Source: an uncultured Ruminococcus sp. (GTDB lineage Bacteria > Bacillota > Clostridia > Oscillospirales > Ruminococcaceae). Taken from it: 58,668 nt of DNA. The stretch spans positions 1 to 58,668 of the forward strand of contig CACYSH010000005.1 of the NCBI GenBank assembly GCA_902776945.1. The letters are read 5' to 3'. The position numbers and the translations under genes were made by a program. The notes under the pieces were generated by a model that saw only the letters and a list, made by a program, of their open reading frames with translations, was not told the origin of the DNA and made no database searches. Positions within the stretch are counted from its first letter, which is position 1. Every line of letters starts with the position of its first letter. Positions 1-58,668 of the stretch are shown in pieces.

Positions 1-608
1 ATCATTGCCGGCGCTATCGAGGTGCAGAGGATAGTGATTATCGTGAAGTAAATAGTCTCGCCGAGCGCTCCGCAGCATACCGAGCAAAGTATAGTCAGGC
101 AGTCAACAAAGAGCGTTCCCGCCATTATCATAAGGAATGCCGCTGTGATAAATCCATCGTCGGCGGTCGGGTCTCCCAGTGCGACGCAGCGGAGCTTGCA
201 TATCAGCGAAGGTACGCCCGCCCACAGAATTACAGGGAAAATATGTATATAGCAGAGCGCCAGCAGCTTCGAGAAATATCTCTCGGTGCCGGTCATCGGC
301 AGGGAGAGCTGAACGTCGCTCAGCTGAACGCTGTTCATGTCGCGGAATATCCCCGCCGCGCCTATCAAGCCTATCGCGCCGCCTACAACGAGCAGCAAAA
401 CGCCGAGATACGAAGGATAACAGTCTACATAAGAGCTTTCGGCTCCGCTCATGTCGTCTATCGTTTCATATCTGCTTATCTCGCTTAGAAAAGCGTACAG
501 CAGACCGCCCATTCCGAGTATTATGTTTGCTATGACGAAAAATTTCTTGTGCGTCCGCGCCTCGCCGAGCGCGAAACGGTTAATCCTCTGTAATGATCCC
601 GCTGCCAT
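1..608 (-). CDS. ABC transporter permease (3' end beyond window)
   Basis: The first 202 codons of a hydrophobic protein read leftward off the edge. It begins at an ATG that overlaps the last 29 bases of the ABC ATPase gene in another frame. The N-terminus starts MAAGSLQRINRF and is followed by a membrane segment (about residues 24-41, ending GMGGLLYAFL), an extracytoplasmic stretch with two Cys, a second membrane segment (LGVLLLVVGGAIGLIGAAGI), a cytoplasmic loop containing QLSLPMTGTERYFSK, and at least three more hydrophobic segments. The loop motif resembles the LP(M/I)SR region of ABC-2-type permeases of the YtrC/D kind. It is translationally coupled to the ATPase, so it is the likely membrane partner. 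Family assignment rests on context and topology; the C-terminal part is not visible. Confidence 0.75.
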   Translation of the reverse strand, partial: MAAGSLQRINRFALGEARTHKKFFVIANIILGMGGLLYAFLSEISRYETIDDMSGAESSYVDCYPSYLGVLLLVVGGAIGLIGAAGIFRDMNSVQLSDVQLSLPMTGTERYFSKLLALCYIHIFPVILWAGVPSLICKLRCVALGDPTADDGFITAAFLMIMAGTLFVDCLTILCSVCCGALGETIYFTIITILCTSIAPAM

Positions 609-1518
609 AGCCTCTCGCCTCCAGTTCGTATATGAATATCTCCTCAAGCGTAAGCGGTATTATCTCTGTAATGTCGGTCTTTATTGCCGAAAGCCTGCGC
701 ATGATGTCTTCCTCTGTTCCTCTTATTACCGCCTGAACAACGCTGCCCGAGCAGGTGTACTGCATTATTTGAACGCCCGCCGCTTCAAGCTCCCCGCGGG
801 TGACGGGCGAGTTCTTTCTTGCCATTTGTACCTTGCGGAAGCCGCCGCGGATCTCGTCTATCTCATCGGCGAATATCAGCTTGCCCTTGTGTATCAGCAT
901 AGCGCGGTCGCAAAGCTCGTTTATCTCGGCGATGTTGTGCGACGATACGATGAGCGTAGCCCCGCGGTCGAGCATCTCGTCCATGATGAGATTTTTTACC
1001 ACGCGGCGCATTGCGGGGTCAAGTCCGTCGAAGGCTTCGTCAAGCATAAGGTATTTCGTCATGCAGGAAAGCCCGATGATAACGACCGCCTGCCGCTTCA
1101 TGCCCTTCGAAAACTCCGCAAGGCGCTTTGTTTTCGGCAGACTGAGCTTGTTTACGAGCCTGTCGAATACCTCCTGCGAAAAGGAGTGGTAGTAGCTCGC
1201 GTAATATTTCCCGAGCGCTTCAAGGGTGAAGTTTGCGTATTGCACAGTCTCGTCGTTTACAAAGAAGATGTCCGCTTTAGCCGCAGCGTTGTCCCAAACC
1301 GATCTTCCGTCTATCTCTATGCTGCCGATCTCGGTCTTATACACGCCGCACATCATTCTCATGAGCGTTGATTTGCCCGCGCCGTTCGAACCGAGAAAGC
1401 CGTAAATGCAGCCGTCGGGAATGGTTATCGAAATGTCATCGAGCGCCTTGAACTGTTCGCCGCCCTTTGCAAGCCCCTTTCTTTCGAACACCATTGATAC
1501 GTTTTTTATCTCTATCAT
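580..1518 (-). CDS. ABC transporter ATP-binding protein
   Basis: A 312-residue ATPase with every ABC hallmark: Walker A GSNGAGKS (about residues 43-50), a Q-loop-like region, a signature-like FSKGMKRQ, Walker B YLMLDEAFDGLDP and the switch His in VSSHNIAE. About 80 residues follow the nucleotide-binding domain, as in YtrB/CcmA-type exporters. The signature motif departs from LSGGQ, as is usual in the YtrB-like group. Its ATG overlaps the stop of the GntR gene (ATGA), so regulator and transporter are co-translated. It probably energises the adjacent permease in an envelope-stress or export function; the substrate is unknown. Confidence 0.92.
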   Translation of the reverse strand: MIEIKNVSMVFERKGLAKGGEQFKALDDISITIPDGCIYGFLGSNGAGKSTLMRMMCGVYKTEIGSIEIDGRSVWDNAAAKADIFFVNDETVQYANFTLEALGKYYASYYHSFSQEVFDRLVNKLSLPKTKRLAEFSKGMKRQAVVIIGLSCMTKYLMLDEAFDGLDPAMRRVVKNLIMDEMLDRGATLIVSSHNIAEINELCDRAMLIHKGKLIFADEIDEIRGGFRKVQMARKNSPVTRGELEAAGVQIMQYTCSGSVVQAVIRGTEEDIMRRLSAIKTDITEIIPLTLEEIFIYELEARGYGSGIITED

Positions 1519-1901
1519 TGTCCGTTACCTCCGTTCCCTGCGGCGGCAGTCTCGGCGCAGACGCGCTCTATTATCTCTATAAGCGTATCTTTAGGCACTC
1601 CTGCCTTTACCGCCTCGCGGGCTTTTTGTTCAAATTCTTCGGTAAAGCGCTTGTCTGCCTTGCCCTCGTGCTTTGCCACAAAGCACCCTCTGCCCGCTAT
1701 TGAATAGATTATGCCGTCGCGTTCGAGTATTCCGTAAGCCTTCGCGACTGTGTTGGGATTTATCCCCAGTTCCTTTGCAAGCACCCTCGCGGCAGGGAGC
1801 CTGTCGTTTTCTTTAAGCACGCCCTTGGCGATCTCGCCGCATATCCCGCGGCAGATCTGCTCGTACATCGGCACGCGCCCTGTAATATCAATTGTTATCA
1901 A
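1515..1901 (-). CDS. GntR-family transcriptional regulator, YtrA type
   Basis: A 128-residue regulator with an N-terminal winged helix (PMYEQICRGI...LPAARVLAKELGINPNTVAKAYGILERDGII) and a short C-terminal dimerisation tail, the layout of the YtrA subfamily, which controls ABC operons. The start chosen is a TTG six bases after an AGGAGGG ribosome site. The upstream lipoprotein stop (TGA) overlaps that TTG as TTGA. An ATG exists further upstream at 1934 but lies before the ribosome site. It likely represses its own operon through the inverted repeat at 3209-3235. Confidence 0.9.
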   Translation of the reverse strand: MITIDITGRVPMYEQICRGICGEIAKGVLKENDRLPAARVLAKELGINPNTVAKAYGILERDGIIYSIAGRGCFVAKHEGKADKRFTEEFEQKAREAVKAGVPKDTLIEIIERVCAETAAAGNGGNGQ

Positions 1902-2362
1902 GAGTCTCCCTCCTTTGCGTTTTCGCCGTTCCACAGGTCGTAATCAAGGCTTGCGATATACCTCGGGGTATATATATATTTCCCGAGCGTATCGGTAGCC
2001 CTGTAAAACAGCGGCTGTTCAACACAGCCGTCGAGCCGTGTCTGCATAATGTAGTCGCCTGTCGCTTTAAGAGTGCATACGCGCTGTTTTTTGTCTCCGT
2101 CCGTGTAGCCCACGCAGGTCTCTACTTCCCTGTCGTGGAAATTTCCTGTCATAGTCCCGTAGGCGGCGTATTTCCTGCCGTTCATAATAATGGTATTATA
2201 TGTATACTCTTTATCTTTCTCATTTACATACGTTACCTGTTCCAGCTCGGGAGCGTTTTCCGGCAGGGCGTACACCCCGTCTCCGCAGCCCGCAAGCATA
2301 AGCGCCGCTATCGGCAGCAAAAAATGTCTCCTTGTCTTTGTTCCGCACATAGTCTTATTCAT
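1898..2362 (-). CDS. Small lipoprotein, paralogue A
   Basis: A predicted lipoprotein of about 154 residues. The N-terminus starts MNKTMCGTKTRRHF, then a hydrophobic stretch and the lipobox LMLAGC; the mature part begins CGDGVYALPENAPELEQ. It aligns with the next gene upstream over its whole length: shared ELPxNAPELxQ, YVNE.D.E..Y.TI, GR.YA.YGT, TCVGYTDGD, KATxDY, QP.F.RA.DT.GK.I.TP.YI.SLDYD. The start follows the paralogue alignment; ATGs at 2371 and 2350 are alternatives. The function is not recognised. The position ahead of a GntR/ABC cassette suggests an envelope-attached accessory or sensor. Confidence 0.75.
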   Translation of the reverse strand: MNKTMCGTKTRRHFLLPIAALMLAGCGDGVYALPENAPELEQVTYVNEKDKEYTYNTIIMNGRKYAAYGTMTGNFHDREVETCVGYTDGDKKQRVCTLKATGDYIMQTRLDGCVEQPLFYRATDTLGKYIYTPRYIASLDYDLWNGENAKEGDS

Positions 2363-2822
2363 TCCTTTCATGCGTTGATTCCGTTTTCCAGATGTCGTAA
2401 TCAAGGCTGTCGATATACGGCGGCGTGAATATGTTTTTACCTATCGTATCTATCGCACGGAAAAATATCGGCTGATCCATCATTCCGTTTACATACTTCG
2501 ACATAAGGTAATCGTCCGTGGCTTTCAGCTTGCAGATACGCTCGTTGGTGTCGCCGTCGGTGTAGCCGACGCAGGTAAGAACATCGCTGTGACGGAACTC
2601 GTTGTTTATCGTACCGTAGCAGGCGTATTCTCTGCCGCCGTACAGAATGGTGCAGTATCCGTCCTCGTCGTCGTTCTCGTTCACATAGGAAGACTGTTGC
2701 AGCTCTGGTGCGTTTGCAGGCAGTTCGTAAACATCGCTGTAACACCCGGCGAGCAGCAGCAGCGCCGCAAGTGGCGTAAGCGTCTTAAACATTTGTTTTG
2801 TTCTGCACATAATTGATTTCAC
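2355..2822 (-). CDS. Small lipoprotein, paralogue B
   Basis: A 155-residue predicted lipoprotein with a GTG start (MKSIMCRTKQMFK), a hydrophobic core and the lipobox LLLLAGC, then YSDVYELPANAPELQQ. It is a diverged tandem duplicate of the downstream gene (see paralogue A for shared motifs). Its 3' end overlaps the start of A by a few bases, so the two are co-translated. No recognised family. Acidic clusters (NENDDEDG) sit near the mature N-terminus. Confidence 0.75.
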   Translation of the reverse strand: MKSIMCRTKQMFKTLTPLAALLLLAGCYSDVYELPANAPELQQSSYVNENDDEDGYCTILYGGREYACYGTINNEFRHSDVLTCVGYTDGDTNERICKLKATDDYLMSKYVNGMMDQPIFFRAIDTIGKNIFTPPYIDSLDYDIWKTESTHERNE

Positions 2823-2852
2823 TTCCGTTCTTTGGATCTGTCTCTTTCTTTT

Positions 2853-3107
2853 TCAGCGGCTTAACAATATCAGCTTATTTATTAAAGGTATGTTCCCGTT
2901 TCTGCCGAGTATCATAAGCACCTTACTGCCGCACACCTCGCCTTTATCTTTTTCTCTGACGAGCTGCGTCCGGGCGAACATCGGCTTGCTTGTCTGCTGA
3001 ATGTCTGCACCGCAGCCCGCAAGCAGAGCCGCCGCCGTTGCCGCCGTAACAAGCCATTCGATCTTCTTTTTCTTTTGTCGTTTGTCTGTTCCGCACATAG
3101 TCTCCAT
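2853..3107 (-). CDS. Truncated small lipoprotein, paralogue C
   Basis: An 84-residue product starting METMCGTDKRQ, with a hydrophobic stretch and the lipobox LLAGC. The leader has the same MxxMCxT start as paralogues A and B, but similarity stops after about 25 mature residues (ARTQLVREKDK), and the conserved GYTDGD and SLDYD regions are absent. It is the first gene of the operon. Either it is a decayed third copy whose body was lost, or a short lipopeptide. The start at METMC was chosen by analogy with the paralogues. Confidence 0.5.
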   Translation of the reverse strand: METMCGTDKRQKKKKIEWLVTAATAAALLAGCGADIQQTSKPMFARTQLVREKDKGEVCGSKVLMILGRNGNIPLINKLILLSR

Positions 3108-3208
3108 TTCTCTTCGCCTGTCCTTTTTTGTTGTCTCTTTTCTTTTGTTACGCACAAGTTTTATCTCTTTTTGTTTTCATCAGCGCTCCCGCCGTGTTCA
3201 CTTGTACT

Positions 3209-3235
3209 AAGTGTACTATGTGTTGTAGTACACTT
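3209..3235 (-). promoter_or_regulatory. Perfect inverted-repeat operator, probably for the GntR regulator
   Basis: AAGTGTACTA, seven bases, then TAGTACACTT: a perfect 10-bp inverted repeat that begins two bases downstream of the -10 box and covers the transcription start. Its size and position fit a dimeric GntR repressor that blocks its own operon. The assignment to the YtrA-type regulator encoded in the operon is inference. Confidence 0.75.
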
Positions 3236-3237
3236 GA

Positions 3238-3266
3238 ATTATAGCACTTAATATCCTCTTTGTCAA
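3238..3266 (-). promoter_or_regulatory. Promoter of the lipoprotein-gntR-ABC operon
   Basis: A consensus sigma-A promoter on the minus strand: TTGACA (3261-3266), a 17-base spacer and TATAAT (3238-3243). Such a perfect promoter fits one held down by the adjacent operator. Confidence 0.85.
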
Positions 3267-3876
3267 TAACCCGCCAATAATTTCGGCAGATAATACAAAA
3301 ATCAATGTTTATAATAGGCAGATATTCACAAACACTTCGACATAAACGGTTACAATAAATATAAAATCATTGACTTATGAGGGAGATTATAGTATAATGA
3401 TAGTATGGTATATATTCTTTTGCCGCAGTTACAGTAAATGATATTGATTTTTAGGCGGTTATTTTATCTCACCTGTGAATACGCGAATTTTTTCCGATCA
3501 TTCAAATACCTATTTAAATGAGCGGGTTTGCTCCCGTAGGAGTTTGCTGACTTGCGCAGTTTCTTTGTTTCCGTTCAATTTTGCAGAATCATTCATCTTG
3601 TTTGGTTTTGTTATGCCGATTTTAATTCTGACCGTTCGGCTTGCGGTTATTGATTTGCTTTCATAGCGACCGCGGAACGAATCCTGCCGCCACGCAGAAC
3701 GTGAACGAGCTTGCGAGCGTACCCGCGTAATCGCCCCCCGCGTAGGGGGTTGACCCCTCGCCAGCGCACGGGCGCTGGATCACGTTTATGCCCTTACTTT
3801 GCGCTGTTCATGGGTCTTGCGCTGCACATTTATTTTTCGTTTACTACTTTAATACACCGGAAGGAGGAACGGCTGT
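3267..3876. repeat. Intergenic region with decayed dispersed repeats
   Basis: No convincing gene. About 3540-3645 resembles a decayed copy of the AAAATCGGCAATTT hairpin repeat (only a right-end GCCGATTTTAATT is clear). 3750-3778 is a copy of the CCAGCGC..GCGCTGG palindrome repeat followed by CTTTGCG, also seen inverted near 49190 and 52240. Confidence 0.55.
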
Positions 3877-5037
3877 ATGAAAAATTTTATAAGGCTCGGC
3901 TTTCTTCCCTTGCTGCTGCTTATGCTGCTGCTCTGCCCGGTGAGAGCCGCCGCGCAATCGCCGTCGGTGAATATCTCCGTCAGGGACGATGTTCGCGCAG
4001 GCAACGACTTCATCGTAACGGTGAGCTTTTCCTCGGATAACGAGATCGGCATGGTGCAGGCTGCGCTTTCTTACAGCAAAAGCCATATCGAGTTTATCGG
4101 CTCGGAGGACGCTTCGGGCGGCGGCGACGGTATAGTGAATATCTCGGGAACTCCGCCGTCGGGTTCGAAAAACATGGATGTTATATTGATGTTCCGCGCC
4201 CTGAGCGGCGGCAGCACTACTGTCTCGGTGACGAACGGCACGCTGATCTCCCCCGACGGCACGGTTATAAACGGTTCGCTCTCGGCGGCGGCGGATATTT
4301 CCGTCACGGGCAAAACGCTCCCGCCCGAACCGAAGGAAAGCACCGTAAGCGAGGACGACAGCTCCCAGACGGAAAGCGGGCTTGCGGGCGAAAGTCAGTC
4401 AGACAGCTCCGAAGCGGATTCCTCGTCGATGATACCCGACGACGGCGGTTTGGCGCGGCTGGACAGCATAGTTGTCACCGCCGATTACTCATACAGCCCG
4501 AAGACGGATTCCGAGACCGCGCCCGAGCAGTTCAAGCTCAAGCCCGAGTTTTCGCCCGACGTTTTTGAGTATGAGGTCACAGTCCACAACGACACCGAAT
4601 ATATCTCGGTGGACGCGGTGCTGAAAAACAAGCTCGACACGATTTGGTATGACGGTTCGGTTTATCTGCCCGTCGGCATGACCCCCTGGACTATCACGGT
4701 GACTACCCCCGACGGCGCGGTTTCCCATGCCTATTTTCTCAGGGTGATACGTCACGAGGAAGGCTACATCGAGGAGTCCTCCTCGGAGGAAAGCTCGTCC
4801 GAAGCGGTGACGACGGCTGCCGGGTCATACGACCCCGACAAGCCTTCCAATCAGGCAGAGCCGCCCAAAACGCCCTCTGAGGTCGAGCCGCCGAGACTGC
4901 CCGACCGCCCATTGCGCGAAAAGCTCACCCCGATACTTATAATTGTGATCTGTGTTATAGCAACATCGGTGCTGTTTATCGTGGTGCGTATCAAAATGCG
5001 TTCAAAGAATCAGCTCGGCAACGGCAAGAAGGATTAA
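3877..5037 (+). CDS. Membrane-anchored surface protein with cohesin-like and cadherin-like domains
   Basis: A 386-residue exported protein. Residues 1-26 form a signal peptide (LLLLMLLLCPVRAAA). Residues 29-145 form a beta-sandwich resembling cohesin-type modules (VRAGNDFIVTVSFSSDN, AALSYSKSHIEFIG, a closing VTNGTLISPDGT strand). A Ser/Glu-rich linker follows, then about 190-290 resembles the cadherin-like beta-sandwich family (LKPEFSPDVFEYEVTVHNDTEY). A second Ser/Pro-rich stalk leads to one transmembrane helix near residue 350 (ILIIVICVIATSVLFIVV) and a short basic tail. It lacks LPXTG, so it is probably anchored by the C-terminal helix. An AGGAGG site precedes the ATG. Whether it binds dockerins is unknown. 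Confidence 0.8.
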   Translation: MKNFIRLGFLPLLLLMLLLCPVRAAAQSPSVNISVRDDVRAGNDFIVTVSFSSDNEIGMVQAALSYSKSHIEFIGSEDASGGGDGIVNISGTPPSGSKNMDVILMFRALSGGSTTVSVTNGTLISPDGTVINGSLSAAADISVTGKTLPPEPKESTVSEDDSSQTESGLAGESQSDSSEADSSSMIPDDGGLARLDSIVVTADYSYSPKTDSETAPEQFKLKPEFSPDVFEYEVTVHNDTEYISVDAVLKNKLDTIWYDGSVYLPVGMTPWTITVTTPDGAVSHAYFLRVIRHEEGYIEESSSEESSSEAVTTAAGSYDPDKPSNQAEPPKTPSEVEPPRLPDRPLREKLTPILIIVICVIATSVLFIVVRIKMRSKNQLGNGKKD

Positions 5038-5054
5038 CAGAGAACATAGTAACA

Positions 5055-5095
5055 GCCGGACGGCGGGAGATTTCCCAGCCGTCCGGCATTTTTAT
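5055..5095 (+). terminator. Rho-independent terminator
   Basis: The stem GCCGGACGGC / GCCGTCCGGC (5055-5064 with 5078-5087) is followed by ATTTTT. It ends the surface-protein transcript, facing the convergent GH2 gene. Confidence 0.85.
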
Positions 5096-7797
5096 CCGAT
5101 ATATTTGGCTATTGACGATAGCAGCGCCCTGCCTTCGGGCGTGTTTTGCAGATTTTCGGGGGCGCAGTTCAGCACAAGCACCTTTCCGCCGCCGCAGGGA
5201 TATTCGTACATCAGCGCAAGATCGCGGTTTGTCTCGAAATTGTCTATCGTCCTCACGATGACGTTTATTTCCGCACGGTTCGGCAGGTCGCTTATTATCT
5301 CGCTGCGCGAACCGGTCACAACGCTGTACCACAGCGGTTCGCTGTGCCTGCGCGTGGGGAATCCCGCAAGCGCGGGGTGGCGGTCGTCTATCAGCAGACC
5401 CATTGTCCCGACAGGCTCGGGGCGGTCAAGCGACTGCGAGATAGAACGGAACATCGGGTAGCACCAGAAGTCCGTGCAGTAAAAGCCCTCGACGGAGCGG
5501 CTCTCATCGGGCAGTCGGGCGAGAAGTATCGTTCTTCCGGCGGCAAGCAGGCTTTCGGCGGCGGAGTTTATCTCGCTGAAAACAAGCTCCTGCGGCAGCG
5601 CGGCGGTCTCCTTCGGGAAAACGAACAGCTCGTATTCGTTCGAAACATCTGTTCCCTCGATTGCAAGCCCCAGCCGGAAGCGTTTTGGCTCGGCGGGGGA
5701 GGGGAGAACCGTTTCAAGCCGTCCGAGCGCAACGTGTTCGCCCGCCGGAACCGTGCCGCTTATCTCCGCGCAGACGTTCCCGCACTCGCAGACGAGCCTT
5801 GCCGAAAAGCGCCTGCCCGCCAGTCCCGGGCGGAAATCTGCAAGCCGTATCTCCGCCGAAAACGTGTCTCCGCCCTGTAAGCAGTAGTCGGGGAACTCCG
5901 CCATGATAACCGCGTCGTTGCAGAACTGCCGCCAGCGTTCGGGCGAGCATATACCTTTTTCGTCCATGAATGCGTCAAGCACACCGACAAGCGCCGTCCC
6001 CTGTCCGCTGAAATCCTGCAAGTCGAGCAGCTGAAAGCCCGCCAGCCCTTCCGTGCGGAACGCGGCTTCAAGCTCCTCCTTGTAGCACTGCACGGCAAGC
6101 GCCCCCGACGCTTCGAAATAATCGCGGGCTAAATGCAGCAGCCCCGCGTTTTCGAGCCTTTCGCGGAAAATTTCGAGATTCCGCGCTTTCAGCACGCCCG
6201 TGTATTTCTCGATCTCGTCAAAATCGGGGAAGGTCTCGTACTGACCTATTTCGTGCGTTATAACAGGGATTTCGGGGATAAGTACGCCGTCGGTGCTGTC
6301 AGCCTTGACGGTCTTAGTACCCGTACCGAACTGAATTTGCACCTCGCCGCCCGCATTATGTTCCGATGCCGTTTCGGCGGGGGAAAGCGCCTCGTCATAA
6401 TTATGAATGGTCGAGGGCTTTTCGGTCTGAACGTGACCGAGCGGCGCGTCGCACATCGCATACGAGCCGCGCAGCAGCCGTTCCCGCGAGAGCCGCACAC
6501 CGACAAAGAAATCCTCTTCGGGCAGGATACACGGGGCAAACTGGAAATTATTAGAGCCTTGCGTGTAGAGATGTCTGCCGTCAAAGTTCCTGAATGCCGT
6601 GATATTCAACCCAATGAAAATCTTGCTGCCCCAAAGCTCATTGCCGAGTGACATCATGACGAACGACGGGTGATTACCATACTCCTCCAGCATACGAATG
6701 CCTTCCCTGAAAAGAAAGTTGTATTCGCGGTCGTCAAAGCCTTTGTCGCCGGGAAAATTCAGCGTTCCCCAAAACGGCAGTTCGGGTTCGAGCAGTATAC
6801 CGAGCCTGTCGGCGGCTTCAAATGCGGCGGCGGGAGGGCAGCAGGTGTGAAAACGGTAGTGATTTATCCCATAGCTTTTGGCGGTCTCCATATCGCGCAG
6901 CCAGCTTTCAAGGTCGGTGGGGGCGCAGCCTGTTTTCGGGAAAAGCAGCGCGTTGTGTCTGCCGCGAAGAAAAGTCCGTCTGCCGTTCAGCGTGAAGAAT
7001 CTGCCGCCCGCAGCAAACTCACGCAGACCCGCCGTCACAGTCGTAACGTCGCCACCGACATTTACCGATATATGGTAAAGTTCGGGCGAATACTCGTCCC
7101 AGAGGCGTGCGTCCTTGCCGAGCGGCAGGGTGCAGAGCAGCTCGCCGCCCGTGAAAACGGCGGTCACGGAAGGCGGCTCGTGGGGCGTTCCTGCGCCGTT
7201 AAAGCTCACCGCCGAAACAGTTGCCTTGCCGCTCTCCGCGCCTTTTATCTTTGCGGAAATTCTGAACGCTCTTTCGGCGAAAAGCGGCGTGACGCGCACT
7301 TCTTCCGCATGGATCTTGTTATATATCCTCACCGATATTTCGCCCGTAATGCCGTTCCAGTTCGTCTGAGTATCGGGCGAGGTCATGTGACCGCCTTTCG
7401 TGAGGTAGCCCGTGTTCGTCACCTTTATCGTAATGGTGTGAACGCCGTCGGCAAAGTAGCTGATGTCGTAAACGTGGGGCGCGGTAAGGCTGTCGCAGCT
7501 GCCGTACCATTTGTCATCAATGTAAATTTCTGTAAGACGGGTGCGCTCCAGGTACAGCAGAGCAATTTTGCCTTTCGCGGGCGAAAGATCGACTTCGCGG
7601 GAGAACCATGCGTCGCCCTCGAACGGCAGTTTCTCCGTGAGGTAACTTGTCTCGCGGCGGTCGTTCGGCTTGCCAAGCCCCGCAAGGGCGGTCGTTCCGG
7701 GCAGATTGATACGGCAGTCGTACACGGGCGCATTTCCTGTTCTTTTTTCGTCAAGTGCCGCCAGCCACCCGCCGCTAAGGTCTATTCTGTCTGTCAT
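5092..7797 (-). CDS. Glycoside hydrolase family 2 protein (beta-galactosidase/glucuronidase-like)
   Basis: A 901-residue protein with the GH2 order: an N-terminal sugar-binding jelly roll (WFSREVDLSP...), an immunoglobulin-like sandwich and a TIM barrel. The acid/base Glu is about residue 387 in SLGNELWG after the typical NHPSFVMM strand. The nucleophile is probably Glu 516 in THEIGQYETFPD. About 300 further residues follow, including a C-terminal domain with GRTILLARL and LVLNCAPENL that resembles beta-galactosidase trimerisation/glutamine-amidotransferase-like folds. There is no signal peptide, so it acts in the cytoplasm on imported oligosaccharides. The substrate cannot be set from sequence. 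A GAGAGGA site precedes the ATG. Confidence 0.88.
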   Translation of the reverse strand: MTDRIDLSGGWLAALDEKRTGNAPVYDCRINLPGTTALAGLGKPNDRRETSYLTEKLPFEGDAWFSREVDLSPAKGKIALLYLERTRLTEIYIDDKWYGSCDSLTAPHVYDISYFADGVHTITIKVTNTGYLTKGGHMTSPDTQTNWNGITGEISVRIYNKIHAEEVRVTPLFAERAFRISAKIKGAESGKATVSAVSFNGAGTPHEPPSVTAVFTGGELLCTLPLGKDARLWDEYSPELYHISVNVGGDVTTVTAGLREFAAGGRFFTLNGRRTFLRGRHNALLFPKTGCAPTDLESWLRDMETAKSYGINHYRFHTCCPPAAAFEAADRLGILLEPELPFWGTLNFPGDKGFDDREYNFLFREGIRMLEEYGNHPSFVMMSLGNELWGSKIFIGLNITAFRNFDGRHLYTQGSNNFQFAPCILPEEDFFVGVRLSRERLLRGSYAMCDAPLGHVQTEKPSTIHNYDEALSPAETASEHNAGGEVQIQFGTGTKTVKADSTDGVLIPEIPVITHEIGQYETFPDFDEIEKYTGVLKARNLEIFRERLENAGLLHLARDYFEASGALAVQCYKEELEAAFRTEGLAGFQLLDLQDFSGQGTALVGVLDAFMDEKGICSPERWRQFCNDAVIMAEFPDYCLQGGDTFSAEIRLADFRPGLAGRRFSARLVCECGNVCAEISGTVPAGEHVALGRLETVLPSPAEPKRFRLGLAIEGTDVSNEYELFVFPKETAALPQELVFSEINSAAESLLAAGRTILLARLPDESRSVEGFYCTDFWCYPMFRSISQSLDRPEPVGTMGLLIDDRHPALAGFPTRRHSEPLWYSVVTGSRSEIISDLPNRAEINVIVRTIDNFETNRDLALMYEYPCGGGKVLVLNCAPENLQNTPEGRALLSSIAKYIG

Positions 7798-7857
7798 ATA
7801 AAAATATCCTCTCTGTGCGATAATATTAAACCTGCATTTTTGATAGCTCTAACTAAA

Positions 7858-7886
7858 ATTATAACACAAATACGGCGGTCTGTCAC
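7858..7886 (-). promoter_or_regulatory. Promoter of the GH2 gene
   Basis: GTGACA (7881-7886 on the minus strand), a 17-base spacer and TATAAT (7858-7863), about 60 bases upstream of the ATG. Confidence 0.65.
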
Positions 7887-7918
7887 TATCTGTATAAAAA
7901 TTTTAACATTTATCCAAA

Positions 7919-7956
7919 GAAAAAATACAGGACATCTCCGCCGTGCGGAAATGTCC
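7919..7956 (-). terminator. Terminator of the XRE regulator gene
   Basis: On the minus strand, GGACATTTCCG and CGGAGATGTCC form a hairpin with a T-rich tract downstream. It sits just after the regulator's stop codon. Confidence 0.75.
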
Positions 7957-7964
7957 CCGAAAAA

Positions 7965-8312
7965 TCATAGATCTTTTAAACGGTCGATCATATTTGAAAT
8001 AAACGCGAGCTTGCGGCTGTCCATGCCTATCAGATGCTTTATGATATATTTTATTTCATCGGTATCTCTGTTTGCGGCAGACAAATCGGTCGATTTGTCT
8101 GAAAGATCGCTGATAAGCTCTTCCAGCGGCACGCCAAGTCCGTTTGCGACCTTTTCGGCTGTTTCAAGCGTGCAATTCTTTTCGCCGCGCTCGACCTGAC
8201 CGATATAGGTCGGATGAAGCCCCGCAATTTCCGCGAGCCTTTCCTGACTTATCTTCTGTTTCATTCGGTAAAATTTTACGCGCTTGCCGAACTGCCTGAT
8301 GATGTCGCTCAT
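7965..8312 (-). CDS. XRE-family HTH transcriptional regulator
   Basis: A 115-residue Cro/CI-type protein: residues 5-68 hold the helix-turn-helix (ISQERLAEIAGLHPTYIGQVERGEKN, then LETAEKVANGLGVPLEELI). The tail is charged with a probable dimerisation helix (IKYIIKHLIGMDSRKLAFISNMIDRL). The second ATG was chosen because it lies eight bases after GGAGGG; the first ATG is two bases from it. The body resembles small controller-type XRE regulators. It sits alone between its terminator and its own promoter and could control itself and the promoter-like copy at 8705-8736. Confidence 0.88.
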   Translation of the reverse strand: MSDIIRQFGKRVKFYRMKQKISQERLAEIAGLHPTYIGQVERGEKNCTLETAEKVANGLGVPLEELISDLSDKSTDLSAANRDTDEIKYIIKHLIGMDSRKLAFISNMIDRLKDL

Positions 8313-8332
8313 GACCATACCCTCCTTTTCTC

Positions 8333-8370
8333 ATTTAACTAATATAGCAAATATAGCCGATTGTAAAACT
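8333..8370 (-). promoter_or_regulatory. Promoter/operator region of the XRE gene
   Basis: Reading on the minus strand, AGTTTTACAATCG contains a TTTACA -35, and 17 bases later comes a TATTAG -10 inside ATATTAGTTAAAT. Both the 13-mer around the -35 and the ATATTAGTTAAAT 13-mer recur at 8705-8736, which marks them as candidate XRE-binding sites. Confidence 0.55.
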
Positions 8371-8452
8371 CCGTAAATGCTGAAAATATGCACATTTTAT
8401 AATTATAAACTATAAATGAGCGCTTTTCAGCAAACTGCATAAATAATCATTG

Positions 8453-8560
8453 TTAGATAAAGCCCATACATCGGGGCGGCGGGGGCAAGCCCCCGCCTTA
8501 CAAGCCTTAGATAAAGCCCATACATCGGGGCGGCGGGGGCAAGCCCCCGCCTTACAAGCC
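8453..8560. repeat. Perfect 54-bp tandem duplication containing a GC palindrome
   Basis: Two identical 54-bp units (8453-8506 and 8507-8560), each starting TTAGATAAAGCCCATACATC and carrying GGCGGGGGCAAGCCCCCGCC followed by TTACAA. The palindrome is a member of a family dispersed through the window. Confidence 0.9.
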
Positions 8561-8704
8561 TCGTGATATTCTTAATTTGTGCAAATTGACGGCATTGCTC
8601 ATTTATAGTTATAAATATCGGTATTTTCTGCGCCTGTTTTTCATCAAAACGATAGATTATGCTTTTTTCAAGATCAATTGGTAGGAATTATGGCGTTAAA
8701 TCCA

Positions 8705-8736
8705 AGTTTTACAATCGTCTATCATTTAACTAATAT
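8705..8736 (+). promoter_or_regulatory. Second, outward-facing copy of the XRE promoter sequence
   Basis: AGTTTTACAATCG gives TTTACA, a 17-base spacer and TAATAT, with ATTTAACTAATAT over the -10. The first 13-mer is inverted and the second is direct relative to 8333-8370. No gene starts within 600 bases downstream. Confidence 0.45.
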
Positions 8737-9128
8737 CATATATACCTATTATATATTACATTATTGACAGCAATTTTGCCATAGACTAAATATATTAATT
8801 AAAAATTTTCAGTATTTTTATACGTTTTGTTCACGAAAATTCCTAAAAACTCCGCCCAAAATGGCGATTTCATTCGTTTTTGTTTGTTTTTCCCTGCATA
8901 TCCCTGCCGCTACCGGTCGATTGCGGTTTGTCTTTTTATAAAAATATTAGCTGAAAAAGAGTTCTGTATGTCGGTTGTTTTTATATAGCTGAATTTATAG
9001 TAAACACTAAAAATTTCCATATATTGATTGTAGTGGCGAGCATTGCGCATCCGTGAATTGTCCCGCCTGCCTGTCCGCAAATCCTGTACCCGCCGCCGCG
9101 ATTTCGGGACATTCGCGCTGTCTTTGCA
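8737..9128. other. AT-rich intergenic stretch without a gene
   Basis: No open frame with a ribosome site and no hairpin terminator were seen. Composition is strongly AT-rich up to about 8870, then turns into the leading part of a dispersed repeat (TTTCGGGACATTCGCGC near 9100, also at 14280). Confidence 0.5.
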
Positions 9129-9359
9129 AAAATCGGCAATTTATTTGTTTCCGCTCTGTCTTGCAGTTTTTATCACTTTGCTTGTTTTTGTTACTCTTTC
9201 TTGAAATTGCCGATTTTAATTTTATACCCTACACTTTCTTTCTTCGGTTTGATTGCTTGAACCGCTCAGTCTCCGGGGGAAAACCCTTCTGAAGAAGGGT
9301 TATTCCCTGCACGAACTCGTTCGTGCCAACCCCTTGCCTAAGACTTTTGGTTTGCCCTC
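9129..9359 (+). repeat. Dispersed composite repeat, copy 1
   Basis: AAAATCGGCAATTT (9129-9142) and its complement AAATTGCCGATTTT (9204-9217) bound an 89-bp potential hairpin. Downstream are CCCTTCTGAAGAAGGG (near 9286) and the tail CCTAAGACTTTTGG (9337-9350). The same modules in the same order occur at 14337-14549. Confidence 0.8.
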
Positions 9360-9394
9360 ACTTTGCTTTAATCCATATTGTGTTTCTATGAATT

Positions 9395-9426
9395 AAAAAC
9401 GGCGGAACGTGTCGCCGCGTTCCGCC
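9395..9426 (-). terminator. Terminator of the cellobiose phosphorylase gene
   Basis: The stem GGCGGAACG / CGTTCCGCC (9401-9409 with 9418-9426) is followed on the minus strand by GTTTTTAATT, nine bases after the stop codon. Confidence 0.9.
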
Positions 9427-9434
9427 GGAGATTT

Positions 9435-11849
9435 TTAGCCGAGAACTACCTTGATCTCGTTGGTGTCGGCAAGCAATTTCGCATCAACAAAATTACCGTC
9501 AAGCGCCTTGCCGTTGAGCGTAACGCTCTTAACTCCGCTCTGAACGTGGTCGGGGTTAGCGATGTCTATCGAGAGCTTCTTGCCGCGGAAAGTCTTCGTG
9601 ATCTTGAAGCCGTCCCACTCGTGCGGGATAGCCGGGTCGATAACAAGCCCGTCGGCATTCGGTCTCATACCACAGATACCCTCAACACAGCCAACCATAA
9701 CTGTCGAACCGGTGCCTGTCAGCCAGTGAACGTGCGAACGTCCGGCATAGGGCGAGCGGGTCGATTCGGTGAACTGACCGTGAACGTAAGGCTCCATAAT
9801 GCGGCGCTCCGCCTTGTCGTTCATGCTTGCAGGCGAGCTTTCGAGGAAGTATTCAAAAGCCCTGTCGCCGTGACCCAGCAGAGATTCCGCAAGGATAGCC
9901 CAGCCCTGAGTCTGCGAGAAGATACCGCCGTTCTCCTTCGTGTCGGGGTTGAAGATGTGCATGAGCGCACCGCTGAAATAATGGTCAACATAAGGCGGCT
10001 CAAGCAGCTTTACGCCGTAGGGAGTGTTCAGAATGCGGTGAACGCTCTCCATAGCGGTCTCTGCCTGCTCCTTGCTTGCAAAGCCCGAAATTACCGACCA
10101 GCTCTGCGGATTCAGCCACATATTCGCTTCGGGGTCTTTCTTCGCGCCCACGATAACGCCGTCCTCGCGGATACCGCGGATAAATCTGTCCTCGTCCCAG
10201 CATTCCGAAAGGGTCTTGCCAAGCTCTGCCTGTACCTTATTAATATAGTCAACGTATTCGGTGTCGCCGCGCTCTTCTGCATAGCCCTTCATTACGCTCA
10301 TGCCGTAATAGAGCTGGAACGCAACGAACGTGCTTTCGCCCTTTTTACCAAGGCGCAGACAGTCGTTCCAGTCGGCGTGCAGACCCGCAGGCATTTTGTG
10401 GTCGCCCAGACGTTCCATAGAGAAGCGGATAGCGTTCTTCAAATGCTCGTAAACGGTAGCCTCGCCGCCGTTCTTTTCGGCGTATACAATAACCTCGTCA
10501 AGGAAAGCCTTGTTGCCCGTTTCGCCGATGTACTTAACGATAGTCGGGAAGAGCCACAGAGCGTCGTCTGCGCGGTAGGAGGGGTGTCCTGTCTCCTTGG
10601 CGTAAACGCTGTTCTCGTCGTTTTCGTCGGGGCAGGTCTCGTTGCCCGCGTCGTGGTCGAACTTAACAAGCGGCAGACCTCCGCCGTTCGATACCTGCGC
10701 CGAAAGCATGAAGCGTATCTTTTCGGCGGCAAGCTCGGGATCGATGTGTATAATGCCCTGAATGTCCTGAACGGTGTCGCGGTAGCCGTAGCCGTTTCTT
10801 AAACCGCAGTAGATGAATGAAGCCGCTCTCGACCAGATAAAGGTAATGAAGCACTGATAAGCATTCCATACCGATACCATGTTATTGAACTCTTCGGAAG
10901 GCGTTTCAACCTGGAAATTGTCGAGCTGACCATGCCAGTAATCGACAAGCTCCTTGATCTCCGCATCGCAAATGCCCTTCTTTTCGTAGGCGGCGAGAAT
11001 CTCCTTAGCTTCGGCGGGGCATTTCTGACCGAGTACATAAACAAGCTCGACGGTCTCGCCGGGGGCTAAGATAAGGTCGTTCTGCAAAGCGCCGCAGGCG
11101 TTGGAGTTGTAGTTCATAACGTTGTCGAGCTTGCCGCGTTCAACAGCTATCGGGCTGCCGTAATCGCGGTAGCTGCCGATGAAGTTATCAAGGCTTCCGC
11201 AGGAATTGGAGACAGGCGCACCGACCATACCGAAGAAACGCTCGCGGTGGTTGCTGCCGGTCTCGTCTTTGCCGCTGTTTTCGTTGATGTGCTGAACTAT
11301 CATGTTGCCTTCGAAGGAAGTGCGGGTGATAAACAGCGTGTACTGGAGGTTCACCTGATCCTGTTCGTAGTTGTTTTCGTTGGTGAACTCGATAAAGCCG
11401 AAGGTCGAAAGGCTTCTTACGCGGTCGGAGTTGTTTGTTATCTTTGTGCGCCAGACCTCGTAGGTCTTGTTGAGGGGAACGTAGTAAGTAACTTCGGAGG
11501 AGATCTCCTCGTATTCGGCGGTGATAGTGGTGTAGGCGGTGCCGTGACGGCAGACCGACTTATACTTGTCAAGCGGCTTGCCGACGGGCTGCCACGAAGC
11601 CGACCAGTAGTCATAGAGGTCGTTATCACGGATATAGATATATCTGCCGGGCAGACCGATGTTTGAGTTAAAGCGGTAGCGGGCGATACGACCGTTCGCG
11701 CCGCTCTTTACGAAGCTGTAACCTCCTGCGTTGTTGGAAACGATAGCGCCGTATTCGGGCGAGCCGAGATAGTTAGCCCAAGGGGCGGGGGTATCGGGGC
11801 GGGTGATGACATATTCCTTGTTTTTCAGGTCAAAATAGCCGTACTTCAT
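9435..11849 (-). CDS. Cellobiose phosphorylase (GH94)
   Basis: An 804-residue protein, the full length of the family. It phosphorolyses cellobiose to glucose 1-phosphate and glucose in the cytoplasm, saving ATP. The N-terminus MKYGYFDLKNKEYVITRPDTP and the GS.EYGAIVSNNAGGYSF stretch are typical of cellobiose phosphorylases; the (alpha/alpha)6 barrel carries HADWNDCLRLGKKGES, whose Asp (about 493-496) is the general acid region, and the phosphate-binding GGIFSQTQGWAI. No signal peptide. AAAGGAG lies before the ATG. It is divergent from the sugar-sensor GGDEF gene. Cellobiose is the most likely substrate; other beta-glucoside phosphorylases of GH94 are less similar at the N-terminus. Confidence 0.95.
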   Translation of the reverse strand: MKYGYFDLKNKEYVITRPDTPAPWANYLGSPEYGAIVSNNAGGYSFVKSGANGRIARYRFNSNIGLPGRYIYIRDNDLYDYWSASWQPVGKPLDKYKSVCRHGTAYTTITAEYEEISSEVTYYVPLNKTYEVWRTKITNNSDRVRSLSTFGFIEFTNENNYEQDQVNLQYTLFITRTSFEGNMIVQHINENSGKDETGSNHRERFFGMVGAPVSNSCGSLDNFIGSYRDYGSPIAVERGKLDNVMNYNSNACGALQNDLILAPGETVELVYVLGQKCPAEAKEILAAYEKKGICDAEIKELVDYWHGQLDNFQVETPSEEFNNMVSVWNAYQCFITFIWSRAASFIYCGLRNGYGYRDTVQDIQGIIHIDPELAAEKIRFMLSAQVSNGGGLPLVKFDHDAGNETCPDENDENSVYAKETGHPSYRADDALWLFPTIVKYIGETGNKAFLDEVIVYAEKNGGEATVYEHLKNAIRFSMERLGDHKMPAGLHADWNDCLRLGKKGESTFVAFQLYYGMSVMKGYAEERGDTEYVDYINKVQAELGKTLSECWDEDRFIRGIREDGVIVGAKKDPEANMWLNPQSWSVISGFASKEQAETAMESVHRILNTPYGVKLLEPPYVDHYFSGALMHIFNPDTKENGGIFSQTQGWAILAESLLGHGDRAFEYFLESSPASMNDKAERRIMEPYVHGQFTESTRSPYAGRSHVHWLTGTGSTVMVGCVEGICGMRPNADGLVIDPAIPHEWDGFKITKTFRGKKLSIDIANPDHVQSGVKSVTLNGKALDGNFVDAKLLADTNEIKVVLG

Positions 11850-11916
11850 TAACTGATAGCTCCTTTATCATGTATTTGTAATTCAACTCACCCACTCACG
11901 CGGGGGTCATGATATT

Positions 11917-11945
11917 ATTATATCACATTTTTCAAAGTATTTCAA
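11917..11945 (-). promoter_or_regulatory. Promoter of the cellobiose phosphorylase gene
   Basis: TTGAAA (11940-11945), 17 bases, TATAAT (11917-11922) on the minus strand, about 70 bases before the ATG. Confidence 0.75.
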
Positions 11946-12242
11946 GGGGTCTGCACAAAATTTAAATATTTTAACGGGGCTTTTTTGTGTAAATATTTAC
12001 TGTAAATATCGCGTTATTTTGCGTTTTTGGAAAGCAAAGCCGACGGCGGGACAGGCAATTTCTTCTCAATAGGACAGGATTTGCGGCACAAGCGGCGGGA
12101 GCAAGTCCCCACTCTACAAATATTAATGTGTGATTTTTGTATAGCCGCTGTTGCTATTCCCGCAATATTTTCCGTCACGGATAACCCGATTGTATAAATC
12201 AAGAAAAATATATAATAATCAATTAAATATTTTATGAAAACG

Positions 12243-12271
12243 TTGACAAGCCCGTGTAATAGTGGTATAAT
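12243..12271 (+). promoter_or_regulatory. Promoter of the sensor-GGDEF gene
   Basis: TTGACA (12243-12248), 17 bases, TATAAT (12266-12271). It is divergent from the cellobiose phosphorylase promoter 300 bases away. Confidence 0.85.
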
Positions 12272-12308
12272 CAAAATGATAAGCACTGCCCGGGAGGTGA
12301 TCGGCAAG

Positions 12309-14216
12309 ATGATTAATTCGCTAAAAACGGTAGCTGTTTTCGGCTGCACTTTTACCAGCCGTTACCGCCGCGGACTTACCGCCGCTTTCAGCAGGGCTGC
12401 CGAAATGCTCGGGCTGAATCTTGTTTTTTTCAACTCTCTCGGGAAGATCGGCGACAGAGACCCTATCTACGGCGACCACGAGGCGGATATTATCGACTAT
12501 ATCGACCTAAGCCCCTACTGCGGCGCGGTTTTCGACGGCGAAGGCTACACCGTTGAGACCGTAAAGCTGAAAATAATAGGCAAGCTGCGCGACAGCGGAC
12601 TGCCCGTCGTTTCGATAAGCAGCCATATCGACGGCTTTTACAATATCGAGTTCGACGACGCGGAGGGCATCACCATTCTGACAAAGCATTTTCTTGACGT
12701 TCACCACTTCACGAAGATAGGCTATATGTCGGGCTATCTTACCCACCCCGACGCGCAGGTGCGTCTGAAGCGTTTCCGCGAGATAATGCGCGAAAGGGGT
12801 CTGCCGGAGGACGGCGCGGGTATGTTCGAGGGCGATTTCTGGTTCCACAAGGGCAGACAGGCGGCGGAGTATTTTCTTTCTCTGCCCGAACGCCCCGAAG
12901 CGGTCGTTTGTGCAAACGATTTCATGGCTATTTCGCTTGCGAAGGCTTTCAACGAACACGGAATTGACGTTCCGAACGATATAGCTATTTCGGGCTTTGA
13001 CGGCACTATCGAGGGCAAGGAGTGCGTGCCGCATATCACCTCCGCGACAAGAGAGCGCTTTGACATCGCGAGCCGCGCACTGGGGCTGCTGCTTGATCTT
13101 AGCTGCGGCAGAGAACCCGACCTTTCCGCGCTCAGGGTAGTTCCCACGCCGATATATACTCATTCCTGCGGCTGCGTGCCGCTCGATTACAAGTCGGAGG
13201 CGATGAACATAAACGCCGCCTATGATGACAACCGGCAGACAAGCTACAATATCTACGGCACCGAATCCTCGATACTCCAGCTTAAATTCGTTGACGACCT
13301 TGACAAGCTCGATAATCTTTTCAAGAATTTCGTGTTCAAGCAAGGCTCGGTATTTTTCGGAAGCTATAATTCGTATTTTGTAATGCTGCACTGCGACCGC
13401 AGCGGAAGAACTTCCTGCGACAGCGAATATCTTGTGCCGTCGGGAAAATTTGTCCCTGCCGTGTGGATAGACAAGGAAGGCAAGTACATCAAGCCCGACA
13501 AGCCCTTTGACAGCACCGAGCTGATACCGCAGGTAAATTCCGACAAGCCGCATTCATACTATGTAATGAGCGTTCACTGCGCCGAAAGAACGTTCGGCTA
13601 TTGTATCGTGGAAATGGCTTATTATGACATCTTTAACGAATTTTATATAGTGTGGCTGCTGATACTTTCCATGCAGCTTGAAACGCTTTGGAAGAACGAC
13701 CGCATAAGCAAGCTGATAGGCACGCTTGAAGACCTGAGTATCCGCGACGGTCTGACGGGTATGCTCAACAGGCGCGGCTTTGAGGAGCTTTCCCGCGAAT
13801 CCCTGCGCACGATAGAGCGCGAGCGGACGGTCTGCACAATGGTCATCGACATGGACGGTCTGAAACACATCAATGATGTTTACGGGCATTACGAGGGCGA
13901 CCGCGCTATCAAGGCGGCGGCGAACATCATAACGAAATGCTGCGATTCGGGCGAGATAGCGGGGCGTGCGGGCGGCGACGAGTTCTACATCTACGCGCCG
14001 CATTACAGCGAGAAAAAGCTGGAGCGTTTTCTTGAAAAGCTGAAAATGACTGCCAATAATTACAATGAGAGCGTAGGCAAGCCGTACAAGATAGAACTGA
14101 GCTACGGTGCGCTGATAACCGCCGCGAACGACACCACGCGCCTTGAAGACCTTCTGCGCATCAGCGATGAACGTATGTATGCTATGAAGCAATCCAAACC
14201 CAACAGACGTAAATAA
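12309..14216 (+). CDS. LacI-type sugar-sensor / diguanylate cyclase (GGDEF) fusion
   Basis: A 635-residue soluble protein. Residues 1-300 form a periplasmic-binding-protein-like fold of the LacI/PurR sensor type (VAVFGCTF at the start, KIGYMSGY, EAVVCANDFMAISLAKAF, IAISGFDGTIEGKECVPHITS). There is no DNA-binding headpiece and no signal peptide. A middle region (about 300-460) ends with a helix leading into the GGDEF domain (DGLTGMLNRRGFEEL, MVIDMDGLKHINDVYGH, RAGGDEF at 555-559). The motif is intact, so cyclic-di-GMP synthesis is plausible; no RxxD inhibitory site is seen. The ATG at 12309 was chosen for its GGAGGTGA site. Probably a cytoplasmic sugar- or ligand-controlled cyclase. The ligand is unknown. 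Confidence 0.9.
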   Translation: MINSLKTVAVFGCTFTSRYRRGLTAAFSRAAEMLGLNLVFFNSLGKIGDRDPIYGDHEADIIDYIDLSPYCGAVFDGEGYTVETVKLKIIGKLRDSGLPVVSISSHIDGFYNIEFDDAEGITILTKHFLDVHHFTKIGYMSGYLTHPDAQVRLKRFREIMRERGLPEDGAGMFEGDFWFHKGRQAAEYFLSLPERPEAVVCANDFMAISLAKAFNEHGIDVPNDIAISGFDGTIEGKECVPHITSATRERFDIASRALGLLLDLSCGREPDLSALRVVPTPIYTHSCGCVPLDYKSEAMNINAAYDDNRQTSYNIYGTESSILQLKFVDDLDKLDNLFKNFVFKQGSVFFGSYNSYFVMLHCDRSGRTSCDSEYLVPSGKFVPAVWIDKEGKYIKPDKPFDSTELIPQVNSDKPHSYYVMSVHCAERTFGYCIVEMAYYDIFNEFYIVWLLILSMQLETLWKNDRISKLIGTLEDLSIRDGLTGMLNRRGFEELSRESLRTIERERTVCTMVIDMDGLKHINDVYGHYEGDRAIKAAANIITKCCDSGEIAGRAGGDEFYIYAPHYSEKKLERFLEKLKMTANNYNESVGKPYKIELSYGALITAANDTTRLEDLLRISDERMYAMKQSKPNRRK

Positions 14217-14236
14217 CTGTTTGTATAAATTATATG

Positions 14237-14267
14237 GCGGGGGCAATTTCTGCCCCCGCCGTTTCTG
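14237..14267 (+). terminator. Terminator after the GGDEF gene
   Basis: GGCGGGGGCA / TGCCCCCGCC (14237-14246 with 14252-14261) followed by GTTTCT. The stem sequence is close to the dispersed GGGGGCAAGCCCCC palindrome, so a repeat may have been recruited as a terminator. Confidence 0.7.
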
Positions 14268-14336
14268 TCCCGCCGCCGCGATTTCGGGACATTCGCGCAG
14301 TTTATTTGCGAAAATCGCTGCGCTCTTTCGCAAATT

Positions 14337-14549
14337 AAAATCGGCAATTTCTTTGTTTTCGTCACATTTTGCAGATTTATTCATTTCTGCGTTTTTGTAC
14401 GAATTGCTTGAAATTGCCGATTTTAATTTTGGACTTAACGGCTTCTCTTTTATCGTTAGTTTGCATAAGCCGCCGGCTTTTGTGGGGGAAACCCTTCTGA
14501 AGAAGGGTTATCCCCCACACCCCTTTCCTAAGACTTTTGGTTTGTCATC
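14337..14549 (+). repeat. Dispersed composite repeat, copy 2
   Basis: AAAATCGGCAATTT (14337-14350) and AAATTGCCGATTTT (14411-14424), then GGACTTAACGGCTTCTC, CCCTTCTGAAGAAGGG and CCTAAGACTTTTGG (14527-14540). Same orientation and module order as copy 1. Confidence 0.8.
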
Positions 14550-14557
14550 ACTTTGCG

Positions 14558-14923
14558 TTATCGTTTTTTCATAGACCGCGAAGCTACCACGTTCGCGCCC
14601 GTGTCAAGTATATTCTCAATGATTATCTGCCCTTCCGTGACAGGCGCTTTCACACTCACCTTGCGGACTTCCTCCATAGCCTCGAATATCCTGTCAAGCG
14701 GGATCTCTTTATCCGTGATGACAGGCAATACCCGATGAACGCCGCCTTCAAGCCGCACCGTCGTCGTGAGTATCCGCTCGGGACGAATGCACTCCTTTTC
14801 GGCGTAAGCCTTGCCACGCGGACAGCTGTTCCCCGTCACCGAAACAATGTTCTCTCCGTCAAGCGTTACCGTTATGCGGCAGCCCATAGGACAAACTACG
14901 CAGACAAGCTCCTTCTCTGTCAT
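14558..14923 (-). CDS. DUF1667 iron-sulfur-type small protein
   Basis: A 121-residue protein starting MTEKELVCVVCPMGCRI, with a Cys-rich N-terminus (CVVCPMGC and SCPRGKAYAEKEC) and a C-terminal domain (RPERILTTTVRLEGG). This is the DUF1667 family, which in clostridia follows a pair of FAD oxidoreductases. The four N-terminal Cys suggest a metal or Fe-S site. Its ATG overlaps the stop of the oxidoreductase (ATGA). It probably acts as the third subunit of a GlpABC-like dehydrogenase complex; that role is inferred from gene order. Confidence 0.88.
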   Translation of the reverse strand: MTEKELVCVVCPMGCRITVTLDGENIVSVTGNSCPRGKAYAEKECIRPERILTTTVRLEGGVHRVLPVITDKEIPLDRIFEAMEEVRKVSVKAPVTEGQIIIENILDTGANVVASRSMKKR

Positions 14924-16179
14924 GACAGCACCTCCACGGATATGGTTACTTCCCCCGAAAGCCCCGCGATTACGTCCTTTTTAAGCAGTACGCGCTCCAT
15001 TTCGGAGGGGATGATCTTCTTTTTCTTTATCGAGCGAATCTCGGCACCGCCGCTCATGACCTTGATAACGGCGTTTTCAAGCGGCTGATTCACGCGGAAG
15101 AAAAACTCCACATCGTCGGAAGAATCGGCAGGGTGAACGTAAGACGGCACCGTGTAGCCGACGTTTTCCCCGGCTGAGACTCGCACCGCTTCGCCGCGCT
15201 GACGGCTCTTGTCCCTGATGTAGTCCGCAGCACCCTTGCCCGCTCTCGCCGCCTGCATGGTCACAAAGTCAACAAGGTCGTGAACGTGCAGACCGTTCCC
15301 GCAGGCAAAAATGCCCTCGCAGCTCGTCATGTAGCGGTCGTCAACTACGGGACCCTTTGTACTTCTGTCCATTGTTATGCCTATTTCGTCCGAAAGGTGG
15401 TTCTCGGGGATAAGCCCTATCGACAGCAGCAGCGTGTCAACATCGAAATATTGTTCGCTTCCGGAAATGGGATTTTTGTTCTCGTCCACCTGCATAAGCT
15501 CTATCTTTTCGAGTCTGTCTTTGCCGATAGTCTTTGTCACCGTGTGCGAAAGGAACAGCGGTATGTTGAAATCCTCCAGACATTGCTTGATGTTTCGCGG
15601 CAGACCGTTCGAGTAAGGCATTATCTCTGCCACGCCGAGAACCTTCGCGCCCTCTAAGGTCATTCGCCGCGCCATTATAAGCCCGATGTCGCCCGAGCCT
15701 AAAATAAACACGCGCTTACCGACAAGATAGCCGTCTATATTAAGGTATTTCTGCGCCTGACCCGCCGTGTAAACGCCCGCGCAGCGGTCGCCCGTCATGG
15801 TGATAGCGCCGCGTGGTCTTTCATAGCAGCCGACCGCCAAGATCACCGCGTCAGCCGAAGCCTTGACGCAGCCCTCTTCCGCGTTTACATATTCTACCGT
15901 TTTATCCGCGCCGAGCTTTGTTACCATTGTGTCGGTCTTGACGGTAACGCCTAATTCCGCCGTCTTTTTTATGAATCTTTCGGCGTAGGCGGGACCCGAA
16001 AGCTGCTCTTTAAAGGTCTGCAAGCCGAAGCCGTTGTGAATGCACTGCTGCAAAATGCCGCCCGGCTCGCCGTCCTTTTCAAGCACCACAATGTCGTTAA
16101 TGCCGTTTTCCTTTAGTGAGACAGCCGCCGCAAGACCCGCGCTGCCGCCGCCTATAATAATTGCTTCGTAATGCTTCAT
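14920..16179 (-). CDS. NAD(P)/FAD-dependent oxidoreductase
   Basis: A 419-residue pyridine-nucleotide-disulfide-oxidoreductase-like flavoprotein: FAD-binding IIGGGSAGLAAAVSLKENG at the N-terminus, GGILQQCIHNGFG, an NAD-binding VFILGSGDIGLIMARRM near residue 155 and a C-terminal CEGIFACGNG stretch typical of the second FAD site. It starts two bases after the GlpA-like stop and overlaps the DUF1667 start, so the three are one transcript. In this gene order it is thought to pass electrons between the GlpA-like dehydrogenase and NAD or quinone; the acceptor here is not known. Confidence 0.9.
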   Translation of the reverse strand: MKHYEAIIIGGGSAGLAAAVSLKENGINDIVVLEKDGEPGGILQQCIHNGFGLQTFKEQLSGPAYAERFIKKTAELGVTVKTDTMVTKLGADKTVEYVNAEEGCVKASADAVILAVGCYERPRGAITMTGDRCAGVYTAGQAQKYLNIDGYLVGKRVFILGSGDIGLIMARRMTLEGAKVLGVAEIMPYSNGLPRNIKQCLEDFNIPLFLSHTVTKTIGKDRLEKIELMQVDENKNPISGSEQYFDVDTLLLSIGLIPENHLSDEIGITMDRSTKGPVVDDRYMTSCEGIFACGNGLHVHDLVDFVTMQAARAGKGAADYIRDKSRQRGEAVRVSAGENVGYTVPSYVHPADSSDDVEFFFRVNQPLENAVIKVMSGGAEIRSIKKKKIIPSEMERVLLKKDVIAGLSGEVTISVEVLS

Positions 16180-16180
16180 A

Positions 16181-17518
16181 TCATCGGTTCTCGCTTTCCA
16201 GAATATTACTTTTTGCCGAATCGAGAACTATCTCCGTCGGGGCGCAGTTCAGCTCTCTTGCAAGAATTTCCACCACTCGCGGCTCGCAGAAGCCGCCCTG
16301 ACATCGACCCATTCCGGGACGGACGCGCTTTTTCACGCCCTTGACCGTCCTTGCCCCGCAGGTGCGGTGAATGCAGGCGACTATCTCGCCTTCGGAGATC
16401 TGCTCGCAGCGGCAGATTATGCGCCCGTAAGCAGGCTCTTTTTTGATAAGCTCCGAGCGCTCGTCGGGGGTAAGCTCTTCCATAACGACGGGGCGTTCCC
16501 TTGTCAGCACTGCGCCGGGCTTTTCTTTAAGCTCCATGCGCTTCGAGATAAGCTCGTTTATGATATACTTTGCGATAGCGGGCGCTGAAGCCAGTCCGGG
16601 CGATTCGATGCAGCAGGCGTTGATGAAGCCATGCGCGAACTCGTTCGTGCCGGCGCCTTCCTGCTCCTCGATAACGAAATCATGCACATCAGCCGACGGA
16701 CGAAGCCCCGCAAACGTCCTTATCGAGCGGTTGAGAGGCACGTTTTTCACGAGCCTGCGGATATTCTTTGTGACGTAATCAAGCCCTTCGGTGCTTGTGC
16801 CGTTGTCGGAGAGGTCGTCCACCACGTCGCTGGAGGGACCTATCAGCGTGTTGCCGTAAACGGTCGGCACGGCGAGAACGCCCTTGCCCTTCTCCTTCGA
16901 CGGCACGGGGAAAATGATATGCTTAACGGGGGCAACGGCGTTGTCAAGCACATAGTATTCGCCGCGGCGCGGCTCAATACGGAACCGCACGTTATCGGAG
17001 ACCATTCGGGCGATATTCTCGGCGTAAACGCCCGCCGCGTTGACCACGACCTCCGCGCAGGCAATGGCTATCTCCCAGGGGTAGATTACCGCCGTCGTGT
17101 AGAAATCGAGCGCCTTTGTTACCTCGTCGGAGAGGTTCGGTTCGGCTTCGTGAGCGGCTTTACTGTCAAGAACTTTGTAGGGAATGCCGCGTTCGTCGGC
17201 GCGTCCCGCCAATATGTCAAGGTGATTCTCCTCGTCCGCACCGCAGGCGGCAATGAGCGCCCCGACGACGGCGTATTTGCAGCCCAGTTCGCGGCAGAGC
17301 GCTTCGTAAAGGCGGCAGCCTTCGGGATTCATGCGGGCTTTCATGGTGCCGGGTTCGGGGTCATAGCCAGTGTGGACTATCGCGGAATTAGCCATAGTAG
17401 CGCCGTCGGCGATGTCGTTTTCCTTGTCGATCAGCGCGAGTTTAAGGTCGTAGCGGGAAAGCTCTCTTGCGAGCATCGTTCCGGTTATCCCTGCGCCGAT
17501 GATAACTATGTCGTACAT
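16181..17518 (-). CDS. GlpA-like FAD-dependent dehydrogenase with BFD-type [2Fe-2S] domain; internal deletion suspected
   Basis: A 445-residue flavoprotein of the glycerol-3-phosphate dehydrogenase GlpA family. It has an N-terminal Rossmann motif (IVIIGAGITGTMLARELSRY), a second half with PRRGEYYVLD, FAGLRPS and ACCIESPGLASAPAIAKYI, and a C-terminal BFD-like domain with CRC near residue 370 and a CQGGFC pair (about residues 414-419) for a [2Fe-2S] cluster. Around residue 156 the sequence jumps from PWEIAIACAE straight to VVVNAAGVY. In relatives about 40 residues lie between these motifs. The reading frame stays open, so this is an in-frame loss in the FAD domain or a sequencing/assembly artefact. 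The start gives the complete GAGITG motif. Confidence 0.85.
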   Translation of the reverse strand: MYDIVIIGAGITGTMLARELSRYDLKLALIDKENDIADGATMANSAIVHTGYDPEPGTMKARMNPEGCRLYEALCRELGCKYAVVGALIAACGADEENHLDILAGRADERGIPYKVLDSKAAHEAEPNLSDEVTKALDFYTTAVIYPWEIAIACAEVVVNAAGVYAENIARMVSDNVRFRIEPRRGEYYVLDNAVAPVKHIIFPVPSKEKGKGVLAVPTVYGNTLIGPSSDVVDDLSDNGTSTEGLDYVTKNIRRLVKNVPLNRSIRTFAGLRPSADVHDFVIEEQEGAGTNEFAHGFINACCIESPGLASAPAIAKYIINELISKRMELKEKPGAVLTRERPVVMEELTPDERSELIKKEPAYGRIICRCEQISEGEIVACIHRTCGARTVKGVKKRVRPGMGRCQGGFCEPRVVEILARELNCAPTEIVLDSAKSNILESENR

Positions 17519-17573
17519 TTTTCATCACGCTTTCTTTGTTAAAATGACCGATAATATACAGTCGTTAATATAA

Positions 17574-17602
17574 ATTATAGCAAAATATCACACATTTGTC
17601 AA
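17574..17602 (-). promoter_or_regulatory. Promoter of the GlpA-like operon
   Basis: TTGACA (17597-17602), 17 bases, TATAAT (17574-17579) on the minus strand. Confidence 0.85.
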
Positions 17603-17613
17603 GTCTCATGTGC

Positions 17614-17642
17614 TTGACAAATGTTCGAAAATATGATAAAAT
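17614..17642 (+). promoter_or_regulatory. Promoter of the Rpn-type gene
   Basis: TTGACA (17614-17619), 17 bases, TAAAAT (17637-17642). Its -35 is 12 bases from the -35 of the divergent GlpA-like promoter, and the two share the ACTTGACAAATGT / GCTTGACAAATGT core in inverted orientation. Confidence 0.8.
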
Positions 17643-17673
17643 TATATAAAAGTAAAATTCAGGGGATCGAGCT

Positions 17674-18636
17674 ATGGGTGAAAAGGATATTGCGGAAAAG
17701 GTTCTGGAAGAATATGATGATGTTTTTGCTGACATAGTCAATGTATTGCTTTTCGGCGGAGAGCGGGTCATCGACCCGGACGAGCTTGAGACTGCTTTTT
17801 CGTTGTCAGCGTATAAAGCTGACGGAAGGGTCAGGGGTCTTGACAGAGATGTTGCAAAATACTGGAAGAAGCAGAATATACGGATAGCCTTTGTAGGCTT
17901 TGAGAATCAGACAACGGCAGATAAATATATGCCTTTGAGGGTGCTTTCATACGACGGCGGAGAATACAGGAAGCAGTATTCGGATAAAGGCAATGATTCC
18001 GTCGTTTATCCGGTCGTTACGCTGGTACTTTATTTCGGGAAAGAGAAATGGAATTATCCCAAAAATCTGTGCGGCGTGATCGATATTCCGAAGGTGTTCG
18101 AGCCGTTCGTTTCGGATTATAAAATGAACCTGTTTGAAATATCCCGTTTATCGGAGGAGCAGCTTGATCTGTTCACAAGTGATTTCAGGATAGTAGCCGA
18201 ATATTTTGTACAAACGAGGGTGAGCGGTGAATATAAGCCTGCCCCGCAGACGATTAATCATGTTCAGGCGGTGTTTCATGCTATGAGTGCGTTTACGGGT
18301 GACAGCCGATTTGAAGAAGTACAGCATCTGGTATCTGATGAAAGGGTGACTACTATGTGTGAAGCATTGGATATAATTGAAAACAGAGGAATGAAAAAGG
18401 GCTTTGAGCAGGGAATCCGCGAAGGCAGACAGGAAGGGATCCGCGAAGGCAGGCAGGAAGGGATCCGCGAAGGCAGACAGGAAGGGATCCGCGAAGGCAG
18501 ACAGGAAGGGATCCGCGAAGGCAGGCTGGAGCTTCTTATAGAGCTTGTAAAAGAGGGCAAAATGTCTGCGGAAGCTGCGGCAAGCAAAGAAAATATGAGC
18601 GTTGAGGAATTTAAAGCTATTGCAAAATTAAGCTGA
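17674..18636 (+). CDS. Rpn/PD-(D/E)XK nuclease-family putative transposase with C-terminal GIREGRQE repeats
   Basis: A 320-residue protein. The N-terminal half resembles the Rpn recombination-promoting nuclease / PDDEXK transposase family, with the putative active-site pattern GLDRDVAKYW and VGFENQT (D...ExQ). The C-terminal part carries five copies of an eight-residue repeat GIREGR(Q)E encoded by near-identical 24-bp units (about 18413-18530), then a conserved helix LELLIELVKEGKMSAEAAA. Such repeats probably form an extended charged helix and vary in number by slippage. A 3'-end duplicate lies directly downstream. It has its own promoter and is not linked to neighbours. Confidence 0.82.
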   Translation: MGEKDIAEKVLEEYDDVFADIVNVLLFGGERVIDPDELETAFSLSAYKADGRVRGLDRDVAKYWKKQNIRIAFVGFENQTTADKYMPLRVLSYDGGEYRKQYSDKGNDSVVYPVVTLVLYFGKEKWNYPKNLCGVIDIPKVFEPFVSDYKMNLFEISRLSEEQLDLFTSDFRIVAEYFVQTRVSGEYKPAPQTINHVQAVFHAMSAFTGDSRFEEVQHLVSDERVTTMCEALDIIENRGMKKGFEQGIREGRQEGIREGRQEGIREGRQEGIREGRQEGIREGRLELLIELVKEGKMSAEAAASKENMSVEEFKAIAKLS

Positions 18637-18660
18637 TCTTCCCAAACGGTAAAATGCTTA

Positions 18661-18928
18661 GGTGACTACTATGTGTGAAGCATTGGATATAATTGAAAAC
18701 AGAGGAATGAAAAAGGGCTTTGAGCAGGGGATCCGCGAAGGCAGACAGGAAGGGATCCGCGAAGGCAGACAGGAAGGGATCCGCGAAGGCAGGCAGGAAG
18801 GGATCCGCGAAGGCAGACTGGAGCTTCTTATAGAGCTTGTAAAAGAGGGCAAAATGTCTGCGGAAGCTGCGGCAAGCAAAGAAAATATGAGCGTTGAGGA
18901 ATTTGAAGCTATTGCAAAATCAAGCTGA
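18661..18928 (+). pseudogene. Duplicated 3' fragment of the Rpn-type gene
   Basis: From GGTGACTACTATGTGTGAAG onward this nearly repeats 18346-18636. It has four rather than five GIREGRQE units and a few substitutions near the end (F-K to F-E, KL to KS). It encodes only the last 88 residues and lacks the nuclease part and a clear ribosome site. Best read as a tandem segmental duplication remnant. Confidence 0.85.
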
Positions 18929-18983
18929 TACTTTGAAGCGTTTACAGCCGCGAGGTTTGAAGTAATATTGTAATATTGGTATA

Positions 18984-19017
18984 AAAAGGGCGGTCATGAC
19001 AGGTGGCTGCCTTTTTG
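18984..19017 (+). terminator. Possible terminator after the Rpn fragment
   Basis: AAAAAGGGCGG and a CTGCCTTTTT arm flank about a dozen bases and end in a T run. The stem is imperfect. Confidence 0.45.
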
Positions 19018-19060
19018 TATTAGGAAAAACGGTACGCGAGGTTTGCCGCGCAGCCCGAAG

Positions 19061-19091
19061 CAAAAAAACGGCGCGTCCGAAAACGCACCGT
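19061..19091 (-). terminator. Terminator of the murI/DUF1934 transcript
   Basis: On the minus strand ACGGTGCGT and ACGCGCCGT form a stem followed by seven T, four bases after the DUF1934 stop. Confidence 0.85.
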
Positions 19092-19094
19092 TAG

Positions 19095-19517
19095 TTAATC
19101 GTCTATGACCCTGACCCCGAACCGATAGCTCAGTTCCGAGCGACCGCCGCCGAGCAGAACGGTATAGGCTATCTCTGCCGCCGCCGCGTCATCGGAGAAC
19201 TTCATCATAACGCCATTGCCGCGCACAGCGAGGTCAAGCCTGCCCTGCGGCGTGTGCATACAGCAGGGGGTCGTCCTGCCCGTTTCTATGACCATAAGCC
19301 CCGAGCTTGCCCCCGAGCGCTCTATCTCGGCGCGTGAGCCTCCGTTAAAGCCGTTTTCCGTAAAGCGCACACAATTTTCATCGCCGTCCGGTTCGGCATA
19401 GCGGATAACAAAGCCGCTCTCCCTAATGATATAAGTGCATTCGAGCCGACGGGTGCTTTCCTCGCCGTCGATTACAGAAACGACGGTCAGCTCCGCCCTT
19501 TTTTCCGCGCCGCTCAT
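19095..19517 (-). CDS. DUF1934 family beta-barrel protein
   Basis: A 140-residue protein of the YwiB/DUF1934 type: alternating beta strands (ELTVVSVIDGEESTRRLECTY, GFVIRYAEPD, CCMHTPQGRLDL, IAYTVLLGGG, SYRFGVRV) expected to form a lipocalin-like barrel. The start MSGAEKRAEL was chosen because its ATG overlaps the murI stop as ATGA; a start four codons upstream is possible. In many Firmicutes this family neighbours arginyl-tRNA synthetase or cell-wall genes. The function is unknown; coupling with murI is the main clue here. Confidence 0.85.
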   Translation of the reverse strand: MSGAEKRAELTVVSVIDGEESTRRLECTYIIRESGFVIRYAEPDGDENCVRFTENGFNGGSRAEIERSGASSGLMVIETGRTTPCCMHTPQGRLDLAVRGNGVMMKFSDDAAAAEIAYTVLLGGGRSELSYRFGVRVIDD

Positions 19518-20353
19518 GACAGGCTGCACTGCGATATTTCGCAGTCGATGTCTCCGCCGACGAACCGCGTCACGTTTTCCTTGAAAAGCTGAACGCTGTC
19601 GGTACAGAAAAGCTCTATTTTCGCCTTGTGAGAAGCGGGTTTGAGCGCCTTCTGAGCTTTAAGCGCGTCGTAGGTCTGCTGCGCCGTCACGCCGCTTGAA
19701 GAGATGAGCGTTACGCCCTCGCCCATAAATTCGCGCATTACGTCCTCGAAGAGCGGGTAGTGGGTGCAGCCCATTATGAGCGTGTCAACGCCCTGTTCTT
19801 TAAGCGGGGAGAGGTACTCACGCACGAAGAACTCGGCGGGCTGGCAGCCGGGCGCGGTGTAGCCGTTTTCGGCAAGCGGCACAAGCAGGGGACACGCCTT
19901 GCTGTAAACGCTGATGTCGGGGCGCTGGCGGTTAATTTCGTACTCATAGCAGCCCGAGCGGATAGTCGCGGGCGTGGCGATAACGCCGATCTTCTTGTTG
20001 CGGGTAGCTTCGCAGGCTGCGTCGGCGGCGGGGATAATAACGCCGCTGTAACAGGTGATATTAGTACCTTCGAAAATAGGCTCGCTCGCCATTACGGAGG
20101 ACACCGTGCCGCAGGCGACAAGCAGCAGCTTGACGTTATGCTTTTCCATAAAGGCAATGTCCTGACGGGCGTAGCGTGCGATAGTAGCGCGGCTGCGAGT
20201 ACCGTAGGGAACGCGGGCGGTGTCGCCCAGGTAGATAATATCCTCGTTCGGCATGAGCCGTATAAGCTCCTTAACGCAGGTAAGCCCGCCCACGCCCGAA
20301 TCGAAAACGCCGATAGCTCCGTCGGAAATGCTGCCGTAAAGTGTGTCGATCAT
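19514..20353 (-). CDS. murI: Glutamate racemase
   Basis: A 279-residue enzyme that interconverts L- and D-glutamate for peptidoglycan. Motifs: IGVFDSGVGGLT (substrate-binding Asp-Ser), DIIYLGDTARVPYG, first catalytic Cys in LLVACGTVSS and second in MGCTHYPLF. The first motif is normally ACNT; here the Asn is Gly, a change confirmed in the nucleotide sequence (GCCTGCGGC). GGGAG lies ten bases before the ATG. It lies downstream of ddl on the same strand, both being cell-wall enzymes. Confidence 0.93.
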   Translation of the reverse strand: MIDTLYGSISDGAIGVFDSGVGGLTCVKELIRLMPNEDIIYLGDTARVPYGTRSRATIARYARQDIAFMEKHNVKLLLVACGTVSSVMASEPIFEGTNITCYSGVIIPAADAACEATRNKKIGVIATPATIRSGCYEYEINRQRPDISVYSKACPLLVPLAENGYTAPGCQPAEFFVREYLSPLKEQGVDTLIMGCTHYPLFEDVMREFMGEGVTLISSSGVTAQQTYDALKAQKALKPASHKAKIELFCTDSVQLFKENVTRFVGGDIDCEISQCSLS

Positions 20354-20390
20354 CTTAGTAAGTCTCCCAAAAACGAATAATTAGTGAAGA

Positions 20391-20587
20391 AGTTAATAGT
20401 GAATAGTTAAGGTGTCCGCTTCGCGGACGATATTATGCGGAAGCAGGCACGAACTGCGTTCGTGCAGGCTCCGCAAAAAGTTGTCTGTTAATTTTAAAAA
20501 ATATCAGTGCGGGGCGAAGCCTCCGCATAATACGCGCCGCAGGCGCACCTTAACTATTAACTATTAACTATTCACTATTAACTTTTT
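20391..20587 (-). repeat. Heptad-repeat element A (downstream of ddl)
   Basis: The ends are tandem heptads: TTAATAGTGAATAGTTAAGG at the left and AACTATTAACTATTAACTAT plus TTCACTATTAAC at the right, inverted relative to each other. In between are small palindromes (GTCCGCTTCGCGGAC, GCACGAACTGCGTTCGTGC, GCGCCGCAGGCGC). On the minus strand it begins immediately after the ddl stop codon. It is related to element B at 21753. Confidence 0.85.
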
Positions 20588-21658
20588 TCAGATCTCCTCG
20601 CCGAACGCGAGCTTGATAAGTCTGTCCTCCTGCTGTTCGGGGGTAAGCCCTGCGTATTCCATAAGTTTCGGGTACATACTTATCTTTGTGTGACCCGGCA
20701 GAGTGTTTATCTCGTTTAATACAGGAACGTCGCCCTCGCAGAGGAAGAAATCCACTCTCGAAAGCCCCGTGCAGCCGATAGCTTTGTAGGCTTTCAGCGC
20801 CGTTTCGCGGATTCGCTCGCTTGCGGTCTCGCTTATCGGCGCGGGGATAACGGTCTCGGAGGTCTCGTCATTGTATTTCGAATCGAAATCGTAAAAACCG
20901 ACATTGGCGCTTCTTATCTCGCCGACCGCCGAAGCAAATGGCTTGTTGTTGCCCATGACAGCGCACTCGCATTCCATGCCTATAACGCCTTCCTCGATAA
21001 GCAGCTTGCGGTCTGAGAGGAACGCCAGCATTATGCCGCTTTTCATCTCGGCGGCGTTGTTTACCCTCGAAACGCCCACCGACGAACCCGCGCAGCAGGG
21101 CTTTACGAACATCGGGTATTTCAGCTTGCTTTCGGCTTCGGCGATTATCTCGTCTATCCTGTCCATATCGGAAATGCGCATGGGGACGTATTTCGTCATC
21201 TTTATCCCCGCCGATTCAAGGACGATATGGGTCATTTCCTTGTCCATGCAGTTCGCGGAGGAGATCATGTCGCAGCCGACAAAAGGCACCTCGCTCATGG
21301 CGAAAAGCCCCTGAATGGTGCCGTCCTCGCCGTTCTTGCCGTGCAGCACGGGGAAGATGCAGTCAACGCGCAGGTTCGAATACGAGCCGTCCTTTTCGAG
21401 AGCGATAAAGCCCTTGTGGAGCGGGTCGGGGCTTAAAACGCAGGTGATGTTGTCGGGGTGCTGTTCCCACTTGCCGGAGGGAATGTCCTCAATGTCGCCG
21501 ATAAAGCGCACCCAGTGTCCGCGCTTTGTTATACCGATGCAGACTACCTCGTAATCTTCCTTCGGAATGCTTTTGATAACGTGCAGCGCGGAAACGTTCG
21601 AAATATCATGCTCGCTCGACTTGCCGCCGAAGATTACCGCGATCTTTTTTCTTGTCAT
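20588..21658 (-). CDS. ddl: D-alanine--D-alanine ligase
   Basis: A 356-residue ATP-grasp ligase making D-Ala-D-Ala for peptidoglycan. Motifs in order: IAVIFGGKSSEHDISNVSA, FPVLHGKNGEDGTIQG, MYVKP-like FVKPCCAGSSVGVSRV, the omega-loop YDFDSKY (Tyr typical of D-Ala rather than D-lactate ligases), GLSRVDFF and NEINTLPGHTKISMYPKL. The ATG at 21658 has GGGAG ten bases upstream and gives the standard N-terminus; an in-frame start 14 codons upstream would add a non-homologous leader. The heptad element A follows its stop directly. Confidence 0.95.
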   Translation of the reverse strand: MTRKKIAVIFGGKSSEHDISNVSALHVIKSIPKEDYEVVCIGITKRGHWVRFIGDIEDIPSGKWEQHPDNITCVLSPDPLHKGFIALEKDGSYSNLRVDCIFPVLHGKNGEDGTIQGLFAMSEVPFVGCDMISSANCMDKEMTHIVLESAGIKMTKYVPMRISDMDRIDEIIAEAESKLKYPMFVKPCCAGSSVGVSRVNNAAEMKSGIMLAFLSDRKLLIEEGVIGMECECAVMGNNKPFASAVGEIRSANVGFYDFDSKYNDETSETVIPAPISETASERIRETALKAYKAIGCTGLSRVDFFLCEGDVPVLNEINTLPGHTKISMYPKLMEYAGLTPEQQEDRLIKLAFGEEI

Positions 21659-21752
21659 ACTTTGTAAACTCCCTATTATAATTATAATTAGTACCCGCAA
21701 AAGCGGTGGTCAATTTCCAATATATGCTCCCGCACGGGGAAAAATGCTATTT

Positions 21753-21967
21753 AAAGTGAATAGTGTATAGTGAATAGTGAATAGTTAAGGAGCGCCTGCG
21801 GCGCAATTATGCGGAAGCTGCGCTCCGCAAAAAATATTTGCTGCTCATTTGTGTATAGAAATGACGAGCGAAGCGAGTCAATGCGCGGCACGTTCGCCGC
21901 GCAACATCGCCGCAAGGCGATACATTAACTATTCACTATTCACTATTCACTATTAACTATTAACTTT
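21753..21967 (-). repeat. Heptad-repeat element B (downstream of hisA)
   Basis: It has the same design as element A: GTGAATAGTGTATAGTGAAT heptads at the left, TTCACTATTCACTATTCACT and TTAACTATTAACTTTTT at the right. The interior is palindromic (GCGCCTGCGGCGC, GCGGCACGTTCGCCGC, ATCGCCGCAAGGCGAT). On the minus strand it begins immediately at the hisA stop codon, exactly as A does at ddl. Confidence 0.85.
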
Positions 21968-22735
21968 TTATTTGTAGAGAGCGGCTTTATCAAAAGACAG
22001 ATTGCCGCCGAAAAGGTCGAGGGCGCTGCCTATCGTGAAGTCGATTTTGCCGCCGCCTATCTCTTCCAAAAGTGCCACATCGTCAAATGATGCTATCCCC
22101 CCCGCGTAGGTGCAGGGGATAGGGCTTTCTTTAAGCAGCTTTGCCGCGCCGTACTCTATGCCTTTCTGCTTGCCCTCCGCGTCAGCCGCGTGAACGAGAA
22201 ATTCCGCGCAGTATCCGGCAAGCATTTCCATTGTCCCGGCGCATAGCTTTACATCGGTGAAGTTCTGCCAGCGGTCAGTGACGATGTAGTAATCGTCGCC
22301 GCGCTTTTTGCACGAAAGGTCAAGCACCAGCCGTTCTTTCCCGACTGCCGAAACGAGCTTTTTCAGGCGGTCAAAGTCGATAGCGCTGTTACGGAAAACG
22401 TAGCTTGTGACGATAACGTGCGAAGCCCCCATGTCGAGGAAATCCGCCGCGTTCTCGTCGGTAATGCCGCCGCCTATCTGCAAGCCTCCCTCAAAAGCGC
22501 CCAGAGCCAAACGCGCCTGCGCTAAATCGGCGGCGTAATGCTCGCTGCCCTTCGGGTTGAGGATAATGACATGACCGCCGAACAGTCCGTGTTCCTTGTA
22601 AAGATCGGCGTACCAGTCGGCATTGCGCTCCGAAACGAAGTTATCGACCGCCTGCGAGCCGCTGTCATTGAGCGACGCGCCGACGATCTGCTTTACTTTG
22701 CCGTTATGTATGTCGATACATGGTCTGAATCTCAT
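21968..22735 (-). CDS. hisA: Phosphoribosylformimino-AICAR ribotide isomerase, eukaryote-type
   Basis: A 255-residue TIM-barrel enzyme of histidine synthesis. The N-terminus RFRPCIDIHNGKVKQIVG is the form found in fungal/plant HIS6 and a subset of bacteria, rather than the usual IPAIDLKDGKCVRL. Other motifs: LQIGGGI, VLDLSCKK (Asp region), HAADAEGKQKGIEYG and CTYAGGIASFDDV. GGAG precedes the ATG. No other his gene is in the window, so it is detached from a his operon. Confidence 0.92.
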   Translation of the reverse strand: MRFRPCIDIHNGKVKQIVGASLNDSGSQAVDNFVSERNADWYADLYKEHGLFGGHVIILNPKGSEHYAADLAQARLALGAFEGGLQIGGGITDENAADFLDMGASHVIVTSYVFRNSAIDFDRLKKLVSAVGKERLVLDLSCKKRGDDYYIVTDRWQNFTDVKLCAGTMEMLAGYCAEFLVHAADAEGKQKGIEYGAAKLLKESPIPCTYAGGIASFDDVALLEEIGGGKIDFTIGSALDLFGGNLSFDKAALYK

Positions 22736-22739
22736 CGGT

Positions 22740-23086
22740 AAAATAATCTCCTATACTTTATAATGAGCAATGCTGTCGGTTTGCACAAACTCGGACTATC
22801 CCAATGCTTGTAGGGCGTGGGCTTGCCCCCGCCTGTTGCGCCGCAAGTCCTGCCTTGTCGGGAAGAATGTGCCTGTCCCGCTTTGTTAGATTTGCTTTAA
22901 ATTGCCTGTTTTAATTTTGGACTTAACGGCTTCTCCTTACCGTAAACTTGCTGACATCGCCGGCTTTTGCGGGGGAAACTCTTCTGAAGAAGGGCTGTCC
23001 CCTGCACGAACTTGTTCGTGCCAATCCCTTCCTAAGACTTTTGATATGCCTTTGCTTTGCGTGGTCGTGGGCTTGCTTATCCTTGC
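22740..23086. repeat. Intergenic region with dispersed repeats, copy 3
   Basis: 22809-22837 is a degenerate GGGCTTGCCCCCGCC palindrome. AAATTGCC-GTTTTAATTTT (about 22901-22921) is a right half of the hairpin repeat without its left end. GGACTTAACGGCTTCTC, CTTCTGAAGAAGGG and CCTAAGACTTTTG (23031-23043) follow in the same order as copies 1 and 2. No gene is seen. Confidence 0.7.
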
Positions 23087-24190
23087 TTATCCTTGCTCAT
23101 CGTCGCGGAACTCTTTGAATATCATCAAACACAGCACCTCGCCCTTGTCGGAATCGGCATAGAACGCTTTTGTGAATTTGCAGCCCGCTTTGCTCATAAC
23201 TCTGTCCACCGACTTTCTCAGGTCGGAATCGCTTATCTTGAATGCGTCGCCTTCGGGCGAAAAACCGCTGCTCCACAGACTGCCTTCGGCGGGGATAAAG
23301 TATATCGAATTGACCCCTTCCTCAATAGCTTTGTCGGCAAGCGCACGCAGAGCCTCCTCATCGGCGGGCTGGGGCGAAATATTGTGCGAAGCGTAGGTAT
23401 CTTTCAGCACGGGCGTGTCGGGCGCGGTCTCGGGAAAAGTGTGGACGCGCTCCATATCGCGGCGGCTGACGTTGAAATACCTGTGATAGGTAAGCCGTTT
23501 GGACTTGTCGGGAACCGGGTCGTCCCAGGTAACGTCAACGTAGTATTTCGCGCCGTCGATAGTGACGATGTTCCAGGCGTGTTCGGAGCGGTCAGGCTCG
23601 CGGTAGTAAACGGTCTCGCAGGGAATGTCAAGCATTTCCATAAGCATACGGAAAGCCGTCGAGTAGCCTGTGCATATTGCCGAGCCGCCTATCAGAGCGC
23701 CGTAGGGGTTGTCGCAGTTTTCGGAGGGCTTGGGTATGACCGCCCGCGAGCCTTCGTCGTAGGTGCAGTTCGTGACGATGTAATCATGAACGGCAAGCTC
23801 CTTCTCGTAGTCGGTCATATAGTCGTTTACGACCCAGCTAAGTATTTCGGCAGCCTTGTCAAGTATCTCGTTCTGCATCTCGTCAAGCCCGCCGCGCTTG
23901 CCCGTTTTGTAAGCCTGCACGATAGGCGCGGTGTCGTAGAACAGCTTTTCGGGCACGACGTTATAATATTCGGGGCATACTCCGGCGGGCTTTTCGGCAG
24001 ACGCTGATTCCTGCGCGGGAGCGGGTTCGTCGGTCTCCCTGTCGTCAAGCATAGAGACCGCCCCCGACGAAGCGGGCGGCAGCGTGACTGTTGCGGCGGC
24101 AGTCGCGGCGGGAGCGGTATCCTCCGCGCCGCAGGACGAAAGCATAAGCGCCGCAGCAGCGGCAGAAAAAGCCCTTGTGCGAAAGCTCAC
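23087..24190 (-). CDS. Lipoprotein with transglutaminase-like domain
   Basis: A 367-residue exported protein. A GTG start follows a strong GGTGGAG site; the signal ends in the lipobox LMLSSC (Cys about residue 20). A low-complexity Ala/Pro/Thr linker precedes a transglutaminase-like core: the Cys motif GSAICTGYSTAFRMLM, His in SEHAWNIV and Asp in YYVDVTWDDP complete the Cys-His-Asp triad. A C-terminal domain of about 90 residues follows. Such proteins are often cell-surface proteases or peptide-modifying enzymes; the substrate is unknown. A longer frame upstream begins before the ribosome site and was not used. Confidence 0.88.
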   Translation of the reverse strand: MSFRTRAFSAAAAALMLSSCGAEDTAPAATAAATVTLPPASSGAVSMLDDRETDEPAPAQESASAEKPAGVCPEYYNVVPEKLFYDTAPIVQAYKTGKRGGLDEMQNEILDKAAEILSWVVNDYMTDYEKELAVHDYIVTNCTYDEGSRAVIPKPSENCDNPYGALIGGSAICTGYSTAFRMLMEMLDIPCETVYYREPDRSEHAWNIVTIDGAKYYVDVTWDDPVPDKSKRLTYHRYFNVSRRDMERVHTFPETAPDTPVLKDTYASHNISPQPADEEALRALADKAIEEGVNSIYFIPAEGSLWSSGFSPEGDAFKISDSDLRKSVDRVMSKAGCKFTKAFYADSDKGEVLCLMIFKEFRDDEQG

Positions 24191-24316
24191 AAAACTCCAC
24201 CTTTCACAAAAATAATGTCGCATACATATAATTATACAGTAATTACAATCGGGTGTCAAGAGCGAATAACGCCAATATAACGCGGTCTGCGCATTAAAAA
24301 TTGTTGATTAAAACAA

Positions 24317-24567
24317 AACGCACGGCGTATTATCGCCGTGCGTTCTGCTTTACAGTAAATATGATGGAGAAAAATAATATGTGGTTCAGTTTAAAGGAGG
24401 TGATGAGGCTCCCAAGTATGCGAACCGCTGACCGTCATTCAGCTTTTTTATGTCTTCGCTTCTCTTGATATATATTATAAATGTGCAATGTGATAGTTTT
24501 ATGATAAAGAACTGAAATATTTGGTAGAATAATTTGTAGATAACGACCAAAGCCGATCAGCTCCGAC
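24317..24567 (-). ncRNA. Candidate small RNA with own promoter and terminator
   Basis: On the minus strand TTGACA (24597-24602), 17 bases and TATGAT (24574-24579) predict a start near 24567. A strong terminator, AACGCACGGCG / CGCCGTGCGTT (24317-24344) followed by TTTGTTTT, would end a transcript of about 250 nt. No frame inside has a credible start. It contains TCATCACCTCCTTT, identical in type to the 16S anti-Shine-Dalgarno, and GGAG/CTCC arms around it. The opposite strand therefore reads AAAGGAGGTGATGAGG. It could be an antisense or type-I-antitoxin-like RNA; no toxin peptide was recognised. Confidence 0.5.
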
Positions 24568-24573
24568 AGGAAT

Positions 24574-24602
24574 ATCATACCATAAATAAAGCCGCTTGTC
24601 AA
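24574..24602 (-). promoter_or_regulatory. Promoter of the candidate small RNA
   Basis: TTGACA, 17 bases, TATGAT on the minus strand; no coding sequence follows at a normal distance. Confidence 0.75.
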
Positions 24603-24694
24603 GACCTTTTTTGAAAAAAGCGCGGGGATCAATTTGCACTCATTTTGCGGGGTCATGGATTTGGTGCAAACTGCGGTCAGCCACGAAATACCAT

Positions 24695-24723
24695 TTGACA
24701 AAACGCCCGGAATGTGCTACAAT
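24695..24723 (+). promoter_or_regulatory. Promoter of the esterase gene
   Basis: TTGACA (24695-24700), 17 bases, TACAAT (24718-24723), about 40 bases before the ATG. Confidence 0.85.
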
Positions 24724-24761
24724 AATAAAGAAAAATCACGACGGAAGGGAGAGATGCGCCG

Positions 24762-25661
24762 ATGCCTGAAAGATCGCTGCTTGCGGGCGCTGCCGAGCCG
24801 ATACTGCGTTTCAGAGCGTCGCGGAAAAAGTTTATCGAGCCGGAGGCTTGCTCGGCATATATCTCACAAATGGCGCGTGCCGCACGGGTGAAGTACGTCC
24901 TGCCCCGCGCCGCAAGGCTTTCCGGGCGCATTACCGAGAACGAGGCGGACGGTATGCAGTATTTCACGATAGCACCGAAGGAAGGTCAGCCCGGCGAGGG
25001 CGTGAACATCGTCTACCTGCACGGCGGTTCGTATTTCGCGCCGCCAAATATCTTTCACTGGGAAATGCTGCTGCGGCTGGGCGACCTCTGCAACGCCGAG
25101 ATAACCGTGCCGCTTTACCCGCGTGCGCCGCTTCGGACTTGCAGCACCGCCTATGAGGTTCTGCCGGGCTTTTTGGCATGGCAGAGACCCGATGTGCTTA
25201 TGGGCGATTCCGCAGGCGGCGGGCTGGCGATAGGGCTGGCGCAGGTAATGGGTGAGGAAGCTCCGCCGATGCTGATAACGTTGTCGCCCTGGCTCGACGT
25301 GTCGCTTGAAAATCCGCAGATAGCCGATTACGAGCCGCGTGATGCTGTACTTGGCTCCTACGGGCTGCGCCGCATGGGGAAGCTCTGGGCGGGCAGCCTT
25401 GACATACACGACCCCCGCGTAAGCCCGATATTCGGCGATTTTTCGTGCGTGAAAAACCTTACGATGTTCGTTGGTACGCACGAGCTGTTCTACCCCGACG
25501 TAATGGCGCTCTCGGAGCGGCTGACGGCGGAGGGCAGGGAACACAGCGTTATCGTCGGCGAAGGCATGAGCCACGTCTGGGTCTGCTACCCGATGAAGGA
25601 GGGGCGCGAATCCGTCGCGAAAATTGCGGAGATCATAAACGCGGGTGGCTCTGAGATGTAA
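24762..25661 (+). CDS. Alpha/beta-hydrolase esterase, hormone-sensitive-lipase type
   Basis: A 299-residue hydrolase. Oxyanion-hole YLHGGSY (about residue 87), nucleophile Ser in MGDSAGGGLA, Asp region THELFYPD and His in GMSHVWVCYP give the bacterial HSL (family IV) arrangement. No signal peptide, so it is cytoplasmic. GGGAGAG lies eight bases before the ATG. It probably cleaves short-chain acyl or acetyl esters; in a fibre degrader, deacetylation of imported oligosaccharides is plausible but not shown. Confidence 0.88.
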   Translation: MPERSLLAGAAEPILRFRASRKKFIEPEACSAYISQMARAARVKYVLPRAARLSGRITENEADGMQYFTIAPKEGQPGEGVNIVYLHGGSYFAPPNIFHWEMLLRLGDLCNAEITVPLYPRAPLRTCSTAYEVLPGFLAWQRPDVLMGDSAGGGLAIGLAQVMGEEAPPMLITLSPWLDVSLENPQIADYEPRDAVLGSYGLRRMGKLWAGSLDIHDPRVSPIFGDFSCVKNLTMFVGTHELFYPDVMALSERLTAEGREHSVIVGEGMSHVWVCYPMKEGRESVAKIAEIINAGGSEM

Positions 25662-25848
25662 TTATTAATAGTACAGCCGACAAAAAGCGGCGCGGAACTA
25701 TCCACAAAATATTCACGAAAGCAATTCGCCGATTACATAAAAGCGGCAAAAATTGCGGTATGAGGCGGTATTTCGCCGCCGCGGGTTAGATTCGCTTGGA
25801 GAAAACGGGGCTTATTTTGTTGAAAATGCCTAATTTGTACCTCAATGC

Positions 25849-25877
25849 TTGACAAAGTGATAGCCTTGTGATATAAT
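25849..25877 (+). promoter_or_regulatory. Promoter of rnpB
   Basis: TTGACA (25849-25854), 17 bases, TATAAT (25872-25877), placing the start at about the first base of the RNA. Confidence 0.9.
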
Positions 25878-25885
25878 ACAATACA

Positions 25886-26231
25886 GCGAGGCGATCGTGC
25901 GGCAGCGGCGTATTATATTATTTGCGCTGAGGAAAGTCCGAGCATCGCAGAGCAGGGTAGTTGATAACGTCAACCGAGGGCGACCTCCGAGCCAGTGCAA
26001 CAGAAATATACCGCCGTGAAAACGGTAAGGGTGGAAAGGCGAGGTAAGAGCTCACCGGAGTGATCGTGAGATCACTGCCATGTAAACCTTACCCGATGCA
26101 ACGCCAATGGCAGCATAACAGTCAATGGCTGCTCGTCAGGCTGTTTGTTGTAGGCGGCTGGAGCTTCGCGGCGACGCGGAGCCAAGATAGATTGCCGCAC
26201 TTGACAGAACTCGGCTTACAGATCGGCTCGC
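25886..26231 (+). ncRNA. rnpB: RNase P RNA
   Basis: The catalytic RNA of tRNA 5' maturation. The conserved GAGGAAAGTCCGAGC (P4 left strand, about 25930), CCAGTGCAACAGAAA, GTGAAAACGGTAAGGGTG, AGGTAAGAGCTCACCG and the closing GACAGAACTCGGCTTACAG are all present. P1 is formed by GCGAGGCGATC (25886-25896) and GATCGGCTCGC (26221-26231) with one mismatch, which sets the ends. The layout with P6/P17-type regions fits the ancestral type A class. Confidence 0.95.
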
Positions 26232-26390
26232 GTTTAATGTGCTTTTGAACGTCAATGTGAATTGCCGTCTAAATCACATAGATGTTTAAATAGAGTGTGC
26301 CATTTTGTGCAGACTGCACAATCTTGGAGATATTTAGAATTGCTGTATTATTCATCTCTACAAAATATTTGATGAATTATGATAAAACGG

Positions 26391-26419
26391 TTGCAATTCT
26401 GATGAAAATGTGGTAAAAT
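26391..26419 (+). promoter_or_regulatory. Promoter of the LPXTG-sortase operon
   Basis: TTGCAA (26391-26396), 17 bases, TAAAAT (26414-26419), about 40 bases ahead of the ATG. Confidence 0.7.
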
Positions 26420-26457
26420 GGTTACACCAACAAAATTCTTTTTGGGAGGAAAATACT

Positions 26458-27516
26458 ATGAAATTCTTAAAGGTTTTATCGACAGGCGCTATTGCCGCTG
26501 CGATATTGGCTTCTATGTCTGCTACTGCGTTTGCCGCTGATGAAGACGACGCGGATTTTGATGAAGATGCGTTCAGCCTTGATTACGAAGATTTTGAAGA
26601 TGATGATACCTTCGACGATGCTGATCTGACAGGCGAGACCGAAGACGACGAAGAGTTTTCTCTTCCTGATGCTCAGAGCAGCGTTAAGGTTGAGACTGAT
26701 TCCGTAGCTGATGCTCAGGCTTCTGCTGCTGATTTCGCTGCCGATACTGAGGACGATGACAAGGATACTTTCGCTGATGCTGAGGAAAGCGATGAGGACG
26801 AGTATACCGCAGCTGACGCTGACTTCGGTTATGGCAGCGCTGCTTACGGCAAATATTATGGCAAAACTTACAGCTGGTCTTACTGGGATTACAGCACTAA
26901 GTTCTGGGAGTCTACCGAGTTTGCTCCTGCAAACGTTCCTGCCAACGCTACCGTTTTCGACGTTGTAAATGCTGCTTATAATGCCGGCATTAACTCTCTC
27001 AATATCCAGAACCTTTCCAACTTCCTCATTCTTAACGAGGAAAACTTCACAAGCGATGACTATGCAGCTTTCATTGCTACTATCTACGCTATAAAGGAAG
27101 AAATTATTGACGAACACGTTCATGAGATTTTTGGACCTGCTGCTACTGCGGGCGGTCTTGAAGAGAGCGACAGAGGAAGACTTTATACTGCTCTTAACAG
27201 AGACGAGAAGGATGCTATCTCTGCTGCTATCATCAACGTAACTAACGCTCACCGCGTACTTGTTTCTTTTGATTTGGATGCTGACGGTTATCCGCTGATG
27301 TATGCTTCTATGAGACATAGGATCGCTGATACTCCCGTATCCAGCTCTACTACTACCACTACCAACAATACTCAGATTCAGAGTGGTTCCGTTGTAGCTG
27401 CTACCGGCGGCGAGCTTCCCGAGACCGGTTCTACCGGCGCTGCTGCTTTCGCAAGCATCGCTCTCGGACTTGCCTGTGTTGGCGCTGTTATCGTAGCAAG
27501 AAAGAACAGAGCTTAA
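26458..27516 (+). CDS. Acidic LPXTG cell-wall-anchored protein
   Basis: A 352-residue surface protein. Signal peptide 1-26 (ends SATAFA), then about 90 residues very rich in Asp/Glu, an aromatic Tyr/Gly/Trp stretch (YGKYYGKTYSWSYWDY), a helical domain (about 150-270), a Thr/Asn linker and a sorting signal: LPETG at 320-324, a hydrophobic helix and the tail ARKNRA. GGAGGA precedes the ATG. Codon use is biased toward a few codons (GCT, GAC, TCT), as in highly expressed genes. The sortase directly downstream is the likely anchoring enzyme. No known adhesin domain was recognised. Confidence 0.88.
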   Translation: MKFLKVLSTGAIAAAILASMSATAFAADEDDADFDEDAFSLDYEDFEDDDTFDDADLTGETEDDEEFSLPDAQSSVKVETDSVADAQASAADFAADTEDDDKDTFADAEESDEDEYTAADADFGYGSAAYGKYYGKTYSWSYWDYSTKFWESTEFAPANVPANATVFDVVNAAYNAGINSLNIQNLSNFLILNEENFTSDDYAAFIATIYAIKEEIIDEHVHEIFGPAATAGGLEESDRGRLYTALNRDEKDAISAAIINVTNAHRVLVSFDLDADGYPLMYASMRHRIADTPVSSSTTTTTNNTQIQSGSVVAATGGELPETGSTGAAAFASIALGLACVGAVIVARKNRA

Positions 27517-27567
27517 GATTTGGTTTTTAAGCATTTTTAAAAAGAATTTTTTAGAGGAAAGTTGTTA

Positions 27568-28329
27568 ATGAGCAATTCAAGAGCCGCTTTTAAAGCGGAG
27601 AGGGATACTCGTCATCAACATAAACATTCTTCGTCAAATAGGGTGTTGAGGGTGGTTACGTTCGTCCTCACACCTTTTTTGATATTGGCGATATGTGTTT
27701 GTATTGTGATAATTGCGATGACTAACAAATACAATAAAGCCAAGCCTTACGCCGATATGATGTTCGACCCTACGAACAGCGAGCAGCGCGAGGCGGAGAG
27801 TGTCCGTACTTTGAATAAGTACCGCGATGATGACGCTCCTTTGCAGATCAAAAAATATAAAGACGAAACTACCGGCGAGGAACACGCGATAATTTATCCC
27901 TATTACGGCGATTTCTACGGCACGGTTAGCTGCAGTGCGGCGGGTATGAACGATCTGCCTATTTACAGCGGCGACAGCGAGGACGTTCTCAAGCAGGGCG
28001 TGGGCTGGTTCAACGGCTCAGTGTTTATCGGTCACGTCGGGAATGTCGTCCTTGCCGCACATAACCATACCTTCTTTTTGAACCTTCCTAACTGCAAGAT
28101 CGGCGACGAAGTGGTAATTGATACCGATTATGTAAAACAGACCTACATCGTTTCGCAGATCGAGGTATTCAAATATACCGATTATCAGTGGGTGCGCCCC
28201 ACCGCCGACGACAGACTTACAATGTATACCTGCTGGAATCAGGGCAGGCTCGGCATGAGCGATTACCGACTTGCCGTTATCTGTAAGCTGACGAAAAGGG
28301 AATGGAAGAAAGTTGAGGTGTCCGAGTGA
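27568..28329 (+). CDS. Sortase
   Basis: A 253-residue membrane-anchored transpeptidase. One transmembrane helix near residues 26-50, then the sortase barrel with His in LAAHNHTFF (about 165), Cys in LTMYTCWN (about 222) and Arg in DYRLAVIC (about 234), the full catalytic triad. The start MSNSRAAF lies after AGGAAA. The TC-plus-nearby-R spacing fits class B/D-like enzymes; the class is uncertain. It lies 51 bases after the LPXTG gene and overlaps the next gene by four bases, so it probably anchors that single substrate. Confidence 0.9.
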   Translation: MSNSRAAFKAERDTRHQHKHSSSNRVLRVVTFVLTPFLILAICVCIVIIAMTNKYNKAKPYADMMFDPTNSEQREAESVRTLNKYRDDDAPLQIKKYKDETTGEEHAIIYPYYGDFYGTVSCSAAGMNDLPIYSGDSEDVLKQGVGWFNGSVFIGHVGNVVLAAHNHTFFLNLPNCKIGDEVVIDTDYVKQTYIVSQIEVFKYTDYQWVRPTADDRLTMYTCWNQGRLGMSDYRLAVICKLTKREWKKVEVSE

Positions 28330-29225
28330 AAAGATTGTATCACTACTCGGCAATGCTGGTCTTGACGATCCTTTCCATAATCTCCCTGCTGGTTTTTGAG
28401 GTTTCGGCATATACGCATTTTGTGGTGTTTCAGCCGCAAATTTATTACGAGTCAATGCTCAAAGGGCGCGTTGACGAGATAATCTACAATGATCTTGTGG
28501 AGTATTTTCAGGGCTTTTCGGGACCTACCGGTATTCCTGCCGAGGTTTTCACGGCACCGCTCAACCAGGAAGAGCTTTTTGAGGCTTCCTACTGGCTGAC
28601 CGTCGATTCGCTGATCTACCTGGTCGATGAAACGGCGACCGAGCCTACCGTGACCTACGATTTTTCAAAGGTCGAGAACTACGTTGACGCATATATCGAG
28701 CAGTATTCCGATTACAATAATATCCCCAAGGACAAGAATTACTACGCTCTTATCCAAAACACGCATCAGACCATTGAGTCGCAGATAAAAGGTCAGCTCG
28801 ATGTGGCGCTGCTTTATAAGCTCGCGCAGTCCAGTTATGTGAACGGTATCCGCGATTACGCCGCAAATGTGCAGCTCAGGCTTATCGTTTCGGGCATATT
28901 GCTGGTGTTATTTGTCGCGGCGATGATAATTGTTGACCGCAAGCACCCCCGCGATCTGCCTTACTGGTTCGGAATAACTCTTGTTATTTCGTCGGCTATT
29001 ATCCTTGCGCCGGCTTTGTACCTTGATAAGATCAACTATTTTGACAATTTCTTCATGCGCAGCGACAATGTTTACAAAACTGTCACAAACGTTTGTCATT
29101 ATGTTCTGTCCAGCGTGATAAACACTGAAACATTGATACTGATTTTCGGCTTTTTCCTGATATTCCTGACCATAATTATTCATACGTTTTATATCAAGTA
29201 TCTTAACAAAAAACACCAGTCGTAA
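28326..29225 (+). CDS. Four-helix membrane protein with large extracellular loop
   Basis: A 299-residue protein with a GTG start overlapping the sortase stop (GTGA). Hydrophobic helices lie near residues 8-30, 183-205, 214-236 and 272-294. About 150 residues between helix 1 and 2 face outward (YYNALIQNTHQTIESQIKGQ-like helices). The topology recalls TIGR01906-type integral membrane proteins. No enzyme motif was found. Its coupling to the sortase implies a role in surface-protein export or assembly. Confidence 0.75.
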   Translation: MKRLYHYSAMLVLTILSIISLLVFEVSAYTHFVVFQPQIYYESMLKGRVDEIIYNDLVEYFQGFSGPTGIPAEVFTAPLNQEELFEASYWLTVDSLIYLVDETATEPTVTYDFSKVENYVDAYIEQYSDYNNIPKDKNYYALIQNTHQTIESQIKGQLDVALLYKLAQSSYVNGIRDYAANVQLRLIVSGILLVLFVAAMIIVDRKHPRDLPYWFGITLVISSAIILAPALYLDKINYFDNFFMRSDNVYKTVTNVCHYVLSSVINTETLILIFGFFLIFLTIIIHTFYIKYLNKKHQS

Positions 29226-29230
29226 ACCGG

Positions 29231-29264
29231 GCGTTCCTCCGTGCAGGGGGAACGCTTGTTTTTT
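29231..29264 (+). terminator. Terminator of the sortase operon
   Basis: GCGTTCC / GGAACGC (29231-29237 with 29249-29255) and then TTGTTTTTT. Confidence 0.88.
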
Positions 29265-29357
29265 GCATATTCGTTGGTCTAAATAAACGATTTTTCGGAG
29301 CTTAAATACTGTTCTATGTGTATTATCATGATTTTTTTGCAAGTTTTAAAAAAATAC

Positions 29358-29386
29358 TTGCAAAATTTGCGGCGGGGGTATATAAT
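29358..29386 (+). promoter_or_regulatory. Promoter of the aminotransferase gene
   Basis: TTGCAA (29358-29363), 17 bases, TATAAT (29381-29386). Confidence 0.75.
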
Positions 29387-29419
29387 ATAATTGTAATAAA
29401 TTTGTGGGAGGAATCTTGT

Positions 29420-30700
29420 ATGAGACCCGTTGAAATGAACAAGCAGCAGCTCGCCGAATTTAAAGAGGCGGCTCAGAAGCAGTATGATGAATACAAGTCG
29501 CTGGGGTTGAAGCTCAATATGGCGAGGGGCAAGCCCGGCTCGGAGCAGTTGGCGCTTTCAAAGCCCATGCTGAACAGCCTTACCGCTGAGGACGCGGCGG
29601 ACATCTCGGACGATTATTTTAACTACGGTATGCTCGACGGTACGCCCGATGCGAAGAAGCTCTTTGCGCCCATGCTCGGCGTTCCCGAGGAAAATGTCAT
29701 TGTTTTCGGCAATTCCAGCCTTAACATAATGTTCGACTGCGTTTCCCGCTGCTACAATTTCGGCGCGGGCGAGGGTCTTACTCCCTGGAAGGATCAGGGC
29801 AAGCTGAAATGGCTCTGCCCCGTTCCCGGCTATGACAGACATTTTGCGATCACCGAGCTTTTCGGTATCGAGATGATAAACGTTCCCATGACCGCCGAGG
29901 GTCCCGATATGGACGTTGTGGAAAAGCTCGTCAGCAGCGACGAGAGCATAAAGGGCATTTGGTGCGTGCCGATGTACGCCAACCCGACGGGCATTACCTA
30001 CTCCGACGAGACCGTAAGGCGTATGGCTGCCCTGAAGCCCGCCGCGAAGGATTTCCGCATTTTCTGGGACAACGCCTACTGCATTCACCACCTCACCGAT
30101 ACTCCCGACAAGCTGCTCAATCTCTTTGAGGAGCTGAAAAAGAACGGCAACGACGACATGGCTTATCAGTTCGCGTCTACTTCGAAGGTGACGTTCCCGG
30201 GCAGCGGCGTGGCGGTTCTCGGCGCGTCGGAGGCTAACCTCAAATGGATAAAGAAGACCATGACCATTCAGACTATCGGTCATGACAAGGTGAATATGCT
30301 GCGGCACGTTCGTTTCTTTGACGGGAATTTTGACAACGTGTTGGCTCATATGCAGAAGCACCGCGCTATCCTTGAGCCGCGTTTCAATGCCGTGCTTGAT
30401 CTGCTTGAGAAGGAGCTTGGCGGCACGGGGCTTGGCTCGTGGGTCAAGCCTAACGGCGGTTACTTTATCAGCTTTGACGCGCTTGACGGCTGCGCAAAGC
30501 GTATCGTGGCGCTCTGCAAGGAGGCGGGCGTAACGCTCACGGGTGCGGGAGCTACCTATCCTTATAAGAATGACCCGGCTGACAGGAATATCCGTATTGC
30601 GCCGACATTCCCGCCTATTGATGAGCTTATCAAGGCGATGGAAGTATTTGTAACGGCGGTCAAGCTCGCGTCTGCCGAAAAGCTGCTTAATAATATATGA
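29420..30700 (+). CDS. PLP-dependent aminotransferase (aspartate aminotransferase, subgroup with PF12897-type fold)
   Basis: A 426-residue fold-type I enzyme. Motifs: LNMARGKPGSEQL, YGMLDGTPDAKKLFA, FGNSSLNIMFD, CPVPGYDRHF, CVPMYANPTGITYS (Asn of the ring stack), DNAYCIHHL and the Schiff-base Lys in FASTSKVTFPGSGVA. The C-terminal RIAPTFPP has the substrate-carboxylate Arg. This matches the aspartate aminotransferase variant common in clostridia and actinobacteria. GGAGGA precedes the ATG; an upstream in-frame start is promoter sequence. Aspartate/2-oxoglutarate is the likely pair. Confidence 0.9.
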   Translation: MRPVEMNKQQLAEFKEAAQKQYDEYKSLGLKLNMARGKPGSEQLALSKPMLNSLTAEDAADISDDYFNYGMLDGTPDAKKLFAPMLGVPEENVIVFGNSSLNIMFDCVSRCYNFGAGEGLTPWKDQGKLKWLCPVPGYDRHFAITELFGIEMINVPMTAEGPDMDVVEKLVSSDESIKGIWCVPMYANPTGITYSDETVRRMAALKPAAKDFRIFWDNAYCIHHLTDTPDKLLNLFEELKKNGNDDMAYQFASTSKVTFPGSGVAVLGASEANLKWIKKTMTIQTIGHDKVNMLRHVRFFDGNFDNVLAHMQKHRAILEPRFNAVLDLLEKELGGTGLGSWVKPNGGYFISFDALDGCAKRIVALCKEAGVTLTGAGATYPYKNDPADRNIRIAPTFPPIDELIKAMEVFVTAVKLASAEKLLNNI

Positions 30701-30807
30701 GCTTAGTTAATCGCAAAGCCGAAGACACACGCAAACTGAGGATATAAACCGGATCCGGCATCTGGAGCAAGTCCCCTTACAATATTCAAAATTGTATAAT
30801 TTATCAG

Positions 30808-30844
30808 AAGCACTCGTTTGTACTACAAATGAGTGCTTTTTTGC
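30808..30844 (+). terminator. Terminator downstream of the aminotransferase
   Basis: AAGCACTCGTTTGT / ACAAATGAGTGCTT (one mismatch) followed by TTTTTTG. Confidence 0.88.
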
Positions 30845-30865
30845 AATTTGTGCAGATTCTTTGCG

Positions 30866-31066
30866 AAAATCGGCAATTTCTCTGTTTACGTCACGTTCTG
30901 CTGATTTATCAAGCTTACTTGTTTTTGCCGGAATTTCTCTAAATTGCCGATTTTAATTTTGTACCGATTTGATTTTTGCTATTGCTCATGATATTTGAAA
31001 CGCTTAGTTTCCCCTGCATGAACCTGTTCGTGTCAACCCCTTCCTAAGACTTTTGGTTTGCCCTCG
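30866..31066 (+). repeat. Dispersed composite repeat, copy 4
   Basis: AAAATCGGCAATTT (30866-30879) and AAATTGCCGATTTT (30941-30954) bound an 89-bp hairpin, exactly the length in copy 1. The tail CCTAAGACTTTTGGTTTGCC starts at 31043. The CTTCTGAAGAAG module is missing here. The rest of 30701-31156 holds no gene. Confidence 0.8.
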
Positions 31067-31156
31067 TTTTGCGTTTATTCGCACACAGTCAGCCGCAAAG
31101 CACGAAAATTTTACAAAATATAATTACTGTTTCATACAGTTTATGTTCATATATAC

Positions 31157-31186
31157 TTGACAAATTCTATTTAAATATGATATAAT
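31157..31186 (+). promoter_or_regulatory. Promoter of the LRR-TerD gene
   Basis: TTGACA (31157-31162), 18 bases, TATAAT (31181-31186), about 80 bases ahead of the ATG. Confidence 0.8.
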
Positions 31187-31264
31187 TTAATATGGCAGGC
31201 TGTGCACTTTTACGGATAAACGCGGCGTGCCAATCGTGAAAATGCAGATCGGGGGCTTATTTTA

Positions 31265-34200
31265 ATGGGCTTTGTTATAAAAGGAGAATTGCTTGACAGC
31301 TATGTAGCGGACGGCGGCGCAGTAAAGTCGCTGAACGTGCCTGCCGGGGTCAAGCGTATCGGTAAACGCGCTTTTTATGAATGTCCCGTAGAGGAAGTCT
31401 TGATACCCAAGGGCATCTACTACATCGGCGAAGGCGCTTTTTCCAATTCGAAAATAAAAAGGATCACGCTGCCCGATTCGGTCATTACACTCTGCGAAGG
31501 CGCTTTTTTGGGGTGCGACAGCCTTGAATTTGCCGAGATCCCGAACAGCGTGGAGGAAGTGCGCCGTGATACGTTCTGGAGCTGCTTCCGGATGAAAAAG
31601 TGCCGTCTGCATGAGGGCATTAATAAGGTAGAGCCTTCGGCTTTTATGTCATGCCGAAACGCTTTCGAGCTTTGCAATGGTGATCGTCATGTTACGCTGC
31701 CATATATTTCCGACTGGGCGATGTCCGACGCTTCAAAGTGCGTTGAATTTTTCGGGGCGCTCAGAACTGACAAGGCGGACGAGCTTTTTGCCGCTATCGG
31801 GCGCGAGGAACACAAGATGCCCTTAGCCGTTTATCTGTATGTCGTTCACGGCAGCAAGGCGGCGGAGGATTATCTGAGCGAGAATCTTCACGCAGCGGCG
31901 GCTCTTATGATAAACGACGATGATAACGGCGTTATGCTGCGCGGTCTGCTTAAAGCGGGCAAGCCCGATAATTGTATCGAGCTGCTTGAAGCTGCCGAAA
32001 ATCTCGGCGCGGAAAACTGCGCTGTGCTGCTCAGACCCCTCGCGGAGGAGGAAAAACAGGCTATCGCCGCCGAAGAGGAGCGGAAGAGACAGGAAGAGCT
32101 TAGGAAGCAGGAGGAGCTTAGAAGACAAGAGGAGCTAAAACGGCAGGAGGAGGAAGAACGCAGGAGACAGGAGGAGCTTAAACAGCAGGAGGAACTCAAA
32201 AAGCAGGAGGCTGTCAAAGCACTTGTCGAGACGAAGCTCCCCGAAGCCGCACCCCCGCCCGCAATGCCGACTGTCATTGTTCCCGACGCTGACAGCACCG
32301 AAGACCTTGACTTCGCGCCGACTATCGAGGTATTCCGACGGGTGACTATCGACTCGGCACTTATATATAAACTCAGAAAGGGGCTGACCCTTCACAGCAG
32401 ACCGAAAAACGGCTTTGAATGCGGCTTTGACCCCGAAAATTCAACGCTGGTGCTGACTGTCACCAATCCCGCGTACATCGACGAGCGGCTGCGGGCGCTT
32501 ATCTACCGCGCCTTTTTCGGCACGGTGGCTCCCGACAACGTTGCCAACGCCCGCCCGACAAAGCGCATTATCGAAATGGACACCGAGCGCGAGTTTAAGG
32601 CTCCGTCCGAGAACGTCCTGCTGATGCTGCTTACCGATACCGACATTATCGAGGCTTCGGATATAATCGACGAATGGAGCGTGCCTGTTGTCGATCAGAT
32701 GTCGGCGCGGCAGGCAGTTCCTGCGGGCGCTACTCACGAGCATTGCATCTACCGCAACGGCACTTTGGAGTTTTACGAGCTGTTCTCGTGGAACGTGCGC
32801 GTGGCGGTCTTTGAGGGCGGCACGCTTACCGCGCTCTGCGACGGTGCCGACTGCGAATGGGATAACAAGAGCCTGAGAATGTTCATCGACAGCCTGCCCG
32901 AGATATTCCGCGTGGATAAGATAAGCACTGCGAGACCCGATACTCTGCGCCTGCCTTACACCTGCCATACCATGCTTGCCGCGTCGCTTGAAATGCCGTC
33001 GCTCAAAAAGCTGATACTCTGCCGCAAGGTCATGAATATCGGCAGCAGCGTTATCGGCAGGGATTTTGAGGTCGTGGGCGTTGCGGGCGGCACCGCGCAG
33101 CGGCTGACCGACGAGGCGGAAGGCACGTTTACGGAGGGCTTCGGCGTGATGCGCGGCGCGGGAAGGGTTCGCCCCTCGCCCGACTGGACGATTTCTGTTC
33201 CCGACGAGAGCCGCTGGCGAGCCGAGAGCGACTATATGTCGCCAATACTCGAATTTGTCAATTGCTCGGGCGCTGCGGCGGGGAAAACTCTCGGCATTAC
33301 GTTCATCGGCGAAAAGGTCGAAAACGCCGCCGAAAAGGGGCTTGAAAAGCTGCTGGAAGGCAAAGGCGTGGTTTACGATCTTTACCGCGATGCCGAAAAG
33401 CGCCGCGAGATAGGGCTGGCGGTCGAGCTGTATGTGTTCCGCTTCGGCGATATTTCGGGCATTACGGCGGCTACTTATTATATTAACGGTTATGTAATAT
33501 CGGGTGATTCGGTGACTACCGTGCTGACCTCGTATGTCGGCAGCTCGGAGGAGGCGACCTCTGCGGTCGGCACCGTTCTCGATATGATGCGCACGATAGA
33601 GTTTGACGACGGCGTTAAGCCCGAGTTCGGCGATGTGGATATGAACAAGCTCGAAGAGCTGCTGAAGGAGCGCACGGAGCAGGCTGCCGCAGAGGACAAA
33701 TCGACAGCGGGAGCGCCTTCAAGGGTGGTCGTGTCGAACGACTGGGCGGTTACGGTTCCGCGTGGCTATGTGTGGTCTATCGACCCCGAAGTGATCAAGG
33801 GACACCGCTGCCTGCTGATACTTAACGGCGGCGAGGGCAGCGACATCAGCAGCTACTACGGCGCTGACGAGAGCTATTCGTGTATGTCGTCGCAGGGACC
33901 TATCTGCACGGGCGATCTGCGCGAATACTGCAACAAAATGCGGATAAGAAAGCTGGGACTTAATTCCTTTGGCGGCGGCAGTCCCGAAAGGCGCTTTGTG
34001 CTGAAGCATACCTCCGAAGTGGCTGTTTTTGTGCAGCTCCAGGAATACAAGGGCATTGGCGCAGGCGAAAACAGCGGCGCGAACGCGATATTTCGTGCGG
34101 AGATAATCACGCAGAACGGCGTTTACCCGATGCAGGTGGTTTTCGGTGCCGAAAAAGAACTTTTGGAGCATGAAAATAAGCTGGTCGAGCTGCTTATGAG

Positions 34201-35692
34201 CGTTACCGACAAGGACATTGCCTGCAACGATACATATATGCGGTGCTTTTTCAAGCTGAATGCCGCACTGCGCCGCGCCGAACCGACCAACGAGCGGACA
34301 GCCGCGCACTATCTTGAAACGCGCTCGGCGGAGGAAGGCTTTGACAGCTGGCTGCGCATGGGAATACAGCTGCGCGATTCGATAGAGTACGCGCTGCGAG
34401 CCATTGAGAATGTCAGCGTACCGCCCTTCGGCTACTCGGAGACAGCCTGGCAGTACGCGGGGCTTTTTGCCGTGAACAGCGAGGTCTATGACCCGTGCTT
34501 TGACCGCGAGCAGGAGATAAAGCATTGCTATATCCGCGAAGCCGAATACCTGACGGCGTTTCGCAGTTTTGTTTGGCTGATAGGCGAGCTTTGCGGCGTT
34601 GACGGCAAAAAGCCTGCCGAGCTTGCAACGGACGTTATCCTTGCAGCGGCGCAGCTTGTGGAAAGCAGGGGCTGTTTCTGCTATGACGAAACGCACTACC
34701 CGTCGATATGCAGTCTGCCCGATGTGAATACAGTCTATCTGCCCGACGGCGTGAGGAACGTTCCCGCGCTCGAACGTCTGGTCAGCAGCGACAAGTGGAC
34801 TGACGCGAGCCTTGACTCGCTGCGCGCCGAGCTTGCGGAAATAAAACCTTGCATTGACATTATTTACAATTATCTCAGTCAGGATCGCGACCCGTCGGGG
34901 GCGCTGCGCGGCATACATTCGTGCATACTTTATGTGTGGTGTTCGCTGACTATCGCGGCGAACCGTGCGTTCGCGCTGACCACCGACGCGCCCGTGAGCT
35001 GCGATTTCGGCGAGCGGAGCGACATGAGCTTTGCGAGCTTCGAGCCGCAGGTGTTCATCGAGGCAGAAATAGGTTCGCCTGTCGTTACCGATGAGCAGCC
35101 CGCCGACGAGGAGCCTGAATCCGAGCCGGAGGGCGAAGAGCAGCCGATCATGAAGCCGAGAATAAAGTCTCTGGTCTGCGGCGAAAGAATATCCGTTCAG
35201 CCGCTTGTGGAGGAGCCGTTCATCATCGAGCCGACATTCGAAGCGGACGAGAACGGTCTGGAGCTTGACGGCTACGCCTTCATGCTGACGGCAAAAGGCA
35301 AAGTCCGCAACGAGCATGACTTTGTTTTCTTCGGGCAGGACGCTTCGCCCGACGGCAGCGTGATGGTCGATAAGGAGAACAGCTGCCGTTTCACGCTGAA
35401 TCTTGATAAAGTGGACGAGGAGATCGTGAACATCGTGTTTGTCTACGCAATCTACGGCGACGATCCCGAACAAACGCTCGACAAGATAAAGGGCATTGAC
35501 ATCGGCTTTTACAGCGACGGCGAGCGCTTGATCCACTATGAGCCTGAGCCGTTCACCCGTGTAAAATCAATGGCAGCCTGCGAGGTATACCGCCACGACG
35601 GTATATGGAAGGTGCGGGCGGTCGGACGCGGCTACAAAGGTGCGCTGCGGCAGCTCTGCGCCGAGTTCGGCGTGGAGGTAGACGACGAATAA
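31265..35692 (+). CDS. Giant LRR / coiled-coil / TerD-domain protein
   Basis: A 1475-residue protein with no signal peptide or membrane helix. Residues 1-165 are BspA-like leucine-rich repeats (VKRIGKRAFYECPVEEVLIP, IKRITLPDSVITLCEGAF, EFAEIPNSVEEV). About 262-320 is a Glu/Arg/Gln coiled coil of (R/K)QEEL repeats. Residues 345-620 are unrecognised. Two related units then occur, beginning WTISVPDESRW (about 640) and WAVTVPRGYVW (about 825). Residues 1323-1475 are a TerD-type domain: GKVRNEHDFVFFGQ, ASPDGSVMV, LNLDKVDEEIVNIVFVYAI and EVYRHDGIWKVRAVGRGY. TerD domains bind calcium and occur in stress and conflict systems. No ter genes are nearby. It is monocistronic. Confidence 0.85.
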   Translation: MGFVIKGELLDSYVADGGAVKSLNVPAGVKRIGKRAFYECPVEEVLIPKGIYYIGEGAFSNSKIKRITLPDSVITLCEGAFLGCDSLEFAEIPNSVEEVRRDTFWSCFRMKKCRLHEGINKVEPSAFMSCRNAFELCNGDRHVTLPYISDWAMSDASKCVEFFGALRTDKADELFAAIGREEHKMPLAVYLYVVHGSKAAEDYLSENLHAAAALMINDDDNGVMLRGLLKAGKPDNCIELLEAAENLGAENCAVLLRPLAEEEKQAIAAEEERKRQEELRKQEELRRQEELKRQEEEERRRQEELKQQEELKKQEAVKALVETKLPEAAPPPAMPTVIVPDADSTEDLDFAPTIEVFRRVTIDSALIYKLRKGLTLHSRPKNGFECGFDPENSTLVLTVTNPAYIDERLRALIYRAFFGTVAPDNVANARPTKRIIEMDTEREFKAPSENVLLMLLTDTDIIEASDIIDEWSVPVVDQMSARQAVPAGATHEHCIYRNGTLEFYELFSWNVRVAVFEGGTLTALCDGADCEWDNKSLRMFIDSLPEIFRVDKISTARPDTLRLPYTCHTMLAASLEMPSLKKLILCRKVMNIGSSVIGRDFEVVGVAGGTAQRLTDEAEGTFTEGFGVMRGAGRVRPSPDWTISVPDESRWRAESDYMSPILEFVNCSGAAAGKTLGITFIGEKVENAAEKGLEKLLEGKGVVYDLYRDAEKRREIGLAVELYVFRFGDISGITAATYYINGYVISGDSVTTVLTSYVGSSEEATSAVGTVLDMMRTIEFDDGVKPEFGDVDMNKLEELLKERTEQAAAEDKSTAGAPSRVVVSNDWAVTVPRGYVWSIDPEVIKGHRCLLILNGGEGSDISSYYGADESYSCMSSQGPICTGDLREYCNKMRIRKLGLNSFGGGSPERRFVLKHTSEVAVFVQLQEYKGIGAGENSGANAIFRAEIITQNGVYPMQVVFGAEKELLEHENKLVELLMSVTDKDIACNDTYMRCFFKLNAALRRAEPTNERTAAHYLETRSAEEGFDSWLRMGIQLRDSIEYALRAIENVSVPPFGYSETAWQYAGLFAVNSEVYDPCFDREQEIKHCYIREAEYLTAFRSFVWLIGELCGVDGKKPAELATDVILAAAQLVESRGCFCYDETHYPSICSLPDVNTVYLPDGVRNVPALERLVSSDKWTDASLDSLRAELAEIKPCIDIIYNYLSQDRDPSGALRGIHSCILYVWCSLTIAANRAFALTTDAPVSCDFGERSDMSFASFEPQVFIEAEIGSPVVTDEQPADEEPESEPEGEEQPIMKPRIKSLVCGERISVQPLVEEPFIIEPTFEADENGLELDGYAFMLTAKGKVRNEHDFVFFGQDASPDGSVMVDKENSCRFTLNLDKVDEEIVNIVFVYAIYGDDPEQTLDKIKGIDIGFYSDGERLIHYEPEPFTRVKSMAACEVYRHDGIWKVRAVGRGYKGALRQLCAEFGVEVDDE

Positions 35693-35697
35693 ACACC

Positions 35698-35728
35698 AAA
35701 AGGCACACCGCAAGGTGTGCCTTTTCTG
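35698..35728 (+). terminator. Terminator of the LRR-TerD gene
   Basis: AAAAGGCACACC / GGTGTGCCTTTT (35698-35709 with 35714-35725), six bases after the stop codon. Confidence 0.92.
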
Positions 35729-35742
35729 TTGCCCGAAAGCCG

Positions 35743-35773
35743 AAAAAAAGCTCCCTCTGCGAACAGAGGGAGC
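35743..35773 (-). terminator. Terminator of the FN3 protein gene
   Basis: GCTCCCTCTG / CAGAGGGAGC with seven T downstream on the minus strand; it faces the terminator of the convergent gene. Confidence 0.92.
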
Positions 35774-35798
35774 CGTAATTCCTGAATTAAGCTCAGAT

Positions 35799-36512
35799 TT
35801 AGTTAGCCCAGTAGGTCTTGGTCTTGATGCTGTACTCAGCAGAATCGGTACCCATAACCTTAACGGAAGAGCCTGCAACCCAGTTAATGGTGTAAGGAGC
35901 AACCTTGAAGGTGTACTTCTTGCCGGGCAGACAGCCGTTCAGTCTAACGTTGGTTCTGCCGCCGCTTACATAAGCAACGTCCTCATACTTGAGGGAGTTC
36001 TTGTTGAACCACTTAACAGCGATACCGCCGAACTTGCTGTTGGACTCGCCGTCAACGAGGTTCTTGAAGTTGTACTTGTTCCAGAATACGCGAACAGCGT
36101 CGGTGGACGATCTGGTGTTGCTGGTGATGTAGGTCGAGCCGGGAGCGGTCGAAACTACGATAGCATTAGACTTGGGAGTCCAGAAGATCCTGTTGGAGCC
36201 GAGACCGATCTTGTCATAGGTATAGGACTTAACAACGAATCTGTAAGAAGTGCCGGAGGAGAGACCGGTGAGCTTAACAGCGCTCTTCCACTTGCCGCCT
36301 ACGGTCTTAACGCCCTGATACTTCTTGTTAGCCTGATCCCACTTGTAGATTCTGTAACCGTCAGCGGAAGCATCGGGATTCCATCTCAGAGTAACATCAT
36401 TGGTGTTGCTCGACTGCTGATTAACGTTCTGCCAGGTAGCAGCGCTTGCCATAACGGCAGAACCGGAGATCGCCATAGAAAGAGCGAGAATGCCGGAGAT
36501 TATCTTTTTCAT
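35799..36512 (-). CDS. Secreted fibronectin type III-like protein
   Basis: A 237-residue exported protein. Signal peptide 1-27 (KKIISGILALSM, ends ASAA). Two FN3-like domains follow: the first with VTLRWNPDASADGYRIYKWD and GLSSGTSYRFVVKSY, the second with VRVFWNKYNF and CLPGKKYTFKVAPY. No anchor or catalytic domain. The ATG at 36512 follows AAAGG. Codons are strongly biased, as in abundant secreted proteins. Likely a small extracellular or cell-surface binding protein; its partner is unknown. Confidence 0.85.
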   Translation of the reverse strand: MKKIISGILALSMAISGSAVMASAATWQNVNQQSSNTNDVTLRWNPDASADGYRIYKWDQANKKYQGVKTVGGKWKSAVKLTGLSSGTSYRFVVKSYTYDKIGLGSNRIFWTPKSNAIVVSTAPGSTYITSNTRSSTDAVRVFWNKYNFKNLVDGESNSKFGGIAVKWFNKNSLKYEDVAYVSGGRTNVRLNGCLPGKKYTFKVAPYTINWVAGSSVKVMGTDSAEYSIKTKTYWAN

Positions 36513-36591
36513 TAAAATCAAACCTTTCATATTATTTTCTCGAAAATTCCACCATACTGTAACATAATTAACGCAAATTTCCGATATATAT

Positions 36592-36620
36592 ATTATAACT
36601 GTTTTCACAATGTTTTTCAA
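36592..36620 (-). promoter_or_regulatory. Promoter of the FN3 protein gene
   Basis: TTGAAA (36615-36620), 17 bases, TATAAT (36592-36597) on the minus strand. Confidence 0.8.
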
Positions 36621-37459
36621 TAGACACATTTGCCAAACTTTGCCCGCTCGGTTCGTCTAAAATGTATAAACTATTTACAATTTCAAGACCAAAAAAATGC
36701 CCCGAACCGACAAATGTGAAAACATTGCCATGTCCCCGCCGCTGCGCCGAAATTCCTTCTGAGGAGCGGCATGGGCAACAGATATATGACCGGGAAAACA
36801 GGTCACGCCCTTGTACGAAGCTATATTATGTACAGTTGTTGAAAAATTTTCTAATTATATTTTAGCAGATTTTCATTCGTCTGTCAAGCATTCCGGGAGA
36901 ATTTTCACAAAGGTAATTTATGGCACAGCACAAAACCCGCCAATCCGCAAAATGAGGGCAAACCAAAAGTCTTAGGAAGGGTTTCCCGGGGTCTGAGCGG
37001 TTCAAAATTAAAAGCGATTTTCTCAAAGAAAGCGCAAAGTTCCGAAAATCGCGGCGGGCAGTCGGAAAATCGTGACAGCGGGTCAGATTCACGGACGCGC
37101 AATGTGCGCCCCTACAATAAATGTCTAAAAATGTCGTTTACTATACCTTAATATAATAAGGCTGATAAAGCGGCGCGGCTGACAGACGGTTTGCGGCGGA
37201 ATGCCGTGCCGCCCGTATGCTGAAAATTTATTCATGAAAAATTTCAAATATGCACGGTGTAACCGATTTGTAACTATTGAACAGAAATTATCTGCTGAAA
37301 TGGTGCTTGATTTCTGAAAAATGTATGAAAATTTCGAGTTTTTACAAAATATTAACACATATTGCGTTCGGATATGTTACAATTTGTAATATGTAGGGGA
37401 GGCGCGGACAGCCTTATATATCCCCCGAAAACTTTTTAAACATTTTTACTATACAGGGC
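36621..37459. repeat. Long intergenic region with an inverted copy of the dispersed repeat
   Basis: No gene is seen. 36954-36976 reads GAGGGCAAACCAAAAGTCTT then AGG, the reverse complement of the repeat tail. Further decayed module sequence runs to about 37095, ending in a TGTGCGCCCCTACAATA motif (37101) that recurs near 49400, 52690 and 58441. An imperfect hairpin (TTGCCATG...CATGGGCAA, about 36727-36781) has no clear role. Confidence 0.55.
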
Positions 37460-37488
37460 TTGAAATTTGCATTTGTTTTTGTTATAAT
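37460..37488 (+). promoter_or_regulatory. Promoter of the CdaR/PucR regulator gene
   Basis: TTGAAA (37460-37465), 17 bases, TATAAT (37483-37488), with an 80-base leader. Confidence 0.8.
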
Positions 37489-37568
37489 ATTTATATACCG
37501 ATTTAAAGTCCGCTGCTGCGCCGTTTTTCGGCGCGGTTCGTAAAAATGCTGAAAAGGAGAAACATATT

Positions 37569-38654
37569 ATGTCAAACAGATTATTTCAGAATGTTATCCA
37601 CCAGATGCGTGAGACCATTGACTGCACGATAGGCGTTATCGACGAGACTGCGAGCATCATCGCCTGCTCGGAGCTTTCGAAGGTCGGCACCACGAACGAG
37701 TTCGTTTCTCTCGATCTTTCCGAATCCCGCGACAGCTTTGTCAGGGACGGTTATACCTATAAGCCTTTCGGGTCTCACATGAAGCCCGATTACGCGGTGT
37801 TCGTTGAGGGTACGGACGAGGTAGCCGCAAAGTACGCGAGCATTCTCGCTATTTCGCTGGCTTCCATCAAGCAGTACTACGACGAAAAGTACGACAGGAA
37901 CAACTTCATCAAGAACGTCGTGCTTGACAACGTTCTCCCGGGCGATATTCATGTCAAGGCGCGTGAGCTGCACTTCAATTCCGAGGTTTCGAGAGTCGTT
38001 CTGCTTATCAGGATCGTTACCTCGAACGACGTTTCCGCTTACGATGTTATACAGAACCTTTTCCCCGACAAGAACAAGGACTTCGTGTTCAATATCACCG
38101 AGACCGACATCGTGCTTGTCAAGGAGGTAACTCCCGGCATCGACCCCAAGGATCTCGAAAAGCTCGCAAGGAGCATCTCCGATACTCTTAGCGGCGAGTT
38201 CTACACCCGCGTTAATGTCGGCATCGGTACCGTTGTTGACAGCGTGAGAAATCTTTCCCGCAGTTTCAAGGAGGCTCAGACCGCGCTTGAGGTAGGCAAG
38301 GTATTCGACACCGACAAGGTCATTGTTTCCTACGACAATCTCGGTATCGCAAGGCTTATCTACCACCTGCCGACGACCCTCTGCGAGACCTTCCTGCGCG
38401 AGGTGTTCAAGAAAGGCTCGATCGAATCACTCGACCACGAAACATTATTTACCATTCAGAAGTTCTTTGAGAACAACCTGAACGTTTCCGAAACGTCAAG
38501 AAAGCTGTTCGTACACAGAAATACCCTTGTGTACCGCCTTGAAAAGATCAAGAAGCTGACAGGGCTCGATCTCAGAGAGTTCGATCACGCAATTATTTTT
38601 AAGATAGCGCTCATGGTCAGAAAGTACCTTGCGGCTAATCCCGCGAAATTCTGA
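37569..38654 (+). CDS. CdaR/PucR-type transcriptional regulator
   Basis: A 361-residue regulator. The N-terminal 120 residues resemble a small-ligand sensor (TIDCTIGVIDETASIIACSEL). A middle GGDEF-like degenerate domain follows (VNVGIGTVVDSVRNLSRSFKEAQTALEVG), then the C-terminal PucR-type helix-turn-helix (FFENNLNVSETSRKLFVHRNTLVYRLEKIKKLTGLDLREFDHAI). Relatives sense sugar diacids or purine intermediates, but in clostridia this paralogue often sits beside ftsEX, as here. The ligand is unknown. The gap to ftsE is 137 bases without an obvious terminator. Confidence 0.85.
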   Translation: MSNRLFQNVIHQMRETIDCTIGVIDETASIIACSELSKVGTTNEFVSLDLSESRDSFVRDGYTYKPFGSHMKPDYAVFVEGTDEVAAKYASILAISLASIKQYYDEKYDRNNFIKNVVLDNVLPGDIHVKARELHFNSEVSRVVLLIRIVTSNDVSAYDVIQNLFPDKNKDFVFNITETDIVLVKEVTPGIDPKDLEKLARSISDTLSGEFYTRVNVGIGTVVDSVRNLSRSFKEAQTALEVGKVFDTDKVIVSYDNLGIARLIYHLPTTLCETFLREVFKKGSIESLDHETLFTIQKFFENNLNVSETSRKLFVHRNTLVYRLEKIKKLTGLDLREFDHAIIFKIALMVRKYLAANPAKF

Positions 38655-38791
38655 CGTTCTGACGCGCCGAAGGAACTAAACGGCTGATCGCTCACGGCTA
38701 ACGGCAGAGGGGGCTTTTGTACCCCGCCGCGCCTGACCGGTCAGCCGATATTCACGCTTTTTGCGTGGCTTTTTTAAGAGGTGAACTTAAC

Positions 38792-39484
38792 TTGGTAGAA
38801 TTTAAGGACGTTTCAGTGACCTATTCAAGCGGCGTTGACGCTCTGAACAGGGTGAATCTGAAGATCAAGGACGGCGACTTCGCGTTCGTGGTCGGCTCTT
38901 CGGGAGCGGGCAAATCGACGCTTATCAAGCTGATCCTGAAGGAGATCAACGCGACGAGCGGCACGGTTCTCGTCAACGGCTTCAACCTTTCGAAGCTGCG
39001 GCGCGGCAAGATACCCGCGCTGAGAAGGACTATCGGAGTCGTGTTCCAGGATTTCCGTCTTATACCTACCATGACGGTGTATGAAAACGTGGCGTTCGTG
39101 CTGCGCGTTATCGACGCGCCCGCGAAGTATATCCGCAGCCGCGTGCCTTACGTTATCAGCCTTGTGGGGCTGGAGAACAAGGCGAAGAGCTACCCCACCG
39201 AGCTTTCGGGCGGCGAGCAGCAGCGCGTGGCGCTCGCAAGGGCGCTCGTCAACGACCCCAAGCTCATTATTGCGGACGAGCCTACGGGCAATATCGACCC
39301 CGCGCTCTCCTATGAGATAGTCGATCTGCTGAAACGCATAAACGAGTGCGGAACAACCGTTCTTATGGTAACTCACGAGCATGACCTTGTGCGCTATTTC
39401 GGCGGAAGGATAATCAATATCAACAGGGGCAGCATTGCCTTTGACGAATTTATAGGAGGTGCAGTGGACAATGAAGGCAAGTAG
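38792..39484 (+). CDS. ftsE: Cell-division ATP-binding protein FtsE
   Basis: A 230-residue ABC ATPase. Walker A GSSGAGKST, Q-loop VVFQDFRL, signature LSGGEQQRVALARAL, Walker B IIADEPTGN(I)D and switch VTHEHD. The start chosen is a TTG following AGAGGTGA with the standard LVEFKDVSVTY N-terminus; an upstream frame adds an unrelated leader. It partners FtsX, whose gene overlaps its 3' end. The FtsEX complex drives peptidoglycan hydrolases at the septum from the cytoplasm. Confidence 0.95.
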   Translation: MVEFKDVSVTYSSGVDALNRVNLKIKDGDFAFVVGSSGAGKSTLIKLILKEINATSGTVLVNGFNLSKLRRGKIPALRRTIGVVFQDFRLIPTMTVYENVAFVLRVIDAPAKYIRSRVPYVISLVGLENKAKSYPTELSGGEQQRVALARALVNDPKLIIADEPTGNIDPALSYEIVDLLKRINECGTTVLMVTHEHDLVRYFGGRIININRGSIAFDEFIGGAVDNEGK

Positions 39485-40376
39485 TGCGACGTATCTTGTC
39501 GGTCAGGGCTTGAAAAGCATCTGGAGAAACCGCATGATGTCGTTCGCTTCGTTCTGCATCATTCTCGTATCGCTGCTTATGGTCGGTATGAGCGTACTGA
39601 CTACTATCAATCTCAACCGCATAATCGACGGCATCGAGGAGCAGTCCGAGGCTGCCGTCACGATAAAGGACGACATAACGGAGGAACAGCGCACCGAGCT
39701 TGAAAACAAGATCAAGGGGCTGCCCAATGTAGCTACCGTGACGTTCTACTCAAAGGACGACGCATGGCAGAGCATGAAGGAGGATATGTCCGATGAGCAG
39801 CAGGATCTTTTCCGTTATGCCGACGAGAACCCCCTTCCCGATACCTTCCGCGTTACCGTGAAGGACATTCGCATAATGGCGGATACCTCAATTCAGATCG
39901 GTACCTTTGACAACGTTGACTCGGTGAAAAGCCCTACGCAGTTCGCCGATGTGCTTGTAAGCATAAAGAACATACTTTCGATAATAATGACAGCTGTAAT
40001 AGCGGCGCTTATCGTCGTTTGTCTCATAATAATCTCGAACACAACAAGAGCCAGCGTTTTCGCAAGAAGAAAAGAGATCAACATAATGAAGTACGTCGGC
40101 GCTACGAATACTTTCATAAGGATCCCTTTCTTCATCGAAGGCATGGTGGTCGGAGTTTTCGCCGCGGGCGCGGCGCTGCTGCTGACTAAATTTGCATACG
40201 AAGGCGTTTACAGCATCTTCAAGAATGATATGAGCCTCTGGTCGATACTCGGCGTGGACAACCTCTATCCGTTTTCAAAAATGGCGATGAGGGTAACGGT
40301 GGCTTATCTTGTATCAGGTGCGTTCATCGGCGCGGTCGGTACCTCGATCAGCGCGAGCAAGCACCTCAAAGTCTGA
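39471..40376 (+). CDS. ftsX: Cell-division ABC permease FtsX
   Basis: A 301-residue protein of FtsX topology: a helix near residues 22-46, an extracellular domain of about 120 residues (IDGIEEQSEAAVTIKDDI...), then three helices (LSIIMTAVIAALIVVCLIIIS, GMVVGVFAAGAALLL, VAYLVSGAFIGAVG). The ARRKEINIMKYVGATNTFI motif between helices 2 and 3 is the family signature. The start MKASSATY overlaps ftsE by 14 bases and has GGAGGTG upstream. The extracellular loop should activate the M23 peptidases encoded next. Confidence 0.95.
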   Translation: MKASSATYLVGQGLKSIWRNRMMSFASFCIILVSLLMVGMSVLTTINLNRIIDGIEEQSEAAVTIKDDITEEQRTELENKIKGLPNVATVTFYSKDDAWQSMKEDMSDEQQDLFRYADENPLPDTFRVTVKDIRIMADTSIQIGTFDNVDSVKSPTQFADVLVSIKNILSIIMTAVIAALIVVCLIIISNTTRASVFARRKEINIMKYVGATNTFIRIPFFIEGMVVGVFAAGAALLLTKFAYEGVYSIFKNDMSLWSILGVDNLYPFSKMAMRVTVAYLVSGAFIGAVGTSISASKHLKV

Positions 40377-40393
40377 CGGAGGCGAATATTTCA

Positions 40394-42232
40394 ATGATCA
40401 CACATAAACGCAGGCTGGGCAGACAGTGCGCGGCGGCGGCTTTGTCGCTCATCGTTGCGCTTTCGGCTTTTGCCGACAGCTCGGTACTGTATTCCCATGC
40501 CGACGCGATAGCGGCTTACGACGAACAGGCGGCGCAGAACGAAGGTCAGATAGGCTCCACTCAGGACGACTTGGGCGAGCTTGAAAGACGGCAGCGCGAG
40601 CTTGACGAGCAGATAAAAAGCACCGAAGGCGATATTAATTCCGAAAAGGAGCATAAACAGGCGCTCAACGAGCAGATACTGGTCGTTGAGGATACCCTGC
40701 ATACTTTGGCAAGCTCTGTGACCGATCTTAAAGCGGAGATAACCGCAACGGAAACGGAGATAGCGGGCAAGGAAGCAGAGGTCGAGGAGAAAAAGCGCGA
40801 GATCGAGGCGGGCATCGAGGATTACAAGCAGCGCCTGCGGGCTATGTACATAGCGGGCGAGCAGAACTCCTACACCGAGATACTTGTGGGCGCATCGGAT
40901 TTTTACGATATGCTGATGAAGCTGGAGCTTATCAAGCGCGTGGCAAAGCATGACAATCAGGAGCTTGACAGCCTTGTTGAGATGAAGGCGCAGTATGAAA
41001 AGGCAGCCGAAGCGTTGAGCCAGCAGAAGGATCAGCTTGAGGGCGATCTTGAACAGCTGAAACAGCGCCGCAAGCAGCAGAAGGCGCAGATGGAAAAGCT
41101 CGAACAGCTCTATACCGAAGCGGAGGCGAAGCTCGACAGCCTTGCCGACGACAAGGCGATATACGAAGCTAACCGCGAGCAGGTCGAAAAGGAGCATGAG
41201 CAGTTTGAAGCCGATCTCGCGGCGCTTTTCGAAAGACAGCAGCAGATAGCGGCGGCAAAGGCGGACGAGCAGGATCGTCAGGCAAAGCAGAAGGCGGAGC
41301 AGGAGGCGTTGGCTCTCCAGCAAAAGCAGGCAGCCGCGGCAAAGAAGAAGACAACTTCGACTGCCACAACAAACACAACAAAGAAGAAGTCTGATACGAC
41401 TTCCGCTAAAAATAATCAGCAGGGAGAAGATTCGGCGACAACGGCAGCAACGACCGCAAAAAAGAAAACACAGAATAATTCCAAGAAGCAGGAAGAAAAT
41501 AATAAAAAAGCGGCGGCAAATAACGGCGGCAACGACGAAGTTATTTATGATATAGACGATAATTACAGCGGCACCAAGCAGATCGAGGGCGACGAGGATC
41601 CTTTCAGGGACGACGCGGGTTCGGCTTACGAGGATCCCGATACCGAGTATCTGGGCGACGGCGATGATTATTACGATTATTACGACTATACCGACGATTA
41701 TGACGACTACACCGATGATTATTCGGATTATTCCGACCAGAGCGACGCAGATGTTGCGGGGGCGGCGACCGGCGACGGCTCCGACCCGAACGATGCTTAC
41801 GGTTATGTTTCCAAGTCGCGCTTTACCTGGCCCGTTCCGGGATATTATCATATCTCCTACGGCGTTGGCTGGCGCTGGGGAGCCTATCATCAGGGTATAG
41901 ATATATGGTCGGAGGGTATCCGCGGACATAACATCATCGCGGCGGATTCCGGTACGGTCATTCTTGTGTCCAACACCTGTCCGCACGACTGGGGCAAGGA
42001 CAGCAGCTGCGGCTGCGGCGGCGGCTACGGAAATTACTGCATAATCGACCACGGCGACGGCTACTGGACGCTCTACGGTCATTCGGAGGGCATCACCGTT
42101 TACGAGGGACAGTACGTCAACAAGGGCGATGTTATCGGAACGGTCGGCTCTACGGGCTATTCTACGGGACCTCACCTGCATTTCGAGGTTCGTATCAATA
42201 ACGAGCCGCAGGATCCGACGGATTATGTATAA
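40394..42232 (+). CDS. EnvC-like M23 peptidoglycan endopeptidase, long paralogue
   Basis: A 612-residue exported protein. Signal segment near residues 10-35, a long coiled coil (about 40-310), a Lys/Thr/Asn-rich and then Asp/Tyr-rich linker (DYYDYYDYTDDYDDYTDDY) and a C-terminal LytM/M23 domain (about 475-612) with zinc ligands in HQGIDIW and HLHFEV. An insert TCPHDWGKDSSCGCGGGYGN lies before the second part of the domain. It is the 17-base-distant neighbour of ftsX, so it is probably the hydrolase activated by FtsEX through the coiled coil. The acidic Tyr linker could bind cations. Confidence 0.92.
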   Translation: MITHKRRLGRQCAAAALSLIVALSAFADSSVLYSHADAIAAYDEQAAQNEGQIGSTQDDLGELERRQRELDEQIKSTEGDINSEKEHKQALNEQILVVEDTLHTLASSVTDLKAEITATETEIAGKEAEVEEKKREIEAGIEDYKQRLRAMYIAGEQNSYTEILVGASDFYDMLMKLELIKRVAKHDNQELDSLVEMKAQYEKAAEALSQQKDQLEGDLEQLKQRRKQQKAQMEKLEQLYTEAEAKLDSLADDKAIYEANREQVEKEHEQFEADLAALFERQQQIAAAKADEQDRQAKQKAEQEALALQQKQAAAAKKKTTSTATTNTTKKKSDTTSAKNNQQGEDSATTAATTAKKKTQNNSKKQEENNKKAAANNGGNDEVIYDIDDNYSGTKQIEGDEDPFRDDAGSAYEDPDTEYLGDGDDYYDYYDYTDDYDDYTDDYSDYSDQSDADVAGAATGDGSDPNDAYGYVSKSRFTWPVPGYYHISYGVGWRWGAYHQGIDIWSEGIRGHNIIAADSGTVILVSNTCPHDWGKDSSCGCGGGYGNYCIIDHGDGYWTLYGHSEGITVYEGQYVNKGDVIGTVGSTGYSTGPHLHFEVRINNEPQDPTDYV

Positions 42233-42313
42233 TGTAAATTGCGGAGGTTCGGCAAACCGGGCGAACCTCTGCTTTTGTGCGTACAGTAATTTTTTACGGG
42301 AGAAATCAGGTTT

Positions 42314-43642
42314 ATGATTGGTAGGGTATGGAAAAGAACAGCCGCAGGGCTGACGGCTTTCGGTGCGTGTGTGTGTGCTCTGTCGTCCGAAGCGCTGCGT
42401 ATGGACGTTTCGGCGAACGAAAGCACGGACTATTCGGGTGTCGATACGGGCTATTATATCAGCCGTCTTGACGAGATAGCGGTAAGGCAGCAGGAGCTTA
42501 AAAGACAGCTCGAAAGCGCCGACGCGGATATTCTTTCAGAATCGGAAAAGCAGCGGCTGCTGCTCGAACAGATCGCCGCGATCAACGAAAAGGAACAGGT
42601 GCTCAATTCGTACATGACCGAGCTGGAGATAAGCATAGCCTCCGAGCATCGGCAGCTGCTTGACATCAAGCGCGAGGTCGATGAGGGCATTGAAAATTAC
42701 AAAAAGCGGCTGAGGGCGCTTTATATCGCGGGCGACGTGAGCTATGCCGACGTACTGGTGAACTCGGGCAGCTTTTTTGATGTGCTTATGCGCACCGAGC
42801 TTGTCAAGCGGCTCACCGAGCAGGACGCAAAGCGCCTTGACGAGCTTGTTGAGATGAAATCGCAGTACGATACGAGCAGCCGTCAGCTGGTGCTTGACGA
42901 ATCGGTCTACGACGAGCAGATGCGCACTCTCGAAAACGAACGCGCCGAACTTGCCGAGCTTTACAATACGAGCGGCGAGACAAAGCAGCTCCTGCGCGAC
43001 CAGAAGGACGAAATGACCCGCCGCGAAAGGGTTTTCGAAAACGAGGTCTACTCCTACGAGGGCATAATGAACGACCTGCTTTTCGGCACCTATATCGCCG
43101 AGGTGGACGAGGAAAAGCGCCTTATCACCGAAGCCGACGCGACGGCAAAGCTGGAGGAGCTTCACAGCAATATCGAGGCGCAGAAAAAGGCGGGTGCCAA
43201 GTTCGGCGATGACGAGTGCCTTTACGATTTCGGCTGGCCCGTCAAGGATCATCATTATGTTTCGTCGGGCGTGGGGGCGCGGTGGGGCAGCTACCATACG
43301 GGGCTTGATATTCCCGGCGAGAGCGCTTTCCCGATCTCCGCTTCCGAGGCGGGCGAGGTAGTCCGCACCAACAACAGCTGCACACATAATTACGGCAAGG
43401 ACGGCTCCTGCGGCTGCGGCGGCGGTTACGGCAACTTCGTCATCATTGACCACGGCAACGGTTTCCTGACGCTCTACGGGCACATGACGACAACTCAGGT
43501 AGAAGTCGGCGACAAGGTGAAGAAGGGGCAGACTATCGGGCTTATGGGTACGACAGGCTTCTCGACCGGAACTCACCTGCATTTCGAGCTGAGATACGAG
43601 GGCTATGTAACAAATCCCGCGAATTTCGTTAGTTTCTTATAA
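42314..43642 (+). CDS. EnvC-like M23 peptidoglycan endopeptidase, short paralogue
   Basis: A 442-residue paralogue of the preceding protein: a short signal region, coiled coil (about 45-275) and M23 domain with HTGLDIP and HLHFEL zinc motifs. Shared marks include YKKRLRALYIAGD, the LVKRL-type stretch and the Cys-rich insert SCTHNYGKDGSCGCGGGYGN. The long low-complexity linker is missing. GGGAG precedes the ATG; the gap is 81 bases with no terminator, so it belongs to the ftsEX operon. Two EnvC-like proteins per FtsEX suggest divided roles, for example septation versus elongation. Confidence 0.92.
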   Translation: MIGRVWKRTAAGLTAFGACVCALSSEALRMDVSANESTDYSGVDTGYYISRLDEIAVRQQELKRQLESADADILSESEKQRLLLEQIAAINEKEQVLNSYMTELEISIASEHRQLLDIKREVDEGIENYKKRLRALYIAGDVSYADVLVNSGSFFDVLMRTELVKRLTEQDAKRLDELVEMKSQYDTSSRQLVLDESVYDEQMRTLENERAELAELYNTSGETKQLLRDQKDEMTRRERVFENEVYSYEGIMNDLLFGTYIAEVDEEKRLITEADATAKLEELHSNIEAQKKAGAKFGDDECLYDFGWPVKDHHYVSSGVGARWGSYHTGLDIPGESAFPISASEAGEVVRTNNSCTHNYGKDGSCGCGGGYGNFVIIDHGNGFLTLYGHMTTTQVEVGDKVKKGQTIGLMGTTGFSTGTHLHFELRYEGYVTNPANFVSFL

Positions 43643-43647
43643 TTTTC

Positions 43648-43678
43648 ACCCCGGAGAGCTTCTCCGGGGAAAATTTTT
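43648..43678 (+). terminator. Terminator of the ftsEX operon
   Basis: CCCCGGAGA / TCTCCGGGG (43649-43657 with 43661-43669) followed by AAAATTTTT. Confidence 0.9.
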
Positions 43679-43758
43679 CAAAAACGTTAAAAATTTCGAA
43701 TCCATATGTTAATTTTTTTCGTAACTCCGGGAGCTGAAATTGCAGATAATAATTGCCG

Positions 43759-43787
43759 TGAACACCCCCTGCGGGTGTTCATTTTTT
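43759..43787 (+). terminator. Second terminator-like hairpin
   Basis: GAACACCC / GGGTGTTC (43760-43767 with 43773-43780) followed by ATTTTTTG, about 100 bases beyond the first. It may be a back-up or may end a short RNA; no gene lies between. Confidence 0.65.
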
Positions 43788-43989
43788 GCGATGAGCAATT
43801 TTTGAGCAGCTTTCGCAAGATTTGTTTGTACAAAATAACATACCTTTGTTCCCGAATGTGATAAAAAGAATTAACATCGGGTGTACGGGGGAGAATTTGT
43901 TGTGGATTTTCACATAGAAATAACAAAGCGGTGAAAAAACAGAGAAGAAAAATAACAAAATAGTGATAATTGTAAAAATATGAAATAAC

Positions 43990-44416
43990 AAATCCGAAAA
44001 CGATTGAAATGGGCATAATGCGCAAATTTTATGCCGAAATTTGGTTACTTTGCTTATATGAAAACGGTTTCGATGATGTTTCCGGGCTGATTCGGGCTGC
44101 TCTGCGAAAGTGTTTTCAATTGCAGTGTGTTGAAGCAGTGACAGTCAAGCGAAAATCTTGACGAGCAGAAGTGAAAGGTTACAAAAGAATATCATAATAA
44201 TAGTAATGTTTGTCATGGTGCATAAAAATTGTTGATGAAATTTGTGCAAGTATACATAATTTATTACTGAGCGGAAGAAATTTCGGGAAAAGACTTGCAT
44301 TTTGAACGAATATATTGTACAATATGTTCAACGGAAAACGCTGAATACCAAACATCGGCAGACAGCTCCGGAACACAAGCCGGGGTTCTTCCGAAAGCTG
44401 CGAAAACGTTTAGATT
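43990..44416 (+). promoter_or_regulatory. Cluster of LacI/CRE-like operator motifs
   Basis: Five AAAACG/AAAGTG-centred motifs: CGAAAACGATTGAAA (about 43998), TGAAAACGGTTTCGA (44058), GCGAAAGTGTTTTCAA (44104), GGAAAACGCTGA (44332) and GCGAAAACGTTTAGA (44400). They lie in a 770-base gene-free region before the LacI-type regulator. Such near-palindromes with a central CG are typical binding sites of LacI/CcpA-type proteins. The assignment is by eye. Confidence 0.45.
44295..44323 (+). promoter_or_regulatory. Promoter of the LacI-type regulator and importer operon
   Basis: TTGCAT (44295-44300), 17 bases, TACAAT (44318-44323). Two of the operator-like motifs (44332, 44400) lie just downstream, where a repressor would block transcription. 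Confidence 0.75.
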
Positions 44417-44448
44417 TAGCGGCAAATATTCGAAAGGGAGGGTGCCGA

Positions 44449-45459
44449 ATGGTATCGCTGAAGGACATTTCCCAGCGCTGCGGAGTATCAATCGCGACGG
44501 TGAGCAAGGCGCTCAACGACCATAAGGACGTGAGCCCCCAGACAAAGGAACGGCTGCTCAAGGTAGCCAAGGAAATGGGCTATTTTCCTAATTCGCAGGC
44601 AAGGGCTTTGAAGACGAACCGTACCTTTAATCTCGGAGTTATGTTCTCCGACGAGGCGGGCAGGGGACTTACACACGAGTTCTTTGCAAAGGTGCTGAAC
44701 AGCTTCAAGACCGAAGCGGAGCTTTCGGGCTACGACATTACCTTTATAAGTAAGAACTTGGGAAGCAGAAAAATGTCTACCTACGAGCATTGCAGATACC
44801 GCAATGTTGACGGGATAGGGATCATCTGCACGGATTTCTCCGACCCCGATGTGTACGAGCTTATAAACGGCGAATTGCCTGTGGTAACTATCGACCATGT
44901 GTTTGAATGCCGCTCGGCGGTGGTCTCGAACAACGAAACGGGCATGGAACAGCTCGTGGAGTACGTTACGAAGCTGGGTCACAAAAAGCTGGCGTTCATA
45001 CAGGGTAAGCGCTCCGCTGTAATGGAAAAGCGAATGAACGGCTTCTTCAAGGGCTGCCGCAACTGCGGCGTGGAGGTCAAGCCCGAATGGCTGCTGACAG
45101 GCGAATATCAAAGCCCGCAGCTGACCTACGAGCTTACCAAAAAGATGCTCGCGGAAAAGCCGCTGCCGACCTGCATATTCATGCCGGACGATTATTCGGC
45201 GATAGGCGGGTACAACGCTATCAAGGACGCGGGACTCAGGATCCCCGACGACATCTCGGTGGTGGGCTACGACGGCATCGCTTATGCGGATTTCCTTTCG
45301 CCGCGGCTGACCTCTTACAGGCAGGATACGGCAGGGATAGGCGCTGCGGCGGCGAAAAAGCTGATAGCGCAGATCGAGAATCCGGCAACTACATTGACCG
45401 AGATACTCACGATAGACGGCGCAGTTTCCGAGGGCGAATCGGTAACGAGGATCGTCTGA
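44449..45459 (+). CDS. LacI-family transcriptional regulator
   Basis: A 336-residue repressor. Headpiece VSLKDISQRCGVSIATVSKALNDH with the hinge SQARALKTNRT, then a two-lobed sugar-binding core (LGVMFSDEAG, IDGIGIICTDF-like stretch, KKLAFIQGKRSAVMEKRM, CIFMPDDYSAIGGYNAI, DISVVGYDGIAYADFLSP). The ATG at 44449 has GGGAGG upstream; the frame is open further upstream but covers the promoter leader. It is 83 bases ahead of the sugar-binding protein and likely controls that importer. Confidence 0.93.
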   Translation: MVSLKDISQRCGVSIATVSKALNDHKDVSPQTKERLLKVAKEMGYFPNSQARALKTNRTFNLGVMFSDEAGRGLTHEFFAKVLNSFKTEAELSGYDITFISKNLGSRKMSTYEHCRYRNVDGIGIICTDFSDPDVYELINGELPVVTIDHVFECRSAVVSNNETGMEQLVEYVTKLGHKKLAFIQGKRSAVMEKRMNGFFKGCRNCGVEVKPEWLLTGEYQSPQLTYELTKKMLAEKPLPTCIFMPDDYSAIGGYNAIKDAGLRIPDDISVVGYDGIAYADFLSPRLTSYRQDTAGIGAAAAKKLIAQIENPATTLTEILTIDGAVSEGESVTRIV

Positions 45460-45542
45460 AAACAACTAATCAAAGGCATTAACGCGGCGAGACCCGCCGC
45501 GAACAATAATAACAATGCACATTTTTAAGGAGGAAATTTATT

Positions 45543-47015
45543 ATGGCACAGATTAAAAAGATCTTAGCAGGCGCTCTTGCTCTTTGCATGGCTGGCTCTG
45601 TTCTGACCGCTTGCGGCGGCGACAATGGCGGCAGCTCTGCCGGCGGCAGCACCGAGGCTGGTAAGTCCGAGGGCGGCAGCGAAGGCGGCAGCGAGGGCGG
45701 CGAAGCCGCTAAGACTGAGGCTACTCCCGCAGACGCAGCTTCTCTTGTAAACACCGGTAAGGTATACAATGTATACTGCTGGAACACCGAGTTCAAGGAG
45801 AGATTTGAGAAGTACTATGAGGGCGCTAAGGATACCGCTCTCTGGGACGGCGTTACTGTAAACTGGGTAATCAATCCTAACGATGGTAACAACTATCAGA
45901 CCAAGCTCGACGAAGCTATCAAGAATCAGGGTTCGGCTGCTGACGATGAGAAGGTTGACCTCTTCCTCGTTGAGGCTGACTATGCTATGAAATATGTAAA
46001 CTCCGACGCTTGCCTCGATGTAATCGGCGAGATCGGCATCACCAAGGACGACCTGAAGGATCAGTACAAGTATACTCAGGACGTTATGACCGACTCCAAC
46101 GGCACTCTGAAGGGTCTGTCCTGGCAGGCTACTCCTGGTCTGTTCCTCTACAATGCTGAGTATGCAAAGCAGGTTCTCGGCACCGACGATCCCGATGAAG
46201 TACAGGCTATGGTTTCTGACTGGGATAAGTTCGCTGAGACCGCTCAGAAGATGAAGGACGCTGGCATCTTCATGGTATCCGGCTACGATGATACTTACAG
46301 ATGCTTCTCCAACAACGCTTCTGCTCCTTGGGTAACCGACGGCAAGATCACCATTGATCCCCAGATCAAGGCTTGGGTTGACCAGACCAAGGATTACTCT
46401 GACAAGGGCTTCAACAACGGCACTTCCCTTTGGGATCCCGCTTGGACTGCCGGTCAGAAGATCGACGGTAAGGTATTCGGCTACTTCTACTCCACATGGG
46501 GCATTCCTTTCTGCCTCCTCCCCAACACCCTCGACAAGTCTGAGGACGACGGCGGCAAGCTCGAAGAGGGCAACGGCGGTTACGGCAAGTGGAGAGCCTG
46601 CAAGGGTCCGCAGAGCTACTTCTGGGGCGGCACATGGATCGTTGGCTGCTACGGCTCCGACAACATCGCTATCACCAGAGATGTAATGCTCAAGCTGACC
46701 TGCAACGCTGACATCATGGCTCAGATCACCGAGAATGAGCAGGACTACACCAACAACAAGGCTGCTATCAAGAAGCTCATCGACGGCGGCTACACCAACC
46801 CGTTCCTCGGCGGACAGAATCACCTCGCTCTGCTCTCCGACGCTGCCGAGCAGATCGACCTGACCGGTAAGGTTTCCGCTTATGACCAGGGTTGTAACGA
46901 AGAGTTCCAGGGCGCTATGAAGGACTACTTCCAGGGCAAGGTTGACTATGATACCGCTCTCGGCAACTTCAAGACCAACATCACCACCAAGTACGGCGAT
47001 CTTACAATGGACTAA
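45543..47015 (+). CDS. Carbohydrate ABC importer substrate-binding lipoprotein
   Basis: A 490-residue extracellular lipoprotein: signal with lipobox VLTAC (Cys 24), a Gly/Ser/Glu linker, then a MalE-type type-1 binding fold starting YNVYCWNTEFKERFEKYY. Strong codon bias (GCT, AAC, CTC, AAG) indicates high expression. From about residue 62 to the end it is nearly the same as the ectodomain of the Ser/Thr kinase at 52921 (shared WTAGQKIDGKVFGYFYS, GGYTNPFLGGQNHLALL, YDQGCNEEFQ). AGGAGG precedes the ATG. The sugar is unknown; context (LacI, two MalF/G-type permeases) suggests an oligosaccharide. Confidence 0.93.
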   Translation: MAQIKKILAGALALCMAGSVLTACGGDNGGSSAGGSTEAGKSEGGSEGGSEGGEAAKTEATPADAASLVNTGKVYNVYCWNTEFKERFEKYYEGAKDTALWDGVTVNWVINPNDGNNYQTKLDEAIKNQGSAADDEKVDLFLVEADYAMKYVNSDACLDVIGEIGITKDDLKDQYKYTQDVMTDSNGTLKGLSWQATPGLFLYNAEYAKQVLGTDDPDEVQAMVSDWDKFAETAQKMKDAGIFMVSGYDDTYRCFSNNASAPWVTDGKITIDPQIKAWVDQTKDYSDKGFNNGTSLWDPAWTAGQKIDGKVFGYFYSTWGIPFCLLPNTLDKSEDDGGKLEEGNGGYGKWRACKGPQSYFWGGTWIVGCYGSDNIAITRDVMLKLTCNADIMAQITENEQDYTNNKAAIKKLIDGGYTNPFLGGQNHLALLSDAAEQIDLTGKVSAYDQGCNEEFQGAMKDYFQGKVDYDTALGNFKTNITTKYGDLTMD

Positions 47016-47051
47016 TAGGATCCCTTGTGATCTGATAATATCAGTATAAAT

Positions 47052-47090
47052 GGGGGGGACTGAGGAGGAACCTCAGTTCCCCTTGTTTTT
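47052..47090 (+). terminator. Intercistronic hairpin/attenuator after the binding-protein gene
   Basis: GGGGACTGAGG and CCTCAGTTCCCC form a stem (47055-47082) followed by TTGTTTTT. It would stop most transcripts after the binding-protein gene, giving excess binding protein over permeases. Confidence 0.75.
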
Positions 47091-47154
47091 ATACTAAAAA
47101 TTCTTTTCGGTTGTTTTCTTTTTCTGTATTATTTTTTATTGTAGGTGACATTTC

Positions 47155-48093
47155 ATGAGAAAGACTATTAGCTACGCCAAATGGGGGTACATATTCCTTA
47201 TCCCTTTCGTGGTTATATACACGATTTTTGCGCTTATCCCTCTGCTTGAGACCTTCGGATTCAGCTTCCTTGACTATACTGTAAGTCAGGGCGCGGTTTC
47301 CAGCATCAGAGGCGGCGGCGGAGATACCATTGTAAATAATGGTTTCTGCGGACTTTCGAACTATATCAAGGTAATGAAGAGCGACGGTATCTTCAATATC
47401 TCTTTCAGAAGTACCGTTGTACTGTGGCTCGTGGGCTTTATTCCGCAGATCGTGGTTTCCCTTTTGCTTGCGTCGTGGTTTACCGACATCAGACTTAAGC
47501 TCAAGGCACAGGGCTTCTTCAAGACCGTTATGTATATGCCTAACGTAATCATGGCATCTGCACTTTCGGTACTGTTCTTCTCGCTCTTCACCAAGAGCGG
47601 CGCTATCGACGACCTGCTCGGCGGTCCCGACCTTCTGAAAAATGAATGGGGCGCACGCGGCGTTGTCGGCTTCATCAACTTCCTTATGTGGTACGGTAAT
47701 ACCACTATCCTGCTTATGGCAGCCATGATGGGTATTGATACTTCGCTTTACGAGGCGGCTCAGATCGACGGCGCTAATCCGTCGCAGGTATTCTGGCAGA
47801 TCACAATGCCCCTTATCAAGCCTATTCTTGCTTACGTTCTCGTAACCTCCATGATCGGTGGTTTACAGATGTACGATGTACCTTACCTCATAGGCGGTAC
47901 TCAGGGTAACCCGAACGGCGTTCTGAAAACGCTTGTATCTCAGATCCAGCTCGGTAAGAACTCTTCGGTAGGCGCTGTTTCCGCACTTTCTATCATCGTA
48001 TTTATCGTATCGGCAATACTCGGCTTCATTACCCTTAAGATAATGGACGACCAGAGCATCAAGACCAGATACGGTAAGAAAAAGAAGAAGTAA
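47155..48093 (+). CDS. Sugar ABC importer permease, MalF type
   Basis: A 312-residue inner-membrane subunit with six predicted helices. The EAA loop is EAAQIDGANPSQVFWQITMPLIKP, the contact site for the ATPase. An N-terminal helix (YIFLIPFVVIYTIFALIPLLE) and an extracellular insert with GGGGDTIVNNGFCGLSNY precede the core. AGGTG lies before the ATG. It follows the attenuator after the binding-protein gene. Confidence 0.93.
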   Translation: MRKTISYAKWGYIFLIPFVVIYTIFALIPLLETFGFSFLDYTVSQGAVSSIRGGGGDTIVNNGFCGLSNYIKVMKSDGIFNISFRSTVVLWLVGFIPQIVVSLLLASWFTDIRLKLKAQGFFKTVMYMPNVIMASALSVLFFSLFTKSGAIDDLLGGPDLLKNEWGARGVVGFINFLMWYGNTTILLMAAMMGIDTSLYEAAQIDGANPSQVFWQITMPLIKPILAYVLVTSMIGGLQMYDVPYLIGGTQGNPNGVLKTLVSQIQLGKNSSVGAVSALSIIVFIVSAILGFITLKIMDDQSIKTRYGKKKKK

Positions 48094-48114
48094 GATTAAA
48101 GGAGGGTATTTATA

Positions 48115-49005
48115 ATGGCAAGAATTGAAGGAATCGCCGGTGAAAACGAAGACCAGATGAAACTTAAGATCAGACAGGGTATTGCTTATGTTGTTCTTGT
48201 AATACTTATGTTTGTATCTCTTCTGCCCTTCTATCTGCTTCTGATAAACGCTACCAGAGGTAAGGTTCAGCCGGGTATCAAGTTTATTCCCGAAAGCCTG
48301 TTCTTCAAGAATATCGGCAAGATATTCAGCGAGGATTACAGAGCTAACTACGGTAATTTCTTAAAATCTTTCTGCAACAGTATTTTCGTATCTGCTGTCA
48401 GCACTGTTCTCTGCGTATACTTCTCTGCGCTGACCGCCTACGCTATCCACGTTTACGATTTCAGACTGAAAAAGTCCGTACATACTTTCATTCTCCTTGT
48501 AATGATGGTTCCTACGCAGGCTTCGGCTATCGGTCTTTACAGAATGCTTGTTTCGATGAATCTGACAAACAGCTTTATCCCGCTGACTATCCCCGCGATA
48601 GCTGCTCCCGCTACCTACTTCTTCATGATCCAGTACATGGCATCGGCGCTTCCGCTTGAAATAGTCGAGGCGGCAAGAATGGACGGCTGCGGAGAATACA
48701 AGACATTTAACATCATAGTTCTTCCGATACTCAAGCCCGCGCTTGCGGTTCAGGCGATCTTCGTATTCGTATCTAACTGGAACAACCTGTTCCTTCCCCA
48801 GATGCTGCTTGACGACGCTAACAAGAAGACTATCCCGGTAGTTCTCCAGCTTATCAAGGCAAATATCGACAGTAACCCGATGACGGCTGACGCAGGACTT
48901 ATGAATATGTTCATGGTTCTCGCGATCCTCCCGGTAGTTGTGATCTACCTGCTGCTTTCGAAGAATATAGTTGGCGGCGTATCTCTCGGTGCCGTTAAGG
49001 GCTGA
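48115..49005 (+). CDS. Sugar ABC importer permease, MalG type
   Basis: A 296-residue partner permease with six helices and the EAA motif EAARMDGCGEYKTFNIIVLPILKP. It ends in the MalG-like VVIYLLLSKNIVGGVSLGAVKG. GGAGGG precedes the ATG, 21 bases after the MalF-type gene. No ATPase gene is in the cluster, so a shared MsmX/MsmK-type ATPase encoded elsewhere must energise it. Confidence 0.93.
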   Translation: MARIEGIAGENEDQMKLKIRQGIAYVVLVILMFVSLLPFYLLLINATRGKVQPGIKFIPESLFFKNIGKIFSEDYRANYGNFLKSFCNSIFVSAVSTVLCVYFSALTAYAIHVYDFRLKKSVHTFILLVMMVPTQASAIGLYRMLVSMNLTNSFIPLTIPAIAAPATYFFMIQYMASALPLEIVEAARMDGCGEYKTFNIIVLPILKPALAVQAIFVFVSNWNNLFLPQMLLDDANKKTIPVVLQLIKANIDSNPMTADAGLMNMFMVLAILPVVVIYLLLSKNIVGGVSLGAVKG

Positions 49006-49083
49006 TTTACTGTTCAAGGTAAGATTTGTAATGCCGTGTTGGCTTTGACAGATCACAGCCTTACATATCATCTGACATGATCT

Positions 49084-49121
49084 GACCCCCGCACGTTCAA
49101 TGGACAAGCGGGGGTCTTTTT
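49084..49121 (+). terminator. Terminator of the sugar importer operon
   Basis: GACCCCCGC / GCGGGGGTC (49084-49092 with 49108-49116) followed by TTTTTG. Confidence 0.92.
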
Positions 49122-49149
49122 GTAGCAGAAATAAATAAAATTTGTTTCA

Positions 49150-49580
49150 GAAAGCAACCGAAACCGCAAAGCGAGGGGCGGACACGGGATCCGGCGCCCG
49201 TGCGCTGGCGAGGGGTCAACCGCACGAACAAGTTCGTGTCAAGGCGAGAAGCCCCCTTGCAGGGGTTTGGGGGCAGCGCCACATACGCACTAACCTAATG
49301 TAAAAACATTGAAAATACGATAATTTTAGGGGTATATGGGCGCAGCGGGCGGGAGCAAGCCCACGTCCTACAATTCGTGTTATGTGACCTGCTATGTAGG
49401 GGCGAATCTATGTGTGCGCCCCTGCAATATTTGCCGCAAAGTACAAATGTTCGTGCGGGTCGGAACGGCGTTTACCATATATGATTAGCTGCGGGCTGTA
49501 TTCTATAATAAAGAATTAATAATTTGTTTTCGCTGATACTATTCATTAGCAGCGCTATTTACGATATAATTATTATGTAA
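49150..49580. repeat. Intergenic region with several dispersed repeats
   Basis: 49166-49212 is an inverted copy of the CCAGCGC..GCGCTGG repeat. GGCGGGAGCAAGCCCACGTC plus CTACAA (about 49348) is a diverged palindrome repeat. GTAGGGGCGAATCTATGTGT then GCGCCCC (about 49397) matches the GGGGCGCACCTATATGCG motif at 58445. No gene is seen. Confidence 0.55.
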
Positions 49581-49616
49581 CGATATAACAAGCTGTCAGA
49601 AAAAAAGGAGAGTATG

Positions 49617-50363
49617 ATGAATATAGCGATTATCGACGATACCGCGCTGGACAGACGGCTTCTGACGAAAACTCTTCGGGATTATCTTTCCTCGAACGGG
49701 CTTGAAGCCGATATTACCGAATTTTCAAGCGGCGAGGATTTTATTAAGAGCTATCGTCCGCTGATGTTTACTATCGTTTTTATGGATATTTTTATGCACG
49801 GAATCAACGGCATCGAGGCTGCCGCGAAAATGCGCGAGAGCGATTCCGATACTTTGCTGGTGTTTCTTACCAGCAGCAGCGAACACCGCCCCGAGGCTTT
49901 CTCTACTCACGCTTACGACTATTTGCAGAAGCCCGTCAATAAATCGCGCCTTTACAGCCTTATGGACGATATTATGAGACTCACGCCCGAGACCGACAAG
50001 GAGCTTACCTTTATCTGCGAAAAGACCGAGCGGCGCATTCCGTTCTCGGAGCTTGTCGCCGTCTGCTCAAGCGGACATTATCTGGAGATCACCGACTGCG
50101 CGGGCTTTTCCTACCGCACAAGGCTGAATTTTTCCGCTGCGGAAAAACAGCTTTCGGGCGATTCGCGCTTCCTGCTCGTGCTTAGGGGCGTTATGGTAAA
50201 TATGGATCATATACTCAGCTTTACCGACGACGGCTGCGAGCTTGCGGGCGGGCTGAAAGTCCCGATAAACGTGCGCAACAGCCGCGGTCTTGAACAGATC
50301 TGGAAAAACTACATTTTCGCTAAGGTAAGGCGCGAGACCATGATGAGGAGCGGCAGAAAATGA
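49617..50363 (+). CDS. LytTR-family response regulator
   Basis: A 248-residue AgrA/LytR-type regulator. Receiver domain with IIDDTALDR (acidic pocket), phospho-Asp in IVFMDIFMHGINGIEAA and Lys in DYLQKPV. The C-terminal LytTR DNA-binding domain has ICEKTERRIPFSELVAVCSSGHYLEI and RGVMVNMDHI. The second of two adjacent ATGs was chosen for better spacing from AAAGGAG. Its stop overlaps the kinase start (ATGA). Confidence 0.93.
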   Translation: MNIAIIDDTALDRRLLTKTLRDYLSSNGLEADITEFSSGEDFIKSYRPLMFTIVFMDIFMHGINGIEAAAKMRESDSDTLLVFLTSSSEHRPEAFSTHAYDYLQKPVNKSRLYSLMDDIMRLTPETDKELTFICEKTERRIPFSELVAVCSSGHYLEITDCAGFSYRTRLNFSAAEKQLSGDSRFLLVLRGVMVNMDHILSFTDDGCELAGGLKVPINVRNSRGLEQIWKNYIFAKVRRETMMRSGRK

Positions 50364-51712
50364 TGGAGCTTTCCGAGTCGCTGATAATGACGCTGTTTTT
50401 CGCGTCGATAATTCCTGCGGCTTTCATGTGCTATTACCCGATGAAGGATCAGCTCGCATATCCGACTGAAACGATCGTTCTGCGCGGAGCGGCGGTGCTT
50501 GTCGTGCTGCTGCCCGCCGCAGGTTTTGCGAGCGTTAAGTTTTCAAATTTTTCGGACTTAATATATTTGTCGCTGCTTGCGCTGCTTTACCTGTTCTATC
50601 ACCGCAGCCTGACCGTGGATGTAAGCCGTTCGCTTGCCGTTTTCATGTGGGTGACGGCGCTGATGTCGATACTTTTAGGCTTTGTCTACTGCGTTGATGC
50701 GCGGCTGAATCCCGCGCTCGGCGCAGACAGCAGCAGTCTTGAAGGCGCTGTAACGCAGCTGATACTCAGCTTTGCGGCGGCGATAATATCATTTTATCCC
50801 GCGAGAAAATACGGCGCGGCGCTTATCAATTTCTATGGCGTTAGTAAAGTATGGTACATAACCATACCTGTCACGGGGATATTTTTCACCATGAGCTACC
50901 TGCTCGCGCCGAAGAAGTACGAAACGCTTTATGTGAACAGGGTCTTTGCTGCCTATATCTGCACGACTTCGCTTATGCTGGCGGCGCAGCTGCTGCTTAC
51001 TGTCATCTTCTACCATATTGTAATGAGCATGATAGATATGATGAAGACTGCCGAGCGCAACCGCATTCTGGAAATGCAGGAAAGCCGTTACATCAAGCAG
51101 CAGAAGTACATCGAGGATACCGCGAAGCTCCGCCACGATTTCAAGCATACGATAAGGACGCTCTGCGAACTGGCGGGCGAGGGCGAGTACGAGGAGCTTA
51201 ACCGCTATCTTTCGGACTACCTCGCTGAAATGCCGCAGAACGATACCGTTTATTACTGTAAAAACAATTCAATAAACGCCGTTTTGAATTACTATCAGGA
51301 GCAGGCGGTCAGCTCGGACATTGACGTAACTTTCAGGATAGAGCTGCCCGATACGCTGCCGTTCAGTAATATTGATATGTGCGGGATAATCGGCAATATC
51401 CTTGACAACGCCGTTACCGCCTGCCGCGACACCGAACCCGGCGACCGCAGGATACAGTTCACTATGATGACGCAGAACAACGCGCAGCTTGTGATAGTGT
51501 CGCTAAACAGTTTCAGCGGGCGGCTGAAAAAGCAGGGCGAGCGCTATCTTTCGACGAACCGCAAGGGCAGCGGGATAGGGCTGACATCTATTTCCGAAAC
51601 GGCGCTGCGCTGCGGCGGCGAGGCGAGATTTTCGCACGATATAGAGAGAAAGGAATTTTACATCGACATTATGCTGCCGCTGAAACAGGCGGCGGGCAGC
51701 AGGGAGGACTAA
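50360..51712 (+). CDS. GHKL-family sensor histidine kinase
   Basis: A 450-residue AgrC-like kinase. Six hydrophobic helices fill residues 1-225. An H-box follows (AKLRHDFKHTIRTLCELAGEGEY, His about 258) and a GHKL ATPase domain with N-box IIGNILDNAVTACRDTE and G-boxes RKGSGIGLTSISETALRCGG. Such kinases usually detect peptides or small molecules at the membrane. No signalling-peptide gene was found close by. It pairs with the LytTR regulator. Confidence 0.92.
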   Translation: MMELSESLIMTLFFASIIPAAFMCYYPMKDQLAYPTETIVLRGAAVLVVLLPAAGFASVKFSNFSDLIYLSLLALLYLFYHRSLTVDVSRSLAVFMWVTALMSILLGFVYCVDARLNPALGADSSSLEGAVTQLILSFAAAIISFYPARKYGAALINFYGVSKVWYITIPVTGIFFTMSYLLAPKKYETLYVNRVFAAYICTTSLMLAAQLLLTVIFYHIVMSMIDMMKTAERNRILEMQESRYIKQQKYIEDTAKLRHDFKHTIRTLCELAGEGEYEELNRYLSDYLAEMPQNDTVYYCKNNSINAVLNYYQEQAVSSDIDVTFRIELPDTLPFSNIDMCGIIGNILDNAVTACRDTEPGDRRIQFTMMTQNNAQLVIVSLNSFSGRLKKQGERYLSTNRKGSGIGLTSISETALRCGGEARFSHDIERKEFYIDIMLPLKQAAGSRED

Positions 51713-51716
51713 AGCT

Positions 51717-52205
51717 GTGGAATACATTAAAGGCATGAAGAAAAGCGGCGATTCGCTGACCGAGATAACCAAGCTGATACAGTACCGCGATATTAACGGC
51801 GAGAACAGGCTTTTCGGCGGCAGGCTAATGGAATGGATAGACGAGGCGGCGGGCGTGGCGGCGATGCGGCATTGCGGCGGCAACGCGGTAACGCTCATGG
51901 TTGACAGCCTTAAATTCAAGAAGGGCGCGTTTATCAATGATATTGTTGTGCTGATAGCCAAAGTAACGTATGTCGGCAGGACTTCTATGGAGGTGCGCGT
52001 TGACAGCTATGTTGAGGAAAAGCCGACGGGACTGCGGCGGGCGATCAATCATGCGTATCTTACCTGTGTACACGTTGATGAAAACGGGCGACCCGTGCCG
52101 ATAGAGTACGGGCTTGAGCCGGTCGGGATAACCGAGCAGGCGGAATGGGAGGGTGCGCAGAAGCGTATTGCAGCAAGAAAGCACCGCACGGCAGAAGGCT
52201 TTTGA
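51717..52205 (+). CDS. Hotdog-fold acyl-CoA thioesterase
   Basis: A 162-residue YkhA/BFIT-type thioesterase: RDINGENRLFGGRLMEWIDEAAGVAAMRHCGG carries the hotdog helix and the Asp region, and VTYVGRTSMEVRVDSYVEE the core strands. A GTG start lies eight bases after GGAGGA and five bases after the kinase stop, so it is co-transcribed with the two-component system. The acyl-CoA substrate is unknown. Confidence 0.88.
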   Translation: MEYIKGMKKSGDSLTEITKLIQYRDINGENRLFGGRLMEWIDEAAGVAAMRHCGGNAVTLMVDSLKFKKGAFINDIVVLIAKVTYVGRTSMEVRVDSYVEEKPTGLRRAINHAYLTCVHVDENGRPVPIEYGLEPVGITEQAEWEGAQKRIAARKHRTAEGF

Positions 52206-52760
52206 AAGATAAGCGCAAAGTGAGGGCAGGACACCGGATCCAGCGCCGGTGCGCTGGCGAGGGGGCACGGGGGCGAGGAGCCCCCGTGCGGGGTATGGGG
52301 CAGCGCCCCATTTGCGCCGCAGGCGCAACCAACGCAAAGCCGACCGTCAAAGCAAATTGTTGCTATCCGCATAATTGAACGGCTAAAATAAAATCGGCAA
52401 TTTCAAGAAAAGCTAACAAAAACGCACAAGCGATAAAATCAGCAGAACGTGACGGAAACAAGTAAATTGCCGATTTTATTTTGCGAAAGAGCGCAGCGAT
52501 TTTCGCAAAGAGGGCGCGAATGTAGGGCAAAATCACAAGTGAGCAATTACGCCAACGGACGGGCGGGAGCAAGCAACCGCCCCACAATGTGCGCTATGTG
52601 AAAACGCTTATTTATTGACAGGTGTATATCCCGGGCAGGTTTCGGGATATGCGCCTTATTTTTTTGCAGCAAAACGGGCGTACACATAGTTGCGTCCCTA
52701 CATAATTGACAAATATCATCGTGTGATTTTTGAGAATTGATTTCCGTGCGTTTTTTGTTG
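52206..52760. repeat. Intergenic region with repeats, including an inverted copy of the hairpin element
   Basis: 52240-52256 and nearby carry the GCGCTGG repeat in inverted orientation. 52390-52477 is the 88-bp AAAATCGGCAATTT..AAATTGCCGATTTT hairpin, reversed relative to copies 1, 2 and 4 (its interior reads as their complement). GGGCGGGAGCAAGCAACCGCCC then CACAAT (about 52561) is a diverged palindrome repeat. No gene is seen. Confidence 0.75.
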
Positions 52761-52766
52761 ATAGTA

Positions 52767-52795
52767 TTGCAATATTTAAAAATTTGTGATATAAT
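52767..52795 (+). promoter_or_regulatory. Promoter of the Ser/Thr kinase operon
   Basis: TTGCAA (52767-52772), 17 bases, TATAAT (52790-52795); transcription would begin near 52802, just before the long inverted repeat. Confidence 0.75.
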
Positions 52796-52818
52796 GAAAA
52801 TAAAACATCTTTAGTATA

Positions 52819-52881
52819 ATACTATTTAATCATCAATCCATAGACAATCTTGGCGGCTATGCCTTGATGATTAAATAGTAT
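52819..52881 (+). promoter_or_regulatory. Long perfect inverted repeat in the kinase leader
   Basis: ATACTATTTAATCATCAA (52819-52836) and its exact complement TTGATGATTAAATAGTAT (52864-52881) flank a 27-base loop that itself contains CATAG/CTATG. The stem is AT-rich with no T-run, so it is not a standard terminator. It lies between the promoter and the kinase ribosome site and could be an operator or an RNA switch. Confidence 0.8.
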
Positions 52882-52920
52882 AAGTCGTTTATCATAGTTA
52901 ACAGGGGAGATGTAAATTTT

Positions 52921-55749
52921 ATGAAATATTGTTGCCGATGTATGAATGCTATGGAAGATAACGAGGAAATATGCTCGCGCTGCGGAATGGAGCAGCGCGT
53001 ATATGTTGCGCCGCCGCATATTTTGTCCGTCGGGACGGTCATTAACGGCAGATACCTTATCGGCGGGATAATCGGCGAGGGCGGGTTCGGTATTACCTAT
53101 ATCGGGCTTGATACCCTGCTTAAATACCGCGTGGCGGTCAAGGAATTTTACCCGAACGGAATGGTTACGCGCAACAATACCGTTTCCACTGATGTACATA
53201 CTATCAAATCCGAGAGCAGTCAGGAATTTTTTTACAAGGCGCGTGAAAATTTCCTGCGCGAGGCTCAGACGCTTGCGCGGTTCAACGAGGAGCCGTCGAT
53301 CGTTTCGGTAAAGGACTTTTTTGACGCGAATAACACGGTCTATATCGTCATGGAGTATCTTGAAGGCATAACGCTGAAACAGCATTTGTATCAGCTGGGC
53401 GGCAAAATGTACTGGCGCGAAGCGGTGTCTCTGCTGATGCCCGTGCTTTATGCGCTTAGGAAAATTCATTCCGAAGGGCTGATACACCGCGACATCAGCC
53501 CTGACAATATTATGATCGTAAAGGGCGGGATCAAGCTGTTGGACTTCGGCGCGGCAAGGGAATACACCGACGAGAAAAGCCTTTCAGTAATGCTAAAGCA
53601 CGGTTACGCGCCTTTTGAGCAGTACACCCGCCGCGGCGATCAGGGCGCATGGACTGATATATACGCATTTTGCGCCACGCTGTACAAATGTATTACCGGA
53701 GAAACGCCGCTCCAGGCGACTGACAGAATAGTTGACGACACCCTTAAAATGCCGATGGAGCTTGGCATAGAAGCGAACAGAGCGCTGGACGACGCTCTGC
53801 GGCGCGGGCTTGCAGTCATGGTCAAGGATCGCATACAGAATGTTGACGAGCTTATAGTGGGTTTGCAGGCGGCGCTTAATGACAGAGGGTTCGCCATGCC
53901 GCCGCAGAGCTATAATGACGGTGAAGCCACGGTCATGATGGATTCTTACATAAGCGCCGAAAATGAGCTTTCTTCAAAGACAGTTGCAGCGGACGTATCT
54001 CCGTTCGGGCAGATAAACCATAACGTTACCGAACGGTATACTCAACCCGCTCCCGCGCCTGTAAAGCCGCAGGCTCCGATACAGACAAACACGCCCGCTC
54101 CTCAGTCCGTAAAGCCGCAGGCTCCTGTACAGATGGCTGCGCCCGCTCCGATTCCCGTAAAGAAAAAGAATACGGCGGTCATCGCGGCGGCAGCAGGGAT
54201 ATTGCTTGTCGGCGGAGGAATATTTGCGGTAAGTGCGCTTAATACCAAAAAGCCGGAAGAACCACAGCCCGCGGCGGTAACGACCGTGACAACTACCGTA
54301 CAGACCACTACCACCGCAAAGCGGAATATCGTGACAACGGCAGCAACCACAACGAAAAAAGAAACGACTACAACAACCGCCGCCGCCACGACTACGACTA
54401 CGGCTGCCACCACTGCAAAGAAGAAAAAGACCACAAAAGAGACCACTGCCGAAGTGAAGGAAAATAATACTCCGCAGCTCGTGAATATCGGCAAGAAATA
54501 CAACATCTATTGCTGGAATACCGAGTTTAAGGAGAGGTTTGAAAGATATTATGAGCCGTCGCGGGATAACTCGCTTTGGAACGGCGTTACCGTGAACTGG
54601 ATAATCAATCCCAACGACGGCAACAACTATCAGAACAAGCTCGATGCCGCTATCATGAAACAGCTTGATGTTGCTGACGATGAAAAGATAGATCTCTTCA
54701 TGGTTGAGGCAGACTACGCCCTGAAATATGTAAATTCCGATGTTCCTCTTGATGTGACAGGCGAGATAGGTCTGACAAATGACGACCTTTCACAGCAGTA
54801 TCAGTACACCAAGGACGTTATGACCGATTCAAACGGTATACTTAAAGGCGTTTCATGGCAGGCTTGTCCCGGACTGTTCCTTTATAACGCTGATTATGCA
54901 AAACAGGTTCTCGGCACCGATGACCCCGATAAGGTTCAGGCTATGATCTCGGACTGGAACAAATTTGAAGAAGTCGCCCACAAGATGAAGGACGCGGGAA
55001 TATTCATGGTATCGGGTTACGACGATACTTACAGATGTTTTTCCAACAACGTTTCCGCGCCGTGGGTAACTAATGGCAGAATAACCATTGACCCGCAGAT
55101 AAAAGCATGGGTCGATCAGACCAAGAGATATTCTGAAATGGGCTATAATAACGGTACCTACCTTTGGGATAGCGAATGGACTGCCGGTCAGAAGATCGAC
55201 GGCAAGGTATTCGGTTACTTCTATTCCTCGTGGGGCATTCCTTTCTGCCTTCTTCCCAACACGCTTGATGTGGGGGAGGACGACGGCGGCAGGCTGGAGG
55301 TCGGCAACGGCGGCTACGGTAAATGGAGAGCCTGTCTGGGTCCCCAGTCGTATTATTGGGGCGGCACATGGATAGTCGGCTGCTACGGCTCGGATAACAT
55401 TGCCATAACAAGAGATATAATGCTGAAACTGACCTGCGACGCTGATATAATGGCTCGGATAACTCAGAACGAGCAGGACTACACCAATAACAAGGCGGCA
55501 ATCAAGAAGCTCATCGACGGCGGCTACACAAATCCGTTCCTCGGCGGACAGAATCACCTCGCATTGCTTGCCGACTCTGCCGAGCGTATAGATCAGCGCA
55601 GTAAGATCTCTGTTTATGATCAGGGCTGCAACGAGGAATTTCAGTTTGCTATGAGTTATTATTTCACCGGCGAGGTGGATTACAATACCGCTCTCGGCTT
55701 TTTCAAAGAGAATATCCTCAATAAGTACAGTGATCTTACCATGAACTGA
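52921..55749 (+). CDS. Receptor Ser/Thr protein kinase with sugar-binding-protein ectodomain
   Basis: A 942-residue membrane kinase. Residues 4-21: CxxC...CxxC zinc ribbon. Residues 45-320: Hanks-type kinase with GEGGFG (52-57), Lys 74 in VAVKEF, HRDISPDN (189-196), DFGAARE (208) and GYAPFEQY as activation segment. One transmembrane helix about 418-438, then a Thr/Lys-rich stalk. Residues about 520-942 form an extracellular solute-binding domain nearly the same as the importer lipoprotein at 45543. A kinase fused to a binding-protein duplicate is unusual; it probably senses the importer's ligand. It heads a two-gene operon with the next kinase. Confidence 0.92.
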   Translation: MKYCCRCMNAMEDNEEICSRCGMEQRVYVAPPHILSVGTVINGRYLIGGIIGEGGFGITYIGLDTLLKYRVAVKEFYPNGMVTRNNTVSTDVHTIKSESSQEFFYKARENFLREAQTLARFNEEPSIVSVKDFFDANNTVYIVMEYLEGITLKQHLYQLGGKMYWREAVSLLMPVLYALRKIHSEGLIHRDISPDNIMIVKGGIKLLDFGAAREYTDEKSLSVMLKHGYAPFEQYTRRGDQGAWTDIYAFCATLYKCITGETPLQATDRIVDDTLKMPMELGIEANRALDDALRRGLAVMVKDRIQNVDELIVGLQAALNDRGFAMPPQSYNDGEATVMMDSYISAENELSSKTVAADVSPFGQINHNVTERYTQPAPAPVKPQAPIQTNTPAPQSVKPQAPVQMAAPAPIPVKKKNTAVIAAAAGILLVGGGIFAVSALNTKKPEEPQPAAVTTVTTTVQTTTTAKRNIVTTAATTTKKETTTTTAAATTTTTAATTAKKKKTTKETTAEVKENNTPQLVNIGKKYNIYCWNTEFKERFERYYEPSRDNSLWNGVTVNWIINPNDGNNYQNKLDAAIMKQLDVADDEKIDLFMVEADYALKYVNSDVPLDVTGEIGLTNDDLSQQYQYTKDVMTDSNGILKGVSWQACPGLFLYNADYAKQVLGTDDPDKVQAMISDWNKFEEVAHKMKDAGIFMVSGYDDTYRCFSNNVSAPWVTNGRITIDPQIKAWVDQTKRYSEMGYNNGTYLWDSEWTAGQKIDGKVFGYFYSSWGIPFCLLPNTLDVGEDDGGRLEVGNGGYGKWRACLGPQSYYWGGTWIVGCYGSDNIAITRDIMLKLTCDADIMARITQNEQDYTNNKAAIKKLIDGGYTNPFLGGQNHLALLADSAERIDQRSKISVYDQGCNEEFQFAMSYYFTGEVDYNTALGFFKENILNKYSDLTMN

Positions 55750-55802
55750 CAACGCTTTTTATTTGATGATTTACGTTATGTATTAGGAGAGAAGACCCAC
55801 AA

Positions 55803-58415
55803 ATGAACTATTGTTATCATTGTCTGAACAAGCTCGACGACGGCATAGACATCTGCCCGCGCTGCGGGTGCGATCAGAGCGTTTATGTCACGCCGCCGCA
55901 TATCTTAGCGCCGGGAACGCTCGTAAATAACCGCTATCTTGTCGGAGGGATACTGGGCGAGGGCGGGTTCGGCATTACCTATATCGGGCTTGATACCCTG
56001 CTTGATTACCATGTCGCGGTAAAGGAATTTTTCCCGAACGGCATGGTAACGCGCAACAGCACCGTTTCTACTGATGTAGTGACGATCAGCACGGGTACAA
56101 ATCACGATTTCTTTTTTAAATCCCGCGAGAACTTTCTCCGCGAGGCACGCACACTGGCAAAGTATACCAAGGAAGAAGGCGTGGTCTCCGTCCGCGACTT
56201 TTTCGAAGCGAACAACACCGTCTATATCGTTATGGAGTACATTGACGGCGTAACGCTCAAAAGGTATCTGAATCAGTCGGGCGGAAAGCTGCCCTGGCGC
56301 GACGCGGTAAGGCTTCTTATGCCCGTGCTGAAAATACTTGCGAAAATTCATTCCGACGGGCTTATCCACCGCGACATCAGCCCCGACAACATAATGCTCG
56401 CCGATGGCGGCGTGAAGCTCCTTGATTTCGGCGCGGCGCGTGACTACACCGACGAAAAGAGCCTTTCGGTAATGCTTAAACACGGCTACGCGCCAATGGA
56501 GCAGTACCGCCGTCACGGCGAGCAAGGCACATGGACGGACGTTTACGCCTTCTGCGCCACGCTGTACAAATGCGTGACGGGCAATGCCCCTCCCGACGCG
56601 CCCGACCGTATTTTCAACGATACGCTCCGGATGCCTTCGGAGCTGGGAATGGAAGTCAGCCCGACGTTTGAGGAAGTCCTGCGGCGCGGGCTGGCGGTAA
56701 GGAACGACGAGCGCATACAGACCGCCGGAGAGCTTATGTCGGGCTTGCAGGCGGCGCTTGCGGATAACGGCACGGCGAACGCCTACAACGCGCAGAATAA
56801 CGCGGACCGGGCGTATCGCGGCGCTCCTGCGGGAGCCGCCGATCTAAGGCAGGCACAGGCGCGGCAGCCTTCACCCGTTCAGATGAACCGCGGCGCACCC
56901 CGTAAGGCTGAACAGACCGAAACCGTTCAGATGAACCGCAGCGTACCCCGTCAGGCGGAACGCCCCGCGCCCGTTCAGGCGGCAGCACCCGCGTATGCGA
57001 ATCAGCCCGTACCCGCTGCGGCGGTAAAAGGAAGAAAGCCGCTGCACCCTGTATTGATAGGGGTAATCGCAGTCTTTAGCTTGTTCTGGCTGATCGTCAT
57101 AATCATGGTGATAATGACAAAAGCCGAAGAGAAGAAAGAGGCGGCGGCAGCCGGCACGGCGGTCATTGAAGCGGAAGAACAGTCCGCAGAAGTCACTGTG
57201 GCTGATGAGCCTGCCGAACCTGCCGCAGTCACCACTGCGGAAAAAGTAATGTCGGGAGTAAGCAGCGTGACCGGGATAAGCTGGAGGATAGAGAACGACG
57301 ATACGCTTATCATAAGCGGTTCGGGCGATATGGGAGAAACGGAACTGTTCGGCGATGTTGTCCCCGCGAAAAGTAAGATAAGAAAGGTGATCATCGAAAA
57401 CGGCGTTACGAGCATTTACGACAAGGCTTTTTATAATTTCAGCGGGCTTGAAAGCGTGACTATCCCCGAAACCGTAACAAGCATCGGCGAAAGTGCATTT
57501 GATTCGTGTATAAGCCTGAAAAGCGCGGATATTCCCGACAGCGTTACCAGTATCGGCGGGTGGGCGTTTGCGTCGTGCAAGAGCCTTGAAAGTGCGACTA
57601 TCTCAAAAAATGTCACGATAATTGAACGCAATACCTTTGCCGAATGCAGTAGCCTTAAAAAGGTGAAGATACCGAGCGGCGTTACAAAAGTCGGGGTAAG
57701 GGCTTTTGCGTGGTGTGAGGCGCTGACAAGCGTGACTATCCCGAACAGCGTTTCGGAATTTGGCAACAAAGCCTTTGAAAATTGTACAAGCCTTACGATA
57801 AAATGCAACAAAGGCTCGGCAGCGGAAAAATACGCCGATGAAAACGGGATAACTTACGACAACGGCGAAAAGACCGTGACAAAATCGGCTGACACGACCG
57901 CTGCGGTTAATGAGGCTTTGGCTGACGGATTTGAAATATCATTGAAGAACGGAGAAAATGTTCTGAAATATTACAGAGGCGAAGGGGGAGATGTAGTCAT
58001 TCCCGGCGGCGTTACTTGCATTGGCGATTCTGTGTTCTATGCCAATACCTCTCTGACGAGCGTTGTTATTCCCAACGGTGTTACGAGAATAGGGGATTAT
58101 GCGTTCGAATTGTGCAAATCTCTGACAAGCATTACTATCCCTGACGGCGTGACTTACATTGGCATAGGGGCGTTCAAAGGCTGCAAATCGCTGAAAAGCG
58201 TTAATATTCCGAACAGCGTGACGAGTATTGAAAGTCAGACCTTTGAAGACTGCGCTAATCTTACAAGCGTTACCATTCCGAAAAGTGTTAAAACCATTGG
58301 CGACGGTGACGACCCGTTTGCACATTGCCCAAATATCACAATAAAATGCAGTAAGGATTCGGCGGCGGAGCGATATGCCATTTTCTATGACAAAAAATAT
58401 GAGCTGATAGATTAA
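55803..58415 (+). CDS. Receptor Ser/Thr protein kinase with BspA-like LRR ectodomain
   Basis: An 870-residue paralogue of the preceding kinase: the same zinc ribbon (Cys 4, 7, 18, 21), GEGGFG, Lys 74, HRDISPDN (189) and DFGAARD (208). A Gln/Pro/Ala linker with repeated VQMNR leads to one transmembrane helix (about 417-438). The outside part holds two blocks of leucine-rich repeats (about 520-690 and 715-855) of the LRR_5 type, such as LTSVTIPNSVSEFGNKAFENC. GGAGA precedes the ATG 53 bases after the first kinase. The same intracellular module with another sensor suggests a paired set. The ligand is unknown. Confidence 0.92.
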   Translation: MNYCYHCLNKLDDGIDICPRCGCDQSVYVTPPHILAPGTLVNNRYLVGGILGEGGFGITYIGLDTLLDYHVAVKEFFPNGMVTRNSTVSTDVVTISTGTNHDFFFKSRENFLREARTLAKYTKEEGVVSVRDFFEANNTVYIVMEYIDGVTLKRYLNQSGGKLPWRDAVRLLMPVLKILAKIHSDGLIHRDISPDNIMLADGGVKLLDFGAARDYTDEKSLSVMLKHGYAPMEQYRRHGEQGTWTDVYAFCATLYKCVTGNAPPDAPDRIFNDTLRMPSELGMEVSPTFEEVLRRGLAVRNDERIQTAGELMSGLQAALADNGTANAYNAQNNADRAYRGAPAGAADLRQAQARQPSPVQMNRGAPRKAEQTETVQMNRSVPRQAERPAPVQAAAPAYANQPVPAAAVKGRKPLHPVLIGVIAVFSLFWLIVIIMVIMTKAEEKKEAAAAGTAVIEAEEQSAEVTVADEPAEPAAVTTAEKVMSGVSSVTGISWRIENDDTLIISGSGDMGETELFGDVVPAKSKIRKVIIENGVTSIYDKAFYNFSGLESVTIPETVTSIGESAFDSCISLKSADIPDSVTSIGGWAFASCKSLESATISKNVTIIERNTFAECSSLKKVKIPSGVTKVGVRAFAWCEALTSVTIPNSVSEFGNKAFENCTSLTIKCNKGSAAEKYADENGITYDNGEKTVTKSADTTAAVNEALADGFEISLKNGENVLKYYRGEGGDVVIPGGVTCIGDSVFYANTSLTSVVIPNGVTRIGDYAFELCKSLTSITIPDGVTYIGIGAFKGCKSLKSVNIPNSVTSIESQTFEDCANLTSVTIPKSVKTIGDGDDPFAHCPNITIKCSKDSAAERYAIFYDKKYELID

Positions 58416-58668
58416 ATACGCATATAGTAAACGACATAAGCGTAGGGGCGCACCTATATGCGCGGGCGCTCACGGGCATGAACAAATTCATGCAGAGCGC
58501 CCCTACACAATATGTACTCCGCACAAAAATTTGTAGGGTGGGGGCTTGCCCCCATACGCATTAACCTATTCTAAAATGCCGTAAAAATCGCGATTTTGTG
58601 GGGCGTTCATGGACACGCAATGCGCACCCATACATGAAAATCGCCTAAATATTTCCGCCTTGGGTTGA
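58416..58668. repeat. Terminal intergenic region with dispersed repeats
   Basis: GTAGGGGCGCACCTATATGC (58441-58460) and the inverted GAGCGCCCCTACA (58495-58507) flank a CATGAACAAATTCATG palindrome. TGTAGGGTGGGGGCTTGCCC follows near 58531, a copy of the palindrome repeat. No gene is seen. Confidence 0.55.

Follow-up and report, generated by a model that had tools for sequence, protein, structure and literature searches.

The locus and its genes

The DNA analysed here, referred to as the window, comprises 58,668 nucleotides of the genome of an uncultured Ruminococcus sp. (G000). In its second half, genes for a sugar importer, for regulators and for two tandem protein kinases follow each other, and part of this gene block was found to be kept in a sister species (G004). 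The first of the two kinase genes, termed kin1, joins a protein kinase to a substrate-binding protein (SBP) ectodomain. The features considered are:

44302..45459, plus strand: LacI-family regulator, upstream of the importer genes (Pfam)
45543..47015, plus strand: importer binding protein, a lipoprotein (LTAC at residues 21-24) and paralogue of the kin1 ectodomain (BLASTP, lipobox)
47155..48093, plus strand: importer permease A (BPD_transp_1; Pfam)
48115..49005, plus strand: importer permease B (BPD_transp_1; Pfam)
49614..50363, plus strand: response regulator between importer and kinases, kept in G004 (Pfam, synteny)
50360..51712, plus strand: GHKL-type sensor kinase, kept in G004 (Pfam, synteny)
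52767..52795, plus strand: promoter-like site TTGCAA-17-TATAAT upstream of kin1, also upstream of the G004 kinase (consensus match only)
52921..55749, plus strand: kin1, whole fusion gene, 942 amino acids (open reading frame, pairwise match, Pfam)
52930..52983, plus strand: zinc-ribbon-type N-terminal cysteines CCRC...CSRC, kin1 residues 4-21 (motif scan)
53062..53727, plus strand: kin1 protein kinase domain, residues 48-269 (Pfam PF00069, E 2e-31, and motifs)
54169..54237, plus strand: predicted single transmembrane helix, about kin1 residues 417-439 (hydropathy)
54241..54477, plus strand: Thr/Lys/Ala-rich linker, kin1 residues 441-519, the end of which is the parting point from the G004 kinase (sequence)
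54478..55746, plus strand: SBP ectodomain, kin1 residues 520-942 (423 residues), duplicate of the importer binding protein (alignment, dN/dS, model)
55803..58415, plus strand: kin2, a second kinase of this family in tandem, having a BspA-type LRR ectodomain and starting 53 bases downstream of the kin1 stop (Pfam LRR_5 E 1.1e-74, Pkinase 7.6e-29)

Pfam shows only a receiver domain in the response regulator and a GHKL domain in the sensor kinase. Among the neighbouring genes scanned, no ATPase gene for the importer was noted; importers of such type often share one ATPase. Elsewhere in the window, a Peripla_BP_3 domain is joined to a GGDEF domain (12234-14216), hence another binding-protein fold with a signalling output, and a protein of 1475 amino acids (31265-35692) matches a BspA-type LRR over residues 19-132 and TerD over residues 1328-1468.

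Architecture of kin1

The kin1 frame begins with ATG and is open throughout. The Pkinase model of Pfam scores 109.8 bits as compared to a cut-off of 31.7, and a motif scan revealed GEGGFG, VAVK, HRD, DFG and an APE-like motif, whereby the glycine loop, the VAIK-type lysine, the HRD aspartate and the DFG aspartate locate to positions 52, 71, 189 and 208, respectively. By its motifs kin1 is a Hanks-type Ser/Thr kinase, for which phosphotransfer to Ser/Thr is predicted. Kinase domain and hydrophobic helix are separated by a proline-rich stretch. With the PASTA-type kinases (PknB, PrkC, StkP) kin1 has the Hanks kinase, the one helix and an extracellular domain in common, but it differs from these in that Pfam gave no PASTA match and the NCBIfam PASTA-kinase model reached 164 bits, below its cut-off of 450. 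The 5' leader of kin1 holds a 59-base inverted-repeat element (52821-52879), a second copy of which, with one difference, is located near the end of a PfkB-type gene (G000:C93:3412-3470); the exact pattern of this element is absent in all 12 other genus genomes and also from the leader of the G004 kinase.

The ectodomain as a copy of the importer's binding protein

Residues 511-942 of kin1 align with residues 59-490 of the binding protein without any gap, 343 of the 432 positions being identical (79%) and 380 similar (745 bits, BLASTP). The original prediction had claimed an end-to-end alignment with about 80% identity, which holds, as does the identical run quoted in its support, AGQKIDGKVFGYFYS, which is found in both proteins; the start at residue 520 does not, the match beginning at residue 511. 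From residue 520 on, identity amounts to 81% over 423 residues, 81 of which differ. The further claim of many altered third codon positions is confirmed by 178 of 423 codons differing there as compared to 52 and 47 at positions one and two, and that of an old duplication with a conserved protein agrees with a dN of 0.119 and a dS of 1.405 (NG86; this dS is near saturation). With a dN/dS of about 0.085, the ectodomain is, as judged from its codons, kept under purifying selection. That the SBP was duplicated only recently, or that its second copy was produced by the assembly, was considered and is ruled out by the dS of about 1.4 together with the residue differences (81/423). Beyond ectodomain and importer protein, no further copies of the SBP sequence were found in the own genome.

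By the same method (NG86), the binding proteins of G000 and G004 differ with a dN of 0.042 and a dS of 0.257, and the catalytic parts of kin1 and the G004 kinase with a dN of 0.128 and a dS of 0.973. Highly expressed genes tend to change slowly at synonymous sites, and since the importer protein is slow at these sites, ages are not directly readable from dS. A protein tree, built from 25 of 60 aligned rows, places the ectodomain outside the pair formed by the G000 and G004 binding proteins (support 92/84), which would place the duplication before the G004 split. Constraining the ectodomain with the G000 binding protein costs 4.2 log units (AU p 0.19), and constraining ten neighbourhood SBPs (nine genus genomes and G290) together without the ectodomain costs 14.4 (AU p 0.15). 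Later and earlier dates are both compatible with these tests, and the date of the duplication is thus not settled.

Within the family alignment, 50 columns show no variation among the other 59 members, and the ectodomain retains all of these; changes affect 1 of 65 columns at 97% and 1 of 102 at 90% conservation, which is within the range of 19 other rows (0-1 invariant columns, 0-6 at the 90% level); the probability that 81 random changes in 423 positions spare 50 columns is 1.1e-5. A comparison confined to the 19 nearest rows shows changes in the ectodomain at 3 of 154 columns that are otherwise invariant; the importer proteins of G000 and G004 have none, the remaining rows 0-5 and one row 16. 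As the closest importer proteins changed none of these columns, the specificity of the ectodomain may have shifted. Furthermore, its branch in the protein tree is long (0.23 vs 0.012 for the importer copy), indicating faster evolution, and substitutions are somewhat enriched at residues 390-415 (10 of 81, p 0.014, for a region chosen post hoc). These three observations would suit an ectodomain that no longer recognises the sugar of the importer but responds to a different ligand or to a partner protein. However, the unchanged invariant columns and the single change at the 90% level, being nothing unusual among the other rows, argue against such a re-targeting, which is considered improbable.

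Integrity of the joint

The genome is available as a draft assembly in 280 contigs, with a completeness of 93% and a contamination of 1.9%, and the fusion is known from this single draft. Assembly might have attached the kinase linker by mistake to an independent second SBP gene, from the same strain or from a related one, an idea to which the fragmentation of the draft, the low-complexity Thr-rich linker at the joint, the other ectodomain lead-in found there in the sister species and the occurrence of the fusion in only one of the genomes searched all lend themselves. Such a misjoin would, however, need shared sequence at the joint, and is disfavoured because the highest-scoring match of a 320-base stretch over the joint to any other place in the own genome spans only 32 bases (88%; 40 of 49 candidates scored), no long repeat thus being seen there. 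Also, the frame is open up to a stop shortly before kin2, and the upstream side of the joint resides in the gene block syntenic with G004, up to the end of the G004 contig. Finally, the codon usage of the ectodomain departs from that of the importer protein, toward that of the kinases: GC3 amounts to 0.59 in the ectodomain as compared to 0.70 in the importer protein and 0.63 and 0.60 in the two kinases, and the codon scores are -0.244 (ectodomain), +0.471 (importer protein), -0.06 and -0.09 (permeases) and -0.65 and -0.72 (kinases), whereby the reference sets are small and the importer reference is the G004 orthologue, which raises the importer protein's score by descent. A chimeric origin of the fusion is hence regarded as very improbable.

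Spread of the SBP family and of kinase ectodomains

The SBP family occurs in all 13 genus genomes, the own included, in 163 of 396 family genomes and in 47 of 391 class genomes, and the kinase fusion in 1 of the 13. No fused copy was found in the 12 other genus genomes, the G004 contig ending within the kinase, and no second kinase fused to this SBP family was present among the matches listed for the 396 family and 391 class genomes. Likewise, 72,556 plasmid records hold no place covering 80% of the fusion. The search for other proteins combining kinase and SBP, as suggested by the original prediction, yielded none with this SBP family among the matches listed. Six other frames of the class sample (645-964 amino acids), scanned with Pfam, showed no kinase. 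These six comprise two fusions with SLH and Big_2 domains (L139, L140), one tandem SBP pair, two with an N-terminal part without Pfam assignment, and one in which zinc ribbon, helix, linker and SBP follow each other (L144:2408-4342), i.e., the kin1 layout minus the kinase.

The fusions of related SBP domains to SLH and Big_2 and the SBP with zinc ribbon and helix in L144, which does without a kinase, would fit the idea that the kin1 ectodomain captures sugar or adheres to substrate at the cell surface, holding oligosaccharides close to the importer, with a kinase that is constitutive or responds to something else; the kin2 ectodomain would fit as well, BspA-type LRR proteins often being adhesive. 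Such a tethered capture function is nevertheless held to be unlikely, as the kinase motifs of kin1 are intact and its catalytic part is conserved with that of G004 (80%, dN 0.13, dS 0.97).

In the own genome, the kinase query gave 11 matches, for 8 of which the C-terminal part was read: kin1 with this SBP, two with LRR, one with MORN, two with a shorter SBP-like domain, one with PASTA, Big_2 and LRR and one PASTA-like (L096, by eye). The statement that Hanks-type receptors usually carry PASTA or other sensors is thereby to be adjusted for this organism, in which non-PASTA ectodomains (LRR, MORN and a second, divergent SBP-like type) are usual. This shorter SBP-like ectodomain was found in 5 of 295 order genomes, the own included, and also in G004. 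For the L095 domain, the best of five models (pLDDT 83.9) was SBP-like in Foldseek, whereby its fold is less sure since the four others reached only 44-70; profile comparison found no kinship with the SBP family described here. L095:4578-6527 and L079:4496-6445 encode kinase-like proteins with this SBP-like ectodomain, probably pseudokinases because HGN replaces HRD, and in L079 a PASTA-like kinase follows (by eye).

Together with L094, L078 and L123-L126, these pseudokinase-like proteins resemble kin1 in having a zinc-ribbon-like start, a kinase, a helix and an SBP-like ectodomain, a layout that was assigned by Pfam for L094, L078 and L095 and read from sequence for the others of the group. 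They differ by their shorter ectodomain, by the profile kinship not found and in that this ectodomain is not, as far as seen, a copy of an importer protein. An actinobacterial 'Bifunctional Ser/Thr kinase/ABC transporter substrate-binding protein' likewise combines kinase and SBP fold in one protein, with another SBP type. Since other kinases of the same order bear SBP-like ectodomains, the combination of a Hanks kinase and an SBP ectodomain has precedent; what is new in kin1 is that the ectodomain is a direct copy from the adjacent importer, and that there is evidence of the sensor having been swapped. Within the partial literature coverage and the search wording used, no publication describing a fusion between a carbohydrate SBP and a Hanks kinase was found.

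The sister species and the apparent exchange of the sensor

G000 and G004 share the gene order LacI regulator, binding protein, both permeases, response regulator, sensor kinase, thioesterase and then kinase. The catalytic part of the G004 kinase is 80% identical to that of kin1, the leader with TTGCAA-17-TATAAT is common to both genes, and the two kinases pair in the kinase tree with a support of 100/98 (11 rows, including L123 and leaving out L096, L095 and two PASTA-type rows). A closest pair of kin1 and kin2 was ruled out (AU p 0.005). The G004 contig ends inside the kinase, at residue 504, so that the G004 ectodomain is known by its lead-in alone. Among the open reading frames of the compared loci, including the window, the last 30 residues present gave, apart from the self-match, matches only to the segments immediately preceding the LRR repeats of kin2 (E 0.006) and of a PASTA/LRR kinase of the own genome (E 0.001), and none to an SBP. 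As the G004 ectodomain starts like a BspA-type LRR, one of the two lineages appears to have exchanged the sensor while keeping the kinase constant. At the level of sequence, catalytic part and promoter-like site are constant, sensors differ between the two species, and the parting point is the end of the Thr-rich linker. With evenly balanced odds, it is suggested that a resident Hanks kinase acquired a copy of the importer's binding protein, which replaced or alternates with an LRR sensor, that external cellodextrin would thereby be read by Ser/Thr phosphorylation, and that this kinase family would have its sensors swapped at the Thr-rich linker with promoter and catalytic domain unchanged.

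Fold of the ectodomain and the likely sugar

The AF2 model of the ectodomain (pLDDT 95.2) possesses the two-lobe oligosaccharide-binding SBP fold of ABC importers; binding of an oligosaccharide is predicted. Foldseek matched the model with 5ixp (E 5.7e-18) and 8bfy (E 2.2e-16); most top matches are oligosaccharide-binding proteins, with CebE in complex with cellotriose in second place, and the nearest folds are 5ixp (a family-1 SBP), this CebE complex, a beta-1,6-galactobiose binder and a sophoro-oligosaccharide binder. No Pfam family was found on the ectodomain, and no SBP model was matched by the 60 alignment members at E 0.01, while two more distant relatives (L141, L143) do match a Pfam SBP model. 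The profile of the SBP family found CebE as best match in the PDB (E 8.5e-6); a single-sequence PDB search with the importer protein found no SBP, and only the profile succeeded.

In the CebE report, cluster B is the name of the SBP cluster of such oligosaccharide-binding proteins, and W331, G333 and S334 are among the cellotriose contacts (PMC10714786). With a numbering shift of 28, derived in this analysis, these contacts align with W294, G296 and T297, which are identical in both copies. A difference in ligand contacts between the copies, named by the original prediction as an objection to be considered, was encountered neither at these three mapped contacts nor at the conserved columns. 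By eye, the key residue D173 of CebE seems to have its counterpart in Q128, which both copies share, hence the pocket is not that of CebE. CebE-like proteins have the fold and three aligned contacts in common with the ectodomain, but they are importer lipoproteins of about 15% identity.

The gene surroundings of the family were used to narrow down the sugar. GH94 genes are part of the gene chain in 4 of 26 named loci (L018, L019, L020, L022), and a Pfam scan covered 10 of 105 neighbours, namely long genes from 7 loci. In L019, L020 and L022 the SBP and two permease-sized genes are directly followed by the GH94 gene on the same strand. The L020 and L022 proteins score 1070 and 1101 bits to cellobiose phosphorylase vs 398 and 406 to chitobiose phosphorylases; the GH94 identity in L019 and L018 rests on the Pfam scan. 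Other scanned neighbours are a GH9 cellulase in L012 and a GH16 protein in L016, and in L006 a weaker GH94 and a GH3 are both located upstream. The own genome encodes a cellobiose phosphorylase on another contig (400 amino acids of it tested), which is common to 11 of 13 genus genomes at 90% or more, and 27 dockerin matches. The GH94 gene of the window (9435-11849, minus strand) is nearest to the N,N'-diacetylchitobiose phosphorylase 8bou (1165 bits) and 90% identical to a G007 gene about 2 kb after the importer, which is also nearest to chitobiose phosphorylase. These two genes, the arrangement in L006 and the small number of loci with GH94 genes weigh against a firm assignment. The imported sugar is most likely, if tentatively, cellobiose or a cellodextrin, other beta-linked oligosaccharides being possible.

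Comparison with the cua system and proposed function

The cua system of Ruminiclostridium cellulolyticum comprises CuaD-CuaS-CuaR, the importer CuaABC and CbpA, and a split into uptake by CuaA and signalling by CuaD was proposed from binding and mutant data; the importer is described as having no adjoining ATPase gene, with the ATPase being shared (PMC5663094). In both loci a single importer is accompanied by two SBPs, of which one would serve uptake and the other is a proposed signalling protein; cellobiose or cellodextrins are the sugar, for kin1 the likely one, and no adjoining ATPase gene was noted. In contrast, CuaD is a free lipoprotein with a histidine kinase and an AraC-type regulator as proposed partners and is 14% identical to CuaA, while the kin1 ectodomain is 79% identical to the importer's protein and fused to a Hanks kinase. 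The second SBP beside the importer SBP is thus present as the kin1 ectodomain; a separate SBP with histidine kinase and AraC-type regulator was not found at the locus, the SBP being fused to the Hanks kinase. By analogy, the best reading is that kin1 would work like the proposed signalling SBP of cua, with a Hanks kinase replacing the histidine kinase.

On the basis of sequence, model and this analogy, kin1 is predicted, with a probability of about 0.6, to be a membrane receptor Ser/Thr kinase for the importer's oligosaccharide, most likely cellobiose or short cellodextrins. Outside the cell, the bound sugar would bring the two ectodomain lobes together, their closure would alter dimerisation or activity of the kinase across the single helix, and the kinase would then phosphorylate cytoplasmic targets, whereby control of fibre-degrading enzymes or of the importer is plausible. 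The lipoprotein copy would import and the kin1 copy report, a division of labour like that proposed for CuaA and CuaD.

To our knowledge, the ligand is unknown for most bacterial receptor kinases. For kin1 the sequence predicts one, and the copy in the adjoining importer provides a ready control. If true, this would offer a testable route from an outside sugar to Ser/Thr phosphorylation in fibre-degrading bacteria. The locus also illustrates how a transport protein, once copied onto a kinase, can give rise to a new receptor.
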